A DNA stretch of 64,000 bases from Parietichytrium sp. I65-24A (lineage: Eukaryota; Sar; Bigyra; Thraustochytrida; Thraustochytriidae). The notes beneath the pieces are model-generated. The model did not search any database. It saw only the letters and a list, made by a program, of their open reading frames with translations, and was not told the origin of the DNA. Where the stretch lies: NCBI GenBank assembly GCA_012862575.1, contig BLSF01000001.1:682001-746000 (forward strand), written 5' to 3'. Position numbers and translations under genes: made by a program. Below, in pieces: positions 1-64,000 of this stretch (position 1 is its first letter; each line of letters begins with the position of its first letter).

Positions 1-2621
1 AGGGGACTTATGATATGCCATACCTGTCGCCGGGGCGTGCGTCACAGAGCCAAGTTGGCTCAACCTAACGCGTTTCCTTGCGCGCGTCGCCGACATTTGC
101 ATCTCTTTCAATTCCGGTGTGTCCAGAGACAGAAAGCGCTTCAAGGGTCGACTGCTACTCTCTGGTCGGTCAAAAGGGTGCAGATCGTGGTCTGCGAGCC
201 ATTGCAAGCTCGGCAACGTGTTTTCTGATTGAAAACTCTTTTGTGTCTGAAGAAACGAACAGAAAGGGCCACGGAACTCAACCGGTAAGATGGATGTCAA
301 CGTCGCTTTGTCCTGACGCGGAAAGTGACGCACCATTTTCGCAAAGCACGCGAGGGCCACCGTTTCGAGAGACTTATCTTGCCCCACACAAGCGCTTAGA
401 ACAGTGGACGATACACTCTTAATATCCGTGAGCAACTTGGGCACGGTGCTCTCATCATTGACGCCCACTCCATGTAGGTTTGCGAGTAACGCGCAGGCGT
501 TCGTCAGCCTGACAACACTATTGCTGCGGCACATTTGCCCGATGCAGGTGCATACTTCGCGAATCTGGTTCGCGTGCAGAGAAGTGAGGATCGGGGTCGA
601 GCAGAGGACTTGTAGCCACTCGAATTGGACGGCCTGACAGAGATCTTGCTGCTTGGCTAACGAGGGGCGTTTTTTGCGCTTTCCTATCTCTCGAAGAACC
701 CCTATTCCCCCAAAGTGATCGACATTTTCTGCAACGAAGGAAGGTGCAGCAGCGATGAGTTCAAGAGCGACGTACAACCCGAGGTCTAGTTCAGACCGAG
801 TCGCGTCGGAATTGTCAAGCATTTCATAGAGTCCATTGAGGTATCGCTGCAGCATGTTAACAAAGGCGCTTGACACGCTGTCTGGAACAACACATCCTAT
901 GCCGCGCAAAAGCACACAAAGCGCAGAGCACGACGCATTCCACCCAAACTGGTTAGCGATTGGCGTCTTTTGAGCGCCTTCAGATTCAAATAAATTTGTG
1001 ACTGCCGCGACTCTTCTCCCACCTGCTGCAAAGAGACCGGCAAGCAAATCTGCTCTGAAACTCTCTCTCTCTTTATCAGTCATGATCGCCTCAGCCCATC
1101 TCGAGAACCAGTCCACTGCGCAGCTGACCAAGTAAAAACCTTGGCTCTCGATATTCCCGTTGGAGAAGGTACCTTGAAAGTGCTCTAATGCATTAGCCTT
1201 GGCCTCTTGAAAGGCCTGCAGTGCGACATACTTGATCCAGCTCTGCGCAATTACTCCCGAAGACTCGCCCTCGCATAAAGACCTTGTCATCCCCACCAGT
1301 AACTCCAAAGACCAATTGTTGTCCACCAGCGCTTGACTTCCCTGCAATGGTCCAAGAACGAATTGACTCAAGCGAACGAGACGTACATTCTCCTCCCAGC
1401 AGGTACTCGCACTGCTCTGGGAGAATATGCCTTTACACGAATGAGACAAGAGCGCCACAATCTCGGGTATCATATCTGAGTGCTTTACAACTCCTTCCAG
1501 GACGATTGATTTGTTGTAGTGTTGCTTCAACAAAGCAAGGATTTTGAGAATGAGCTCCTCACCTGAAGCGCACTGCTCCAAAAATTGTGCCACGTTTGCG
1601 CTCACCCCGTTCAGGAAGAGGGAAATGGCATTTTGATTGCCCAACCCCAATAGTTGTTCCAGGATCGAAACAATCATTCCGTTCTCCAAAGTTGACGCTT
1701 GAGTGATCGAATCTACTAGTTTTGTAAAGCCATGGCGTACCAACGTAGAGGCAGACCCTGTCCAAGCCTGAGTATCGCCCGACATGATGTCATCCAAGCA
1801 GCTGTTTAGACCCGAGAGAAAGTAGGACAAACGAATATACAAGTACTTTTCACTTGGCATGCGCGCACCCTCTGGCTGGTCCTCGTGACTGTAGTCCTTT
1901 TGCTCTTCTTCTTCTTCTTCTTCCAAGCCATCCTCACCCATACCTTCGCTTTGTCGTGTGTCATCCTTTGGCCCCGACTTGGCAGTATTGATCCCTTTTC
2001 CGCATGTCGAGCTCAACGCTACCAACTTCCCTTTCAGGCGAATCAACATTGCTGTCCGGCTGATGCTGTTCTTCAAGTACTTGGCTGATACCTGGATTGA
2101 TCTGCCCTTCGGCTTGCACTCCCCATTCGACCCGACGCCAATTTGCAGGGTGGACAAGCCGTCTTCGGCTTGTAGTAGAGCTGTGCTGATGAGCGCTTCA
2201 ACATCGAGGACTTGCGCAGCTGCGGCGTGATGCTTGACGCATAAGGTCGAGATATTTTTCCAGCTTTTGCTATCCAGTTCAAAATTATCCACCTGCAGCT
2301 CCACCAACGCCTTGTTCATTCCTGCCAAATCTTTGCAAATCTCCGCAACCATAGCCGGCTCTGGCGCACTGTCACTTGCAACCTCGGCCACAGTCTCATC
2401 GATCCTTGCTAATTTCTCCTGCTCGCGAGTGCACAAACATTCACAACACAACAAACATCGTCAGCGCACCACGCCTCGCGCCAAAGCAAAGCCGATCCCA
2501 TACATCTCTACAAACCCACCTTGAGCCCGCACGAGTCCTCGCCGCTGCGAGCCCACTCCTTCAGTGCGCGCACCGTCTCCGAGCACAGCTTTGCCCACTC
2601 CATCTCCTGTCCCCTCCCCAT
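1..2621 (-). CDS. Large alpha-helical (HEAT/ARM-like) protein of unknown function, partial at the window edge
   Basis: A single open frame runs on the minus strand from 2418 down to base 1 without a stop (806 codons). It is joined to a first exon, 2621-2520, that starts with ATG and encodes 34 residues ending in an AAG codon. The 101-bp intron 2519-2419 has a GTGGGT donor, a GCTGACG branch-like site and a GAGCAG acceptor, and the join keeps phase 0. The visible 840 residues are rich in leucine and alanine helices, with an acidic run of about seven glutamates near residue 190, and end in a basic stretch (RARKRVRLSQ). This looks like an alpha-solenoid scaffold. I considered a PIKK-type N-terminus (ATR-like) and cannot support it. 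The 3' end and any C-terminal domain lie outside the window. Confidence 0.75.
2419..2519 (-). other. Intron 1 of the left-edge helical-repeat gene
   Basis: GT..AG intron of 101 bp. The donor is AAG|GTGGGT and the acceptor GAGCAG|GAG, with CTGAC about 45 bases before the acceptor. Reading straight through meets a TAG after three codons, so splicing is needed to join the ATG exon to the 806-codon frame. Confidence 0.7.
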
Positions 2622-3283
2622 TGTGTCTCCCGTGTTACGTGTTACGTGTGGATTGCCCACCGACACTGCACCTACACCTACACTGGCACTGTGGGACTTG
2701 TTGATGGGAGCGGTGTGGACGACAGAGGACAGCCCTCCTTTGTCGCGGACCCTTTGCCGCTCCACTGTGACTGTGGCACTCACTCTACTTTTCACACTTT
2801 CCACTGTCAATGTTCATTTTCACATTCACAGTCAATGATGATCAATCAATGATGTCAATGATGATGACCATTTTCAAAATCATCGAGTGCAAAGAGTGGA
2901 ACTATGTTCCACATATGTGGAACTACGTAGAACGAACACTCCTCTCCTTCAACTCGATTAGCTGGAGTATAATGGTTACTAGGAGAAAAGAACCCTGCTG
3001 GTGGGCCACATGGGAAGAACCGTAGTGGTGGGAACCCGGGGAAGAAGTGCAACTGGAACTTGTTCTGGGGTTCTGGTAGCGTTCTGGTTCTTGGCGGGCC
3101 TTGGTAATTGCGTGCTTACTGGAGGGACGAAGCAAATGCCAAAGGAGCGAGAATGAGTGGGAGCTGGAAGATGGAAGATGGGAGCTGCACGTGCCCGAGC
3201 AGTACGTGCACATGTTGGCGACTTTGTGAAATGGTTGGTTTTGGAGTTTTTTGTGTAGTGGTTTAGTGAATGCAGGAAATAGG
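2622..3283. other. Intergenic region upstream of the left-edge gene
   Basis: I see no gene here. It holds ATGATG/TCAATG-rich simple sequence (about 2833-2870), one GCACTGTGGGA element (2685-2696) about 65 bp upstream of the 2621 start, and a perfect 18-bp palindrome GTTCCACATATGTGGAAC (2906-2923). Confidence 0.6.
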
Positions 3284-6200
3284 TCATGCGAGGAGGTGGA
3301 TCAGACGGTACAACGCGAATTCCACGCGCTTGCGCCGCTCCTGCCGAGCAATGGCCTCCGGCGAATCCAGCTCGCTACGGGTGTAGTTGTGCGGGTTGTG
3401 CAGCTTGTCCGCGAGGAATTCCATGAAGAAGCCATGGCAGTTCCAAGCCAACATCTTGTTGCGCTGCGAAGAGCACAGGCCGATATTACCAAGAATAAGC
3501 GTCGACATTTCTTGTTCTAGGGTCCACTGACCCTCGCGAAATCCGTTCAACAGGACGTGCAGAAGTGCACCGTCCTCGTAATTGGCAATGTGCGTTTTGA
3601 TAAAGTCCGGGGGGCGGTAAAACCAAGGAATTTGAGAAATGCGGTCACAACTCTTAGGGAACACGGACTGTCGGCTAATTCTGAACTCCTCTGGGCCAGG
3701 ATACGCTTGAAGTCCCCACGTCCGGCCATCGAAAAACATGTCCCAATCCTGTGAATCTCGGGATATCACAAATGGATAAAGCCGAAAGTCTGCTGCGGTT
3801 CCCCAAGGCTCGTTCGCGTGAACCGAGTTGCCGATAACGTATAGATCCGATTGGCATTGAAAATTAATCGTGGCCACAGGTATTTGCTCGCTTGCGTCTA
3901 GATGGAATTGTGACTTGCCTCCGCTTCCAACGACCACGAGATGATGCCATCCAGGAACAACTTTGAATAGGTCGATGCCTGTTCCATGCCATGTCCCGGT
4001 CTGGGCCTCAAATGCACCAAGCTCGAACACGTAGCTCTTCTCGCCAAAGGGTGATTCCTGCTCCCGCGTCCGCGCCTCCCGCGAAACGAGGTCTCGACAA
4101 AGCACTGCAATCACGCAATCACCGCCTTTACTTTGCGCCAAGACGAATGATTTTTGAGGGACGTTGTCCCCGGGCTGAGACACTTTGCTGTACTCCACAT
4201 GAATCCAAACGCTGAGGGTCCACTCCTCGCCAAGGTAGATACCATCTTTGTCAAGGACGACAAAGTCGTCATTGGTGAAACAGATTCCCCAGCACTCCTT
4301 CGCGGCACTCCGCCTTATCTTCTCACAACGCTGGTGGACTTTTCTCTTTGAGCTTTGGAAATAGGTGAGAGTCCCAGCATTAAGGAATGTAATTCTGTCA
4401 TTTCTTTGCGAATTGGCGCAGAGCGATCTGTATGCGCGAAGCTCTTCACTTTGGTCTGCGTAATGGCCTTGATGCAAACCGTACCCTCCCATTGTCTTGT
4501 TGCGTAGAGCCCTTGCGTGCACAGGCATGTTCAAACCTGCAGAGTCTATACACATCCGTTCGTACGACTCGAATTTGAGCCAGAGCTTCATACCTTCCGG
4601 AGCAAGGGTCAGATTCCGTAGAGCGCCGAGCGCTATGGTGGTCTCTCGAGAGCTCAGCCAGTTGACCTTGGATCGATCCTGTTCCAAAAAAGCGCCGAGG
4701 TAATTTAGAAAATCAGTAAACGTCACAAGGACCAATTTGACGCCTCGCGAGCGCGACATATTTTCAATTGCACAGAGAGCAAGATAATGCATGAAAGTGT
4801 CAATCTTAAGACCGTGGTGCACGGGACTGAAAATGTCGAATGAGGACGGGGCACTCCTCTCCTGAGCTATTCGCATGAGATCGACGAGGCTTTTCAAAAT
4901 CTGAAGATTTTCAGTGTTGGCCCAGTTTGTTTTGCCCAAGGCGTCATTTCGCGGGGCCAAGTTACCTACTCCAAGGATCAATTGCTGATAAAGAAATTTT
5001 TCCTCAGCTTCGGAGAAAAGTGTTGAGGTTATACCAATCAAACTCAGACGATTTTCGCGGCTTTTTGATCGGGCCCGTTTGGTCTCCTTCTCCTCCCTCC
5101 CACTGTGCAAGAGAAGCTGCAGCAATTTGAAAAACAAGCCCCGCAGGCGATACTGCACTCCAAGTAGATTCCGAAGGGAGTCATGAATGGTGAAGGGTAC
5201 GATTGTCTGCAGCACGTACAACAGGCTATCTAACCCCACGTTTTCAAGAGCAGTTCGATATCGCGCCAAGATGTCTTCTTCCACAGCGATCGAGTTGCCC
5301 AGCATTGTTACACGAAAGTGGTCCTGAACATCTGTATCGCCCCCGTAGCTCGTGAATGTACGTCGAAGGTCAGCTTCGAGTTGTTTGGCTTTGCTTTTGG
5401 GGAACAATTCAAATCGGTCACCAGGCTTGACCGTCTGAATGTCCACAACTAAGAGGCCAAGGTTATCCACGGTAATCCACAAAAGCTGCACAAGAGTCTT
5501 GACAATACCGGCGTCACAGAGCTGTTCAGCATTGAATGGGCTCTCGTTAGCCAATACAGCGATGATTTTCAGCACCCTTGCAAAGCACCGACGGTTTGAG
5601 CTCGAACGCAACAAAGATGCCAACATTTGCACGTATTGCAGCGGCACCCCCTCGCCTCCATATCGAAAGGTGATGGCTTGGCTCACGTGATGCTCTAGAA
5701 TCTCGCAGCAAGTCACTTGGACAAGGTGGATCCAGGCCTCCCCGAAAGCGAAGTCGCAGACTGGTCTACCAAAGATGGACGACAGGTGCTCCTCCATTGA
5801 TGGGTGGTCAAGCACCGCGGCCATTATTTCCGGTTTGAGTAACAAAGAGGTAGAGGACATTCTCTCAGGGGCCACTCGCAATCTTGTCCACGCTTGGGCG
5901 TATGATAATTCTGGGTCTCGGCTCAAAAATGCATTGGTCGTGAACACAACCTGGTCCAAGGAATACTTTTGAAGAAAGCGGCGCAGGATGTCTCGAGACT
6001 TACAGAGATTCATGATGCACATTGCCAGCGAAACGGCGGAAATTACCGTCCGCCGGTCGTCCTGCGCCCTGACAAACACAACTTCGAACCATCTTACACA
6101 ATTTTCATCCCAATCACCTTCGGCTTCTGAAATTTGTTCAAAGGCGTGGACATCACCATCTGTAAAGTTGTCGCTTGCGCTGTGTTCTGACATTGGTGTC

Positions 6201-7945
6201 AAAACAGCGTCCACGCTCCGCTCACTGGCGAAGCTGAGAACACTTTTATCCTTTTGCTTGGCGAAGAAAATTTCACGTTTCTGCGACTTGCGCTGCACGT
6301 CCGAATCTGCTGTCCCAAGCCGAGCGACCGGCACACCATCCTCCTCGAATCTCCCTCCATTACTAAAGGACGACGGAGACCTTTGAGCCGCTGCATCTGT
6401 TGAAAATGACAGCGATGGTTCCTTAGGGTTTTGAAAGCTGATGCCGGGTGACACAGCGGACTGCGTCGGAGAAGCCAGCGTTCGTATGCTCCGCTCTGGA
6501 ATCACGATTTCGGCTGGAGGCGCAGCCGCGTTTTCAGGAAAAGCCCCTGTCTCTTCGTCTTGATGTTTCCTTATATCTTCCGCTGCCTCTTCTGTAAAGA
6601 GAGTGAACCGCATCTTGAAAAGTGCATGATTGTCTATAGTTCGGCTGAGCATGGCAACCAACCAGCAGGCCAGCTCATACACTAGATCGGATTTGTGACA
6701 AGCCCGAGCAAGATGCCCGAATGCGTGGCTCTGATTGTTGTCTAGAGGCAATCTAGTCAGAAACAAGAGCATGTGCAGCGCTGGACAGCAAAGTCTACGT
6801 TCCGAAGCAGAATATTTGTACTCCTGAACATCTCCGAATCGTGTGGCGTGAGAAGCTCGCCTCTCAGCGTCAAGCTTCTTAAGTATGTTGGCTTTCTCCA
6901 ACGAAGAAGAGTTGCCGGGTACATGCTGTCCTTTGCTATACTCTATCAAAGTTTCGTAGCGGATTTTGACGTGCGCGATACGACTCGTTTGTTTTTCCTC
7001 ATCAGCAAGTATGAAGAGTGCTCGAAGGGCTGCTTCGAGAACGAATAGTGGCGTTTCGGGGTGTGAAATCGTTTCCATGACAGAAAGTACGCCAAGGTGG
7101 GTGAAATGCTCTACAGAGGAAGCAAATACAGTGACTTCTCCAAGCTTTTGATTGGAACTGAGGCACAGATTTCCAAGCGCTGTGAGCGCGAAATACTTTG
7201 TGACGGGGTCGGCATCAGTACAGAGAAGCAAGAGCCCCTTTGGTTCTTGCACGATCTGTCGAAATCGAGAATGCTGAAACGCAATTGCAAGAACAGCTGC
7301 AGCCATCCGCGACAGCTCTGTATTATGTTCAAGCAACAAGTACGACAGATTGTTGGTGAAGAATTCTGTCGTGTGTAATGTGACTCGATGGAAGTGAATA
7401 GCGTCTCGCAGATATGCAACATCAGATTCAAGGAGTCTGACCCTGTCGGGGCTCGTATTCTCTGTGCCTGCTGCAGCCTTAAATTTCAAAAGACGGGCCT
7501 CCGAGGCCTCCATAGCCTCGCGGTGAGGAGGGGTGACCCCGAACGCAAAATTAGATTCGCGCGGAAGCAGAACTGTCATCAGTGTGGCGGCCAGAAAGAG
7601 CACAGCGCTACTGGATGACGAGAATGAGTCTTTGAGCGCAGCATACACCTCACGCGGCATAGTTGCCGCCGTGAGATTCTTTCCTTGCTGCGCTTCCATT
7701 ATCGTGATATTGAGCACCCACTCGAGACGGTCTCTCTGATGTTCAAAGTGTTTGCGCTTCGCCGCAACGCAGACTTTGTTCAAGGCCTCTTTGAAAAGCG
7801 TTCCAGTCGAGACATCCTCTTCGCGAGAATTTACATTCGGCGTTTGCACCGCATCCCCGATCCGCATAGACTCAATAACGCCCTGCTCGGCAGAAGTCTC
7901 CCCGCGTGCCTCCTCTGGGGCTTCGCTTGACACTTCTTGTCCCAT
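3284..7945 (-). CDS. Armadillo-like protein with a concanavalin A-like domain; possible N-myristoylation
   Basis: The product is about 1553 residues. The frame opens further up to a GTG at 7975, but the first ATG is at 7945 and gives MGQEVSS, which fits the N-myristoylation rule (Gly2, small residue at 3, Ser6). Residues 90-1200 are mostly helical, with armadillo-like stretches such as TKYFALTALGNLCLSSNQ. A beta-rich segment at about 1215-1385 (EEWTLSVWIHVE to GWHHLVVVGSGG) looks like a LamG/concanavalin A-like jelly roll, followed by a helical C-terminus. ARM plus ConA-like is the order found in front of the BEACH domain in neurobeachin-type proteins, but no PH, BEACH or WD40 part is present here. 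A membrane scaffold role is inference. Two acidic, serine-rich linkers lie near residues 480-620. Confidence 0.85.
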   Translation of the reverse strand: MGQEVSSEAPEEARGETSAEQGVIESMRIGDAVQTPNVNSREEDVSTGTLFKEALNKVCVAAKRKHFEHQRDRLEWVLNITIMEAQQGKNLTAATMPREVYAALKDSFSSSSSAVLFLAATLMTVLLPRESNFAFGVTPPHREAMEASEARLLKFKAAAGTENTSPDRVRLLESDVAYLRDAIHFHRVTLHTTEFFTNNLSYLLLEHNTELSRMAAAVLAIAFQHSRFRQIVQEPKGLLLLCTDADPVTKYFALTALGNLCLSSNQKLGEVTVFASSVEHFTHLGVLSVMETISHPETPLFVLEAALRALFILADEEKQTSRIAHVKIRYETLIEYSKGQHVPGNSSSLEKANILKKLDAERRASHATRFGDVQEYKYSASERRLCCPALHMLLFLTRLPLDNNQSHAFGHLARACHKSDLVYELACWLVAMLSRTIDNHALFKMRFTLFTEEAAEDIRKHQDEETGAFPENAAAPPAEIVIPERSIRTLASPTQSAVSPGISFQNPKEPSLSFSTDAAAQRSPSSFSNGGRFEEDGVPVARLGTADSDVQRKSQKREIFFAKQKDKSVLSFASERSVDAVLTPMSEHSASDNFTDGDVHAFEQISEAEGDWDENCVRWFEVVFVRAQDDRRTVISAVSLAMCIMNLCKSRDILRRFLQKYSLDQVVFTTNAFLSRDPELSYAQAWTRLRVAPERMSSTSLLLKPEIMAAVLDHPSMEEHLSSIFGRPVCDFAFGEAWIHLVQVTCCEILEHHVSQAITFRYGGEGVPLQYVQMLASLLRSSSNRRCFARVLKIIAVLANESPFNAEQLCDAGIVKTLVQLLWITVDNLGLLVVDIQTVKPGDRFELFPKSKAKQLEADLRRTFTSYGGDTDVQDHFRVTMLGNSIAVEEDILARYRTALENVGLDSLLYVLQTIVPFTIHDSLRNLLGVQYRLRGLFFKLLQLLLHSGREEKETKRARSKSRENRLSLIGITSTLFSEAEEKFLYQQLILGVGNLAPRNDALGKTNWANTENLQILKSLVDLMRIAQERSAPSSFDIFSPVHHGLKIDTFMHYLALCAIENMSRSRGVKLVLVTFTDFLNYLGAFLEQDRSKVNWLSSRETTIALGALRNLTLAPEGMKLWLKFESYERMCIDSAGLNMPVHARALRNKTMGGYGLHQGHYADQSEELRAYRSLCANSQRNDRITFLNAGTLTYFQSSKRKVHQRCEKIRRSAAKECWGICFTNDDFVVLDKDGIYLGEEWTLSVWIHVEYSKVSQPGDNVPQKSFVLAQSKGGDCVIAVLCRDLVSREARTREQESPFGEKSYVFELGAFEAQTGTWHGTGIDLFKVVPGWHHLVVVGSGGKSQFHLDASEQIPVATINFQCQSDLYVIGNSVHANEPWGTAADFRLYPFVISRDSQDWDMFFDGRTWGLQAYPGPEEFRISRQSVFPKSCDRISQIPWFYRPPDFIKTHIANYEDGALLHVLLNGFREGQWTLEQEMSTLILGNIGLCSSQRNKMLAWNCHGFFMEFLADKLHNPHNYTRSELDSPEAIARQERRKRVEFALYRLIHLLA

Positions 7946-9074
7946 TGCCAACGTCCGCCACGCCTGCTCACTCACAGCAAGATGCGCACTCCAATTTCTC
8001 TACCACAGTGATTTCCAAGGGGCCTGACCTCCGTTCGTGCTCGAGGGCACCCCTGCAAGCAGTCAACCGCTCTTCCACACGCAGGATCCAAGCCTAGCCC
8101 AAAACCATCCAGAGATACGCTGGTGCGAACTCTCCTTTAAAGCTCAGATAGAAGAAGCATCAACTGCGCGCATCTCAAAGTGTGCAATTGTGTACTCTGC
8201 GTACTTGGTTTCTCTCTCTCTCGGCACTTTCCTCTTCCTCTTCCTCTTCCTCTCTCTCTCTCTCTCTCTCTCTCGTGTCTTGACAGTGAAAATTGACAGT
8301 GAAAATTGACAGTGAAAATCTCTTCTACCCATCTCTTCCAAATTCCAATACATCCAAACGTGTAAGCCGGTAGAGGAGCACAATGAGTTCCTCAACTGAT
8401 TTCATGCCGACATTCAATGACATCTCCCTCATCAAATTCCACCAAAAGGGTTTCCCATTACTAAGTCGCCAACATACATTCTTCAGTAGGCCCCATCGGC
8501 TATGGTAGAATTTGAACATCTTAGATTTGACAGAGCGAGCGTCCTCGGCGAGTACCCCTTCAGAACAGTTCAGTGTTCACTGCACCGCATACTATCTGCG
8601 CATAGCGGCGTCGTAGCGCATTGTGATGAAACCTGTTCGCAAGCGCTAGACGTCTTGATCCGAATTCCGGACTTCAGGAACCGATTCGGGAGCTATGCCT
8701 ATTCTTACCCCCGGGACCTTGCTAGCCGGAGAACTACAGGATTGATTAGTAGGTAGCGGAGGGAGGTGTTAAGAAACCTTAAACTGTACCGTAGTAATAA
8801 TAGGTACTTTGTTCGTCAGTGTGAGCAACATTCAGAACGCCCACATGAGAAAGTGAGCGACTCCAAAGGAACAACCTCTGATTGAACATTGTTGAACAAT
8901 AAAACATAGTCAAATCAACCAAGTCGGAGAGCCAAAGTGGGCGAGCGACGAGCGCAGAAAGTCGGTACTGAGAGTACTGAGTACATAGTACCGCGCACAG
9001 TTCAGAACCGAATCGCAGTGGGGAAGCTGGGCATTGAGATTCAGGAGAGTGCAGGGCGGGGATAAAAGAGATAT
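7946..9074. other. Divergent intergenic region with simple repeats
   Basis: No convincing gene. It contains a pyrimidine microsatellite (TC and CTCTTC units, about 8211-8276), three perfect 13-bp copies of TGACAGTGAAAAT, and a GGTACTGAGAGTACTGAGTAC element at about 8963-8983, about 90-110 bp before the ABC ATPase start. The 84-codon plus-strand frame at 8502-8756 shows nothing recognisable. Confidence 0.6.
8281..8319. repeat. 13-bp tandem repeat, three perfect copies
   Basis: TGACAGTGAAAAT is repeated three times without mismatch, directly after a TC microsatellite. Confidence 0.9.
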
Positions 9075-10163
9075 ATGATGAGCGCAAACGAGGGCGAGGT
9101 TGCGGTGAAGGTGCAGAACCTGACATTCGAGTATGAGAACCTGTACGGGCCGGCGATCCCAGCGCTGTTCGACGTGAGCTTCCAGCTTGGGTTTGGGAGG
9201 AGATGTCTGCTGCTGGGCGGGAATGGAGCTGGGAAGAGCACTTTGTGTAAGTTTCGGATGGATGGAGAGATGGATGGACAGATGAATGATTGAATGGCAG
9301 GGGTCTGACGGGACACTTTGGGCTTGGATTTGACGCGAAAGTGCGAATGCTCGCTGGGAAGCACTTGCACAAGGAAGAGCAGGTGCAGGTCCTCGGAAAG
9401 GCCGCGTTCTATCAGACACTGGGTCTCAGTGGAATCTCGTTCCTAGGAGGCAGCTGGACCAGGACAATTGCGTTTGCAGGCAACAATGTACCTTATCAGG
9501 CAGACATTAAAGTGCGAGATATGTGCAGAGAGCTTCAAGACGCCCATCCTGAACGCCGCGAAAAGCTGTACGAAATCCTCGAAATTAATCCCGAATGGCG
9601 CATGCATCAGGTGTCTGACGGGCAAAGGTACGTTTTCTGGAGACTCTGGCTTGACACTGGATAATATGCGCCTCGCACGACTGACATCGCTTTGAATACC
9701 TGCTTTTTGTAGACGCCGAGTGCAGATCATGCTTGGCCTTCTCCGCCCATTCAGACTCTTGCTGCTTGATGAGATGACTGTGGACTTGGATGTTTTGGCC
9801 AGACAAGACTTCTTGGATTTTTTGAAGGAGGAGTGCGATACGAGAAAGGCAACCATAATTTATGCGACTCATATCTTTGATGGCATGGGGGACTGGCCCA
9901 CAGACGTTCTCATGGTAGAAGGCGGAAGAGTTATTCGTTGTTGCGAATACTCTGAGATCCAAAAGGAACCTACCTTTCGGAGTCTCTATCACTTTGTGGC
10001 GACATTCCTGCGGGACATGCAAAAGAAGCGGCAAGAGGCCAAACAGGCACTGAAAGATCAGCCTGAGCAGCCTCAAGAACCCAAAGAGGAGGTGACGCCT
10101 TTCGCTGACCGAGTCAACAGTGGCTTTACTCCTGGCCGGATGATGAGTTACTATGCGTCCTAA
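9075..10163 (+). CDS. CAF16-like soluble ABC ATPase (three exons)
   Basis: Exons 9075-9246, 9342-9627 and 9713-10163 join to a 302-residue protein. Both joins restore conserved family motifs. Exon 1 carries Walker [10 protein letters not shown] (48-56) and continues across the first splice as [10 protein letters not shown]. The second splice rebuilds the signature [15 protein letters not shown] (149-163), then Walker B with [12 protein letters not shown] (168-179) and the switch histidine in ATHIFDG (H206). The VSDGQRRRVQ signature and the DE-x-TVDLD after Walker B are diagnostic of the CAF16 family (plant ABCI19-21, yeast Caf16), single nucleotide-binding domains without membrane segments. 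Yeast Caf16 is linked to the CCR4-NOT complex; that role here is inference. The C-terminal 60 residues are acidic and proline-rich. There are tandem ATG codons at 9075 and 9078. Confidence 0.93.
9247..9341 (+). other. Intron 1 of the CAF16-like gene
   Basis: A 95-bp intron with donor GTAAGT, acceptor GCGAAAG and a GTCTGACGG branch-like site. It is phase 1 and interrupts the helix right after Walker A; removing it gives [14 protein letters not shown], as in the family. Confidence 0.85.
9628..9712 (+). other. Intron 2 of the CAF16-like gene
   Basis: An 85-bp intron with donor GTACGT, acceptor TTTTTGTAG and an ACTGACATC branch-like site. It is phase 2 and lies inside the ABC signature; removal restores SDGQRRRVQ. 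Confidence 0.88.
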
Positions 10164-10399
10164 CTGACGACGACAGTTTATGATCATACGCTTGCAAGCC
10201 CCAGAACATAGCATTCCATGTTTTGGAATGTGAAAATGTTATTCTTGGATAGTTCACACCACCCCACGGAGCATTTTAGTTATTTAATTGGGAACAAGAA
10301 ATTCAATTTGCTTCGAAAGGACTGCTTACTCTTTTACGACCATTGAAGGTCAACGACTCAAGACAAACCGCCAAACTCGAGGGTGTTCTTCAAAACCAA

Positions 10400-12226
10400 C
10401 TAATTCCAGCTCTCCTGACGAAACTGCACCTGCTGTGTATCCGCCAGATCTTGCTGTACTAATTGGGCCATGAATTGAGCGTTCTCATCTGACACGGTGC
10501 GCGTCTTGGATTTGTTAGTGGCCTTATCAGCCTGAAGAGGACTATCATGATCAACGACTTTGCTGACTCCTACTTTGAGCGGCGAGACTGGCGGGCTGGT
10601 TATCCCAACAGCCTCCAGCTCTTCTTCTGTAGGGAACATGCTGAATCCTACCTGGGACAGCGCCCCTGGCGAAGTTTGACCCGCAAAGTAGTTCTTGCGG
10701 CTCAGTTGTGCTTTTTGAGCTTCTCTCCACTGTCGCTCGACTATCTCCTTGCTTGCTTGGCTGATTTCTGGCTTGAATGTGCATTCAACGTCGTGGCCGA
10801 AGCCGTCGCTCTCTACAAGCTCAATCCTTGCTTGCTTGAGTGCATTGTCATGGTGTAGCCTGTCGAAAATGCTCCTATTGGGGCTCTCCTCTGCTCCAGG
10901 CAATGATTCGCGCCGCTTTGCTTGCGCAAGCTCTTTGGACACGTCGCTCAGACTTGGCTTGAAAGTGCATTCCTCCTTGCTCGTTTCCCAATCCCTGGTT
11001 TCACTCTTGAGCTTGGCGAGCTCGTCCTCCTTTTTCTTGCGCGACATGAATTGCTTTCCGTCATTGTAGAGTCTGTCGAACGTCGCAGAGGTTGCCGCGG
11101 AGCTTTTGGTAGTTTGCACCGAGCCTGGGGATACCGGCGAAGTATCTGCTTCGACAGCCTTGCGAATTCTCGCCTCGTTAAATAACCTCGAAAAAACATT
11201 ACCAGGGCGCTTGCCATTTCCATCGTATGTCCGCCCTGCGAGCTGGCCAGAGGAGTTCTTGGCAAGCTTTGGAGAAAAGGTGCAATCTTTCATTTCACGA
11301 AGAAGACGCATTTCTTCGAGCGCCTGGTCCCTGTACGCGAGTTGCTGCTTGGAAGGTGACATCCTTGAAATTCCACGTGACGGGGAGCTCCCCGGCTCGG
11401 AGGCTGACGAGCTCCTGGGTCTCTGATTCGTCTGAGGCTGGAAAGTGAATTGGCTTTCGGACAATGCCAACATTTCGAGCCGTTTCTGCTCTTTGCGCTT
11501 GGCATGATCATATAAGTGCTGCAACCTCGCCTTTCCTGATGGGCCGCCGGCTTTATCATTCTTGTTTTTGTGTGCGAGCTGCTGCTGAGCCGCCTCAAGT
11601 TCGTATAGATGCTCTCTTTTCGCCTGTTGCGCCTCCCTGCGAAGAAGGGCTTCCTCGTATAGCTTGTTAAACCTTGACTTCGCACCTGCGCCGTTGCTCC
11701 GATCTAGTTTCGGCGACCGATTTATACGCGGCTTGAACTCGGGACTCTCCGCGGCCAACGTTTCTGACCGTAGCTGTTCCAGCTTCTCCCTGGACGCCTT
11801 CGCTTGTTGATACAGCCTGTCGAACCTGCTTCCATTCTCTGCCTCTTGACCACTTCTCTTCTCGTTCCTTTTCAACGTCTGCGGCTTGAATGTGCAGCCT
11901 TCCTCTTCCGCAGACCTTCCGGTACTCTCCCGCCTCCTCCGTGTGCTCTCTTTCCCCTGCTTGTATAGACGCTCCAGCCGCCCGCTACCACTCTCGCTCC
12001 CCGCACAATTGCTTCGCCTGCGTGTCCGCGAGGACTCTCCGTCCTCAGCTTGCGGGTCCTCCACGGACGCCTCTTGAGACTCCAGTTGGGACAGCTCGTC
12101 GGCCGCGGACCCTTGGGACGCCTGGGACGCCTCTTGAAACTCCACCTGGGACAGCTCGTCAGCCGCGGACCCCTGGGACACCTGGGACACCTGAGACACC
12201 TGGGACGACTCTGCCGCGTCGATCAT
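10400..12226 (-). CDS. Repeat protein with alternating FxRLYxxA and CTFKPxI motifs
   Basis: A protein of 608 residues starting at the first ATG (MIDAAESS). The frame also opens upstream from a TTG at 12271, which I do not use. The N-terminus is a Ser/Gln-rich repeat (SQVSQVSQ, then two GSAADELSQ units). The rest alternates a helical motif (FDRLYQQA, FNKLYEEA, LQHLYDHA, FSRLFNEA, FDRLYNDG, FDRLHHDN) with a short strand motif (CTFKPQTL, EFKPRINR, FTFQPQTN, CTFSPKLA, CTFKPSLS, CTFKPEIS), about six or seven pairs. This pairing occurs in many uncharacterised protist proteins, several linked to the cytoskeleton; function here is unknown. The protein is highly charged, with no membrane segment. Its 3' end faces the CAF16-like gene 236 bp away. 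Confidence 0.85.
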   Translation of the reverse strand: MIDAAESSQVSQVSQVSQGSAADELSQVEFQEASQASQGSAADELSQLESQEASVEDPQAEDGESSRTRRRSNCAGSESGSGRLERLYKQGKESTRRRRESTGRSAEEEGCTFKPQTLKRNEKRSGQEAENGSRFDRLYQQAKASREKLEQLRSETLAAESPEFKPRINRSPKLDRSNGAGAKSRFNKLYEEALLRREAQQAKREHLYELEAAQQQLAHKNKNDKAGGPSGKARLQHLYDHAKRKEQKRLEMLALSESQFTFQPQTNQRPRSSSASEPGSSPSRGISRMSPSKQQLAYRDQALEEMRLLREMKDCTFSPKLAKNSSGQLAGRTYDGNGKRPGNVFSRLFNEARIRKAVEADTSPVSPGSVQTTKSSAATSATFDRLYNDGKQFMSRKKKEDELAKLKSETRDWETSKEECTFKPSLSDVSKELAQAKRRESLPGAEESPNRSIFDRLHHDNALKQARIELVESDGFGHDVECTFKPEISQASKEIVERQWREAQKAQLSRKNYFAGQTSPGALSQVGFSMFPTEEELEAVGITSPPVSPLKVGVSKVVDHDSPLQADKATNKSKTRTVSDENAQFMAQLVQQDLADTQQVQFRQESWN

Positions 12227-12798
12227 GTTGGCTGAGCAAGTGCGGGGCGCGCACGCACGCGTGAAAAGCAACCGCGGGACTGTGGGTACTGTGGGTACTG
12301 TGGGGACCGCGCGTACTGTGGGGAATCTGGACTGGACAGAGAGGCTGCAGCGCGTACAGGGACGTGAGTGTACGTGAGTGGGACATACAGCACTCAGTAC
12401 ACTCAGTACTAAGTATTCAGTACTTGTACACCAATGTATAGTGGGACATCAATTTTCAAATCAGTTCCGTAGAAGTACTTAGTAAACTGAAATACCAGCT
12501 AAGCGGTACCGATTTGAACTATACAATACTACTGCTTCTTCCCTACTGCATACTTATAAAGTTTTATGATACAATAGCTAATGGCTAATAGCTAGCTAGA
12601 GAAACTTGAGTGACTGTTAGTTGTTTGATTTATTGGTCAGGTGCTAGTAGTAGTAGTAGAGAGAATAGTATGCAAGTTCCGAGACAGAAAGACGAGGTCT
12701 AAGCGAGATGGGAACTCAGCTGACGGCGATGATTTGATTGGGTCCTAATTGGTTCCAATGAGACGAATGTACGCGATGGGATGCAGTGGTCGAGGGGC
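12227..12798. other. Intergenic region with period-10 and AGTACT repeats
   Basis: Upstream of the 12226 start lies a GTACTGTGGG tandem array (12278-12323). It is followed by an ACTCAGTACACTCAGTACTAAG cluster (12389-12428), a TAGTAG run near 12647-12660 and a TAGCTAGCTAGA at about 12588. No gene is visible. Confidence 0.7.
12278..12323. repeat. GTACTGTGGG period-10 tandem repeat
   Basis: Four imperfect copies of a 10-base unit, GTACTGTGGG, 50-100 bp upstream of the minus-strand start at 12226. The same unit recurs upstream of RAD51B and RDM1 in this window. Confidence 0.8.
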
Positions 12799-13182
12799 TC
12801 AAATGGATTCCGAGGGGCTGGGCCGGGACCTGCGCTCGACGTGTCTCATGAACTCAGGGTCGTCAACGTCGAGCTTCTCCTCTGATTCGCTGCGAGCGGG
12901 CTTCTCGCGGGTCAAACTCTCGCGAACTGATTTCTCGCGAACGGATGCGCGGTTTGCCACCGCCTCGCCCTCCGCGGGGCCGCTCTCACTCGCGCTGGCG
13001 CGTCTCTGGTACAGCCCCCACGCAAGTATCCCCGTGAGCAAGAGGACCATGAGCACAACCGTGACAGTAACTCCAACGCCGTCATTTACGCCGTCCGTGT
13101 CGACGTCATCAGGGAGCGTCGAGTTCAAGATCCTCGACCTCGCCGCCAGCCCTCGCATGTACTTCACTCCAGTCAGAGACAT
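12799..13182 (-). CDS. Small single-pass membrane protein of unknown function
   Basis: From the first in-frame ATG (13182) the product is 127 residues. The frame stays open upstream to 13332 but only with a GTG. A good acceptor-like CTTTGCAG at 13310-13303 followed by a Glu-rich stretch suggests a real upstream exon that I cannot locate, so the 5' end is uncertain. One clear membrane segment (VTVTVVLMVLLLTGILAWGL) is followed by a basic, Ser/Glu-rich tail with RESLTREKPARSE-type repeats, suggesting a cytosolic C-terminus. I recognise no family. The opposite-strand frame 12749-13324 has no plausible features and looks like a shadow. Confidence 0.5.
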   Translation of the reverse strand: MSLTGVKYMRGLAARSRILNSTLPDDVDTDGVNDGVGVTVTVVLMVLLLTGILAWGLYQRRASASESGPAEGEAVANRASVREKSVRESLTREKPARSESEEKLDVDDPEFMRHVERRSRPSPSESI

Positions 13183-13769
13183 GTCGCCCGTCGAAACCGA
13201 CCTCGCCGCAGAGTTGCGCCTTTGCAAAAAACTTATCGTCCGCGCCGCTGCGACTGCACTCGCTCTCCTGTCCTCCTCTTGCTCTTGCTCTTCCTCCTCC
13301 TCCTGCAAAGACAATGCACTGTGAGTACTCACTGTGTGTGTACGTACGTGCGTGTACGTGTACGTGTGCGTGTACTACATATGCTGGACGTGGGTGTCCT
13401 TGTCCTTCTTGTCCTTCATCCTTCTTCTTTCACAAGTTATGTTATCTCGCTCATTTGGCTGCTAGTGAAGTACTCTAATCTCCTTTCCCCCGGCTTAGGA
13501 CTCTTAGGACCCGCTCCGCATTCCCAGCTTGCTTCTGTCAGGAATCCCTTACCACCTGCTACCTCAACCTTTAGCACCGGGGGGGGGGCCACGCGATGTA
13601 GGATAACCTATCTTTATCTTTAAGAATCCTGCGTTTTGGTCCGCCAACAGGTGTGCACCGAACGACGAACCGTTCTTTATAAGCCAAGCTTAATGCATGT
13701 TAATCTCGATTAGCTCAGGCGTAGAGTGGCCTACGGAGGACGCGCTGTGGTGGCGTGAGTGGCGTGCAT
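13183..13769. other. Intergenic region with TACGTG microsatellite
   Basis: It holds a GTGTACGTACGTGCGTGTAC microsatellite (about 13334-13376) and a run of 10 G (13579-13588). The region just before the deaminase start contains GTGGCGTGAGTGGCGTGCAT. No other gene is seen. Confidence 0.6.
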
Positions 13770-15944
13770 ATGCGTGCATCGTGCATCGCGGAAAATTTCC
13801 GCGATTCACAGGCGATGGGCGAGGAGGGCAGCGGGGGGAAAGAGGCATGCGCAAGTGCGGCTCTGCTCGTGCAAGGGAAGGCGGCGAGCAAGAATGCGGT
13901 GATACCGGGCGTTTCAGAGCTGCATGGCGCGCTGGAGGAGGTTCTTGCTCCACGGTATGGGAGGAACTGGGAGTTGGAATACAAGCCACCAGCACCGGAA
14001 AAGAGGTCTTTCCGGGCCAAAGTTACCGGATTACAGCGAGATGTAGATGATTCGGAGGTTCCGGGGTCTTCAGATGCGAGCACTGTTCAAGGGTGGGAGA
14101 TTAGTTTCCGACTCGTTCCTGTGGACTCGAAGAAGCGGAAGGCAAGAGAAGAGTCTGCAAGAGATGGTGATGCGAGGCCCGCCTTGATTATGAAGGCGTT
14201 CCAGAATCACAAGTATGGGGCTGTTCAACTGTGCGGAGTTGGCCTTGACGGGAACTGCTTAGGGGATGTTCTTGAGGCCGCTCGGCAGCAATCTGTTGGA
14301 CAACTAAACCTCAGTGACAATAAATTCGACTCTGCAAGTGCGGAGCGCATATTAGATTTGGTGGCAAGAGAGCCTCAGATCACAGCCATTGAGCTTGGAG
14401 GGAACCCTGGCGTTGACGAATCGCTCAAACACAAAATCAATGGCGCGGCCGCTTTCAACTCACTTTTAAATTGCAGAGGCACGTTCCCCGATTTGAGATC
14501 TCTAAATGAGCGCGAGCTTGGAGACGAAGGTGTCCGGTATCTATGTGAGCGGCTACTGGAGTCTGACAAGCAGGCTCCAGAAGATCTCCCAGTATTAGGG
14601 ATTGCCAAAGCGAAAATCGGCGCTTTAGGCGCAAAAGCGATCGCGTCATTCATGAAAACGAGGAACTCTGCACTTGTGGACTCCATAAGACTTTTAGAAG
14701 TATATAGCAATATCCCGTCGCACGATTGGGCTCATGAGTTTGCCTCGGTTCTTCGAATGAACAAGACATTGACGAGTCTCGATTTGGGGGGCAACGGCAT
14801 CGATGACGAGGACTGTCTGGAGATTTGCTCCTCACTTGAAGAGAATGGAACGCTCCAAGAATTACATTTGGACTACAATTCCATTACCGATGTGGGGGCT
14901 CGAGCCTTAAGCTTGGTTCTTGATCAATGCGCACTTCATTCTCTGTGGTTGCATGGAAATGAATCCATTTCAGAGCTAGAACTTCGCAAGCTCGATGATA
15001 AGCTTTTCAGAAACCGCCGTAAAAATATCCCCCTACTTTCGAGAGAAGGCGCAGTTCAGAATTTAAGCGATCGCATTGCTGCGGAGGTAAGGCGGGGACC
15101 ACCACCAAGAAATGGTGCAAGCATGGCAGACAAGATAGCACATGCATCCATACACAAATACCTTGAGCTATGCGATGAGCATGCCCAATCCGTACATGGG
15201 CAATTCGTCCTCTCCTGCATTGTGATGTGCGACTGTTCAGGCGATAGCGACGAGGCGGTGTCTGTTGTAGCGATGGGTGCAGGCACGCGTTTTGTTGACT
15301 CCTACTTGCTCGAGCTTGATCGTGACGCGGAGCGAGTGAGAGACTCGCATGCTGAAGTGATTGCGCGACGAAACTTTAATCGCTTTCTCGCTGCGCAGAT
15401 CTTTGCCGTTCGACGCCAGCCATCCAAGTGGTCTATCTTTGAGACGACAAGCCTTGCGCTTAAGCCGGGAATATCGTTTCACTTGTACACGAGCACGGCA
15501 CCATGTGGGGCTGCAAGCTCTCAAAGCTTGTCCACTGAACTCACCTGGGGCAAGGGTGGCGGAAGGACTTGCACTGAGTGGACGTCTGGAGCTCGAAAGA
15601 GTTGCACAGACAAGATCAAGCGCTGGTGCCGCGAAGGCTTGCAATCGAAGCGCTTGCGTTCGATTTGCGGGAAGGTTCCGTTGTCAGGTGTGGTCATTGG
15701 ACGCCGGTGGTCCCCACGATGTGTGGAGTGTTTTGGAACTGCCACAGGCACAACAATCTTGCTAGAGTCAAGTCTTCCCCATCGGGATCCAAATGCCCGC
15801 AGAGGCGACTCTGATTTGTGTATCTCATGGGTATTCGGGGAGGACGCCGTGCAAGTATACGATGGGAAAACAGGATTGCGCTTGGATCTCCAGTCTACCG
15901 CCATCTCCCCGTGCGCACTGGAGAAGGAGTGTAGTGCCTTGTAA
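13770..15944 (+). CDS. Leucine-rich-repeat protein fused to an ADAT1-type tRNA adenosine deaminase domain
   Basis: The frame gives 724 residues from ATG 13770, or 709 from ATG 13815. The second start is preferable if the palindrome at 13785-13805 is a promoter element. Residues 130-420 are ribonuclease-inhibitor-type leucine-rich repeats (LTSLDLGGNGI, LQELHLDYNSI, LHSLWLHGNESI). Residues 430-724 match the adenosine deaminase/editase domain of ADAT1 and ADARs: DSHAEVIARRNF with the zinc histidine and catalytic glutamate (H527-A-E529), APCG with zinc cysteine C579, and SCTDKIKRW with zinc cysteine C612. ADAT1/Tad1 makes inosine at A37 of tRNA-Ala. All catalytic ligands are present, but the segment between the two cysteines is much shorter than in ADAT1 and lacks the usual KPGRGD loop. 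Substrate is therefore inferred. Confidence 0.88.
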   Translation: MRASCIAENFRDSQAMGEEGSGGKEACASAALLVQGKAASKNAVIPGVSELHGALEEVLAPRYGRNWELEYKPPAPEKRSFRAKVTGLQRDVDDSEVPGSSDASTVQGWEISFRLVPVDSKKRKAREESARDGDARPALIMKAFQNHKYGAVQLCGVGLDGNCLGDVLEAARQQSVGQLNLSDNKFDSASAERILDLVAREPQITAIELGGNPGVDESLKHKINGAAAFNSLLNCRGTFPDLRSLNERELGDEGVRYLCERLLESDKQAPEDLPVLGIAKAKIGALGAKAIASFMKTRNSALVDSIRLLEVYSNIPSHDWAHEFASVLRMNKTLTSLDLGGNGIDDEDCLEICSSLEENGTLQELHLDYNSITDVGARALSLVLDQCALHSLWLHGNESISELELRKLDDKLFRNRRKNIPLLSREGAVQNLSDRIAAEVRRGPPPRNGASMADKIAHASIHKYLELCDEHAQSVHGQFVLSCIVMCDCSGDSDEAVSVVAMGAGTRFVDSYLLELDRDAERVRDSHAEVIARRNFNRFLAAQIFAVRRQPSKWSIFETTSLALKPGISFHLYTSTAPCGAASSQSLSTELTWGKGGGRTCTEWTSGARKSCTDKIKRWCREGLQSKRLRSICGKVPLSGVVIGRRWSPRCVECFGTATGTTILLESSLPHRDPNARRGDSDLCISWVFGEDAVQVYDGKTGLRLDLQSTAISPCALEKECSAL
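13785..13805. promoter_or_regulatory. Perfect 21-base palindrome near the deaminase start
   Basis: The sequence reads ATCGCGGAAA, a central A, then TTTCCGCGAT. The TTTCCGCG half resembles an E2F-type core. It lies between the two candidate ATGs of the LRR-deaminase gene. Confidence 0.4.
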
Positions 15945-16661
15945 AGTGCGGACTCTAGCTAGCTAGGCTAGAGCGACAAATCTAGGGCGTGATGCTCGCA
16001 ACCATACACAGGACATCACGTGCAGTTGAAGACTCGGGACGTCAAAATCACTCGTCTTTGTTGTAAAGAAAAGTTTACACCCGTTTGGGGATCATCAATC
16101 AGAATGCACATTCGATTTTTATAATTGAAAACTATAACCAAAGAGAGCAAAGTCGCTTCATTTCCCTGCCTCTCACCTCGACGACGATGCAATAGTGCAG
16201 GATTGCGGTTGCGGTAACACGGGTCTTCTCCGTCCAGCGCCGCAACCGACATGTTTATTCCACTCAACCCCACAACTTGCAGTGCGAATTTGCTCCTTTG
16301 GTATGCACTGACTGACTTTCTTTGGCCGTTCAATTCTTCTTCATCCGTCGCTTCCTTTGCGTTTTTTGTTTGTCTTTTTCTTGTTCTGGAGTTTCCGTGT
16401 GTTTTTTCCAAGTATTCTTGCTGTACTTTTGCGCTGCGCCGCTCCTTTCTCCTTTCGCAAAACTCTTTGTTCACGCCAGCTTGTGGGCCCAATCCCCTTT
16501 TTCAGGGGCCGGAACATTTTGATTAGGTTCAAAAGCATTCCAAGAAAGCTCCTTCAGACGTCAATCCCACTTCAATTGAAGTAGTGTCACGACCTCGATG
16601 ATGCTTAATGCTGTTCATGACCCTCTCTCAAAAGCCAAGGCGGCGTCAACGACGGGTGAGT
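15945..16661. other. Convergent intergenic region
   Basis: It starts with a CTAGCTAGCTAG run (15955-15966) just after the deaminase stop, then T-rich sequence. The minus-strand frame 16016-16492 opens only with TTG and resembles nothing known, so I do not call it. Confidence 0.55.
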
Positions 16662-17393
16662 TTAGAAAGAAGCCTTTGCACCGCTCTTTGCCTCGGCCGG
16701 AATTGCGCGAGTCTGGTTCTTGCTTGGCGCAGTCGCTGACATTTTCGCTGCATAGCGCATGCCAGAAGACTTTGCCTCCTTTGATCCTGCCTTCGACCCT
16801 GCCTTGTTTGCGCCAGCAGTTGGTTTCGCTTCCGCTGGTTCGGCGCAGTAGTTGTACTCGGCCTTGTTGTGCATAACGAGTTCTCCATTGACGAAATAAA
16901 AGCTGTCGGACCGAGTTTCGAATGGGTTTGCGACCATCTCTTCGATCAACGACTCGTCTATCAGTGGCACAGCATACACTGCCTCCCAAGTATTGGTACT
17001 GCATGGAATGCAGAACCCAAAGGTGAAGTCGAAGCTCTTCACGAGCTGGTCCCTGAAATAATGGCGCTCGATCATCCTGAAATCTTCGATCTCATGATCG
17101 CCAACAGCGAAGGTCAGAGTTGTAGAGATGGTTGGTGTCCGCAGAGTATCTTCGCTGAAGTTGTACCTGATTTTTCTGTAGCTGTCCTCGCTGAGATTTG
17201 CCAAAGAGGAAGGAGCGGCTGCGGCAGCGTTCTCGCGCGACACGTCAAAAATAGTGCGCTTCGTATCGTAATCGCGGATCTTGAAGCTGAGGAACTCGAT
17301 TCCATATCGATTGGCGCTCAGTGGGCACAAGAATCCCTTGGTGGGCGCCTTGAGGCGGAGAACCTCTTCTGGGGAGACAGACTTTGAGCTCAT
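16662..17393 (-). CDS. UNC119: UNC119-family lipid-binding chaperone
   Basis: A protein of 243 residues starting at ATG 17393. Residues 7-185 match UNC119 along their whole length: SPEEVLRLKAPTKGFLCPL at the start, FLSFKIRDYDTKRTIFDV, then the hallmark DFRMIERHYFRDQLVKSFDF and FGFCIPCSTNTWE, and finally SDSFYFVNGELVMHNKAEY. UNC119 proteins have an immunoglobulin-like beta-sandwich that binds myristoylated N-termini and carries such cargo, often to cilia, with ARL3-type GTPases releasing it. PDE6D is the related prenyl-binding alternative, but the ERHYFR..L.KSFDF..GFCIP block favours UNC119. The C-terminal 60 residues are a low-complexity Lys/Ala/Ser tail of unknown role. Red algae lack cilia, so this gene bears on the identity of the organism. 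Confidence 0.93.
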   Translation of the reverse strand: MSSKSVSPEEVLRLKAPTKGFLCPLSANRYGIEFLSFKIRDYDTKRTIFDVSRENAAAAAPSSLANLSEDSYRKIRYNFSEDTLRTPTISTTLTFAVGDHEIEDFRMIERHYFRDQLVKSFDFTFGFCIPCSTNTWEAVYAVPLIDESLIEEMVANPFETRSDSFYFVNGELVMHNKAEYNYCAEPAEAKPTAGANKAGSKAGSKEAKSSGMRYAAKMSATAPSKNQTRAIPAEAKSGAKASF

Positions 17394-17943
17394 TTTAAAA
17401 CAAAGAAAACCCGCGTTCCGAATGTACTGAAATGCCGTTGAGACCGCACCTTGTGCCTTGAAACGAAGTTTAGTTCAACGTTCGCGACTCGCAACTCCTC
17501 CGTATCAACAACTCCGTTGTCCTGCGCGCGTCGAAGAACAGCCCGGTCTCGAAGCCCACGCGCAACCTTGCCTCCACGCACGTCGCCAGCTGGTACACTT
17601 TTCGTCTTTGCAATGCAGTGAGTCTGTTGCTTCTCGAGTGGCTTTGCTGCTCTTTGCTTCAGTGCTGTCTGACACTCTGAGAGGGCGGCAATGGACGAAC
17701 TTCGAATGCCGCAACATCAACAATGTCGTTGCATCTCTCTCTCTCTCGCTCCTCTAACAGACACCTCGCCTAGGCTAGCTCGTTCTACTACTTCTAACGG
17801 CGCCTTCCCCTTCCCTCTACAACACTGCTCCTTTTATCTCTCGCGCCCTCTCGCGCCCTTTGCAGGAATCGTCCATCTCTCTACCGGTACTCAGTACTCA
17901 GTACCTCCCTCCCTCTCACTCACATTCTCTCATTCTCTCTTAT

Positions 17944-17975
17944 TCGCTCACTCACTCACTCACTCACTCACTCCC
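17944..17975. repeat. CTCA tetranucleotide microsatellite
   Basis: About seven copies of CTCA/ACTC in tandem, within a longer pyrimidine-rich stretch that begins near 17905. Confidence 0.8.
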
Positions 17976-19253
17976 TCATCGAAGGAGGTGGATAGAGAAA
18001 GCGCACAATGTAGAATGTAGAAAGTGGAATAAACGATTCAAGTTAAAGTTAATTTACAATAAGTTATGCATCCATCCGCGACTTGGGATTGTGAGAGGAG
18101 ATGTAAGTTAGAGGAAACGAAACAATGAAAGGAGGCTAGGCAAGTTCTTTCAGTTGTTTTTAGTACGGACAGTGTCTTGTACATCCAGTCAACATCAGTT
18201 CTACTAAAGAGGAAAGAAAGAAAGAAGCGCTGTTGAGATTATGCACGGAACTCTTAATCCGTTCATTACCATTTATTGTAACGCCGCAGCAATTGACCAA
18301 CACTATCCCTTATCGTTGCTGGTAATTGAGGCTGTATTGAAACGGTCAGGAAGGAGGCGTTGGACTACTTAAATTCCTCCTTAACCTGCTTGGCCACCAC
18401 CGGCTTACAATTATCGATATTTAGATTACACTAGCTAGACTCTAATACATCTCATGTTATTTTCACTGATCCTGAGTCTGGTGTGAATACAACCGATTTC
18501 TGTGGCAAGTACTAGTCGACCTGATAACGAGCAATGTAATGAAAACACCATCACTCTAATGCTCGTAACGTAAATGGTCTGTCTGCTCAGTAGATCTACT
18601 CAGTACTGCAATCATGTGCACTGGAGCAAAACTGAGCTGGCAGTGTAAAGTGGTTCAACAATCAACAGAGCAGAAGGCGCGCATCTTTCGAAAGAATTCT
18701 TCAAAAGAATTCAGAATAAATCAGAATAATTGTCTCAGAAATTGAGAAAAACATTGGGAGTTTTGGGAGTTTGTAATGCGCACAAGAAGGGGGATTGTAA
18801 TTCGCGAAATGTTTTCCAAGGCCATCATCACCACCACGCTCTTTAAAGGTCGTTCTTCTTCCGTGCTCGTAGAATCGTAGAAGCTGGCATCTGAATTCTG
18901 AATTCTGGTTGACGCAAGCTAGATGGAGCCTGACGCATGAGACGACTCGGATATCAAAGTTTTAACGGCAACCAACCGATAGGAGCAGGAATGCAGTCTT
19001 GGTTCATCATGCCTGGGGCTCCAGCTCTCTCAGCCCAGAGGGCATTCAACCGATATCGCAGTGGTCAGCGCCGAGAACATATCGGTTTGGAAGTCTCTCA
19101 AGCACTCCACGCGTGGGGGTTGAACCAACCAACGAAGAGTACGCGAAAACTTGCGCAAAAGGAAGATGGCGGGCAAAAGTACCGATTACTCATACTGAGG
19201 CCAAGATATGGTATCATTTTGCACCATCCTGAAGGCTCCTCCAAAGAGTATCT

Positions 19254-19760
19254 TTAGCATGCACACAATGTGCCACCACTCAAATTGGAAGAGGATCTAA
19301 CAACCGGGGCGGGCGGGAGCTTTGAGCTATTTTCGCAAGCCGCACTGGAAATCTTAATCGTTGCAGAGTCAGGCAAGTTCGCCAGCGAATAACGAAAGCT
19401 TGGCATTCCTAATTTCAGAAGCGTTAATCTGGAATCAGCACTAATCGTCGTTGATATCTCAGAGCAGCGGAACCCATTCGAACTTATGATCAGAGGCAGA
19501 CGCCACACTCTGGGCCGTATTCGAGAGAACCCAGCGACAAGATATTCTTGATGCAATTTCCACGCAAGTCCAACCGGACTGGACCTGTTCGCATGTTGCC
19601 AAATACTTGCATCAAACTTTAGTTGCCTCCAAAAAGCCGTGGATGATGGGATGTCAGTGTTTCCCTGCTCAACATATACACCGAGAACTGGGCATCACCT
19701 TGCCCTTTTGATTCGCAGCGTGCTTTATCACGTATTGGTTTGATGGGTATTGCAAGGGAG
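19254..19760 (-). pseudogene. Possible decayed coding remnant, origin unknown
   Basis: On the minus strand a readable stretch begins near 19760 (LAIPIKPIRDKARCESKGQG, then DAQFSVY). It continues after a one-base frame change near 19690 as VEQGNTDIPSSTAFWRQLKF and runs open to about 19254. Codon use looks protein-like, but there is no ATG, and stops and frame breaks interrupt it. The P-x-KPIR block followed by a Cys-Ser and F-x-VY resembles the catalytic core of PiggyBac-type DNA transposases, but the following residues do not clearly fit. I treat it as an unassigned remnant. Confidence 0.2.
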
Positions 19761-20188
19761 TGTGTCACTTGTCGAAGAATCTATCTTTCTTTCTCAATTT
19801 TGCATTAATTTAAAGTATATTCTCTTGAGCTGAATCGGACGAGGCGGCGACGAACTTCGTCGGTAGAGTATGCGAGGGTGGTGCGTCATGGCGGATTCTC
19901 CGCGGAACACGTGACTCACATATTCTTTCTCGAGCGGTACGTGTAAGTTTGACGGGACAACTTGGCTTCATGCGGTAAGATTCAGCTCTCGCGAGAGCGG
20001 AGTAAAAGCAACCATCAGTTGCCTGTGAATCGCGTATTGCGTAGATGAGCTTCCTTCAAAAGGGCAGCTCATAGATTGACTCGCCAGCATGATGTGCGCG
20101 TTGCCCCAACGAATGCTGTGCAAAGCTTCTCTCCTCGGATGACCTCTTCAAATCTTCATCTCAAATTCCAAAAGAGATGAACGACAAA

Positions 20189-20566
20189 TCAAACGTTGTC
20201 AAAGGAGTGTCTCGAGGTCGGCACGATGCTAGTCAGCACCTCGTTCTCTGCGAGATCTCTCATGAGGATAAATCTCGAAATATTATCTCGCGCTCTTCCG
20301 AGCAGAGATCTGTTTTCCTCTTGCAATCGTATTGACTCCTTTGCCGGCCCAAAGACCCGCTTGAGTTTCTCCAGCTTCGTCTGTCGCCTCTCTAGCTCGC
20401 GCCTGAGCTTGATCTCGGCAAGTTGCGACTTGCTGTACCTTTTTGGCTTGCAGCACGCCAAGTGAGGTATGATGCACCTGAAACAAATAAAGTACGTCGC
20501 CACGAGCAGGACAAATCCGAAAAACGCCCACCCGGCGATCGCCACCGAATGTCGCGTGCCAGACAT
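20189..20566 (-). CDS. Small single-pass membrane protein with a basic coiled coil
   Basis: From ATG 20566 the product is 125 residues (MSGTRHSVAIAGW). The frame is open to 20635, but the extra 23 residues add nothing recognisable. A strong membrane segment (residues 8-28, VAIAGWAFFGFVLLVATYFI) is followed by a Cys-rich juxtamembrane stretch (CFRCIIPHLACCKPKRY) that could be palmitoylated. After it comes a highly charged helix (AEIKLRRELERRQTKLEKLK) likely to form a coiled coil. I recognise no family. It is divergent from the TPR-SKICH-HECT_2 gene, with a 1.2-kb shared upstream region. Confidence 0.6.
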   Translation of the reverse strand: MSGTRHSVAIAGWAFFGFVLLVATYFICFRCIIPHLACCKPKRYSKSQLAEIKLRRELERRQTKLEKLKRVFGPAKESIRLQEENRSLLGRARDNISRFILMRDLAENEVLTSIVPTSRHSFDNV

Positions 20567-21754
20567 CCTTCTCCGACAAGCACCCAAGCTACTTGTGCGC
20601 TCGCACTCAGACACGGCAGTGCCGCCGCTTCTCACCGTCCTCTCCGATCACGGAATCGCGGCCTGGCAAGCGAAGTAAATGGCGAAGCAGCGCGCCGCGT
20701 CCAGTGGCATGTAGTGCGTGTCACCGAGAGCGAGGCGCAAGAAAACCAACTTGGGTTCGCCTCATTGGCAGCACAACCAACACGACCAAGGCGACCAAGG
20801 CGGGGCACGTAGTCTGGGCTGAGCCCTGGCGTTCGTTCCAATGTAAGTGACGGAGCCAATCAGCTCTCTGGTCTAGAGGGCTCCGGATACAGCGGCCAAG
20901 AGAGAGAATTTGGCTTTCCACGGGAACGTGCGAGCTTTAAACCTAAAAGAGACATAAAGCAAGGAACATAACAACAGAACAGACAGCAAAGCGAAGAAAC
21001 ATGCAAGAGCTATCGACCGCGACATCCGTGAGCCCTAAATATCTAGTTTGGAATCCTGCGCCTGAGCTTTTTGGAGTGCATCGTGCATCTTTTGTAGCCT
21101 CTGAGTACCGTGGCCATGCTCCTCAATGACAAGAATTGATTAATTGAAATGAAAGTTCAACTCACAATTAATATGATCAATGATTTCTCCTTTTTTGTCA
21201 CGTTCAAAGATCAAGTTCAAGTTCAAGCTAAAGTTCAAAGTTTCGTGAAATTGCAACGGATCAATTGAGCGAACATACGTGAAGCAGATCCCAGAATCTC
21301 CCAATCCATTCGCGATACTCTAGTACTTCAGGAGCCACTCTTGAACCATGGCAATGCCATCGCGAGTAACCAGCGCTATCAGTACTCGTAAGTGTCCTCG
21401 GGGACAGAAGAAAGTGCGGTGAGGCGAGGAGGAAAGCCGCAGCTATAGACCACTACCGATACCTAGCACAGCGGTGAACAACGCGAAGCTTCGCTGCCAG
21501 TGAACATTGCGTTGCGCGCACTCAAAAAAGCAAGGCAAACGTTTGCGCCAGGAGCTCTGCGATTTATAGTCGAGCATAGGTGGAGCACTTGAGTCGACCG
21601 GATACATTAAAAGTTAGTGCGACCGTGTGGGGCGAAGCGAAGATTTTGAATTTTGGTTGGTCAGATTCGTCCATCTCGAACTCAGGAGACAACGTGTTTC
21701 ATTTATAGGGTTTCGTCTTGAGAGAACGGAGGAAAAGGAAACGGAGCAAGTGGA
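20567..21754. other. Divergent intergenic region
   Basis: It contains an ACCAAGGCG-type repeat (20775-20800) and an AAGTTC/AAAGTTC cluster (about 21209-21242). No gene is supported; the frames at 20423-20850 overlap the small membrane protein and its promoter and lack any recognisable product. Confidence 0.5.
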
Positions 21755-24262
21755 ATGCACCGCGCGAAGGGGAACTCTTTCCTGTCTAGCGGAGATGTCT
21801 CCAGCGCAGCGACGGAGTATCTGCGAAGTTTAGCAGCAGACGCTCATGATGAGCAGCATCTTGCGCTCTCAAACCTCTCTGCAGCATTGATGCGGCTCAA
21901 GATGCCATTTGCAGCTCTACTGGCTGCGCATGCCAGCGAGCGAGCGTCTGAAGAGATCACACCTTGGTTCGCAAAGGCCCTGGCCCGTCAGGCAATTGCT
22001 CTCGCCGCCATAGGCCGCCGTGAAGAGGCTGTGGGCGTAGCCACTCGAGGGGCTGAGCGTTGCGAGGCGGAGAAGGAGCGAAAGGAGATGCTTGCCATTG
22101 CGAAAAAATGCAATTTGGAAGCTGCCTCAGGAGCCCTCGCTCATGTGGCAAAAAGAAGTGAAGACGACTCCCAAGTAGGCGAGTGCCTTTCAGCGTTTGC
22201 CAGGCGTTGGCTCGCGGGGAAAGTGGGCGGAGATGAGCAGCAGAGTATTGTCGCAGAGATCGCTCGATTTGAGCAGCAAGTATCAGAAGCAGGGAATCTC
22301 GAAGAGGAGGAAACTCTCATGAGAGAACTTGCTGAAGCCCAAGCAGCAGTGGCTGCTGCGGAACGTGCCGTGCGCGACGCTGAGGCTGCTAAAACGACGG
22401 CTGCTGAAAATCTTGGCGCCGCAAGAGAAAGTGTGAACCCGGAAGAAATTGCAGAGCTGGAGAAAAAGAAGGAGCTGGTGGAGACTGCAGCGAATAGGCT
22501 TGCAGCTCAGCTTTCAACTTCCGCGCCTACCCCTCCACCGACGCAAAATGTGCGCGAGTCAACAAAAGACTCAACCACGACCAAATCGGCTGCTGAGCCT
22601 GTTGCTGCGAGGCCCTCGGATAGCATACACCAGGTATCACTCAAGGTATTCGAGCCAGTAGATAATAGCCCGGAGTTGGTCGTGGAGTGGGACTGGTTCG
22701 GGGATCGAAAGTCAGATTTTGGGTCCTCCGAGGACTTTATAGGGCTCTTTGCAGTGAACGAACTAGACCCAGATGAGTATTGGAATATGGAGGCGAACGT
22801 TGGCGCTTCAGGCAGGACGGGATCCCTTCGTATGAGGAAGCCGTCCACACCCGGCGCTTACGAGTTCAGGTATGTATGTCCCACCAGTTCGCGGTGTGCA
22901 GGGAGGTCGCAGACTGTAATGGTTCTTGAGTCCGGAGAGGTCCAAGTTGGCACCAACGTTGACTACCTTCTCGTCAAAGAGGCAAACCTTTTGATTTATT
23001 GGTTGTACCTTCCATTGCAGATTTCGAAAAAGATTGATATTAGCGGAACTCACCTGCCTGCATACGTTATGACAAATGATCCAGATCCGAGGGTTCCAAC
23101 GATGACGACCCGGAACGATAAACGCACCTTGCGAATATTTGCGCCTCGAAAAGCACCTTGCATGACTGGGTACGCTGGAAATGATCTGGCGGAATCTAGT
23201 ATAGAGAGGTACTTGGTCCCGTTTGTAGACATTGAATTCGAGGATCAGGTCGACATTGATAGGAGCACACTCTCTCTACATAATGGAGATTTTTTGGCAG
23301 CCAGACTTGCTTTTGCTAGCCATGCGACAGCCGCGATAGCCAAGCGTGAGCGCAAGGCTTTGCATCCGCTACCGGATGAACTGGAGCCTTCAATTTATCG
23401 AGACGGCATATCTTGCAAAGGTTGCAACGCGCAGCTCGTCAAGCCTGGCATTTCACGAGTTGCTCAGGCGAGCTACACGCCATGGGCGGAAATGCTGGAA
23501 CATTTAACCTGTGTTCCCCCTGAAGACTATCGTGGTGAGGGTACACCAAAGGCGTTCCGGGGCGAGGCATTTGGACCATCCAAAGGAGTAATCATGGTGG
23601 ATGAACCTTACTTTGACGTTTCTCCCGCGGATACGGCGTCCGAAAGTCTTGCACGTTGCGCGGAGCTTGAGGGGGTCGAGCTGCCGCCTGATGACACCAC
23701 GCTGGAAGAGCAATGGGCAATGCGCCCCATAGAATGCTGTGGGTGCCAGGCGTTTCTCGGGTACGCTCTTGAAGACAAAACTCAAAGTTGCGGGAAAACC
23801 TACGATGAAAGTTGTGAAAGCAGGGTGAAATACTTTCGATTGTACAAGCATACTATTCGAATTATTGCTTCTCCAACGCTGCTCAAGGATTATGACACCG
23901 TAGGGACATTCTTTGGCAGCAGAATCGCAAAGCTCTCCGATGTAAGAGAGATCCGGCGCGTTGTGGTCTCGGAGCCATTGCCGGAAAGCAGTGTTCAACT
24001 TTCAGAGTCGCGTCGATTCATTGAAATTAATTTGTGGACCGCGGACTCTTGGGCACGCAACAGCCGCACAAAGTCCATGTACCCCATTTTGAAGGTTACG
24101 TTCAAGTACGGTTCCGTGGAGGGCGGGCAGGAGAGCGCAGGGATATGGGCCACTTCCAAATTGTTCCAGGAGCTACAAGTTCAGCTTCTTCACTCCAACC
24201 TATGCTTTCCGCCATCAGCAAGGGAGTTTGGGGATGAGCGAGTCGGATTTCTAAAGTGGTGA
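21755..24262 (+). CDS. TPR, coiled coil, SKICH-like and HECT_2 (UBE3D/IPA1-like) protein
   Basis: A protein of 835 residues with four regions. Residues 1-115 are TPR-like (KGNSFLSSGDVSSAATEYL then AALMRLKMPFAALLAA). Residues 155-262 are an Ala/Glu-rich coiled coil. Residues 290-395 look like a SKICH/Ig-like domain (SSEDFIGLFAV, GRTGSLRMRKPSTPGAYEFRY). The C-terminal half resembles the HECT_2 domain of UBE3D and yeast Ipa1. It has CxxC pairs (CKGC at about 553, ECCGC at about 659), the PWAEMLEHLTC segment and LYKHTIRI. UBE3D/Ipa1 is reported as an atypical ubiquitin ligase-like factor linked to mRNA 3'-end processing; the role here is inferred. The four-part architecture is unusual. The start is the first ATG and fits a TPR beginning at once. 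Its stop lies 5 bp from that of RAD51B. Confidence 0.8.
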   Translation: MHRAKGNSFLSSGDVSSAATEYLRSLAADAHDEQHLALSNLSAALMRLKMPFAALLAAHASERASEEITPWFAKALARQAIALAAIGRREEAVGVATRGAERCEAEKERKEMLAIAKKCNLEAASGALAHVAKRSEDDSQVGECLSAFARRWLAGKVGGDEQQSIVAEIARFEQQVSEAGNLEEEETLMRELAEAQAAVAAAERAVRDAEAAKTTAAENLGAARESVNPEEIAELEKKKELVETAANRLAAQLSTSAPTPPPTQNVRESTKDSTTTKSAAEPVAARPSDSIHQVSLKVFEPVDNSPELVVEWDWFGDRKSDFGSSEDFIGLFAVNELDPDEYWNMEANVGASGRTGSLRMRKPSTPGAYEFRYVCPTSSRCAGRSQTVMVLESGEVQVGTNVDYLLVKEANLLIYWLYLPLQISKKIDISGTHLPAYVMTNDPDPRVPTMTTRNDKRTLRIFAPRKAPCMTGYAGNDLAESSIERYLVPFVDIEFEDQVDIDRSTLSLHNGDFLAARLAFASHATAAIAKRERKALHPLPDELEPSIYRDGISCKGCNAQLVKPGISRVAQASYTPWAEMLEHLTCVPPEDYRGEGTPKAFRGEAFGPSKGVIMVDEPYFDVSPADTASESLARCAELEGVELPPDDTTLEEQWAMRPIECCGCQAFLGYALEDKTQSCGKTYDESCESRVKYFRLYKHTIRIIASPTLLKDYDTVGTFFGSRIAKLSDVREIRRVVVSEPLPESSVQLSESRRFIEINLWTADSWARNSRTKSMYPILKVTFKYGSVEGGQESAGIWATSKLFQELQVQLLHSNLCFPPSAREFGDERVGFLKW

Positions 24263-24267
24263 GTCGG

Positions 24268-25464
24268 TCATGACTTTACCTGTAAGATGCCTTCAGCAGT
24301 GATGATAAAGTCACACTCGAGCTCTGGGGAATTCGGCGCTTTCACAATTCTCGCGCGGCGGGTAGAACCCGTTCCCGAGACCAACTCAAACACGACTCTG
24401 ACGTTGACGCAGTGGCTCCAGGTGTTTCCGAGCGCTGGCAAAAGGGAGACGGTGTGGTGAGCAGGATTCTGGGTCTCTGTCTTGGAAGTCTTCCAGGCGG
24501 AAGTGTCAGGTGCCCCAAAACGCTCCGCGGAGTCAAATTGAAACTGGCTCCTTCTAGCTGGGTCAGAATCGTCGCCCGAAAGTACTTGATTAGTAATGAG
24601 AAACGGTATTCTGCAAGATTCTGCCAAAAACTTGAACTTTGCTGCTAGCTTTGCTAGACTATTCTGCCGTTTGGCAATGTCCCCTCCGAACCTGAAGTCG
24701 CTCCGTGTCAAGGAAGCTATGGAGTCCAAAATGACGACGCCAATTTCCTTCTCTCCAGCAAGTAGCTCCTCGAGCTGATCAACAATCTTATTTAAAGCAA
24801 TTGCGTTTGTGGGGGAAAACACCATGATTCGATTGGCAAGTTCTCTTGCATCGGCAGGGTCAGCAGCTGGCGAGGTGGAAATGCGCTGTTCGATGATCTC
24901 GAACACCCTGTCCACAGAGAACTTGTTCTCCGTGTCAATGTACACCACCGATTTGTTGGCCGTCTTGTGAACAACATCCACCGCACACGAGAGACATAGC
25001 TGAGTCTTTCCCGCCCCGGCTCTCCCAACAACTTCCACCAAGTGGCCGGGCCGAAGTGGCAGGATGCTCAGAGCAGTTTGCAACGCATGTTGATCTTCTT
25101 CAAACATCTCCCAAGCTGACCTACACCTCGGCGTAACCCTCTCCGCAACCGTCTTGAGCACCGCCTTTGCCTTGTCCATGGTCACGTCCAGCTGCGCCAT
25201 AATCTGAAACTCCGACTGCGCCAGCACCTCTTCTGCGAGCAGGCGCCTACTGTTCCCGCTGCCGCGTCCTTCAGCGGCATCGGAGCCCCACCTTCTACCC
25301 CTCTCTGCGCTCTCCAGCTTGTCCAGCCGCTCCAGAAGCTCTGCCATTTCCACCATACTTGCCGCACTCATCGCGGCGTTCGCCCCCTTCTCCTTTTCCC
25401 CATCTCCTGCCTCGGCTGCGCTCCTCAGCCCTGACGCAAGGCGCCACACCGCCACGCCCTCCAT
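24268..25464 (-). CDS. RAD51B: RAD51B-like recombinase paralogue
   Basis: A protein of 398 residues from ATG 25464. It has Walker A GRAGAGKT (147-154), VVYIDTENKFSVDRVFEI (173-190) and Walker B VVILD (243-247). LITNQV, LGNTWSHCVNVR and a C-terminal FIITAEGILQV complete a RecA/Rad51 core. The region LDVTMDKAKAVLKTVAERVTP (92-112) and the ALGNTWSH block fit RAD51B better than RAD51D or XRCC3. RAD51B belongs to the BCDX2 paralogue complex that supports RAD51 filament assembly at stalled forks and breaks. The N-terminal 90 residues are charged and poorly conserved. Period-10 CTGTGGGCA repeats (25561-25600) and a CACCTGTG array (25489-25521) lie just upstream. Confidence 0.85.
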   Translation of the reverse strand: MEGVAVWRLASGLRSAAEAGDGEKEKGANAAMSAASMVEMAELLERLDKLESAERGRRWGSDAAEGRGSGNSRRLLAEEVLAQSEFQIMAQLDVTMDKAKAVLKTVAERVTPRCRSAWEMFEEDQHALQTALSILPLRPGHLVEVVGRAGAGKTQLCLSCAVDVVHKTANKSVVYIDTENKFSVDRVFEIIEQRISTSPAADPADARELANRIMVFSPTNAIALNKIVDQLEELLAGEKEIGVVILDSIASLTRSDFRFGGDIAKRQNSLAKLAAKFKFLAESCRIPFLITNQVLSGDDSDPARRSQFQFDSAERFGAPDTSAWKTSKTETQNPAHHTVSLLPALGNTWSHCVNVRVVFELVSGTGSTRRARIVKAPNSPELECDFIITAEGILQVKS

Positions 25465-26211
25465 GCTACTTGCTCAACTAATCACCCACACCTGTGCACC
25501 TGTGCACATGTGCACCTGTGGGAAACGGATTTACTGTGGGGCTTTCGAGGACCCTTTGGGACCTGTGGGCACTGTGGGCAATCTGGGCACTGTGGGCACA
25601 CGCATACACCGGTCCTGGTGACAAAGAACCCCAAGAACCAGAGAACCCAAAGAACCGAAGAACCAGCAAGAAGAACCGCAAGAAGAACCAGAGAACCATT
25701 CGCAGTCTGAATTCTGAATTCTGAATTCTGAATTCTGATGGTATTCGTGCTGACTAGCCGCGAATTGCTGCGACAGCGAAATCGACAAAGCGGCCACCTA
25801 TTTTTTGTTCTGTATCACAAGTCATCGTTTCCGCTTGCAACATCGATATAATCGATGTATACATTATGTAGCTGGTAGTTGGAAAAGTACATGGTACTAC
25901 TCCATCACATAGCGCTCGAGTACTGAGAGTACTGAGTACTCGTGCAACTCGTGCAGGGGAAAAAAAAGTGCAGTGAAAGACGTGTGGGAACGACAACAAC
26001 ATAGTGGAGGCATCTGGAGACACTGCGCGCCAAGTCAAATTGGCTCTATGGGAAGCCAAAAGGAAGCGGTGCAGTTGACACAGAGGAGTTCTGAACGCAG
26101 AGACTCGCGCGATTTGGGAACGAGGTGCGAAGTGCAGCTGCGTGGTGTGCGGAGAGGTGGCTGTCTTTGAAGCGGTCGACGGACTTGAAATAGAAGGGTT
26201 TACGTTGCGCG
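25465..26211. other. Divergent intergenic region rich in short repeats
   Basis: It contains a GTGCACCTGTGCACATGTGC array (25489-25521), period-10 CTGTGGGCA repeats (25561-25600), and AAGAACC units (25622-25705). CTGAATT follows in four tandem copies (about 25707-25738), then a CGAGTACTGAGAGTACTGAG element (25916-25945). No gene is seen. Confidence 0.75.
25707..25738. repeat. CTGAATT tandem repeat
   Basis: Four near-perfect tandem copies of a CTGAATT-type unit, containing EcoRI-like GAATTC cores. Shorter copies occur at 18891-18908 and 46279-46308. Confidence 0.85.
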
Positions 26212-27081
26212 ATGGTGGGCGGCCGGAAAGCTGCGAGGCCGAGAGCGAAGCCTGGGCGACGCTTTGGGACGAGGGGCAAGTTTTTCTGTCAAGAGTGTGG
26301 GAGAGGGTTTCAGAGCTCGGCGAACCTCGGAAGGCACACGAAAGCAAAGCACCCCAGAAAAGATTACAAATGGGGTGGGGCGATTGCAAGGATAATAGTA
26401 TGCGGTCGGCGCGCAAGGTGTGCTCAGGACGAACCCCTTGCCGGGCGTGAATTTGAATGCAGTGATTGCAACGCAAGATTTGCTTCCGAATCACAACTTG
26501 TAGAGCACATTTGGAAGAGTCAGGACTTTATGGTTCCGAGCATTTGTAAACCTCTTGAACAATTGTCAATGAAATCCTGCACGCTAGCCGAAGGGCTCTT
26601 CAAGAGCGAACACAAACCTCCATCGGGAGCAATAATGGCTGCCATATTGTCCGGCGACAATGCCGAGTTTAGAAACAAGAGAAAATCCGAGAGCTGCCCT
26701 TCTTGGCTTCCAAAAGAGATAATTGCTATTGACTGCGAAGGTCAGGGGCCTGGGCAATGGCTCGATGCGAGGGCGCCATTCGAACCCATGCCACTCTCAA
26801 ATAGGGGAACTGCGATTAAGGGTGATCGCCCGAGGGTTGGTGACGTTGATTCCCGAAATTTTGCGTTAAACGATACTGCTCGATTCTACCACGAAGAGAT
26901 CGAAGATAGAATTGACACAGATGCCTCGGAAAGCGAGGAGGAAACCGCGGAAACGAATTCGCCGAGTCGGAGGATGTGTATCGACAATGAGCGGCGAACT
27001 GAAGTGCCTCATTTCGTTCATGACGAAAAAGCTGAAGACGACATTGAAACTGATTTTTCTAATAGCGACGAGGAGTGGTAA
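26212..27081 (+). CDS. C2H2 zinc-finger protein
   Basis: A protein of 289 residues from ATG 26212. The basic N-terminus (VGGRKAARPRAKPGRRFG) may be a nuclear signal. A canonical C2H2 finger spans FFCQECGRGFQSSANLGRHT with a final histidine in KAKH. A second finger-like unit (FECSDCNARFASESQLVEHI) has the two cysteines and first histidine, but the last zinc ligand is not in the normal place. The C-terminal 70 residues are acidic, with two similar DTDASESEEE and ETDFSNSDEE blocks, resembling an activation or CK2-target tail. Putative nuclear DNA- or RNA-binding protein; target unknown. It is followed 207 bp later by the methyltransferase gene on the same strand. Confidence 0.75.
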   Translation: MVGGRKAARPRAKPGRRFGTRGKFFCQECGRGFQSSANLGRHTKAKHPRKDYKWGGAIARIIVCGRRARCAQDEPLAGREFECSDCNARFASESQLVEHIWKSQDFMVPSICKPLEQLSMKSCTLAEGLFKSEHKPPSGAIMAAILSGDNAEFRNKRKSESCPSWLPKEIIAIDCEGQGPGQWLDARAPFEPMPLSNRGTAIKGDRPRVGDVDSRNFALNDTARFYHEEIEDRIDTDASESEEETAETNSPSRRMCIDNERRTEVPHFVHDEKAEDDIETDFSNSDEEW

Positions 27082-27288
27082 GCAAAAGATTGCTCGCGCG
27101 TTCAAATTGCGGCAAAGCCACTTATTAGCCTCGACCGCAGATTTTGCGCAGGCACCGCTTTTCAAAGACCCGCGCACAAAGCAAAGTAGCTATGCGCTCG
27201 GCTGCTCCACCAAATCACGTAGATGAAAGAGTGGGGGCTCTAAATTCTTCACACCACTCAGTACTCTTCTTAACAGCTTACACTAAGC

Positions 27289-28296
27289 ATGGACTCTCAG
27301 TCCAGTCCACAACCGAGTAGAGTCCTCACGCCGAGCGACAAAGGTGAAGGACAGACAGAGGGTACACCAATGGAGAACTCCGTCCGCGCGGCTCTCTACG
27401 CGCTATCTATTTGCCACAAAGGCGGGGCCGGAAAAGATTCTTTGCTCAAGCAAGACGCTGAAAGTTTGGATCTGCTCTCGGGCGAATTTGCAGACGTGGA
27501 CGAATTCGAGGAGGGCTGGGAATCGCAGGCGAGGGAATCAGTGAGAGCGAGAAATGGGTTGGAGGACAGGCGGCGGCGCGCGTACTTGGAAGAGCGTAGT
27601 GAAGACCAAGCCGCGCGAAATTGGGATGTGTTTTATCGGCGGAATGAAGACAGATTTTTTAAGGATAGGCATTACTTGTTGAAGGATTTTGCTGTGCTTG
27701 AAGACGGTGTGCGCGGCAAGGAGCAGTGCAACATTTTGGAGATAGGCTGCGGCGTTGGTAATACGATTATACCCTTGGCAAGAGAGCACGCGGCAGTGCG
27801 GGCTTATGGGATCGACTTTGCGGAAAGCGCTGTCCATATTTTGAATCGAAATGCCCGCGACGAAGAGTTGAAGTGCAAGGCCTTCGTTTGCGATGTAACA
27901 CGGTGTGAAATTCCGAGAGAGATTCCAGCTGTGAGCTTTGCTACGATGGTGTTTGTGCTGAGTGCCATCGCTCCTGAAAATATGGAGAGTGCCGTGCAAA
28001 GGGTGGTGGAGAGATTGAAGCCAGGAGGATATCTGCTCTTTCGAGACTACGGCGAGTTGGATCAAGCCCAGTTACGATTCTCCAAAGAACAAAGGCTCGG
28101 CTTGAATTATTATTTGCGCCAGGATGGCACGCGATCGTTCTTCTTTAGCCTTCAGGGGATGGCTTGGTTGTTCCAGCGTGCCTGCGGCTTGGAGTGCGTC
28201 GAGGCCAGGCTCATTAGGAGAGTGGTTCTCAATCGCGCAGCAGACATGCGCATGCGTCGAATTTTCGTCAATGCCATATATCGCAAGCCAGAGTAG
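27289..28296 (+). CDS. METTL2/6/8-type tRNA m3C methyltransferase
   Basis: A protein of 335 residues. It has the family-specific block NWDVFYRRNEDRFFKDRHYL (111-130) and the SAM-binding glycine motif LEIGCGVGNT (150-159). It also carries the acidic GIDFAESAV loop, LKPGGYLLFRDYG, and the C-terminal pair RQDGTRSFFF and RRIFVNAIYRK. Homologues (yeast Trm140/Abp140, human METTL2A/B, METTL6, METTL8) place N3-methylcytosine at position 32 of tRNA-Thr, -Arg or -Ser. I cannot tell which subtype this is. The N-terminal 100 residues are a weakly conserved charged extension. An ACTCAGTACTC element sits about 25 bp upstream of the ATG. Confidence 0.92.
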   Translation: MDSQSSPQPSRVLTPSDKGEGQTEGTPMENSVRAALYALSICHKGGAGKDSLLKQDAESLDLLSGEFADVDEFEEGWESQARESVRARNGLEDRRRRAYLEERSEDQAARNWDVFYRRNEDRFFKDRHYLLKDFAVLEDGVRGKEQCNILEIGCGVGNTIIPLAREHAAVRAYGIDFAESAVHILNRNARDEELKCKAFVCDVTRCEIPREIPAVSFATMVFVLSAIAPENMESAVQRVVERLKPGGYLLFRDYGELDQAQLRFSKEQRLGLNYYLRQDGTRSFFFSLQGMAWLFQRACGLECVEARLIRRVVLNRAADMRMRRIFVNAIYRKPE

Positions 28297-28570
28297 ACAG
28301 CAACTAAATTGGACACTTCAATGTGTTCATGAAAATTTATCAATTACCTTTCTGTGTTGAATTACAGTCAATCAATCAAAACAATTCAAAAAAAGTTTGG
28401 AAACACCATAGCAGCGAACTCAGTTCCTGGCATCATAAGACGCCCGCCGGGAGTCTGTTCATCAGAATTAAATAATAAACAGACATTCTAACGTGCACGC
28501 TGGACTCCCTCACAAAGAAACGTTTTCGAGTGTGTCCACATGTAGAGCAAGGCTAAATAAATTAGAAGAG

Positions 28571-31477
28571 CTACTCTTGACCACCGGTTGAAGAAGGCTC
28601 AGCTGGCCTTTCGTCTGGTTGCTGGGTGGGCTGTTCAGAGGCCCCTGCCGCCGAATCTTCTGCCACCTGCTGCGCCATGCCTTCCACTGCTACTTCTTCA
28701 GTCGCGTCAACATGTTCATACCCAGCACCTGCTCCAGCCTCCTCAGAGTCATTGACAACTTGCTCGTATTCTGCACCGTCTTCATCGCGTTCTTCCTCCA
28801 CTACAACCTCCTCCTCATGAGAGTGATCCAAATCATGAGCTTCTTCTTCGTGTATATCGTCGTGCACATGCTCAAATTCGTGGCTCTCTTCCGCTTCCTC
28901 GTGCTCATCGCCATGTCCATCTTCTTCGTGCACGACCTCATACTCCACGTACTCCACGTTCTCCTCATCGTGGTCTACATCGCCTTCCTCTTCTACAACC
29001 TCCACCACTTCCTCTCCATCCTCCAAATGCCCGTGATCGCCTTCAATTTCTTCGTGCTCCTCAACATGTTCGTATTCCACTCCATCCTCCTCTTCGTGCA
29101 CCCCATGATCTTCGCCATCCTCAAGGACGACTTCCTCCACAACTTGACCATCGTGAATCTCGTCACCTTCAATGTACTCAACAACAATATGCTCTTCATG
29201 CTCTCCTTCTTCGTCGTGCTTGTGCTCGCCATCCTCCTCGACATATTCTTCGTGGGCTTCTCCGTCATAGTGCTCCACCTCCATGGCGTGGTCACCCTCA
29301 ACGTGCACCTCTTCGTACTCGATATGCTCCTCGTGGATTCCCTCTTCCGCTTCACCTTCGACGTGCTCAATATGCTCCTCGTGAATTTCCTCTTCCGCTT
29401 CACCTTCGACGTGCTCGATATGCTCCTCGTGAACCACCTCCTCGCCTTCGGGATGCTCAACGTGCTCCTCGTGGATCTCCTCCTCATCTTCTTCAACATG
29501 TTCAACGTGATCTTCGTGGAGCTCTTCCTCTTCTACGACATGCTCCTCGTGTACCTCCTCAACATGCTCCTCGTGTACTTCATCGGCATCACCATGAGCA
29601 TGGTCCACATCTTGTTCTTCTCCCTCTTCAACAACATCTTCGTGGTACTCTTCCACGATGACATGCTCGCCGTCTTCCAGATGTTCTTCTTCACCGTCAT
29701 GTTGATGTTGGTAGTGGCGATGGTCGTCGTCAACCTCCTCCTCTTCTTCTTCCACCACAACTTCTTCTTCTCCGTCGTTATGGTCGTGAGCAGAGCCGTC
29801 CTCCACCTCCACTTCCTCGACGTGTTCGTGGACAACTTCGTGATCGTCACCTTCTTCCATCTCCTCATGAATCTCCTCAATCACTTCCTCTACGATGTTT
29901 CCGTCAGCGTCCTGTACCACTTGGTGTACTGGGTGCTCGTGAATGACACCATCTTCGTCCACGTGGTGCTCTTCCACGTACACGACTTGCTCATGGTCCT
30001 CGTCGCCGTCTTCCAGCTGCACGAATTCTTCCTCGACTTCCTCGACTTGGTCGCCGTTCGCATTGATGCGGCGAATGACGCGGACAAGCCGTTGTCTTCT
30101 CTGTCCATGCTCGTCTTCCTCTGTCTCCATATGATGCTCCTCCACCACCACATGTTCCCCGTCAGGGCCTTCGATGACCTCTTCGATGTACTCAACCTCC
30201 TCGTGAACCTCATCATCTTCGTCGTGCTCGTGCACCACCTCGTCCTCCTCGTCGTGATCTCTGTGCAGTGCATGCTCGTGGGCATGCTCTTCGATGGCTT
30301 CCAACTCAGCGTCAGTACCTGGGGACTCGGGAGTGTCATCAACAATCGAGTCTTTACGAGACTCGGAGGACACAGGCGCCGAAGAAGTTTCGACAACTCT
30401 GTCAGCCTGGGATACTTTGGTGGCTTCCTCTACAACCTCGCGGACAGCCTCAACGCCAGAAGGAGCTGTAGTGAGCGCGGCATTTGGCGCCGGCTCACTT
30501 TCCTCCGAATCCTTTGTTTCTTCGACAGCGCTATCGAGTTTTCTTCGTTTTATCTCTTGCGCGTTCTTGCTTAGATCGGTGGCTTCGCTGGCAATCCTTG
30601 CTCGATTTGATTTACTCATCATAGAGGAATCTTTAAGAAAGTTTGCCGTCCGCAGTGCTGCTTGAGCGTCAATGTCATCCGCATGCTTGGATTCAACTTG
30701 CAAAGCATCATCCTCGTCCACGTCCATGGCAGTGGGGCCACTTGGAGCCGGCGGGGCAGGTACTTGCTTGTCTGTTGCCACGCGAGGGCCTTTGTCCGCA
30801 GGTGCTGTGATTTGAATGTCTGTCGCCGAGCGGATCCCTCTGTCCACAGATATCGGGGTCTGCTTTTGTTGGCTCGTCGCCTCTTGAGGGAGGATGCGCT
30901 GGTTCTCCGAAAGAGGATGGTGGTTCTTTTTTTGTTTGGACGAAGAGAGTTGTGCATCTTCCATCTCCTCATTATTCTCCTCACCTTCGCCCTCCTCGCC
31001 TCCTTCCTCCATTTCTTCATCCTCGTCATCGTCATTGTCTTCGTCCTCTGGCACCGTACTCAGCGAGCTATTGCGCTCCTCAGCGCGCGTCATGTTTCGC
31101 CATTTGTCCTTTAGATGTACACTGGTTCGAACAGGGTGAAACTTATCCTTGAACTTTTTCAGTATCGTCGCCCACGGATTCTTGTCTGTCCCCAACTCCT
31201 TATGTCCTTGCTTCAACGCGTCGATTTCCGCGGCGGTCCACGCCACCTTCTTGTGTCCAAAATACTTTTTCGTGGGAGCCTGCCTCGCTGGGTCCAGTCT
31301 CACCATGTTCCGCCACTTGTCTTTGAGATCAACGGATGTCCGTCTCGGGTGAAACTCGTAGTGCAGTAGAATATTGCGCCATCTTTGCGGGGAATCGTTG
31401 AAGCGCTCAACGCCCTGAATAAGATTCTTGATCTCGTAGTCCTCGAAAGCCAGTCTTGGCCGTCTTTTCACCGTCAT
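28571..31477 (-). CDS. Double-telobox Myb protein with a very long acidic/histidine-rich tail
   Basis: A protein of 968 residues. The first 135 hold two Myb/SANT repeats, each ending in a telobox-like helix: TSVDLKDKWRNM (48-58) and TSVHLKDKWRNM (118-129). Teloboxes mark telomere-repeat-binding proteins (TRF, plant TRB, yeast Tbf1, Teb1/Tay1). After a mixed-charge linker (135-400) comes about 550 residues of near-repetitive Glu/Asp/His/Val sequence with units such as EEHVEEVHEEHV and HVEGEAEEEIHEEHIE. This tail lacks a stable fold prediction by eye and could bind metal ions or basic proteins such as histones. Because its codons (GAG, CAC, GTG) read in reverse as CTC, GTG and CAC, a 651-codon hydrophobic frame appears on the other strand; I regard that frame as a shadow. 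Confidence 0.88.
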   Translation of the reverse strand: MTVKRRPRLAFEDYEIKNLIQGVERFNDSPQRWRNILLHYEFHPRRTSVDLKDKWRNMVRLDPARQAPTKKYFGHKKVAWTAAEIDALKQGHKELGTDKNPWATILKKFKDKFHPVRTSVHLKDKWRNMTRAEERNSSLSTVPEDEDNDDDEDEEMEEGGEEGEGEENNEEMEDAQLSSSKQKKNHHPLSENQRILPQEATSQQKQTPISVDRGIRSATDIQITAPADKGPRVATDKQVPAPPAPSGPTAMDVDEDDALQVESKHADDIDAQAALRTANFLKDSSMMSKSNRARIASEATDLSKNAQEIKRRKLDSAVEETKDSEESEPAPNAALTTAPSGVEAVREVVEEATKVSQADRVVETSSAPVSSESRKDSIVDDTPESPGTDAELEAIEEHAHEHALHRDHDEEDEVVHEHDEDDEVHEEVEYIEEVIEGPDGEHVVVEEHHMETEEDEHGQRRQRLVRVIRRINANGDQVEEVEEEFVQLEDGDEDHEQVVYVEEHHVDEDGVIHEHPVHQVVQDADGNIVEEVIEEIHEEMEEGDDHEVVHEHVEEVEVEDGSAHDHNDGEEEVVVEEEEEEVDDDHRHYQHQHDGEEEHLEDGEHVIVEEYHEDVVEEGEEQDVDHAHGDADEVHEEHVEEVHEEHVVEEEELHEDHVEHVEEDEEEIHEEHVEHPEGEEVVHEEHIEHVEGEAEEEIHEEHIEHVEGEAEEGIHEEHIEYEEVHVEGDHAMEVEHYDGEAHEEYVEEDGEHKHDEEGEHEEHIVVEYIEGDEIHDGQVVEEVVLEDGEDHGVHEEEDGVEYEHVEEHEEIEGDHGHLEDGEEVVEVVEEEGDVDHDEENVEYVEYEVVHEEDGHGDEHEEAEESHEFEHVHDDIHEEEAHDLDHSHEEEVVVEEERDEDGAEYEQVVNDSEEAGAGAGYEHVDATEEVAVEGMAQQVAEDSAAGASEQPTQQPDERPAEPSSTGGQE

Positions 31478-33012
31478 CTCGACCCCCTGAGCCCAGACTG
31501 CGGATTGTGTTCACCGTTTTTATGGGGGTCCCTTTCACTCCCTCAACCCCGAAGCCCTGACCATCCACCACTGAAACCTCGCAAACTTTTGGCGAGCACG
31601 ACAGTACACGCCTGCTCCGCAACAGGCACTTGGGTTTGGTCGTGAGAAATCTTTCCTCTCAGGTTACTTCCCTCCCCCCCTTTCTTCAACTCGACTCTAA
31701 ATAGAAATTTGCCCTCAGTTTGCGGGTAGCTGTACGCGCCGCAACTCCACTTCAGCTTCCCGCGTCCAGGTGCGCTACAGTTTCATGAACAATTCTTTTA
31801 AATACGAATCAGAAAGTGTACGCGGGGGTGTGCGCGCGTGCGAGAGAGTGTACGCGCTACTCAGGCTGCGGGACCAGTTGCCAGGAAATATCGTAGGAGG
31901 TCCTATTCGGAGCGCGGGTTGGTGCGCGATGACGTGCTGCCGCGCGCGTAAGCCACAGCGTCCTCCGGTGCGCGTACACCGTCTGCCGTCCCCGCCGAGT
32001 ACACCTTTTGTGATGTTTTCAAATTTGCCGACCTGAGGGCGTTTGCTCCAGTGTGTGCGTTGTGAGAGAGAGCGCTTTTTCTTGCCTTTTTTTCTTGCCT
32101 TTTTTTTCTCCACTTCCTATGCATGCTTAGTATATTCAGTAGGACTCGTCACAATCGCGACCTACGGCACCACGTAATGAATAATGTTAACATAACGCGG
32201 CCTGCTGTGGCGTTATTAGCATTAACAATAGGCTCGCTGTGCTTTTGAGGAGGTCTTTTACCGCTCTCTAGTAAGACTCTGAAAAGGGAACTTGAGAGGG
32301 GCGTCGAAAGAGAAAGAAGGGATAGTCAAGTGGTATAAAATGACTATGGGCAAAACTTTTTTCCCCTGGGCGATTTGCGAGACGAAAAGAAGAAAGAAAG
32401 AAGTTTCCCCTGCGTGACATAGGCTTGCCCAGTAGGCCGTTTGAATTTCTTCCACCTCTTCGTAGGACCATAGTCCATCCCTACTATAGATTATTGGACC
32501 TTACCCCTTACCAAATTCCTCGCCAACTTTCGTGAACCATTCATGCCTTCTGTAAGTCTTAGCATTCCACTTAATGATCTGCGAAGCATCCCAAGCCGGT
32601 ATTAGTATAGTCACGGTAGAACTGCTCAGAACTACAGCACCACTCTCCTTAGCTTTCGCTGTATCAAAAAGACTACACTCGACTTACAAGCATGCATAGC
32701 AACTTGCATAGACTAGAGCTCTTGCGATAGTGTACTTCCTCTACGCTCTCTACGCCGGCGCATTCGATGCATCCCACAGCAACGAATAGAACTTGTTACA
32801 CAGTAAAATTCGTTCCGCAAACGAAGAACCGGAATCACTTTTCGCCACTCTCGATCGAAGAGACGAGAAAGAGTAGAAAGAGCGAGCGGAGCGAGGGCGG
32901 GAGGTCTCTCTCTGTTTTCCGTTTGACAGAGAGACAGCTTGTTGAACGTCAAGCTGAGGGGGACAGCACCGGGGACAGGGATTTTCTGTGAGTTTCTGTG
33001 AGGTATGTGGCC
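31478..33012. other. Divergent intergenic region
   Basis: No gene found in 1.5 kb. It contains a repeated TTTTTCTTGCC pair (32078-32108), pyrimidine-rich tracts and CTATAGATTATTGG (32484), but nothing I can assign. Confidence 0.5.
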
Positions 33013-36000
33013 ATGGAGAAAGTAACTCAGCAGACGTTCTTGGTGCTGGACGCGGCAATATGCTTCATGACGAGGAAGAAGATCCCCCTCAGAGTGCACT
33101 CACTTTGCTCACTGGCGGCCAGTCTGGTGAAAGGGAACGCGACCATCGTCACCTTGCAGAGCATCCGCCAGGTGGTGGCGCTGGTGCCCACAATGATGGA
33201 GCTGGAGTTCGTGCCGGAAGGGAGTACAGAGCTGGCGAGCTTGCACGCCAAGTCCCAGCCAGAGGAGGGAGAGCAGGGGCAGTCCAAGGCGAAATGCGCT
33301 GCGGTGGTGGACGAGCCGCTGCGATATCAAGTGGATGCGGTTGCGTACTATCTCGAGGTGATCATGAAGAAGGGGTTCGGAGGAGTGAGTGCTACGGCTT
33401 CGAAGAAGCGAATGGAGCTGTTCATGCAGAGGCTTTCAAAGGCCAAGGCGTGCGTTGAGCCGTGTAGGTTGCCCAAGAAGCCATGGTTGCCACCGGAACT
33501 GCAGAGCGATCGATCAAAGAAGAATAACAAAGAGCAGAAGCCAATTATGGAGAACCCGTTCGCAAGCAAGTCTTTGGCAGATTTGGATGGTGCCGAAGCG
33601 ACCAAAGTACTCCGATCGATGTACTGCGCGGCTTCGGACGATCCGCACAAGGTGGATCTGGAGGGCATTCTTGGCTTTTTAAAAGATTCCCCCTTTTACA
33701 AGGATCAAATTGTTCATGTTGAGGAGTACAGTCCAAGACCATTGAAATCAGGCGAGCTCGAACTCCCCCTCCATAGCGCACTTTCAAGCGCATTGAAGGA
33801 GATTGGTGTTCAAGAACTCTTTGCGCATCAGGCGAAGGCTATTGACGCGGCGCGCCTGGGCCATGATGTGCTCGTTTCGACGGCCACTTCGTCTGGCAAA
33901 AGTCTCATTTTCGGAATACCGGTGTTCCAGGCACTCTTGGACAGCCGGGTGTGCCTTGCCCCATCTTCCGGTGGCTTCTTTCACGAGGAAGAACCCGAAC
34001 AAGCAATTAGCACGGAGCAGAGGCCCGTGACTGCTCTGTACATATTTCCAACCAAAGCTCTCGCTCAGGACCAGTTAGGCTCCACAATTCGACTCGCAAA
34101 TATATTAGGGGAGAGGACTGGGAGTGCCATCCAGGTCAACACATTTGACGGAGATACTCCTCACGGAGAAAGGGACCTCATACGCGCCAACGGGGAAATC
34201 ATTATCACAAACCCAGATATGCTGCACGTCACCCTCTTACCAAATCACGCGACTTGGAAAAGCTTTCTCAAGTCCTTGCGTTTTATAGTTATCGACGAAG
34301 CGCATACGTATACTGGCGCGTTTGGCGCCCACGTGGCATGCGTGCTCAAGCGATTGCTGAGAGTGATCTCGCTCTACTCAGAGTCTCTGCCGCAGTTCTT
34401 CTGCTGCTCAGCTACTATTGGAAACCCTCTCAATCTGTTCCAGAATCTTGTCTCTGGAACCGGGCATCCTGTCACAGTTGTTGGCGAAGATGATGACGGG
34501 TCTCCATGCGGACGCCGCCTCTTCGGCATTTGGAACCCCCCTCTTCAAGAGGCTTTGCCGTCCACAGCAGCTAAAGGGGCCGAGGGAGTCAACCGACGTC
34601 AAGCCAGACGCTCCAAAATACCTACAGACGAAGAGCTCCTGGGGGAGAGCATGCAAGATTCGGGAGACGATAAACCTCGGCGCAAGAGCTCGATATACGA
34701 GACAGCTGTGCTTCTTGCAGCCCTTGTCCGGTTGGGAATTAAAACCATGGCGTTTTGTAGAACGCGAAAGCTGACTGAATTAGTTTTGAGGTACACCCAT
34801 GATGAGCTGGAAAGAGGCTACAAGGGCAAAGCGTATGAGAAGGCAAAAGTTAAACATGACCTTGTGGCCGAGTTCCAGCGTGCGAGACCAGACTTATCAA
34901 GCCTTGTTGCTGGATATCGTGGTGGGTACCAGCTGGACGAACGGCGAGATATTGAACAGAGACTTTTTTCGGGGTCTCTTCTCGCTGTGACTGCTACATG
35001 TGCTCTCGAATTGGGCATTGACGTCGGGCACCTTGACGCTGTAATTCTACTTGGTTATCCTGGGTCAACAGCGAGCATGTGGCAGCAAGTTGGACGAGCA
35101 GGTCGGTCAGGAAAAGATGCTCTTGCTCTCTTCGTCTGCTTCAACGGGCCGCTGGATCAGTATTTTATTAGGAACCCGCAGCAGCTATTGGACAAAACAA
35201 AGATAGAGAATGCAGTGCTAGACCCGTTGAATAAATACGTATTGAAGGAGCACCTTCTATGTGCGTTGATGGAAAGCCCGCTAATTATCTCTCCGCGTGA
35301 TGGCGAGAATGGAGACTTGCGGCGGCTTGCTGGAATCGAGAACGAGGGCTCGATTTTGCCCTCTCACGCGAAGTATCATCGACGAGGACTCTCCGCTGAA
35401 GCCATTGTGAAAAACATGGTGGAGCAGCTGGAGCAAGACCAGCTGTTAGTAGGCAGACCTTTGAATGATTGCAAAATTTACACGACGCATCCGAAACTTG
35501 ATCGGCCGCACAAAAACGTCAATTTGCGTGTGATTGATCCAGTGACGTTTGAATTGTTTTGTGGAGAAAAATTGATGGACACGATTCCATATAGCCGAGC
35601 CTTTTTCGAATTGTACCCTGGCGCAATATACATGCACCAGGGTAAAAGTTTTTTGGTCACAAAGTTGGACCTCAACTCATACAAAGCTTTCGCCCACCCC
35701 ACGAAAGTGAAATACTACACGGCCCCGCGAGACATCAACACGGTTTGCATCATCGCAAAGTATGAATCTAGAAAAGAGTCTTCATATTTGGAAGTAAACT
35801 GTGGCGCTGTTCAGGTCACCAGTAGCGTGTACGGGTACCGCAAGATGTGGCTTCATTCGGGAAAGGTGTTTGAAATGCACGAGTTCACTCTCCCTCCGAT
35901 CTCATTTGAGACCCAAGCGGTGTGGATTGACATTTCTACCGAGATTCAAGATAAAGTTCGTCAAAGCAACCTAAGTTTGGACGGAGGGATACATGCCATC

Positions 36001-36516
36001 AATCACTTGCTCTGCAAGTTGGTGACGCTCTATGTAATTTCTCACCACCAAGATGTTAGCACAGAGCACGCCAGAAAGATGTCCAAAGTTGGCCAGCCCC
36101 CGCGGCTCCTGTTGTACGATAATTGTCCAGGTGGCCTGGGGGCATCAGAGTCGGCGTTTGAGCACTTTCTGGACCTGTTGAAAAGATGCTTTGCTTTGGC
36201 AGAGAGTTGCCCGTGCGAGACCGCGGAAGGGTGTCCAGAGTGCGCAGCAGACATGGTGTGTACTGCTTACAATTCGCTTCTTGACAAACGGGCAGCGAAA
36301 ATTATTCTCAAAGAGTTGCTACACGGGCTCCTTGATGAAGATGGCGGGGGGGTTAGGTCATCTCGAAAGCGGAAGACAACATTTACTTCTCCTCAAAAGC
36401 GACGAGCCCTTGCGGTTGGCCGAGCCATGGGAATGGGACGGGCAAGGGTGGAGAACCTTCAGATCGAAACGCCTTGGGCAGAGCAGCATCCTAATCACAG
36501 TGAGGGGCTCAAATAA
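33013..36516 (+). CDS. HRQ1: HRQ1-type DEAD/DEAH-box DNA helicase
   Basis: From ATG 33013 the product is 1167 residues; the frame opens five codons earlier only with GTG. A family-specific N-terminus is followed by helicase core 1 with TATSSGKS (about 290-297), FPTKALAQDQ, TNPDMLH, D428EAHTYTGAFGAH and CCSATIGNP. Core 2 has GYRGGYQLDERRDIE, CALELGIDVGHLDAVI and QQVGRAGRSGKDALA. The C-terminus carries the DUF1998/MrfA zinc-binding region (CPGGLGASE and CPCETAEGCPEC). This order matches HRQ1, the RecQ4-related 3'-5' helicase of fungi and plants that acts in interstrand-crosslink repair and at telomeres, and bacterial MrfA. Every core motif looks intact. The gene is convergent with the MORN gene 116 bp away. 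Confidence 0.93.
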   Translation: MEKVTQQTFLVLDAAICFMTRKKIPLRVHSLCSLAASLVKGNATIVTLQSIRQVVALVPTMMELEFVPEGSTELASLHAKSQPEEGEQGQSKAKCAAVVDEPLRYQVDAVAYYLEVIMKKGFGGVSATASKKRMELFMQRLSKAKACVEPCRLPKKPWLPPELQSDRSKKNNKEQKPIMENPFASKSLADLDGAEATKVLRSMYCAASDDPHKVDLEGILGFLKDSPFYKDQIVHVEEYSPRPLKSGELELPLHSALSSALKEIGVQELFAHQAKAIDAARLGHDVLVSTATSSGKSLIFGIPVFQALLDSRVCLAPSSGGFFHEEEPEQAISTEQRPVTALYIFPTKALAQDQLGSTIRLANILGERTGSAIQVNTFDGDTPHGERDLIRANGEIIITNPDMLHVTLLPNHATWKSFLKSLRFIVIDEAHTYTGAFGAHVACVLKRLLRVISLYSESLPQFFCCSATIGNPLNLFQNLVSGTGHPVTVVGEDDDGSPCGRRLFGIWNPPLQEALPSTAAKGAEGVNRRQARRSKIPTDEELLGESMQDSGDDKPRRKSSIYETAVLLAALVRLGIKTMAFCRTRKLTELVLRYTHDELERGYKGKAYEKAKVKHDLVAEFQRARPDLSSLVAGYRGGYQLDERRDIEQRLFSGSLLAVTATCALELGIDVGHLDAVILLGYPGSTASMWQQVGRAGRSGKDALALFVCFNGPLDQYFIRNPQQLLDKTKIENAVLDPLNKYVLKEHLLCALMESPLIISPRDGENGDLRRLAGIENEGSILPSHAKYHRRGLSAEAIVKNMVEQLEQDQLLVGRPLNDCKIYTTHPKLDRPHKNVNLRVIDPVTFELFCGEKLMDTIPYSRAFFELYPGAIYMHQGKSFLVTKLDLNSYKAFAHPTKVKYYTAPRDINTVCIIAKYESRKESSYLEVNCGAVQVTSSVYGYRKMWLHSGKVFEMHEFTLPPISFETQAVWIDISTEIQDKVRQSNLSLDGGIHAINHLLCKLVTLYVISHHQDVSTEHARKMSKVGQPPRLLLYDNCPGGLGASESAFEHFLDLLKRCFALAESCPCETAEGCPECAADMVCTAYNSLLDKRAAKIILKELLHGLLDEDGGGVRSSRKRKTTFTSPQKRRALAVGRAMGMGRARVENLQIETPWAEQHPNHSEGLK

Positions 36517-36632
36517 TACACAAGTTGGATTTTTTATTATCTTATCTTACATTAGCTTGTCAATCTTACCGAGTCGTCAGCCCAGGGCACCCAGGATGTC
36601 AACGTAAAATACTCCTAAATATTTGTTCACAG

Positions 36633-38234
36633 TCAAGATAGCTCGTCTTCTTCAGGTTGCGTGTCCTCGACTTTCGTGCCTTGATTGTTGTCGCCGTCGC
36701 CTTCGTCTTGGTTGTTCGCCTCTTCCTGCGCTTCCTCCTCGAGCTCAGAGTCAACAAACATCGCCTCCTTCGCTTTCCGCCTTTCTTCACGACGCTCATA
36801 TCGCAGACGCTCGACCTCATCTCGCTCGGCCTGGATGCGTGCAGCTACTTCGTCCCGCATTCGCTGTCGCAGTTTTTCAACGTACCGTTGGAGATCCATA
36901 TCATCAACGATGGCGCGGAGTTTCCGCCGCATTTCCACCCTCTTAGACTCGCTTCTTTCGCGATCTCGCTTAGTTTGTCTCACAACCTCCTGAAACGTGA
37001 CAGGCTCTTTCCACGTGCGCACCTCTCTCCTCCCTTCGGGGTCTGTGGTGGAACCAGATCCCAATATGCGACCTTCGGACCACGACCCGTCAAACTCCCA
37101 GCCCGTACTACTTGTAATGACTCCGCGGCCGTGAAACCTCCCGTCTACAAAATCCCCTTCGTAAACCACACCACAGGGTAATGCGAGCTTGCCGAACCCT
37201 GTCCTTTTGCCATCTGCATGATCACCCTCGTACGTTGCGCCGCTCTCCCTCACCATGCTTCCAGTTCCGTGGCGCTTCCCTGACTTCCAGTTACCTTCGT
37301 ATTTGGAACCATCCGGATATTCCGAAACACCATGTCCGTGTTGATTGTTATTTTCCCACGTGCCAGCGTACTTGCCCCCATCCCCAAAGAAGAAGTGGCC
37401 TTCCCCACTCAGTACTCCGGCTTTCCATCTGCCATAATAATTGAAGAAGTCCTCGCCCCCTCGACTTGTGGATCGAGCGTGCTTCATCGGAGCAAAGCCT
37501 GGAATGTCTTTCTCAAAGCTCTCCGCATCGATGCTTTGAAATTCCGGAGGAATGTCGTCTGCCTGAAATAATCTTGGTCGATAGAGAGTTGGGTGCTTTG
37601 CTAGTATTCTCTCGACTTCGTGCTTCGGCAGCATCTCCGCGACCTTTTTCTCATTCTTAATCGCATCCAGGACACGCTCAAGCTTGTTAAACGGAAAGTC
37701 CGGGTTGTTTTCCACGAAATTTTTCTTCGACCGTTTATTGGCGTTCGAGTCAGAGTCGTTTCCGGATTCATCTTCCTCAGAGTCCTCGTCATTCTCCTCT
37801 TCATCGTCCTCATCGTCGTCGTCGTCGGTGCCAGTGTCGTCATCAGTTTCATCAGAGTCGTCTTCATCAGAGTCATCAGAACGCTCCTGCTCCTCTTCGT
37901 CCACATCTCCACCTTCATCTCCACCGTCTTCGCTTAGTTCGCCTTGATTGAGCCACTCTTCATCTTCGTCCCTCTCTTTCTTCGGGCGCGGGGCGTGGAA
38001 ATTGGTTTGAATGTTACGAAATATACGCCCGGACTGGCGCCCGAGCTTTCGAGCGTCTGCGTTTCCTAGCTCTGGAAGGAAGCCAAGCGTGGAGACCTCC
38101 AGTCTCGCTCTTCGAAGAAGCTTTCTGTAGGCTTTTCCACGTCTGTGCCCAAGCACGGCTTCGGCATTGCTGTGGTCCACATTTCGCAGCAGCTGCAGCG
38201 CGAACGCTGCTTTGGTGTTGGCTAAATTTGCCAT
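36633..38234 (-). CDS. MORN-repeat protein with acidic linker and charged coiled coil
   Basis: A protein of 533 residues from ATG 38234 (MANLANTK); the frame also opens from a TTG at 38276. Residues 1-90 are basic and helical, 95-190 an extremely acidic Asp/Glu/Ser linker, and about 262-410 at least five MORN repeats (YYGRWKAGVLSGEGHFFF, YEGNWKSGKRHGTGSM, YEGDHADGKRTGFGKL, YEGDFVDGRFHGRGVI, FDGSWSEGRILGSGST). MORN arrays bind membrane phospholipids or act as dimeric spacers in cytoskeletal structures. The C-terminal 110 residues are a Glu/Arg-rich coiled coil (MRRKLRAIVDDMDLQRYVEK) and an acidic tail. The precise role is unknown. Confidence 0.88.
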   Translation of the reverse strand: MANLANTKAAFALQLLRNVDHSNAEAVLGHRRGKAYRKLLRRARLEVSTLGFLPELGNADARKLGRQSGRIFRNIQTNFHAPRPKKERDEDEEWLNQGELSEDGGDEGGDVDEEEQERSDDSDEDDSDETDDDTGTDDDDDEDDEEENDEDSEEDESGNDSDSNANKRSKKNFVENNPDFPFNKLERVLDAIKNEKKVAEMLPKHEVERILAKHPTLYRPRLFQADDIPPEFQSIDAESFEKDIPGFAPMKHARSTSRGGEDFFNYYGRWKAGVLSGEGHFFFGDGGKYAGTWENNNQHGHGVSEYPDGSKYEGNWKSGKRHGTGSMVRESGATYEGDHADGKRTGFGKLALPCGVVYEGDFVDGRFHGRGVITSSTGWEFDGSWSEGRILGSGSTTDPEGRREVRTWKEPVTFQEVVRQTKRDRERSESKRVEMRRKLRAIVDDMDLQRYVEKLRQRMRDEVAARIQAERDEVERLRYERREERRKAKEAMFVDSELEEEAQEEANNQDEGDGDNNQGTKVEDTQPEEDELS

Positions 38235-39046
38235 TCTCCCCCCCAAATCTTGCGCGACATGAACGTCTTCGTGCAAGGCTCACGGCGCGTACTGACACAC
38301 TGCTCTTCACCAAATTCAATTCGCTTTGACCAACCTCATGCTCGCCTTGGAACTTTATGAGTGTGAGCGGGTCAAATACACGAGCACTAACAAACAACTG
38401 AGGCAGAATCCTGGTTGCATTCAAAGTTGCCCGCTGCCTCCGTGCCGATTCAAGCAGCAATTTTTCACGTGTCGCACGTGCCACACGCACACAGTAAGGG
38501 AACGCAAGAGACGTGGCCTTCAGTGATCGTAGTTGCGGCTCAGCTCAAAGACTCAGCTCAGCTCAGCTCTTGAGGAACGAAACGGTCAGCGAAGACACGT
38601 TGCTCGCGATCAGCTTCTTGTTCGTCCAGCCAAAGACGTTTGCGGAACGGATTTACTTTGCGATCCCTAATATCATGTACCGGTACCGGTACGGTATGAT
38701 CATGTAGATTATATAGTAGTAGTTATTAGAGTTGCTAGCGTCCACCCACCATCCAAAACATCCAACACATCCAACTCGACTGCATTTGACATTATTTGAC
38801 TTGTTCATTTGGACATGTGTCATTTGACATCATTTGACTGTGTTTGACAGCGAGGACTGTGAGGACTGCGAGGACAGAAGGCCAACGTGAAGGTGACGTA
38901 AGCAAAGACAGAGATCGGAATTGAGTGTCCGCGCAGTTTGCGTGACTGGCGTGACTGGCGTAAGTAGTTAACGTGCGCTGCCAAGCCGCAGGCAGATAGA
39001 TCCGTAGAGTACTTTGCAGCTCTGCAGTGTTGACTGGAAGTGAGGC
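38235..39046. other. Divergent intergenic region with several short tandem repeats
   Basis: It contains GCTCA repeats (38534-38568), GTACCGGTACCGGTACGGTA (38677-38696), five spaced CATTTGAC/TTTGAC units (38783-38850), GGACTGTGAGGACTGCGAGGAC (38854-38875) and GCGTGACTGGCGTGACTGGC (38938-38957). The last is about 90 bp before POP5. No gene is seen. Confidence 0.7.
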
Positions 39047-39598
39047 ATGGTGCGCCTGAGGTATCGGTACCTGGTGGTGCGCGTGGAAAGTGGGAGAAGT
39101 GGCGAGCGTAAGAGGTGGAGAGAAAGAGCCGCATCGGAGCAGAATGAGCTGAAGGAGAGACCGGCGAAGAGAGCGCGCGTGGGAAAAGATGTGCTGAAAG
39201 AATTGGTGGAGAGGGCGACACTTCCGTCAGCAGAGTGGCTGCCTGACGAGTACTCTGTTGTGTCCCGTCAGCTTACAAGCATGTGTTTGCAAAAGTTCAA
39301 GGGCCATGGAGCAGTTATGCTGGTCAACTCGCGGGTGTGGTTGGAGCGGACGTTGGGGCTTGTTGTGATCCGTGTGGGGAGGGAGTTTGATAAGGAAATG
39401 CGCGAAATTCTTGGCGAGGTGGACTCTTTTCTTCCAAAGACTGAAGTCAAGTGCAAAGTAATCCACGCATCGGGATCGGCCGCGCAAGTGTGCAAGGCGT
39501 TGAGGCGACTACAGCTGCTTCAGGATCCCAAAAAGTGCGTGGGAATACCGGTTGTCCCCGATTCGTACTGGGATTCATTTTGCAGGAACATCAGCTAA
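39047..39598 (+). CDS. POP5: RNase P/MRP protein subunit POP5
   Basis: A protein of 183 residues starting MVRLRYRYLVVRV, the hallmark N-terminus of Pop5. It continues with LTSMCLQKFKGHGAVMLVNS, LGLVVIRVGREFDKEMREIL and a hydrophobic C-terminal strand (KCKVIHASGSAAQVCKAL). Pop5 is a core protein of RNase P and RNase MRP that contacts the catalytic RNA and is needed for tRNA 5'-end maturation. Residues 15-45 form a basic insertion (SGERKRWRERAAS) that is longer than usual. The start is fixed by the conserved MVR. Confidence 0.9.
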   Translation: MVRLRYRYLVVRVESGRSGERKRWRERAASEQNELKERPAKRARVGKDVLKELVERATLPSAEWLPDEYSVVSRQLTSMCLQKFKGHGAVMLVNSRVWLERTLGLVVIRVGREFDKEMREILGEVDSFLPKTEVKCKVIHASGSAAQVCKALRRLQLLQDPKKCVGIPVVPDSYWDSFCRNIS

Positions 39599-40180
39599 GA
39601 CGCAGATCCCTAATTGTTCAGCCCATGCTACTTTTGCGTCACCGCCAAATCACGTTGGTGACGCCGATTGTCACAGTCGGTCCGGTTTCCAGTTGGCGCC
39701 ATGCAAGGATCGCACCTGTGAGTCGTCTCACTCTCTTGATGATGCTGGATTTGCTTGCCTGCCAGACATCCTCCCCAGAACCAATATTCTCTCCGGAAGC
39801 TCTTCGAGCAGCGTCGTTGGCACGGAATCTTGCGATAAAACTCGACTATCCCAGTGCTCCGCATTGTTCCAAACAGCTCGAGGAACAGCTCTTCGTTCCT
39901 GCGCGGAGCAAGTGGCCCTTTTCCTACTTGAAAAACTAGCAATATCGGTTGCGTTGCTGTCCTACCCGTCTGCGTGGCGCTTCGCGTAACTAACTGTAAA
40001 TGGTCTGCGCACACTGCGCACACAAAATGAAAAGTGCGGCTTGGAGTGAAAGTGATTGAAAGTGACTGTGAACTGGCGACAAGAAAGGCGCGCAAAAGTG
40101 CAAGCGGGAGAGAAACCGGAAAGAGGGTTGGAACGTAAAAAGGGAAGAAGAAAGCACATCTGCTTTGGGATGCACGGAGG
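39599..40180. other. Intergenic region between POP5 and the EF-hand gene
   Basis: Both neighbours are on the plus strand. Frames of up to about 250 codons exist on both strands here, but none shows a domain, a signal or protein-like composition. GAAAGTGATTGAAAGTGACT (40046-40065) is the only repeat noted. Confidence 0.5.
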
Positions 40181-41425
40181 ATGGTGAGGTCACGGGACTC
40201 GCTGGTGGAAGCCGCGAGGGCCTGGGACAAAGCCCACGACGGGCAAGATGCGGTGAAGCTGATCTCCGAGCACCCGTTCTTCAAGGACATGGTTGCGGAA
40301 GACAAGCGGCGCAAGAGAGATGCTAAAGTACAAACGGGGAATGTGAAAAAGTGCGACCAGGTCTCGTGGGCCGAGCTGAGGGGCAAGAATAAGGGGGCTC
40401 ATTTGACGATGCTCCAGATAAAAAACTTGCACGAATGGTTTCGGATCGTCGATGCCGACGATTCTGGCAGCATTTCGTTGATGGAATTGGCGGACCCACT
40501 TCTTACGACAGGGTTGGCGAACTCCATCACGGAATGTGTCGAGATCTTTGCTTCCATCGACAAGGACGGAAGCGGAGAGATAGACTTTTATGAGTTCCTG
40601 GAACTCGTCACGATCAAATCCAGCGGCCGCTTAGATCGAGAGAGGCGAAGGCGCGCCAAACGCGACCAAATTGTCGACAAGTTGTCTTCCCAAGAGAAGA
40701 GTGGGGGAATTTTGGCTGTGTTGGAGCAACTGAAGGGGGATGACACAAATTCTTTATCCGTGACGACCGCAATTGGCGTGGAGCGGCGCAAATATTTGCT
40801 CCAGAGTATAATGCCTGATCTTTCAAAGCTCAAGCTGCGTGTAGACCAAAGCAAATTTCATGCTATGCAGAAGCTACTATTTGCAGAGCCCGTAGAGCGG
40901 TCTCGGGCACTTTCCGACGCATCGGGTGTTTATATCACTCCAAAGTACGGAATTTGCTTCCGTCCGCCATCTCCAATAGATACTTCTGCAAAGTTCAAAA
41001 TCCCGCCTGCTCCAGACATGCCTTGGAAAAAGCTCTCCTCTACGAAATCCAGTGCTTCTTTGGAGGTGGAGTCTGGCGCTTCCGGGGACATGGAAAGGCA
41101 GGTCAGTCTCAGTAGTTTTGCTTTGCCAAAACTTGACAGAAGCCGCACAAGCAAGTCGTTCTACCGCGCCAAACTTGCATGCAGTTCAGGCGAGCAGCAA
41201 TATGAGCAATTACTCCAACAGGCAACTAAGAACGAATCTTGCAGCAATTTGCGACGTTCTTGCTCGCACGCCATCCTGGGAGGAAATCGCGTGATTAAAG
41301 ACCGCCACACAGAGAGAGCTCTGCTGCGTCAGGGCTATGAGCCGTTCTTCGAGTCATTCGTTCCCCGCCGCGCTCACCTCTCCCCTTTGGAGCGCATAGC
41401 GCATCGCGAGCGGCTCCATACTTGA
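40181..41425 (+). CDS. EF-hand calcium-binding protein with a long unassigned C-terminus
   Basis: A protein of 414 residues. Two adjacent canonical EF-hand loops lie at DADDSGSISLME (91-102) and DKDGSGEIDFYE (127-138), with calcium ligands at positions 1, 3, 5 and 12 in both. The N-terminal 60 residues are charged helices. The C-terminal 250 residues contain short Ser-rich and basic stretches (SKLKLRVDQSKFHAMQKLL, LSSFALPKLDRSRTSKSF) and a closing RAHLSPLERIAHRERLH. No kinase, phosphatase or membrane domain is visible. It is likely a calcium-regulated adaptor, but partners are unknown. Confidence 0.85.
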   Translation: MVRSRDSLVEAARAWDKAHDGQDAVKLISEHPFFKDMVAEDKRRKRDAKVQTGNVKKCDQVSWAELRGKNKGAHLTMLQIKNLHEWFRIVDADDSGSISLMELADPLLTTGLANSITECVEIFASIDKDGSGEIDFYEFLELVTIKSSGRLDRERRRRAKRDQIVDKLSSQEKSGGILAVLEQLKGDDTNSLSVTTAIGVERRKYLLQSIMPDLSKLKLRVDQSKFHAMQKLLFAEPVERSRALSDASGVYITPKYGICFRPPSPIDTSAKFKIPPAPDMPWKKLSSTKSSASLEVESGASGDMERQVSLSSFALPKLDRSRTSKSFYRAKLACSSGEQQYEQLLQQATKNESCSNLRRSCSHAILGGNRVIKDRHTERALLRQGYEPFFESFVPRRAHLSPLERIAHRERLHT

Positions 41426-42138
41426 TTGTTGTATTTTATAGTTGAGCTTTGCACCTCAGTCTCGTCAAATTCTCTCATGACTATAGAAAACGAAGAAGAA
41501 TTTATCAGACACTTGGTTTCACAAGTCCTGCACTACTCCTTGAAGCTCTTCAGCCATGATCCGCATCTCTTCTAATGTGCCTCAGCTGCCGTCAGACAAT
41601 GCTTCTTTTGAACCCGTGCAACGCACGCACTCCAATATGCCTCTACTTGCTCTCGTCCATGCTCATGCTCATGCTCATGCTCATGCTCATGCTCATGCTC
41701 ATGCTCATGCTCATGCTATTGCTCATCATGCTCTCCTGCCGCATCTCAGAGTGGACTTGCCAACGGTGCCACATCGACAAAGCTCTCCCACCGTCACATT
41801 CTACGTGATCTCCTACTCCAAGCATACATACGCGCCACAAAGGTAATTCTACCAGCCGCAAAGTGCAAACCCATATACGCATCCCTGTCACTCGCGACGC
41901 CTCACTAGCTCCCCTTAGTCCGCGCCCCACTGCTTAGCCCTGCCCTCAGCCCTCAGCCCTTGCTCCTCGGTCCTCGGTCCTCGGTCCCTGGTCCTGGTTC
42001 CCGGTTCCCGGTTCTCGCTCTTGTGCGGAGTGGTTTGGCGCGTCAATCGCGTCAATCGCATCGAAGATTTGACGGTTTTTTGGTCCTCGGCGATAGGTGC
42101 TTGCTGCGTTTAAGGAGTTTGAGGAGTTTGAGGAGGCC
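41426..42138. other. Intergenic region with CATGCT hexamer array and GGTCCTC minisatellite
   Basis: No gene. It contains ten perfect CATGCT units (41658-41717), a TCCTCGG/TCCCGGT minisatellite (about 41960-42018) and GCGTCAATCGCGTCAATCGC (42041-42060). A GGAGTTTGA repeat (about 42112-42134) runs up to the next start. The frames 41556-41846 are translations of the hexamer. Confidence 0.75.
41658..41717. repeat. CATGCT hexanucleotide repeat, ten perfect units
   Basis: Sixty bases of CATGCT in tandem, with degenerate units on both sides. Confidence 0.95.
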
Positions 42139-43023
42139 ATGTCCGAGCACGCGAACGCGGCGCATGTGGAAGGAAACCGCCTGTTCGAGGCGGGCGACAT
42201 CAGCGGTGCCGAGCGCGAGTACTGCGCTGCGTTGGAGGCGTATGGCCCGGGAAAGTTGCGCAGCCAAGCGCTTTCGAACCGCAGCCTGGCGCGGCTGCAG
42301 CTTGGACGCGCAGCCGAGGCGCTGCGGGACGCGGAAGCGAGCATCTTGGAGGACGGCGATTATGTGAAAGCGTACGTGCGCAAGGCGGCCGCACAGCAGG
42401 AGCTGGGACATGCGTGGCAGGCACGGCGCACGTTGCGAGAGGCCATGCGCAAGTTCGAGCGCGAGGGCGTGCGCGGACCGCTCGCGTTCCTGGGGAAGAA
42501 GGTGAAGGAGATGAATGAAGCGTGCAAGGACGACGATGTGACCAAGCCGGTGGAGTCTGTAGAGCATTGGAAAGAGATCGCTGCGTTTGCACCTAAATCA
42601 GACCCGAGGCTGCGGCTGGCAACGATGGCCACGTTTTGGAATAACTCCTCGAAGCAGGAGAGAGGCATCCTGCTGCGCGAGTTTCTGGCAGTGCTCACGG
42701 GTAACCCTGCGCTGAAAGAGAGCAGCGCCTATGAGAAAATCGAAGAGAGCATGATTGCGCTGCCAATGGAAAATTATGCAGACATCGTCATTCCTCCATT
42801 GTGGTTGGAGTTTTTCAACGGGCTTGACCAGGTGCAGAAGGTTGCCGTCTTCAATGACATGTATGAGCTGTGCTCCAAGGACGAGAAATCCTTAATAAGC
42901 AGGGATTTGGTGGGGCTATTTCAATACGCCATGCAAAACAACGGTGGCTCTCAAGCAGCCACCGAGACCGAGGGCAACAACGCTAGTCCAAGTGCGGAAC
43001 AGGCACCAAGCGCGTCCGAGTAG
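42139..43023 (+). CDS. TPR co-chaperone-like protein
   Basis: A protein of 294 residues from ATG 42139 (MSEHANAAHVEGN); the frame opens 14 codons earlier only with GTG. Residues 5-115 are three TPR motifs of the Sti1/CHIP type (EGNRLFEAGDISGAEREYCA, LSNRSLARLQLGRAAEALRD, AYVRKAAAQQELGHAWQARR). They include the Asn and Lys/Arg positions used as a carboxylate clamp for Hsp70/Hsp90 tails. Residues 140-270 are an alpha-helical region I do not recognise, with a conserved-looking ENYADIVIPPLWLEFF. The tail is low-complexity. A chaperone adaptor role is inference from the TPR type. It is convergent with the DnaJ gene 220 bp away. Confidence 0.82.
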   Translation: MSEHANAAHVEGNRLFEAGDISGAEREYCAALEAYGPGKLRSQALSNRSLARLQLGRAAEALRDAEASILEDGDYVKAYVRKAAAQQELGHAWQARRTLREAMRKFEREGVRGPLAFLGKKVKEMNEACKDDDVTKPVESVEHWKEIAAFAPKSDPRLRLATMATFWNNSSKQERGILLREFLAVLTGNPALKESSAYEKIEESMIALPMENYADIVIPPLWLEFFNGLDQVQKVAVFNDMYELCSKDEKSLISRDLVGLFQYAMQNNGGSQAATETEGNNASPSAEQAPSASE

Positions 43024-43243
43024 AGCGCGCTCAGTTTAAGTAGCTGTCTTTGGACATACATGGAGAAAACCTCACCACTCTCCCTTTTTTGGGATTCTCA
43101 AATTCAATTATTTTATTCTCTTCTTTTTCTTTACTTTTTCCCATAAAACGCCTTTTGCTCTCACCGTCAAGAACTAACCATTGTAGGAACTGAAATCCAA
43201 CATCAAACATCACATTCGTTCACGTTCAGTAATACTAAGCATT

Positions 43244-45532
43244 CTACTGCGTTTCCATGATTTTCTTCACGAGGTCGCCCTTCTCAAGGAGCCCGGTAGC
43301 ATCTACCTGTCTCTCCTGAAGAATGGCCTTCAATTGAGAAATCTTCATTGCCCCCAGAGCTTCCTGGTCGTATTTTACAACAGGTACCGCCGGGCCCTGG
43401 GGAGGTGCACTGGCACTGGCACTTGCTGCTGGCGAAGGTGCGGAAGGCCCAGAGCCTGGCGCGGGAGCCGAAGGAGGAATGGTAGACCCAGCACTCGGCG
43501 AAGACTGTTGCTGTTGCTGATTTTGCTGCTGTTTCTTTTGTTCGTTCTGAAACTTTTGTGCATTGCGAGCCGTGTCCATCTGTTCCTTGATTTGTGCAGA
43601 GAAAGCGCCAAGCCCTTCCTCTGCAGAAAGGCCGCGTGCTTTGAAGATCTTACCAACCAGCTCGAGGCCGCGAGCGCGTTCCACTCGAACCTCAGCTGGG
43701 ACCGATGCGTCCTTGAAGAGTTTGCGACACACTTTGCGGAGGGTGCTTTCGACATCGAGGACATTGATGTTCCACATAGTCTCGATCATGCCCAGAAACG
43801 ACTCGACTCCTTCGGTCATCTCCTCCTCCTCTTCTTCTTCTGCAGCGGCCGATTCAGTTCCGGCCGCTCCTGCCTCAGGAGTGCTTGGTGACGCCTGAGT
43901 TGCTCCAGCCGTGGAAGCGTCTGCACCAGCAGATTGTTCGGCCCCCGCGGAGTCGGAACCGGCGGATTGATCAGAAGCCTTTGGTGCAGAGGCAGAGGCG
44001 TTGGTTGGCGCGGGGGAGGATGCGCCAGTCGCAGCACCGTCTTCGGCCGATCCTGGTGCAGAAGCAGAAGTGGCACCCGACCCCTGCGCGTCAATATCTT
44101 TGGCTTGCATTTTCTCCTTGAGCTCTTTATTTTTACGCTCCATTTTCTCCAAATTCTTGGAGACCTTGTAGGTTCTATATATGGATCTCACGACGCGATA
44201 GTTCGTGGCGACGACATGCCCCTTTCGCTTCAGTTCTGACATTCCCATTCCCGCCGCAAAACTGTGCTTAAAGCCCAGGTATTTCTCTGCTTGCTCAATG
44301 TACACATAGCCGATCACACTCAACAGCGTTCCGCCAAAAGCTGAAGCAGAGAGTTCTTTGGCCTCTTGTTCCACCTTCTCCTTGAACTTGGAGTGATCAC
44401 TGGACGCGCCCTCTTCGACAAACTCACTCAGTAGTTTTGCAAGCTCCACGGCGCACCTGACTTCCCTCTGCAACTGACGAAACTCCATCACGGGGTCGTC
44501 TTCCAAAAACGATGCAAGGCCACTCTCATCGTCCGCTTCCATGCCTTTACTAAGATAGGAGGCCAGCTTGAGCTCCCCTAGATACTGATCAAATTTATCG
44601 CTGCCAAACACCATCATGTAGAACGCGCTACTATCCATAACAGGAACATCCTCCACACCACCTTTGCCAAACTTGTCGTACTGCTCCCTCAAAGTAGTGT
44701 CGTTTAGAACCTGATAAGCAGCTCCAACTTCCTGGAACTTCTCATGCGCAGAGGGGTCATTCGGATTCTTGTCTGGGTGAAGCTTTTTGGCTTTCATGTA
44801 ATACGCCTTCTTGATCTCGCTCGAAGTTGCATTCGGCTTGACCCCGAGCAGATCGTAGTAAGCCGTGTCTTTGACTTGTTTGAGGGGCCGTGGAGGCTCG
44901 GCAGCAGGGCCTGGAGCAGCAGCAGGGGCCGCACTAGATCCATCGGTGGCGGCCTCGCCGTTCTCGCTAGCCTTCTTCTTATTGGCAGCCTTACGCTGCT
45001 CCAAGAAATCTTCCTCTGTCTGGTTCAACACTCGAGCAGCCTCCTCTTCCAAATTGTACAGGAACCACTCGCGTTTCTTGCTGTCCCACTCCTTCCCGTC
45101 GCGCGCTTCCATCACCGCCTCTGGCGTGTTGAACATTCCCCGCCCAATCTGATAGATCCCCGTACCGATGCCTCCCAGAGGCAACGCCACGCCTGCGATC
45201 ACTCCTCCCGCCAATCCTTTCGCAAACCCGCCTAGCCCGCCTTCTTTGGCGCCGAGAACTGGCATGGAAACCGCTGCAGCCACACCTCCGGCGATGCCCT
45301 TGGACACATTCTTCAGCCCGCTCGACATTCCCGCCACAAAGTCCTTCGGCCGCCGCGTAGAGAACAGCTCGGGCATGTCCAGCTCGTCTCCATCCCCTCC
45401 GTTCTGCATTGCCAACATCGGCTCGTTCGCCCGTCTCGCCACGTTTGGGCCCGCCTGCTCCTGCTCCTGTTGCTCCTTCTGCTGCTGCTGACTCTGCTGC
45501 TGGCCTTGGCCCGCGGCATCTTGCTCCGCCAT
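43244..45532 (-). CDS. DnaJ protein with glycine-rich segment, DnaJ-X region and SAP-like C-terminus
   Basis: A protein of 762 residues from ATG 45532; the frame opens four codons earlier with TTG. The regions are: a Gln-rich N-terminus; a glycine-rich segment (about 65-135, [15 protein letters not shown] and [15 protein letters not shown]) like that near the C-terminus of VPS13 proteins; a J domain (about 222-289) with HPD at 252-254 in [11 protein letters not shown]; and a DnaJ-X-like helical region (about 290-480). An Ala/Ser/Gln-rich stretch follows, then a final SAP/ARMET-C-like motif [15 protein letters not shown] with [12 protein letters not shown] proteins stimulate Hsp70 ATPase. The glycine-rich segment hints at membrane association, but that is inference. 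Confidence 0.9.
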
Positions 45533-45544
45533 GCCTGCTCCCAA

Positions 45545-45600
45545 CCTATCAACCTGTCAACCTGTCAACCTGTCAACCTGACAACCTATCAACCTATCAA
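45545..45600. repeat. TCAACCTGTC period-10 tandem repeat
   Basis: Five to six copies of a 10-base unit (TCAACCTGTC with TCAACCTATC variants), starting 13 bp upstream of the DnaJ ATG. Confidence 0.9.
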
Positions 45601-46537
45601 GCTACACCCGCTTGCTCCTGCTCGGGTCCTTCGTCCGATCGTGCGCGGCTACAACCGCACGATATAGCTGAAACCGCGTACGCCAAAGTGTCCGCGAGAA
45701 GGGTTGTGAGGGGTGTTCGAGGACTGCGGGGAGGGATGTGAGTGAGGGATTGATGTGAGTGAGGGCTGTGAGGGAAGCGGTTCGTCAGCGACTGTAGCGA
45801 CTGGCTCGATCCCCTCGCAGGACTAGAGGCCAGCTAGCACAAAGGATAGTGCGCCGTCTCCCAGAAGAGTCTTTGTCTTCTTTGTCTTCTTTGTCCAAGA
45901 GAGAGTGAGAAAAGAATGAATAATTTTAATTCATTTTGTGAGGAGAGATTGCGTCGATGCAGACGGACTAGCTAGCTAGATGCGAGGCTAGTCGAGGATA
46001 TAGAACTCGTACGGGGTTTGTATGCGGCTCCAGTAGAGGTACCTGTAGTAGCTGTGGAGTAAGTGGGAGTGGCGAGGTAGTCGTAATAGTCGTAATGGTT
46101 TTTCATCTTGGCTGGGAGGCGATGAGGCGACTCAAAATACTTGGAAAAGTTCTGCGCAGTGCTGTGACTTTGCTTTCCTTTTTCATTTATATTCTGAACC
46201 CTTTCGACTCGAGTTGCGCTGAGTTTGCATGGTAAGCGCGAGGTAATCTTCAGTCTTCAATCTCCAATCTTCAATCGTCATCTGAATTCTGAATGCTGTT
46301 CTGAATTCTGTTCATCTCGAAGGTCACTGACAGTCAGTCACACTTCCCAGCCAGCCAATCCCTTTCCTCGCCTAAGAGGCATTAACACTCTATTCACTAA
46401 TAAATGATAGAGTTAGACGGCAACTAGCAGTCTGCTACTATGAAGAGTATACTGAACAAGAGAAGAAAGTTCTCTTTCTCTAAAATCTTTAAAGTCACAC
46501 TACCGTTATTACTATAACAAAGAAGGAGACACACACA

Positions 46538-46650
46538 CCTATTTAGAATAGGGGTTGCGAGAACCCGGAGCAGTCGCAAGGTATGGTTCCAACCATGGAG
46601 GAACTTAGAACTGGATGGAGGGGTCCATTTCCTGCTGGACGAGAACCATC
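46538..46650. ncRNA. Hairpin-rich stretch, candidate structured RNA
   Basis: Four perfect short stems occur in about 110 bp: CCTATT/AATAGG with a 3-base loop (46538-46552), TTGCGA/TCGCAA (46555-46579), ATGGTT/AACCAT with a 2-base loop (about 46583-46596) and ATGGA/TCCAT (about 46615-46628). No known snRNA, SRP or RNase P signature is seen. It could equally be chance or a regulatory site. Confidence 0.2.
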
Positions 46651-46972
46651 TTTGAACGCAGCGCTGTTTGTCCTGCGTCTTAGGTCAAAGATCGATACTC
46701 GTGATTCTCCAAAACTTCACCTGCTTTGCTCAGGCTCCAATCAGGGCATCGTTATCTCCGTCGCAGAGGAACGCGCTAGGGAGTGCCACCACATTAGTTC
46801 TAAGTTCCGCGTGAACTGGATCCACACATGTCTGAGCTCAGCTTTAGGTCAAAGTCTGCCGTTTGTATCCTGCTGTCAAAGCACACACGTGTGCATTCGA
46901 GCGCAAGTCAAAGGTTCCAGATGGTATCACAAAATCAGCAAGCACTTCGTTTGCGGAGACTAGTTCTTTTGC

Positions 46973-46995
46973 GCGTGAACTTAAAAAGTTCACGC
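46973..46995. promoter_or_regulatory. Perfect 10-bp inverted repeat
   Basis: GCGTGAACTT and its exact reverse complement AAGTTCACGC are separated by AAA, giving a 23-base hairpin or dyad-symmetric site within the long intergenic region before the U2 A' gene. Confidence 0.4.
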
Positions 46996-47701
46996 CAAGC
47001 TTTATCCTTCTCCGAATACTGGAGTCCCATCGTGCCTCTTTGCTTCCTGCTTTGCAGCGGTCGTGGTTCCCGTTGCTCGCTTCCCTCTTTTGCTGCGCGT
47101 CTTTTTGCTGTTGGGTTCTTCGCTTTTTTTTTTTTTTTTTTTCCAGAGACTTCCATCTGCTCGAAATACGCTCTCACGCTCTGTCTCGTTTCGAGTCTTG
47201 TGATGCCGGCTCATTCGTCGTCGAAGTTGGCGAGTTCGACTGCACTGCTTTTGAATATTATTTTTTCTATTTTTCCTTCTTTTTTTCATGCACAGACTAT
47301 AATTAGAGCTAACCAAACTCCAGTCTCGCTTCTACGCCACAAAGGCTCCACAGTGCATTCAAATTCTACATTTTATTCCTATGAACGAGTTAGCCAGCTC
47401 CAACGAACAAAGCGAACCCCGAAGAACAGGTCGTACAGAGAAGCGTGCGCGAGGACACTGTTGCGCAATCTAAGAACGAACTTAAGAAGCAGCGAGGACC
47501 CCAAGCCCAACGTAGCGCCACTTTAGCAAGTTTCTACATATATATACAAAGGAGTGAGGCGTCGTTGCGTGCGCGTACTCGGACTAGCTCTAGCTAGATA
47601 GATCGCTCGTGATCAGCAAAAGCAGCAAAAGCAGGAGAAGCAGGAGAAGAAAGTGAGTGCAACGTGACAGACTGTAAGGAGGCATTTTTTTTTGGCCGAG
47701 C

Positions 47702-49006
47702 ATGAAGCTCACGGCGGAGGTGATCAACTCGGCGCGCATATTTCTGAATCCTTTGTTAGAGCGCGAGATTGACTTGCGGGGTCGGCGAATCGCAGCGATA
47801 GAGAACCTTGGAGCGCTGAAAGACCAGGTTGATGCGGTGGACCTGACGGACAATGAGGTGGAAAGGTTGGAGAATCTGCCGAGGCTGGAACGGCTAAAGT
47901 GGGTGCTGGCGTCGAACAATCGAGTGAGCAGGATACAGGACAGGCTGTGGGAGAATGTGCCGAACCTGGAGGTGCTGGTGCTGGCGAATAACAAGATTAG
48001 CTTGCTTTCTGAGATTGATAAACTGGCCGGATTCAAAAAGCTTCGAGTGTTGAACCTTGAAGACAATCCGGTACAGAAACGAAAGCATTACAGGCTGTAT
48101 GTCATTCACCAAATACCTTCAATAAACTTGCTAGATCATGACCGCGTTCGCCGCAGGGAGCGGCTGGAAGCGCAAGCTATATTTTCTTCTGCGGCCGGCA
48201 AGGACCTCGTGAAGAAAGTTAGACAGCAGGCGGAAGTCATGGCCAAGGATACCACAAATGCCGGCATTGTGCTCTCAGAATCTCAAAAAGCAATTATTCA
48301 AAATGCTTTGATCAATGCTTCCTCACAAGTGGAGATCGAAAGACTAGAGAAAATGCTCCGCGCTGGAATCGTGCCTGACGAGGAAACGTTGAAGGCGCTC
48401 TCCGGGAGTGGCGACAATAAACCCAACGCTACGGAAAAGATTCCGGTTCCTGACACGAAAGGAGACCGAAGAGAAGAATCTACCAAAAGGCCACGTTCAA
48501 ACTCAACAGACACGGATGGAAAACACGAGGTCCAAGCACAGCCCCCTTCCCCACGCAAGGAGGAGGCTTCGGCTGAGCAGGAATCAAAAGATGACGGTGA
48601 ATCACCGGCTCTGAAAAAGGCAAAGCCAACACAGCCCGAACCACCCGCAAGATCGTTTCCTGAAGAAATACCCGGAGCTGCGGACGTCAGCAGTAGCAGC
48701 TCTACCGTTGGCGAAGCGCAAAAGGACCAAGCTGCGAAATCAGACGACGCCCTGCGCGTGAGTAACAATAGCGATACTCAAAACTCAAGCCAAGGCCACG
48801 ATGTAGAGAAAGCGAACCCGCCCACTCCAGCAGGTTCTGCTACCACCGAGGAAGACAAAGTCGAAGAGCAAGACTTTGACTGGATTTACAAACTCAAGGT
48901 GGCTGATCTCAAGAAAGAGCTGAAGGACCGTGGACAAGACCACTTGTCCGGAAAAGTAAAGTCGGCACTGCAAGAGATGCTTTTAACGGTTCTAAGAAGC
49001 GAGTGA
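47702..49006 (+). CDS. SNRPA1: U2 snRNP A' protein with a C-terminal SAP motif
   Basis: A protein of 434 residues. The first 165 match U2A'/Lea1 along their length: MKLTAEVINSARIFLNPLLE, REIDLRGRRIAAIENLG, leucine-rich repeats (LEVLVLANNKI, LRVLNLEDNPV), and the LRR cap KHYRLYVIHQIPSINLLD followed by a basic KERxxA-like helix (RRRERLEAQAIF). U2A' binds U2B'' and stem-loop IV of U2 snRNA in the spliceosome. Residues 165-385 are a Ser/Glu/Pro-rich linker. Residues 391-434 form a SAP-like motif (KLKVADLKKELKDRG and SGKVKSALQEML), absent from the U2A' proteins I know. SAP motifs bind DNA or RNA scaffolds. Confidence 0.92.
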   Translation: MKLTAEVINSARIFLNPLLEREIDLRGRRIAAIENLGALKDQVDAVDLTDNEVERLENLPRLERLKWVLASNNRVSRIQDRLWENVPNLEVLVLANNKISLLSEIDKLAGFKKLRVLNLEDNPVQKRKHYRLYVIHQIPSINLLDHDRVRRRERLEAQAIFSSAAGKDLVKKVRQQAEVMAKDTTNAGIVLSESQKAIIQNALINASSQVEIERLEKMLRAGIVPDEETLKALSGSGDNKPNATEKIPVPDTKGDRREESTKRPRSNSTDTDGKHEVQAQPPSPRKEEASAEQESKDDGESPALKKAKPTQPEPPARSFPEEIPGAADVSSSSSTVGEAQKDQAAKSDDALRVSNNSDTQNSSQGHDVEKANPPTPAGSATTEEDKVEEQDFDWIYKLKVADLKKELKDRGQDHLSGKVKSALQEMLLTVLRSE

Positions 49007-49275
49007 TTACGTTCGCCTCTGCAGCACTTACAGTTCATCACGTGTTTCTTTCTAGTGTTCCAACCTATACTTCTTTCCTTTGAATGGAGAAACAGCCCTG
49101 TGCAGATGGAAAAGGAAAAACATGGACTCTGTGAGGATCTAGTGCAGTTTTGACTACTTGCATAGGTCGAAGAGTTCTTCTTATTCATGGAAATCTTAGT
49201 TGGCCATGAACGTTTATTTACCTTCCCCTCCAAAAGTATTTCTCTTCCTGTTTTTTATAAAGTTGTTCGCACTTA

Positions 49276-51330
49276 TTATACAAATTGGCGTGTCAAATCC
49301 TGGGTATTGAACAATAGATACATTTGCTGCACAACGTGCGAGTGAGGCAAGAAAACAATTCGTGCGCTGCCCCCAAATTGGCACTCCTGTGCAGTTTCGC
49401 TTAGAGCGCCAGAGTAGGTGCCAGTTGCCAGGAATGTGCAAAGCATCTCTTGTTCGGAAGGCTGCACAATCTGAAAATTCGCCCACAAGATCTGAGGAAA
49501 TGCGCAGCGTAATCGGTATATATACATTTCAATTTGTTGCTGTCCTCGGAACTCGCCTCCAAGACCGTCGTCAACTAGAATAGCGGACGGATCTAGGATT
49601 TCGGAAAGAAACGCTTGCCTCACGCTGCCGTCATTCGCTTCAAAGGCTTGTTTGAGCTTGTGAGCAGAATCGCAGCGCGAACCGTACAGACTATCCACGG
49701 CATTGTCAGCGGCGAACTCAAGCGACTCCAGGGTGCTACGCTCTGGCCCACCCCCTGGGGCAACATCAAGTCCAAGAGGGACGGCGCTGTCGGAGTGCAC
49801 TAGCTCCACAGGTGGCGGTGGCTCTAGCAGAGGAGGTATATAGTGAGAGCTGTTCTTTGGAAGCTGATGACTGATGTCAAGCGAAGAAGCCAAAGTAGAG
49901 GTCTCCGGCGACGGAAAAAAGACACCAGCTTGGGCGCGCTCTGAGCCTGCGGGATGCACGAAACGGCCGGGAAACGTCCGAGTGAAATTTTGTGGCGGTT
50001 CAGGGGAGAGCCAAGTCGATTCCATGTGCACGATTTGAACGCCTTTTGCTGCAAATGTTACAAACAAGCAAATCTCGCTAGAGCCGCTACTCGACGTATT
50101 AACGATCCAGATGCACTTTCCATGCAACTCGTCTTCCAGCCTTGTCAGACGCTCCACCGGTGGGCTGTGGACCTCTAATGAGGTCCAGTATTCACATATT
50201 TCGCGACGCCCCATGAAAACTTTCCCAGATGACTGTTCCATAATTTGAGCGTCGCTGGCAAAAAGTTGTTCCACCGTGCTAACTAATCTTGCGCTTCCCA
50301 CAAGAGACTTTAGCTGACACAGGGCCTCGTAACGCGCTTCGCGGATAACCCCTTGGGATTCCGTCAGCTCGTAGGTGCTAAAGTGATTAATTGGCGGCTG
50401 AACTTTCAGCCCTGATTGGCTCACAAGCGAATCGACGGCAGATGCCCATAGGCTATCGAGAATAGCCTTGCATGCCTCATCGTTGTACACCCATAGCATA
50501 AATTTCCCAAGTTGACTAGGCCTCAGTGTTGCCTTGATCGAGCTGAAAAAGTCCCCAAACTGCTTGCTTGCGACGTCATAGTCACCTTTAGCGGCTGCTA
50601 TCGCGTTGCAAATTTCGTGGTACACTCCACGCAGACCGTTGGCGCTGCTGCCCTCCGCTTGTATCTCATCAATCTGCCTTTGAGTCAACCCTATTGATCG
50701 GCTCATTCCAGCTTGAATGTTTGTGTTGGATGAGTTCAAGAGTTTGCAACGGAGGCCATCTGTGTACATTCCAGCCAGCTTCTGCGCAAGACGCAGGAAT
50801 GAGCTATCGATCGAGGTCTGGTATTGCGTACCAAACATTTCGGTTGAGTTCCAAGCTTTACTAACAAGTTTACGCGCTTTAATCTCTTTGGGCTGACTTT
50901 GGTACACGCATGCTTCTAACTTGGAGGACAGCGCAGAATCTAGCCCCTGACCTTTGCGGCCTTCTCCAAGCATTTCGCTATAAAAGGCGATCTCGGACTC
51001 TAACTCTTGCACTTTCTTCTTCAGCTCCTTTATGTCACCAGAACTTGACGAAGGCCGCGCGCGCTTTTTACCTCGGCCGTTAAAAGGTTCGCTTGGCTTG
51101 CCGTTCACAGCTGTTCCCGCTAAGAGGATGTTTTCGTCTTGCAAAGGGGTATGTTCTCCAAGAGTTCGCTCAGAGTCTTCCTCGGGAAAGAAAAAGTCCA
51201 CCCCGTCTGCCTCCCGGTGGTGTAATTCGGACGGAGAACTGCCTTCACCCCAAGAGGCCACGCGGGACTCGCCGGCATCGCCTAGCGGAGCACTCAAAAT
51301 CCATGACAAGATGTCCTCGTCGTCCGCCAT
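49276..51330 (-). CDS. Coiled-coil nuclear protein with two NTF2-like (SnoaL-type) regions
   Basis: A protein of 684 residues from ATG 51330 (MADDEDILSWIL); the frame opens 16 codons earlier with TTG. An acidic N-terminus resembles an activation domain. It is followed by a basic GRGKKRARPSSSS (about 86-97) and a heptad-like coil IKELKKKVQELESEIAFYSEM (100-120), giving a bZIP-like look without the invariant basic-region Asn and Arg pattern. A helical middle part contains LRPSQLGKFMLWVYND. Two regions, about 330-440 (VEQLFASDAQIMEQSSGKVF then GRREICEYW) and 560-684 (ILDPSAILVDDGLGGEFRGQ then QIEMYIYRL), look like NTF2/SnoaL folds. A transcription regulator is plausible but unproven. Confidence 0.7.
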   Translation of the reverse strand: MADDEDILSWILSAPLGDAGESRVASWGEGSSPSELHHREADGVDFFFPEEDSERTLGEHTPLQDENILLAGTAVNGKPSEPFNGRGKKRARPSSSSGDIKELKKKVQELESEIAFYSEMLGEGRKGQGLDSALSSKLEACVYQSQPKEIKARKLVSKAWNSTEMFGTQYQTSIDSSFLRLAQKLAGMYTDGLRCKLLNSSNTNIQAGMSRSIGLTQRQIDEIQAEGSSANGLRGVYHEICNAIAAAKGDYDVASKQFGDFFSSIKATLRPSQLGKFMLWVYNDEACKAILDSLWASAVDSLVSQSGLKVQPPINHFSTYELTESQGVIREARYEALCQLKSLVGSARLVSTVEQLFASDAQIMEQSSGKVFMGRREICEYWTSLEVHSPPVERLTRLEDELHGKCIWIVNTSSSGSSEICLFVTFAAKGVQIVHMESTWLSPEPPQNFTRTFPGRFVHPAGSERAQAGVFFPSPETSTLASSLDISHQLPKNSSHYIPPLLEPPPPVELVHSDSAVPLGLDVAPGGGPERSTLESLEFAADNAVDSLYGSRCDSAHKLKQAFEANDGSVRQAFLSEILDPSAILVDDGLGGEFRGQQQIEMYIYRLRCAFPQILWANFQIVQPSEQEMLCTFLATGTYSGALSETAQECQFGGSARIVFLPHSHVVQQMYLLFNTQDLTRQFV

Positions 51331-51651
51331 ATTCCTCCGCTGTGACAGCCCACGCCCGCTGCCTCGCAGCTCGCGCAACTGTGCGCCCGAAAGTAGACGA
51401 GGTTATTTTCACCGCTAGACAGCCCTTATCAAGGTCTATTGCTAGCTGACTGACTGACTTGTCTCGCTTACCCCACAGCACGGTCCACGGCTGTAATTGG
51501 CTGCGACGCCTTCGTAAATTGGCCATTACTATAGCGATCTACTAACAGGTTCTAAAGCTAGCTAGCTAAAGGTCGTTAGCAACCACGAGAAACAATAGTT
51601 TGAGGAGCTGGGCAGGAATCGGTTCTCTTGCGATTTGTGTAGTGTTACACG
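51331..51651. other. Short intergenic region
   Basis: It contains GCTGACTGACTGACTT (51444-51459) and AAAGCTAGCTAGCTAAAGG (51554-51572). No gene. Confidence 0.6.
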
Positions 51652-52660
51652 CTATTCCTCCATGTGTGCGCCTTCCATGAAGGAGAGCTGCATTCCCACA
51701 GTGGACGACCCCAGGCCCGCGTCGCTCATACCTGCCAAAGACACACCTGGAAAGCGGTGGTGCACGGAGCAGGTCCTCTTTAGAAAATCGACATGCAGTT
51801 CTAAGCGGCTAAATGCGTTCTGCCGAGCGGCATCAAGAGCGAGCTTAAGACTTTGCCCCACGTCTCTGCCCACGCGAACCATGGGCTGTTGATGCAGCAT
51901 GACCTCATCCAGTGTCTTGGGAGGTGGGAGGTTTCTGAATGCTGGAAACGTGTCCGCGCAGAGAAGCTGAGCATAGCCTTGTCCAGTGATCTCCAATGGA
52001 GTGTCTTGGCTGTCAAAAGTGAGCCGGACAACAAAGGCAAACGTTGGTCTCATCTTGCGCAGCTTCCGTTCCGCCTCGTCTTTCGGGGGCATGCGGAAGC
52101 AGTAATGATCTGTAATTGAGCAAGACCAGTTCTCGAATCCAATAAGAGAATTGGCAAGGACGAAGCACGCCTTGGTAGGAAGCTCGCTGACACGCAAGCT
52201 GTCCTTCTGGTTTTTGTTGGAAGGAAACGATACCCGAAGCTCGTTTCCATTGTAGTAAAGCCCATTTCCGTCCCGCTAAACAATCAGAACAGAGCCAAGA
52301 AAGAATCGTTAGGAAGAGTTGACTTCAAGATCCACAACTCACACTTCCGGGCCAACTTACGACCGCCAAACTTGCGTGGTACTTTGTGAAGTACTTGACC
52401 GTGGCAAAGGACCCGTCGCGCTTCATACGGACTTGAAATACTGGCCCAAACCCCTGAAACATCTCCACCAAACTCTTCTCATCTTTGGTCGGCACCCTGT
52501 ACCCGGCGCCGTCCGCGTCCTCCTCTTTCACGGCGTCCTCCTGCTTCACAGTACCTTCCGCCTTCACCCTCGCTCTGCCGTAAAGCCTAACCCACACCAC
52601 CGCTTCGGGATACCTGAACCGAACCACCTCTCTCCCGTCCTCACCTTCCCAATCCTCCAT
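51652..52660 (-). CDS. RDM1: RDM1-like protein (RRM plus RAD52-motif region), two exons
   Basis: Exons 52660-52361 and 52275-51652 join in phase 0 to a protein of 307 residues. The frame of exon 1 stays open to 52828, but the upstream part only translates the period-10 repeat, so I start at ATG 52660. The splice fuses FGPVFQVRMKRDGSFATVKY with RDGNGLYYNGNELRVSFPS, completing one RRM fold (about 15-120). The following region (LPTKACFVLANSLIGFENWS, then LRKMRPTFAFVVRLTF) resembles the RD motif of RDM1, which is shared with RAD52 N-termini. VGQSLKLALDAARQNAFSRL forms a late helix. RDM1 binds DNA and RNA, and its loss raises cisplatin sensitivity in vertebrate cells. The assignment rests on domain order and the FVLANSLIGFENW block. 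Confidence 0.78.
52276..52360 (-). other. Intron of the RDM1-like gene
   Basis: An 85-bp GT..AG intron: donor GTC|GTAAGT, acceptor TTGTTTAG|CGG, with TCTGATTG and CCTAACG as branch candidates. Splicing in phase 0 joins the two halves of an RRM. Confidence 0.85.
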
Positions 52661-53235
52661 TCTCCCTCCCTCCCACTCACTCCACCCTTCTTTGCTGCTC
52701 GCGCACCAGTGCCTTGCTGCTTGTTCACTCTTGCTACTCTCCGATAGGCGGTCACCTGCGTCTGTCAGCTGTGGAACCTGTGGGAACTGTGGGAACTGTG
52801 GGAATTGTGGGGAGTCAAGATGAGTCAAGAGACTTTCCGGGTTCTTCTTCCTCCTGGGTTGCCGGGGCGAACACCAGAGTCCTATATGTATGCTTTAGTG
52901 AGCCAGTAGTCCTGTTTGAATTTTTTCCCGTCCCTTGGGAATGAAAACGTATGTAAATCATTGAAGATGGTCGGTCCATCATCGATTACTTGATGCTTTC
53001 TCTCTTTATTTTTTTAACAGTGAATCAATGTTGTTGTTGTTGTTTTGGTTGTTGTTGTTGATCGGCAGTGAGCGGCTGACTGCGAAAATTCAAGTGAGCG
53101 AAATAGATCTACCTCACTCATCAAAGCCGTTGAACGAACAGAGGACTCAGATCGCGACTCGGACTCCCGAAAAGGAAAGAGATGGCGGAAACGGAAGAAA
53201 AGACAGAGCTTGGAATTGGACAGATGTTTAGTGAG
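52661..53235. other. Intergenic region upstream of the RDM1-like gene
   Basis: It holds the GGAACTGTGG period-10 array (52770-52812), a GTT-rich run (53026-53062) and a small plus-strand frame at 53028-53231 that starts with a leucine run translated from the GTT repeat. No supported gene. Confidence 0.6.
52770..52812. repeat. GGAACTGTGG period-10 tandem repeat
   Basis: Four copies of GAACTGTGGG-type units, 110-150 bp upstream of the RDM1-like ATG on the minus strand. It is the same unit family as at 12278 and 25561. Confidence 0.85.
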
Positions 53236-54948
53236 CTACATATGGTGGCGGAAAAAGTAGAAAAAATTCTCAGAGAGGCGCTTGAAGAAAGGTCTTTGGT
53301 TCCATGTTGAGAGGGTCACGGGCTCGCAGTTTTGTTCAATGTCCAGCTGCATGCTCTCTTCCAGCTCTTGAGAGAACTTGCGGTCATGGATGACTGTGAC
53401 GATCTCCAGGTTGTGGTACCAGCTGCGATAGTCGAGATTGTAGGTTCCGAGCGTCGAGACGGCAGAGTCTATGACACAAAGCTTACTATGCAAAACTGAC
53501 GGCATGTATTCGTAAAGTTTAATCCCCTTGTTGAGCATGCTCTCATAGTATGCGTGCGTGGCCCAACGGACGGAATGCAAGTCGGTTTGGGTCCCAGGCA
53601 CTATGATTCGGACCTCTACTCCTCTATCAGCAGCACGATACAGCGCCCGACGAATGCTCGAGCATGGCACAAAATATGAATTTGCGATTGTGATTCGCGT
53701 TCTAGCAGCATTTATGGCACGGATGTAGCCGCGGCGAATACTGTTTCGCTCTGTAAAAGCATCATTAGTAAATATTTGAATATTCGACCCCAGACGCTGC
53801 CACTTCGATTTGACCTGTTCAAACATCAGCTCACGCTTACTCTGTTTGCGCGGTCGAACCAGATTTATCTTCAAACGGCCCTGCGCGGACCACCAGGCGC
53901 GCGATGGGTCTTGTTGCGTCGGGTCTCCTTCCGATACTTCGAATGGGAACAGCAAAAGTGTGGTCTCGGGGAGTGCTTTAAGTCTCTTGAGCAATGCAAC
54001 GTTCCATACGTCTTTCCCTTTGTCCACGGACAGAGCAAGTTTGTCGCGGAATGACTCCCACTTTTGTACTCCGCGAGTGAGCCTGTCCAAGAGAGATGGC
54101 ACAGATAAGGTGCTGTCATACTCCATCGAGCCTCGGTCATCGTGGCCAACAATAAGTGCAGACTCTAGTCTGTCGAATATCCCCGCAAACGCTGGCACCA
54201 CGGGTCCGTCAACACGCACCATGACATCGCGCCAAGCTGCACCTCCCAAAGAGCGTGGAAGCCAAAAATCACCGATGTTCATTCCGCCCGTAAACGCTAT
54301 CTGTCGGTCTATTACGATCATTTTGCGGTGGTCTCTGCGAACAATTCGGGACCATTTCCAAGGTAACATGCGGGAGAGGCTAGCTTTGAAGTCCGCGATT
54401 GACCTGAACGATTGTCTCCAGGGATGGATTGGGTTATATTCATGTACACGGCAACCGGCGCGGCGCATCGTTTCAAACATATCTTGGCTGGCCTCCATGC
54501 TTCCGAACGAGTCGTATATGACACGGACGTCGACGCCTCTCTGCGCAGCATCAATCAGCCTCCGCGCAACCGCCCAACCCGCCCGGTCCGACTCGAACCA
54601 ATACATTTCGAACTGAATCTCGCTTTTTGCGTCCTCAATGGCCTTAAAAATAGCAGGAAAACATTGCTTTCCGTTCTGCAGTGCAACGACCACATTCCCA
54701 CAGGGGAGATGGTGCTCGTGCTGTGGCGGCGAATTCGCCAACGTCCCTCCTGAGGACTTCTTCGTAAATGCAGATGACATTAGCGTCGGTAGCGACGTTG
54801 TCCTCTGCATTTCACCAAAGCAATGCGCGTATCGATTTGTCAACGACCCGGCGCCTCCTGCCGTCCTTTGTTTCGCCCCTTCGGCGCAGCTCATCACGCT
54901 TCTCGCAACTTTACTCACATAGTGCTTGGGGCATCTCCGAGCCCACAT
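53236..54948 (-). CDS. PLD-type cardiolipin synthase-like protein
   Basis: A protein of 570 residues with two phospholipase D catalytic motifs. HKD1 is DHRKMIVIDRQIAFTGGMNI (H207, K209, D214) and HKD2 is LHSKLCVIDSAVSTLGTYNL (H487, K489, D494). The region FEMYWFESDRAGWAVARRL and the spacing match bacterial-type cardiolipin synthase (Cls), which several protist groups use instead of the CDP-alcohol type. The N-terminus has arginines, lysines, serines and no acidic residues in the first 20 (MWARRCPKHYVSKVARSVMS), like a mitochondrial presequence, and lacks the bacterial membrane helices. Phosphatidyl transfer to make cardiolipin is the likely reaction, but other PLD-family transferases cannot be excluded. 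It is divergent from a CDP-alcohol phosphatidyltransferase gene. Confidence 0.85.
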   Translation of the reverse strand: MWARRCPKHYVSKVARSVMSCAEGAKQRTAGGAGSLTNRYAHCFGEMQRTTSLPTLMSSAFTKKSSGGTLANSPPQHEHHLPCGNVVVALQNGKQCFPAIFKAIEDAKSEIQFEMYWFESDRAGWAVARRLIDAAQRGVDVRVIYDSFGSMEASQDMFETMRRAGCRVHEYNPIHPWRQSFRSIADFKASLSRMLPWKWSRIVRRDHRKMIVIDRQIAFTGGMNIGDFWLPRSLGGAAWRDVMVRVDGPVVPAFAGIFDRLESALIVGHDDRGSMEYDSTLSVPSLLDRLTRGVQKWESFRDKLALSVDKGKDVWNVALLKRLKALPETTLLLFPFEVSEGDPTQQDPSRAWWSAQGRLKINLVRPRKQSKRELMFEQVKSKWQRLGSNIQIFTNDAFTERNSIRRGYIRAINAARTRITIANSYFVPCSSIRRALYRAADRGVEVRIIVPGTQTDLHSVRWATHAYYESMLNKGIKLYEYMPSVLHSKLCVIDSAVSTLGTYNLDYRSWYHNLEIVTVIHDRKFSQELEESMQLDIEQNCEPVTLSTWNQRPFFKRLSENFFYFFRHHM

Positions 54949-55802
54949 TTCCCCCCGTCGCTCTTCAGCGCCACCGCCACTTCAGCTCCCATGCCCAGCC
55001 TCGAAAATGACGTGTGGGCCTTCTGCTTTCTCACCGCTCTACTCTTTCCTCTCTCTCTATCTATCTATCTATCTCTCTCTCGTTCCTCCTTCCTTTCTAG
55101 TTTTCTTACTTTCCTTCACTTCCTCATCACTCGAGTCGGACAACACCAAAGACTGCCAAGTGCGAAATGCAAAATGCAAAATGCGAAATGCAAACTTCCC
55201 TCTCCGAGACCGCCAACAGAACCGCTGTAGCTGCACAATCTCCAAGCAAAAAGGGTGCCACACCTCACAAGACTTTCCGCCGCCAATTCTCCGTCCCCGC
55301 GTACCCCAGGAACGTTCCTCGCGTTCCGCAGCTCCAGTCGCTGCTAGTCACGCAGCTACCGCTCTTAGCGCCGCCGCCATTCCAGCCTCGCGTATCGCAC
55401 TCAGGCGAAACAATAGGACCTTCCTCGCTCAGTTAGGTCTTGTGAGGGCCAGGAATCGAGTTTGGGGTAATTGTTTCGACTTTTGCGATTCACGAAAAGG
55501 TAGCAAGGTAGCAAGGAAGCAAGGGGCAAAGAAAAGACCTCACAGAGAGACAGAGACAGAGAGAGAGAGAGAGAAAGCGAGAAGGAAAGAAGTGTTGGAG
55601 GACAACACTGGTCACTCACTCCTTGTCCCTCTGACACTTTGCCACTTTTTTGCCAAACTTTTTTGCCACTTTGCCAAGCAGCAGGAAGCGAAATAGTGCG
55701 GCCGTCAAAGCTCGGTTCGTTGGAAAGTATTGGGTAACAGGTGAAATTGTAAACGCAGCTCGCTTGGGTGGGAGAGAAGGAGGCATCGTGCGAGCGGGGG
55801 AG
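54949..55802. other. Divergent region between the two phospholipid genes
   Basis: It contains CTAT/TC repeats (55052-55082), ATGCAAA-type units (55160-55196), AGCAAGG units (about 55500-55530), a GA run (55557-55575) and TTTTTTGCCAAACTTTTTTG (about 55646-55665). The plus-strand frames through 54926-55696 are repeat translations. Confidence 0.65.
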
Positions 55803-57026
55803 ATGCGGAACGCGTTGAACAAACTAGTGAAGCCGCTGGTGTCGGCGAACGCGGAGCTGTACGCGCGAGCAAATTCGGTGAGCGCAAAGTATCTCGACAA
55901 ACATGCACCAGAGATGCTTGCTACTGGCATCGGTCTTGGTGGACGAAAGTTTCGAGCCGCGGATGTGATTACAACGGCCAGAAGCGCGCTAATTGTGCCA
56001 ACGTTGGCACTGATGTCTCATGGGTACACAGCACTGCCGGCAGCGATGGTTGTGGCCAACGTATCTTTTGATTATGTGGATGGGATCGTGGCGCGACACG
56101 AGAAGCAAAGGCTAAAGACGATGGGCATCGTTCCAGGAACTGAGGGCGTGGATCCTGCAACACCTGGCATTTTGCCAACCGCGACTAGGGCGCGGTTGCA
56201 GGACACATGGGGAGCATATTACGACGCAATTGCTGATAAGGCCTTTGCTATTCCCCTTTGGGTTGCCTGTTTTCAACAGTCTCCGGAGAGCCCGGTCTTG
56301 CAAGCGGCGCTCCTGAGCCATGTTGCAATTGAAGTGTACAGCTCGTACGTGAGAACTCGAGCGTATTTCAGGGAGCCTTCGCCGATGAGTTGGTGCCCAT
56401 CGGAGGACCATTCTCAGTCGGCCCATCAATCTATTGCGCTGTCCGGAAGTGATAGCAAAGCTAAGGTTCAACCTGCCTCCTCGGTGGTCGCTGGGATCGT
56501 GGGCAAAACCAAACAGTTTTTGTCAATGTTCGGGACTGCAATGCTCTTAATCCCTGCAACGAAGACTGTTGGTGCTGCGCTCGTATGCGTTTCGGTTCCT
56601 CTTGCTCTCGTAAGTGTCATGCAGAAAGAGACAAGGGTTGTAGTATACACAGAATTAAAGAGTCCGGCGCTTGATGCGGCTAGCTTTGAGCTGATCCAGC
56701 AAAGCAAGGCTCTCGGGTCCAGATTAGTTGTTGGTGTTAGAACCGTGGCGGGAACAAATTTGGAGGCCTATGAAAATGCCGTTAAATCGCTCCAGCTACA
56801 CCCATCTGTCGACGCCGTCATCGACTCACAATATCTGCCTCCCCAGGGAAATATCGCAGACCCCACCTTCCTCAAGCGTTACGGGATTGATATAGTAGCG
56901 GTCCCTTCATGCGCCTCGTTTGAAGCAATAGATACTCGTCAAGATGACTGGAAGGCAGGCAAAATTGTACCTGTACAGCTTGGCGTCAGGATGTCCAATC
57001 CGTCAGCAAGTAAGGGAAAATGCTGA
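55803..57026 (+). CDS. CDP-alcohol phosphatidyltransferase fused to a degenerate cytidylyltransferase-like domain
   Basis: A protein of 407 residues from ATG 55803; the frame is open to a TTG at 55650, so a longer N-terminal presequence through an upstream exon is possible. The CDP-alcohol phosphatidyltransferase motif is present as FDYVDGIVAR (D90, D93, G94, A97, R98) and WGAYYDAIADK (G137, D141, D145). The spacer between the AR and G parts is 38 residues instead of the usual 8-9. Several hydrophobic membrane helices surround it. Residues 276-375 resemble the nucleotidyltransferase fold of ethanolamine/choline-phosphate cytidylyltransferases (VVVYTELKSPALDAASFELI, SKALGSRLVVGV, VDAVID, LKRYGIDIVAV). 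The HxGH motif is replaced by D291-A-A-S294, so this part is probably not catalytic. The product could be phosphatidylglycerophosphate, cardiolipin or another phospholipid. Confidence 0.82.
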   Translation: MRNALNKLVKPLVSANAELYARANSVSAKYLDKHAPEMLATGIGLGGRKFRAADVITTARSALIVPTLALMSHGYTALPAAMVVANVSFDYVDGIVARHEKQRLKTMGIVPGTEGVDPATPGILPTATRARLQDTWGAYYDAIADKAFAIPLWVACFQQSPESPVLQAALLSHVAIEVYSSYVRTRAYFREPSPMSWCPSEDHSQSAHQSIALSGSDSKAKVQPASSVVAGIVGKTKQFLSMFGTAMLLIPATKTVGAALVCVSVPLALVSVMQKETRVVVYTELKSPALDAASFELIQQSKALGSRLVVGVRTVAGTNLEAYENAVKSLQLHPSVDAVIDSQYLPPQGNIADPTFLKRYGIDIVAVPSCASFEAIDTRQDDWKAGKIVPVQLGVRMSNPSASKGKC

Positions 57027-57166
57027 TTGGTTTTCATTCGAAGTGAAAACGAAGGTTCCATTGAAAAAAACTCAATGATTTTCTTAACTTGCCTCTCAGG
57101 GGGCTGTTTGTTTTTCAAAGGCACATTACTTTACAAATACTCGCAGAGCAGCACGCTATGGCGCAA

Positions 57167-59392
57167 CTATTGTTCTTCAGAAATCAAGCCTTTGCGGGGA
57201 ACACTACTAGATGGAGATTTTTTAGCAATTTGCGCCCCACCCTGCGAGGCAGCGTCTTCATCGTTTCCGTACTCACATTCAATCAATGCCGTGTACAGCA
57301 CGTCGCGCCAATTCTCAATCATGTCTTTGGCCCCATTAAAGTGTTCCATTGTCCACCGCCTTGTTTCTTCGAACCTCTTGTTTGTACACTCAAACACTTT
57401 CTTTCGCTGCGCGAGATCCTCTTTGGCTTGCTCCAAGAGCTCGGGGCTGATATCCAACCCGGCTTCAATCCGTACCTTGATATTCCATAGTGCTGCGCTC
57501 GACTGCGTGGAGAGAACAGAATTCTTCTCCAGCTCCTCCATTGTATACTGCACTTTCTCCGACGGCTCTGGATGGTCTTCCGCATAATGATCAATATTTT
57601 TCAAGACGAGCCGCGGCACTTGACCCGTCAACTCGTTTGCCTCTAAGAGAGAAGGGCATTGAAAGACCAAAGTTTCCGCAAATGAATTACTCTCGGCTGC
57701 AACCGCAATGCTTTTCACCGCTTGCGGGACATCCTTCACATTTACCCAGACTCGAACTCCAACGCAAATTCTGTCGTTTTTAATGCGTTTTGTCAAATAC
57801 AGGTCAAAATCACTCGGCTCAAGAGTCCTGGTCGACCGAATCTCAAGCCCGGCCTCATACTTGACGACGAGAAAGCGAACCCAATGCAAATTCGACGACA
57901 GGCAATTGAAAATTCCTTGCCTATCTGCTTGACTCAATCTTCCACGCCGACTGACTTTGAAGCCTGTTGCCCGAAAGCAAACGCACACTGCACCTTTTCC
58001 TGCTGGTCGAGAACGCGAGGGATGTGGCAACTCCTCCGCAAGAACATGCATGGCTGGCTTGAAGGTATTCGGGAGGCGGTAAGTTAGCACGGGTGGAGGC
58101 TTCAGGAAAAACTGTTTGTAGTCTTTGTCTTCGGCATATTTGGAGTACCTCTTTGACCTTTTCACTCCGTCGGTTTTGTCAATCTCATTTTGCAAGACAT
58201 GTTTGTTTTCTTCGACTTGTTCGACCTCTGCGTCCAAATTGCGCTGCTGCAGAAGCTCCTTATTCGTATGTTGTGCTCGAACCGGGCTGCGTTGCATAAT
58301 TTCTCTCTCGAGCGAATCGAGAAGCTTAGCCGCTTTGGGACTCAAGCACGGACTGGCTGGGCTCAGAACAAGCGGCCCTCCAGCGCTTGGCGAGCGTGGA
58401 GAGTGTGCAAGGAGTGACGGCGGCTTTGCGAGCTCCCTATCTATCCAAACTTTGACAGGTCCATACACTCCAAACGCCCTCTTCTTCTCGTTTTGCTTGC
58501 CGTCGTGCTCGATCGCAGCGTCTACCAGCTCCAACCCAGAGGAGCAAAGTGACCCTTGTTCGTCATTGTTACTTGATTTGGTGGTCGCGGGTGCCTGTGA
58601 CCCCTTAGTGTTGATTCGATGCTCTTGCCACGTCTCCTCAGAGTGTTTAATCAGATGAACATCCCTCCGCGTAAGCTTGAATCTTCCTGCTTTCTTCGAC
58701 TTCGCCTCCATGGAAGGTGACTCTCGCTCATCGCACAACTCCCCGTGGTAGTGACTTCCGTACGTCGCATTCATCGACAGTAACGACAAGTGGTTAAAGT
58801 TTTGATGCGGGTGCGAGGATGGCCCGTTGAGATGCCTCAGTTGTTCAAGCTGTACTGCCGGTCCTACCTTGGACGCTTTGCTCAAGCCTTTGTCTTGGGC
58901 CTGCTTTTTTTGTGACCTTGACGTGCGGGTTCTTGGTTTCTCATAAGTCTTTGTCAAAAGAGGCGCGGAGGACACTTTTGAAAGGTTCGGAGCTCCAGTC
59001 AACGTTGGCGACGTTACAGACACCTTACTGGCTTGTGAGTCGTCTTGGAACTTTCCTTGGATGGAAGTCATGGCTTCCGCACCTTCCTCCAGAAGGATTG
59101 GGGACAAGAGCTTGGGGCTGATCTTCTCATCATCGTCGCTTCCTAGATCAACCAGCTCACGTATTCTCACAAACCCGTGGTTACGACTATCGGACTTGCC
59201 TTTCGCTGGGCTCTTAGTACGCCCATGAGGCGCATGAACTCGATCATTCCTCTGTGCAAGCGCAGCCTGGGCAGCCACGGTGTCGTACTCCTCATTGCCG
59301 TCCTGCCATCCTTCCCAGAGACTCGCTTGGCTCTCCAGCAGCAAGCTTTGCACGTCTGCGCCCTTCTCTGGCGCTGTCCGTCGCGTTCCCAT
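57167..59392 (-). CDS. Uncharacterised basic protein with a folded C-terminal region
   Basis: A protein of 741 residues from ATG 59392 (MGTRRTAPEKG); the frame opens 45 codons earlier with TTG. Residues 1-440 are low-complexity, basic and Ser/Pro-rich (KYEKPRTRTSRSQKKQ-like, SPRSPSAGGPLVLSPASPC), with short coils. Residues 480-620 look folded: GKGAVCVCFRATGFKVSRRG, FNCLSSNLHWVRFLVVKYEA and RICVGVRVWVNVKDVPQAVK, an alternating alpha/beta pattern that could be SEA-like. The last 120 residues are helical (EELEKNSVLSTQSSAALWNI, LEQAKEDLAQRKKVFE). I do not recognise the family. It is convergent with the phosphatidyltransferase gene 140 bp away. Confidence 0.75.
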   Translation of the reverse strand: MGTRRTAPEKGADVQSLLLESQASLWEGWQDGNEEYDTVAAQAALAQRNDRVHAPHGRTKSPAKGKSDSRNHGFVRIRELVDLGSDDDEKISPKLLSPILLEEGAEAMTSIQGKFQDDSQASKVSVTSPTLTGAPNLSKVSSAPLLTKTYEKPRTRTSRSQKKQAQDKGLSKASKVGPAVQLEQLRHLNGPSSHPHQNFNHLSLLSMNATYGSHYHGELCDERESPSMEAKSKKAGRFKLTRRDVHLIKHSEETWQEHRINTKGSQAPATTKSSNNDEQGSLCSSGLELVDAAIEHDGKQNEKKRAFGVYGPVKVWIDRELAKPPSLLAHSPRSPSAGGPLVLSPASPCLSPKAAKLLDSLEREIMQRSPVRAQHTNKELLQQRNLDAEVEQVEENKHVLQNEIDKTDGVKRSKRYSKYAEDKDYKQFFLKPPPVLTYRLPNTFKPAMHVLAEELPHPSRSRPAGKGAVCVCFRATGFKVSRRGRLSQADRQGIFNCLSSNLHWVRFLVVKYEAGLEIRSTRTLEPSDFDLYLTKRIKNDRICVGVRVWVNVKDVPQAVKSIAVAAESNSFAETLVFQCPSLLEANELTGQVPRLVLKNIDHYAEDHPEPSEKVQYTMEELEKNSVLSTQSSAALWNIKVRIEAGLDISPELLEQAKEDLAQRKKVFECTNKRFEETRRWTMEHFNGAKDMIENWRDVLYTALIECEYGNDEDAASQGGAQIAKKSPSSSVPRKGLISEEQ

Positions 59393-60336
59393 CTTTTCCA
59401 CTTTCCTCTCGGTCAAGTCATCACATCCACGAGCGTGTCCGCAGCTCCCTCTCGCTCGCGCTGCTTTTTTCTCTCCCGCTTGCCTCGAACCAACAATGAC
59501 GTCCTCCGAGTCCAGTCGTCTATCCAACTATACATCCATTTATTTGCGTAAGTTTGTTAATCTGCCTCTTCTTTGGCCTTACGGTAAGTGTTCTCTCGGG
59601 ATCAACTAGTCAGGATATGGCCGTTGCCGGATATCATCTCATGATGATGACCATGGTGATCATAATCACATGACAATCAAGATGGTGATCTTCGTATAAA
59701 CAAGATAAGGTGGGGTTACTCGTCAGCCGAAATCTCTGCGTTGAGCTGAGGAAGATGATCTGAGTCGCGTGAATTGGGGGGGGAGCTGCAATCTCGTCAC
59801 CGCCTTGGCTCGATGCGTTTTTAAGAGATGTTGTCAATTAACTCAAAGTATTCCCTTTCATTGGGGATTGGCGCTCGGCGTTTCAGTTGCCATGGCAGGG
59901 ATGCAATGCCATCGGCACTCAAAGAGCTTGGAGACGGAGGCATTCCAGCGTTTAAATTAAGAATGAGCGTCAGCGATTCTGCTTCTTCCCTTCTATTTCT
60001 CGTCCTACTCCAAAGTAGGAAAACGCCTTCACGAATGTCCAACTTATAGCCTGAGTACTCAACCGACCGAGGATGCTTTGCATTCGTTGCGTAAAGCTCG
60101 GTGCCCGCGTCTTTGTTTGTGTAATTGTTTGTTCGTGCGTGCAACCTCTTGCGAGTTGTTTTTGCCGGCGTCGGCTCCGTCTCCACGTCGAGGAGTACCT
60201 CGCACTTGGGGTGACAGAATACACTCGGGCTGAAGGACTACGCGCGTGCTTGCGTTGCTGCCGATAGAAGGGGCCACTGACGAGCGGGGCGTGTGGGTTT
60301 GGGGCATATACCGGAGCACCGGAAGGACAGGGGAAA
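59393..60336. other. Divergent intergenic region
   Basis: It has ATGATGATGACCATGGTGATC (59641-59661) and a GGGGGGGGAG run (59777-59786). No gene supported; the minus frame 59970-60563 is largely the complement of the next gene. Confidence 0.5.
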
Positions 60337-61473
60337 ATGCGGCGCAGAGTCCCGAGCACGGAGGATGAGATTGTGCTCAGCTTTCGGCTGACGAAGACAT
60401 GCAAGGTGTGGTTTACATTCGTTCTTGCGACGCTGATTTTGCTTGGCGGTATTGTGTCTTTGCTTTTTGCACAGAAGTGGACCCTCTGGCAAGAGCCTGG
60501 GAAGGAGTTCAAGATGCTTGAAGAACTCGCAAAGGCTTGGAATCCTGCCGGCGAAGCATACACTGCGCTGGCTCAGCAGGAGGAACACTCGCTCTGTGCT
60601 TCCGTCACTATGGACAATGTCGCAGGTGAAGGCGGTTCACGGAGCCAACAGTTGAGTATGAAAGCGGTGGCGACTCCAGTGAATGACGAGATGGCGTTTT
60701 TCCCATCATATTGGGTGCAGAACACTTCGTACTATTTGGCACTTGAAGGGGAGTTGGAGACCGCATTGAGATTAGAAGCGAGGGCGGAGGATGACGCGCT
60801 AGGTTTTGCGTTTTTCAGCAAGGATGCCACAGTTTCAGTAGCCTACTCTTGGAATTGTGAAGGGCAAGAGCTGTTTAGAACGTCGGTGCCGCTCTTTCAA
60901 TTTGGTAGACCGGTCAAAACGTCCAGCGGAACGACTGAACGGATGGGCAAGAAAACCTGCCAGGAAAAATATGGAGGTGTTTACACTCAAGGGCACTGCT
61001 ATCCGCTCGGTGTAATAAATTCGGTCTGCCTCCAAGTGAATATTAATGCGACCACTTCCACTCCGGCGCTCGACAGTGACCTCGGCTGGAGTGGTTGCCA
61101 GTGGCGCACGGACTTGCGTGGATCTCCAGCCTACTACACCCCGATCATCGCCGACAGCGACGGCACCAAAGATGCACCACTTCAGCGCCAGGTCGCGCTT
61201 GGCCCGATCACGCTGACTTTGATGTCCACTCAAGACCCGCTGATTCAACTTTCGCGAATGATTCGAAAAAACAACGGCAAGATCCCAGACTCGCCTTTGT
61301 TCAGCCGCGCAGCTGCGCTTGTACTCGGCGTTTGCGCTATCTTTTTGGGACTGACGATGTGTATCTACCCAGCCGCAAATCTCCTGCTGCGAGGTTCCGA
61401 TTCGGAAGAGGCGGAGTTCAACTTCTCGCGGATCGATTACAACTTTGAAGATAGGCACTACCGGAAAGAGTGA
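60337..61473 (+). CDS. Two-pass membrane protein with a cysteine-rich lumenal domain
   Basis: A protein of 378 residues. One membrane segment lies near the N-terminus (about 24-46, VWFTFVLATLILLGGIVSLL) and a second near the C-terminus (about 325-352, ALVLGVCAIFLGLTMCIYPA). The ~280-residue domain between them carries nine or so cysteines and N-glycosylation sites (QNTS, INAT). The layout is that of the CDC50/LEM3 flippase subunits, but I do not find their conserved sequence blocks, so I do not assign that family. The segment KYGGVYTQGHCYPLGVINSV and the SGCQWR block look like paired-cysteine loops. The short tails are charged, and the C-terminal one is acidic and Tyr-rich. Lumenal or extracellular orientation is inferred from topology. 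Confidence 0.8.
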   Translation: MRRRVPSTEDEIVLSFRLTKTCKVWFTFVLATLILLGGIVSLLFAQKWTLWQEPGKEFKMLEELAKAWNPAGEAYTALAQQEEHSLCASVTMDNVAGEGGSRSQQLSMKAVATPVNDEMAFFPSYWVQNTSYYLALEGELETALRLEARAEDDALGFAFFSKDATVSVAYSWNCEGQELFRTSVPLFQFGRPVKTSSGTTERMGKKTCQEKYGGVYTQGHCYPLGVINSVCLQVNINATTSTPALDSDLGWSGCQWRTDLRGSPAYYTPIIADSDGTKDAPLQRQVALGPITLTLMSTQDPLIQLSRMIRKNNGKIPDSPLFSRAAALVLGVCAIFLGLTMCIYPAANLLLRGSDSEEAEFNFSRIDYNFEDRHYRKE

Positions 61474-63055
61474 AGCTTGTGACTGACCCTGCGGATTTCC
61501 AATGAACTCCGGAAAATCTCGAGGAAGGAAACATCTTCGTTGCGCACTTTCCTCTTGAATCCAAGGCTGCCGCGCCCCGATTCGATTCTGCGCTTAAAGG
61601 TGTATGTTCGTATCGCTCTGCCTGCCCTTGGAACAGACGACGAGAAGACAGGCTCCTGTGGGCACAACAGGAGATGACAGCTGAGGCGAAGTGGGTGTAA
61701 ATTTGGGATCTTTATTTGCATAAATGTGAATGTTTTGTTTGTCCTCTTTAAAAGTTTCGTTGGTCGTCGTCTGCTTTGAACCGACATTGTGATTGCCCCC
61801 GAGCCCCACCTCATTCCCAGGAATATCGCGTCGAGAGCCTAGTGATTCATTCCGTTATATTGCTTTTGCGTGAAACAGGGACCTGATCGCACCGACGTTG
61901 TTGCATTATTTGCAGTGTTTCTCGTGATAATCTCGCCGAACAATGTGAAAGCAACGTGTGAATCCATTTCCGATATGTAGATCATGATCATGATGGAAAT
62001 GGAGGCCTTCACTCCAGCTTTATAAATTCTTTGAAGAATCTCACTAATTCATTTTGCCGTTTCGCGATTTGTTTCGCTGTGATTACTGTGCTTTTTTCTC
62101 TGCTTTGAAACTCCAGCAGCGTTTTCGGCGCTGCTGGCCAAGGTCCCTTTTTCGTTCCGCACTACTCGTCTTCATATGGTCTAAGTGTACTGGCAGCCAC
62201 GAAGTGCAGCGTAAACAAACGCTATCGGAAGTTGGGGGCCACCAAGCAAGAAACAACGTTTGTTGCGGCTTGAACTTTCCATTGATCCGTCAACTCCTTT
62301 GAAAGGAATCTTCCATTGCTTTCTTCCTTTCTTTCTTTCAGACCTTTCAGTCACATACCGGTGCCGATGACATTTCATCTGCTGAAAGAAAAAAAATCGA
62401 GTCAAAATGTGACAAAAATCATTTTTCGTGCTGATCGGCGGATCTCTTTGATCTCTTCTTTTCTCAATCAATTCTCAATCAATCAATCGAAGAGAGCTCT
62501 CTTACTCGCCTTCTACTTCAAACAATAGCTACCAACCCCACTAACCCCACTTTCAAAGTGTGCTACGGTTTTCACTAGCTTCTCCTAGGCACAATCACAC
62601 CAAACACGTGCACACTGCCAATCCATGGAAACCTGCTTAGTGATCTCCTTAAGGCGCCCTTAGTGACCAATCTTTCACATTACTTGTCGATGTGTCGAGA
62701 TGATTGAGTGGAAAGGAAGTACCACTCATACATACGTACCGAGGACTCAGAAAGGGTACGCTCAATCACGTGAGCATACTCAGTAACGGCCAAGTGCGGG
62801 GTGGCGGGGCGGAAATTTCGTTGTACAAGTTGGGTGCGGGTAAGAGGCCTCGGGCCCGGCTCGGTCTTTGCCACGCGCAGGAGGAGCAGGAGACGCCAAG
62901 TTGACAAACCTTGTGTGACTTTGACTACCACGCAGCCGCTCTGCCAGCTGATCAGTCCGTCCGACCACGCAAAGTGTCCTCGCAGAGCGTGCCGTCTCGA
63001 TAGTATTAGTGCGTGCGCATATGTCTGGCTGCGCGCCTTGAAAACGTAACGCGGA
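61474..63055. other. Intergenic region, 1.6 kb
   Basis: No gene is convincing. It contains GATCATGATCATGATGG (61981-61997), a CTTTCTTTCTTTC tract (62323-62339) and TTTCTCAATCAATTCTCAATC (62461-62481). The frames of up to 118 codons have no recognisable features. Confidence 0.5.
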
Positions 63056-63862
63056 ATGTTGCTGGGCGACTCTCCGCAGCATCGATCAGGAGTGCGTGAC
63101 AGTAGTCCTCTGGTGCAGCGTACGCGTGTCCAGGGGTACGTGGAGTGGTGGGCAGACAGGGTTGGTCACCTTTTGGAATGGGTTCCGTTGATACTCGCGG
63201 TGGCGCTGGCAGATGTGAGCGCGCAAGCCGCCACATGGAGCGCGTTTTTAACGCAAGCGATAGCTGTTGCCGCGTCAATTTATAGGTCCACGTACCGCGA
63301 GGACGTGGCGGCGGTGAAGATAGTGGAGATGGGGATGGCAATTGCGTACTTGGTGCTGGCGTTTTTGAGCGAGTCATTGGCATTTGGTTTCCCGAATCTT
63401 TTAATTGCGCCAGTTTGCGTGAGCTGCTACCTGGGTTTGACGGTGCTGTCGATGGTGGTGCTGCGGCCGTTTCAATACACGACAGAGCGGTCATTTGGTG
63501 CTGTGTATAAGATCGGCGACGAGGCAAACTGGAGGAGGGACATGGTCATCGCGGGTTGCTGGGCGGGGATTCTTTCTGTGGTGACCGCTTGCTCCTGGAG
63601 CGCTTACTTTTGCCTGGCGAGGGATACCGTTGGCTATTTGTTTCTGGGCTTCCTCGTGCCAATATTGCTCCCCGTGGTTTGTGCGCCGATCGTGGAACTC
63701 GTCGCAAAATATTCCACCGAAGCCTCTGAAGGTAGGAGATTTGAGAAATTTGACACTGGCTTTTCGTCTGCTCAAGAGAGCTTGTTCAAGAGCCGCGCTA
63801 TCGGCAGTGACGATGGCGAAAGGCTCGCCCTACTGGATACAGAAGCGCTGGAAGAGAGATGA
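63056..63862 (+). CDS. Multi-pass membrane protein of unknown function
   Basis: A protein of 268 residues from ATG 63056. After a polar 35-residue N-terminus there are about six hydrophobic segments: VPLILAVALADVSAQAA, AFLTQAIAVAASI, MGMAIAYLVLAFLSESLAFG, LIAPVCVSCYLGLTVLSMVV, MVIAGCWAGILSVVTACSW and GYLFLGFLVPILLPVVCAPI. The C-terminus is charged and soluble (EASEGRRFEKFDTGF). The evenly spaced short helices and a conserved-looking RPFQYTTERSFGAVY loop suggest a transporter-like or septation-type fold, but I recognise no family. A TC run (63871-63895) follows the stop. Confidence 0.75.
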   Translation: MLLGDSPQHRSGVRDSSPLVQRTRVQGYVEWWADRVGHLLEWVPLILAVALADVSAQAATWSAFLTQAIAVAASIYRSTYREDVAAVKIVEMGMAIAYLVLAFLSESLAFGFPNLLIAPVCVSCYLGLTVLSMVVLRPFQYTTERSFGAVYKIGDEANWRRDMVIAGCWAGILSVVTACSWSAYFCLARDTVGYLFLGFLVPILLPVVCAPIVELVAKYSTEASEGRRFEKFDTGFSSAQESLFKSRAIGSDDGERLALLDTEALEER

Positions 63863-64000
63863 CAGCTCTTGCTCTCTCTCTTTCTCTCTCTCTCTGGTCT
63901 CCGATTTGCTTTCGAAATATCGGCGTATTATATCTGTCTCATAACCCCATTTTAAAATCCAGTTCATCATCCCTGACATTTACGCAACTCTATATTTCAG

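Follow-up and report, generated by a model that had tools for sequence, protein, structure and literature searches.

A CDP-alcohol phosphatidyltransferase fused to a degenerate CCT/ECT-type cytidylyltransferase domain in a eukaryotic genome that also carries a reciprocal fusion

The joining of a CDP-alcohol phosphatidyltransferase to a cytidylyltransferase-like fold is already known from AF2299 and from the IPCT-DIPPS enzymes. AF2299 of Archaeoglobus fulgidus (PDB 4O6M and 4Q7C) is described as a CDP-alcohol transferase whose additional cytosolic domain, cytidylyltransferase-like, contacts the TM2-TM3 loop (PMC4634129, PMC8633023). In the account of PMC4634129, the domain was grafted onto PIP synthases with six interface residues changed to mimic AF2299, and two of these six, in the TM2-TM3 loop, were enclosed in hydrophobic pockets of the domain, an arrangement also present in AF2299. 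The extra domain of AF2299 is known as a crystallisation chaperone.

The gene described here lies in a 64,000-nucleotide stretch of genomic DNA (the window), part of a 42.5 Mb genome in 172 contigs whose introns are GT-AG (inferred from protein homology). A single open frame on the + strand runs from an ATG at 55803 to a stop at 57026 and encodes 407 aa (Table 1); the matching frame of the minus strand has many stops. Its codon score is 0.094, compared with 0.059-0.253 for the 14 long ORFs of the window on which the score was trained, and is negative in both other frames. Scored separately, the spacer discussed below gave 0.102 and the C-terminal domain 0.082. With the protein as query, the sole match in the genome was the protein itself, pattern searches of viral and prokaryote contig collections returned 20 and 85 matches, of which 0 were confirmed as relatives, and neither the full-length protein nor its transferase half retrieved anything from the PDB by sequence at E 10. 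We read the ORF as unspliced and encoding one membrane protein, with some doubt that is taken up below. The open frame, a PF01066 match and homology detected by hhalign together confirm the initial annotation of a transferase/pseudo-cytidylyltransferase fusion.

Table 1. Positions of the features discussed. Coordinates are those of the window, except in the last row.
Feature	Position	Strand	Basis
Whole ORF: CDP-alcohol phosphatidyltransferase + degenerate CCT/ECT-type cytidylyltransferase domain	55803..57026	+	407 aa plus stop
CDP-alcohol phosphatidyltransferase membrane domain (PF01066), residues 52-275, ~six TM helices	55956..56627	+	PF01066 E 7e-9; helices from low-confidence AF2 model
DYVDGIVAR (D90-R98), first half of signature	56070..56096	+	motif reading
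Spacer H99-W136, 38 residues, TM2-TM3 (cytosolic) loop	56097..56210	+	coding-like codon use, no GTRAGT donor within
GAYYDAIADK (G137-K146), second half of signature, Lys after fourth Asp as in L002	56211..56240	+	motif reading
Polar TM4-TM5 loop, residues 191-225	56373..56477	+	AF2 helix boundaries, low confidence
GTAAGT, usual intron donor of the genome, at domain junction, judged unused or minor	56610..56615	+	intron survey
CCT/ECT-derived cytidylyltransferase-like domain, residues 276-407	56628..57023	+	profile comparison
D291-A292-A293-S294, replacing HxGH	56673..56684	+	alignment
Bacterial-type (PLD-superfamily) cardiolipin synthase, head-to-head neighbour	53236..54948	-	TIGR04265 E 1.3e-75, PF13091
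C33 fusion gene, CEPT-like + CCT/ECT-type CT	L010 1171-2100, 2177-2554, 2555-3079 (same gene in L014)		ORFs/introns

The N-terminal half scored 36.7 bits with PF01066 (cut-off 22), and removal of 28 spacer residues brought the match to E 2e-12, aligned over 3-149 of the 152 profile positions. Its signature is intact (D90-YV-D93-G94-IV-A97-R98 ... G137-AYY-D141-AIA-D145), so that all the acidic residues claimed for it are indeed present (D90, D93, D141 and D145). The spacer between the two halves of the signature had been picked out as unusually long, and it is so within this genome, where seven of the eight other CDP-alcohol transferases have 8 residues at this place and one has 7. A retained intron was rejected as the origin of the spacer on account of its coding-like codon use and the lack of GTRAGT inside it. 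In an AlphaFold model the helices are roughly in place, at a mean pLDDT of 40; the third is missed by hydropathy. The profile match and the signature support residues 52-275 as a class I CDP-alcohol phosphatidyltransferase that appears catalytic from its motifs.

Within this family, the transferase half seems most like the PgsA/cardiolipin-synthase branch, although the signal is weak. By hhalign, its nearest relative among the CDP-alcohol transferases of the genome was a PgsA/cardiolipin-synthase-like gene (L002), at 78.5% with the 28 spacer residues cut and 36.6% uncut, while the other seven reached at most 8.5% (cut) and 3.4% (uncut). Of the nine transferases, only these two have a Lys directly after the fourth Asp. 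By motif register this is the position of R94 in PgsA1 of Mycobacterium tuberculosis, reported to be always basic, and Arg in enzymes that use inositol phosphate (PMC6506517). SYVRTR of the window protein aligned to SYIKAR of the same PgsA1 (E 0.034), in which K135 and R137 line the acceptor pocket. Every NCBIfam model scored below its cut-off on this half, including PGP synthase (TIGR00560, 26.8 bits with the 28 spacer residues cut, versus a cut-off of 109.1) and PIP synthase (NF045883, 34.6 bits versus a cut-off of 170), which has Arg where the window protein has Lys146. No separate PGS1-like PLD gene was recognised among the genome's PF13091 (at least 7) and PF00614 (at least 9) matches. 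Judged by its family, the transferase looks like the kind that takes a soluble acceptor, with CDP-DAG as donor.

The neighbouring cardiolipin synthase, at 255.2 bits under the 290-bit cut-off of TIGR04265, is transcribed divergently, its ATG separated by 854 bases from that of the fusion gene. Should the window enzyme make PGP, this neighbour would share its pathway, a weak pointer given that this is eukaryote gene order. Eukaryotes usually possess one type of cardiolipin synthase; this genome has both the PLD-type gene and a CAP-type PgsA/cardiolipin-synthase-like gene, L002. Another of the nine PF01066 matches, L008 on contig C8, is a CDP-alcohol transferase with DCCDGQLARMYGSGSLVGRVLDGICD. 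Elsewhere, contig C66 (~8562-22499, part of it in L021) holds a 5583-residue open frame with repeated PfaA-model matches below cut-off, which is probably a giant polyketide or fatty-acid synthase; genome-wide, the PfaA model gave 13 matches, all below cut-off (the best with 143.8 of 1010.1 bits). Searches of the genome at E <= 0.001 found no phycobilisome linker and no chlorophyll a/b-binding protein.

The C-terminal half was assigned to no Pfam or NCBIfam family up to a limit of E 10 (CTP_transf_like included), and it was not among the matches of a genome-wide PF01467 search. The evidence for its origin comes from profile comparison. Against six CCT/ECT domains, hhalign gave the domain a score of 39.3 (P 3e-6) and a probability of 87.8%, or 75.4% when the full chain was used; the maximum score in 1000 shuffles was 22.0, and the reversed sequence reached 14.8. 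When 298 pieces of 132 residues each, from long frames of the window and the fetched loci, were ranked in the same way, the domain ranked at the top and was followed by a piece that overlaps it (25.3); no other piece exceeded 21.5. L010-L019 were left out of this ranking because CT searches had retrieved them or because they contain the C33 gene described below. A profile search with hmmsearch, using seven CCT/ECT domains, was marginal, at 11.6 bits versus a maximum of 10.7 in 20,000 shuffles (16,610 reported). Its best single stretch, at 10.4 bits, did no better than the corresponding stretch of the top shuffle listed, and the full chain scored 7.9 bits.

Pairwise Smith-Waterman comparison with ten domains gave Z values of 9.8 for P. 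falciparum CCT, 6.1 for domain 2 of the genome's own ECT, 5.4 for PCYT2 domain 1 and 3.7 for own ECT domain 1, falling to 2.4 for both rat CCT and the C33 domain and to -0.4 for PCYT2 domain 2. Three other nucleotidyltransferase domains of the genome gave -0.7 to -0.8. This pattern marks the domain as kin to CCT/ECT rather than to nucleotidyltransferases at large, with the pairwise signal absent for some CCT/ECT domains. The initial annotation had proposed a gap-free alignment to the start of CCT/ECT enzymes. Homology above chance was borne out by hhalign, but the stretch quoted for it is the weakest part: VVVYTELKSPALDAASFELI alone gave p ~ 0.005 against the CT profile, in the proposed register only of five tried, and both the hmmsearch and hhalign alignments begin after it, at residue 296. 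For residues 279-298 compared with the columns of the first CT strand and HxGH, p was 0.004-0.005 in the exact register, with no such fit in any of the four neighbouring registers. Overall, descent of residues 276-407 from CCT/ECT cytidylyltransferases is supported by these comparisons.

Most of what makes a CT domain catalytic has been lost. Five intact CT domains share 20 invariant columns (in an alignment from which PCYT2 domain 2 and own ECT domain 1 were left out); the C-terminal domain keeps 6 and loses 14. Those kept (L308, V310, G311, V312, V336 and G386) look structural; among the lost ones are the H, G and H of HxGH, the D and G in the first-strand loop, and the E-R of EER. Both histidines of HxGH are replaced, as first noted, and the description of the domain as dead finds support beyond this motif: ENA stands in place of EER and Ala in place of the KG Lys, the Arg of RTxGxST is without a counterpart (QL--GVRMSN lies there in the alignment), the dimer arginine of CCT, R140, is aligned to Pro, and six residues are missing after the second strand. 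In P. falciparum CCT, a His-to-Asn change in HxGH (H630N) is reported to leave the enzyme practically inactive with its Km for CTP little changed (PMC5997628). Taken with the motif losses, this makes it very unlikely that the domain is a cytidylyltransferase. P. falciparum ECT, which has an inactive CT domain, is a precedent for dead CT domains.

The fold was also modelled. Single-sequence AlphaFold gave weak models, with a pLDDT of 40 (full chain) or 50 (domain), and Foldseek found nothing in the PDB at E <= 0.001 with either, and no CCT, ECT or GCT among the best 50 matches of each. In the domain model (pLDDT 50), the predicted order is b-a-b-a-b-a-b-a-b, that of a CT domain without its last helix.

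Both homologies, the intact transferase signature and the loss of catalytic residues can be read in the sequence, and the reading we prefer, at about even probability, is that of a working CDP-DAG:phospho-alcohol transferase, perhaps a PGP synthase, with a dead domain on the cytosolic face as lid, scaffold or regulator. What we infer for substrates, topology, docking and regulatory role is as follows. The N-terminal half would be a six-helix transferase of the soluble-acceptor kind, most likely using CDP-diacylglycerol and a phosphorylated alcohol, with glycerol-3-phosphate (giving PGP) favoured as acceptor and inositol phosphate second. The C-terminal half would be a former CCT/ECT-type domain that has kept its core, lost catalysis and probably lost CTP binding. 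A chain with six helices in the membrane would emerge on the cytosolic side and place the dead domain beside the active site, where it could, like the domain of AF2299, pack on the TM2-TM3 loop, here enlarged; loop and domain would then lie over the active-site mouth. Docked in this way, it may act as a lid, a scaffold or a regulatory or partner-binding module, not as an enzyme. The initial annotation saw in it a dead copy of the enzyme that makes the transferase's kind of substrate. That it is a degenerate domain of CCT/ECT type still stands; CCT and ECT, however, make CDP-choline and CDP-ethanolamine, whereas the transferase looks CDP-DAG-using, so the domain would not be a copy of the enzyme that supplies the transferase's own donor.

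Could the domain instead be a ligand sensor, tuning the transferase by binding CTP, CMP, a CDP-alcohol or the acceptor? The little-changed Km of the P. falciparum CCT mutant implies that loss of the first HxGH His alone, which kills turnover, need not abolish binding. Here, however, the second His, the Asp and Gly of the first-strand loop and the Arg residues of EER and RTxGxST are lost as well, along with the KG Lys and six residues that would follow the second strand; with most motif positions gone, CTP sensing in particular is disfavoured. We regard a sensor as unlikely, if the least so of the alternatives. The domain might have no function, being the relic of a fusion that drifts while remaining in frame. 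The loss of 14 of 20 invariant positions and the apparent absence of the last helix of the CT fold are what this would predict, but ~130 stop-free codons, codon use like that elsewhere in the gene and a hydrophobic pattern that has been kept speak against it, and we find it improbable too.

A third alternative involves a different fusion in the same genome. Genome searches at E <= 1 gave nine PF01066 and nine PF01467 matches (both lower bounds), and contig C33 carries one of each on one strand, ~0.9 kb apart. Because a single open 125-aa frame there runs from the final membrane segments into the first CT strand, the C33 gene is also a fusion, whatever its exact splicing; splicing at two GTAAGT...CAG introns (100 and 102 nt) yields 501 aa. 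Its CT half is complete (HIGH, RHDGMST; PF01467 E 6e-19; best PDB matches ECT and CCT). Of the PF01467 matches read as ORFs, a set without the weakest (L019, below cut-off), we judge no other to be of CCT/ECT type except the two-domain ECT on contig C5. The CEPT-like half reads DAVDSKHAE...TEFFDHMCS, compared with DAVDGKQARR...GQLFDHGCD in L005 and DGSDGKQARR...GELMDHGVD in L007, and is thus changed at the first Gly, the Arg, the second Gly and the fourth Asp, the last of which is suggested in PMC6506517 to be the catalytic base. PF01066 gave this half 20.7 bits in hmmscan, short of the cut-off of 22, and 24 bits when the genome was searched; L005 scored 48.8. Judged by sequence, the C33 protein would be a live cytidylyltransferase on a dead transferase. 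An HxGH-intact version of the window fusion, the survey proposed at the outset, did not emerge from the viral and prokaryote collections, but C33 provides a different fusion with HIGH intact.

Given this partner, the C-terminal domain could be a pairing module that forms a heterodimer with an intact cytidylyltransferase (the C33 fusion or the C5 ECT) and so tethers two CDP-lipid enzymes. The catalytic domain of CCT is reported to form dimers, and the C33 protein offers an intact-looking, membrane-fused mate; however, the residue aligned to the CCT dimer arginine is Pro, and R140H is described as impairing dimerisation (PMC5997628). The chance of such pairing seems low.

It is also possible that the gene is mis-read, the GTAAGT at 56610 being a real donor and the mRNA encoding either the transferase alone or a protein whose C-terminal domain lacks its beginning. 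Six introns read in the genome (89-177 nt) have GTAAGT as donor in 5/6 and GTACGT in 1/6, and each contains a CTRAY whose A lies 30-62 nt upstream of the acceptor (in one intron, a further CTRAY lies at 77). GTAAGT occurs just once in 32,040 nt of coding strand from 15 other long ORFs, and the copy at 56610 sits at the domain junction, a genuine reason for caution. One of the introns found (L024 ~1081-1257; GTAAGT...GCAG, 177 nt) is in frame and stop-free, which means that ORF calling in this genome can read through introns. Against this, the best in-frame acceptor, chosen by eye at 56699, lies only 6 nt after the sole CTRAY in 56610-57026, the segment to be removed fits the first CT strand in exact register (p ~ 0.005), and in-frame homology continues past it. 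Mis-reading seems unlikely, with some doubt left. As an observation in its own right, a GTAAGT so rare in the coding strands of the window could allow alternative splicing to a bare transferase. Least probable, and highly speculative, is a scheme in which the dead CEPT fold of C33 serves as membrane anchor for the sole CCT-like domain of the cell and the dead CT domain of the window protein docks the live phosphatidyltransferase to it, coupling CDP-alcohol metabolism and anionic phospholipid synthesis physically, perhaps allosterically, through pseudoenzyme domains.

We return to the reading of a working transferase with a dead, non-catalytic domain and compare it with known systems. With PgsA, the CAP-type cardiolipin synthases and PIP synthase, the window protein shares the signature motif, the Lys after the last Asp (as in L002) and SYxxxR of PIP synthase; it differs in its 38-residue spacer, its extra domain and scores under the NCBIfam cut-offs. 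With CCT and ECT (PCYT1A, PCYT2, P. falciparum CCT) it shares sequence homology across the CT core, but its domain lacks the catalytic motifs and is fused to a transferase instead of a second CT domain. The C33 protein has the same order, a CDP-alcohol transferase followed by a C-terminal CT domain, with the reverse state of each: HIGH is intact there and the transferase motif broken. A live-looking transferase with a dead CT domain and a live-looking CT domain with a dead-looking transferase suggest that these folds were joined more than once, and for reasons other than channelling a shared CDP intermediate.

At the level of titles and the starts of abstracts, the open-access PMC literature yielded no eukaryotic fusion of the window type, nor any eukaryote in which a dead C-terminal domain of CCT/ECT descent occurs alongside a reciprocal fusion. 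The window protein makes a structural or regulatory role of the extra domain testable in a eukaryote. AfDIPPS and the bifunctional IPCT-DIPPS of hyperthermophiles, as described in PMC8633023 and PMC4634129, likewise join a nucleotidyltransferase domain to a CDP-alcohol transferase; in those proteins the domain precedes the transferase, and the bifunctional form produces its own donor, whereas the window domain is C-terminal, CCT/ECT-derived and dead. AF2299 is absent from the 32 PDB matches of the CCT/ECT profile, so its fusion and that of the window protein may be independent. As reported, AF2299 is archaeal and carries its domain at the N-terminus, and the long spacer is found only in the window protein. 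What the two share is a CDP-alcohol phosphotransferase with an extra cytidylyltransferase-like domain, and the long spacer falls in the same TM2-TM3 loop that the domain of AF2299 contacts.
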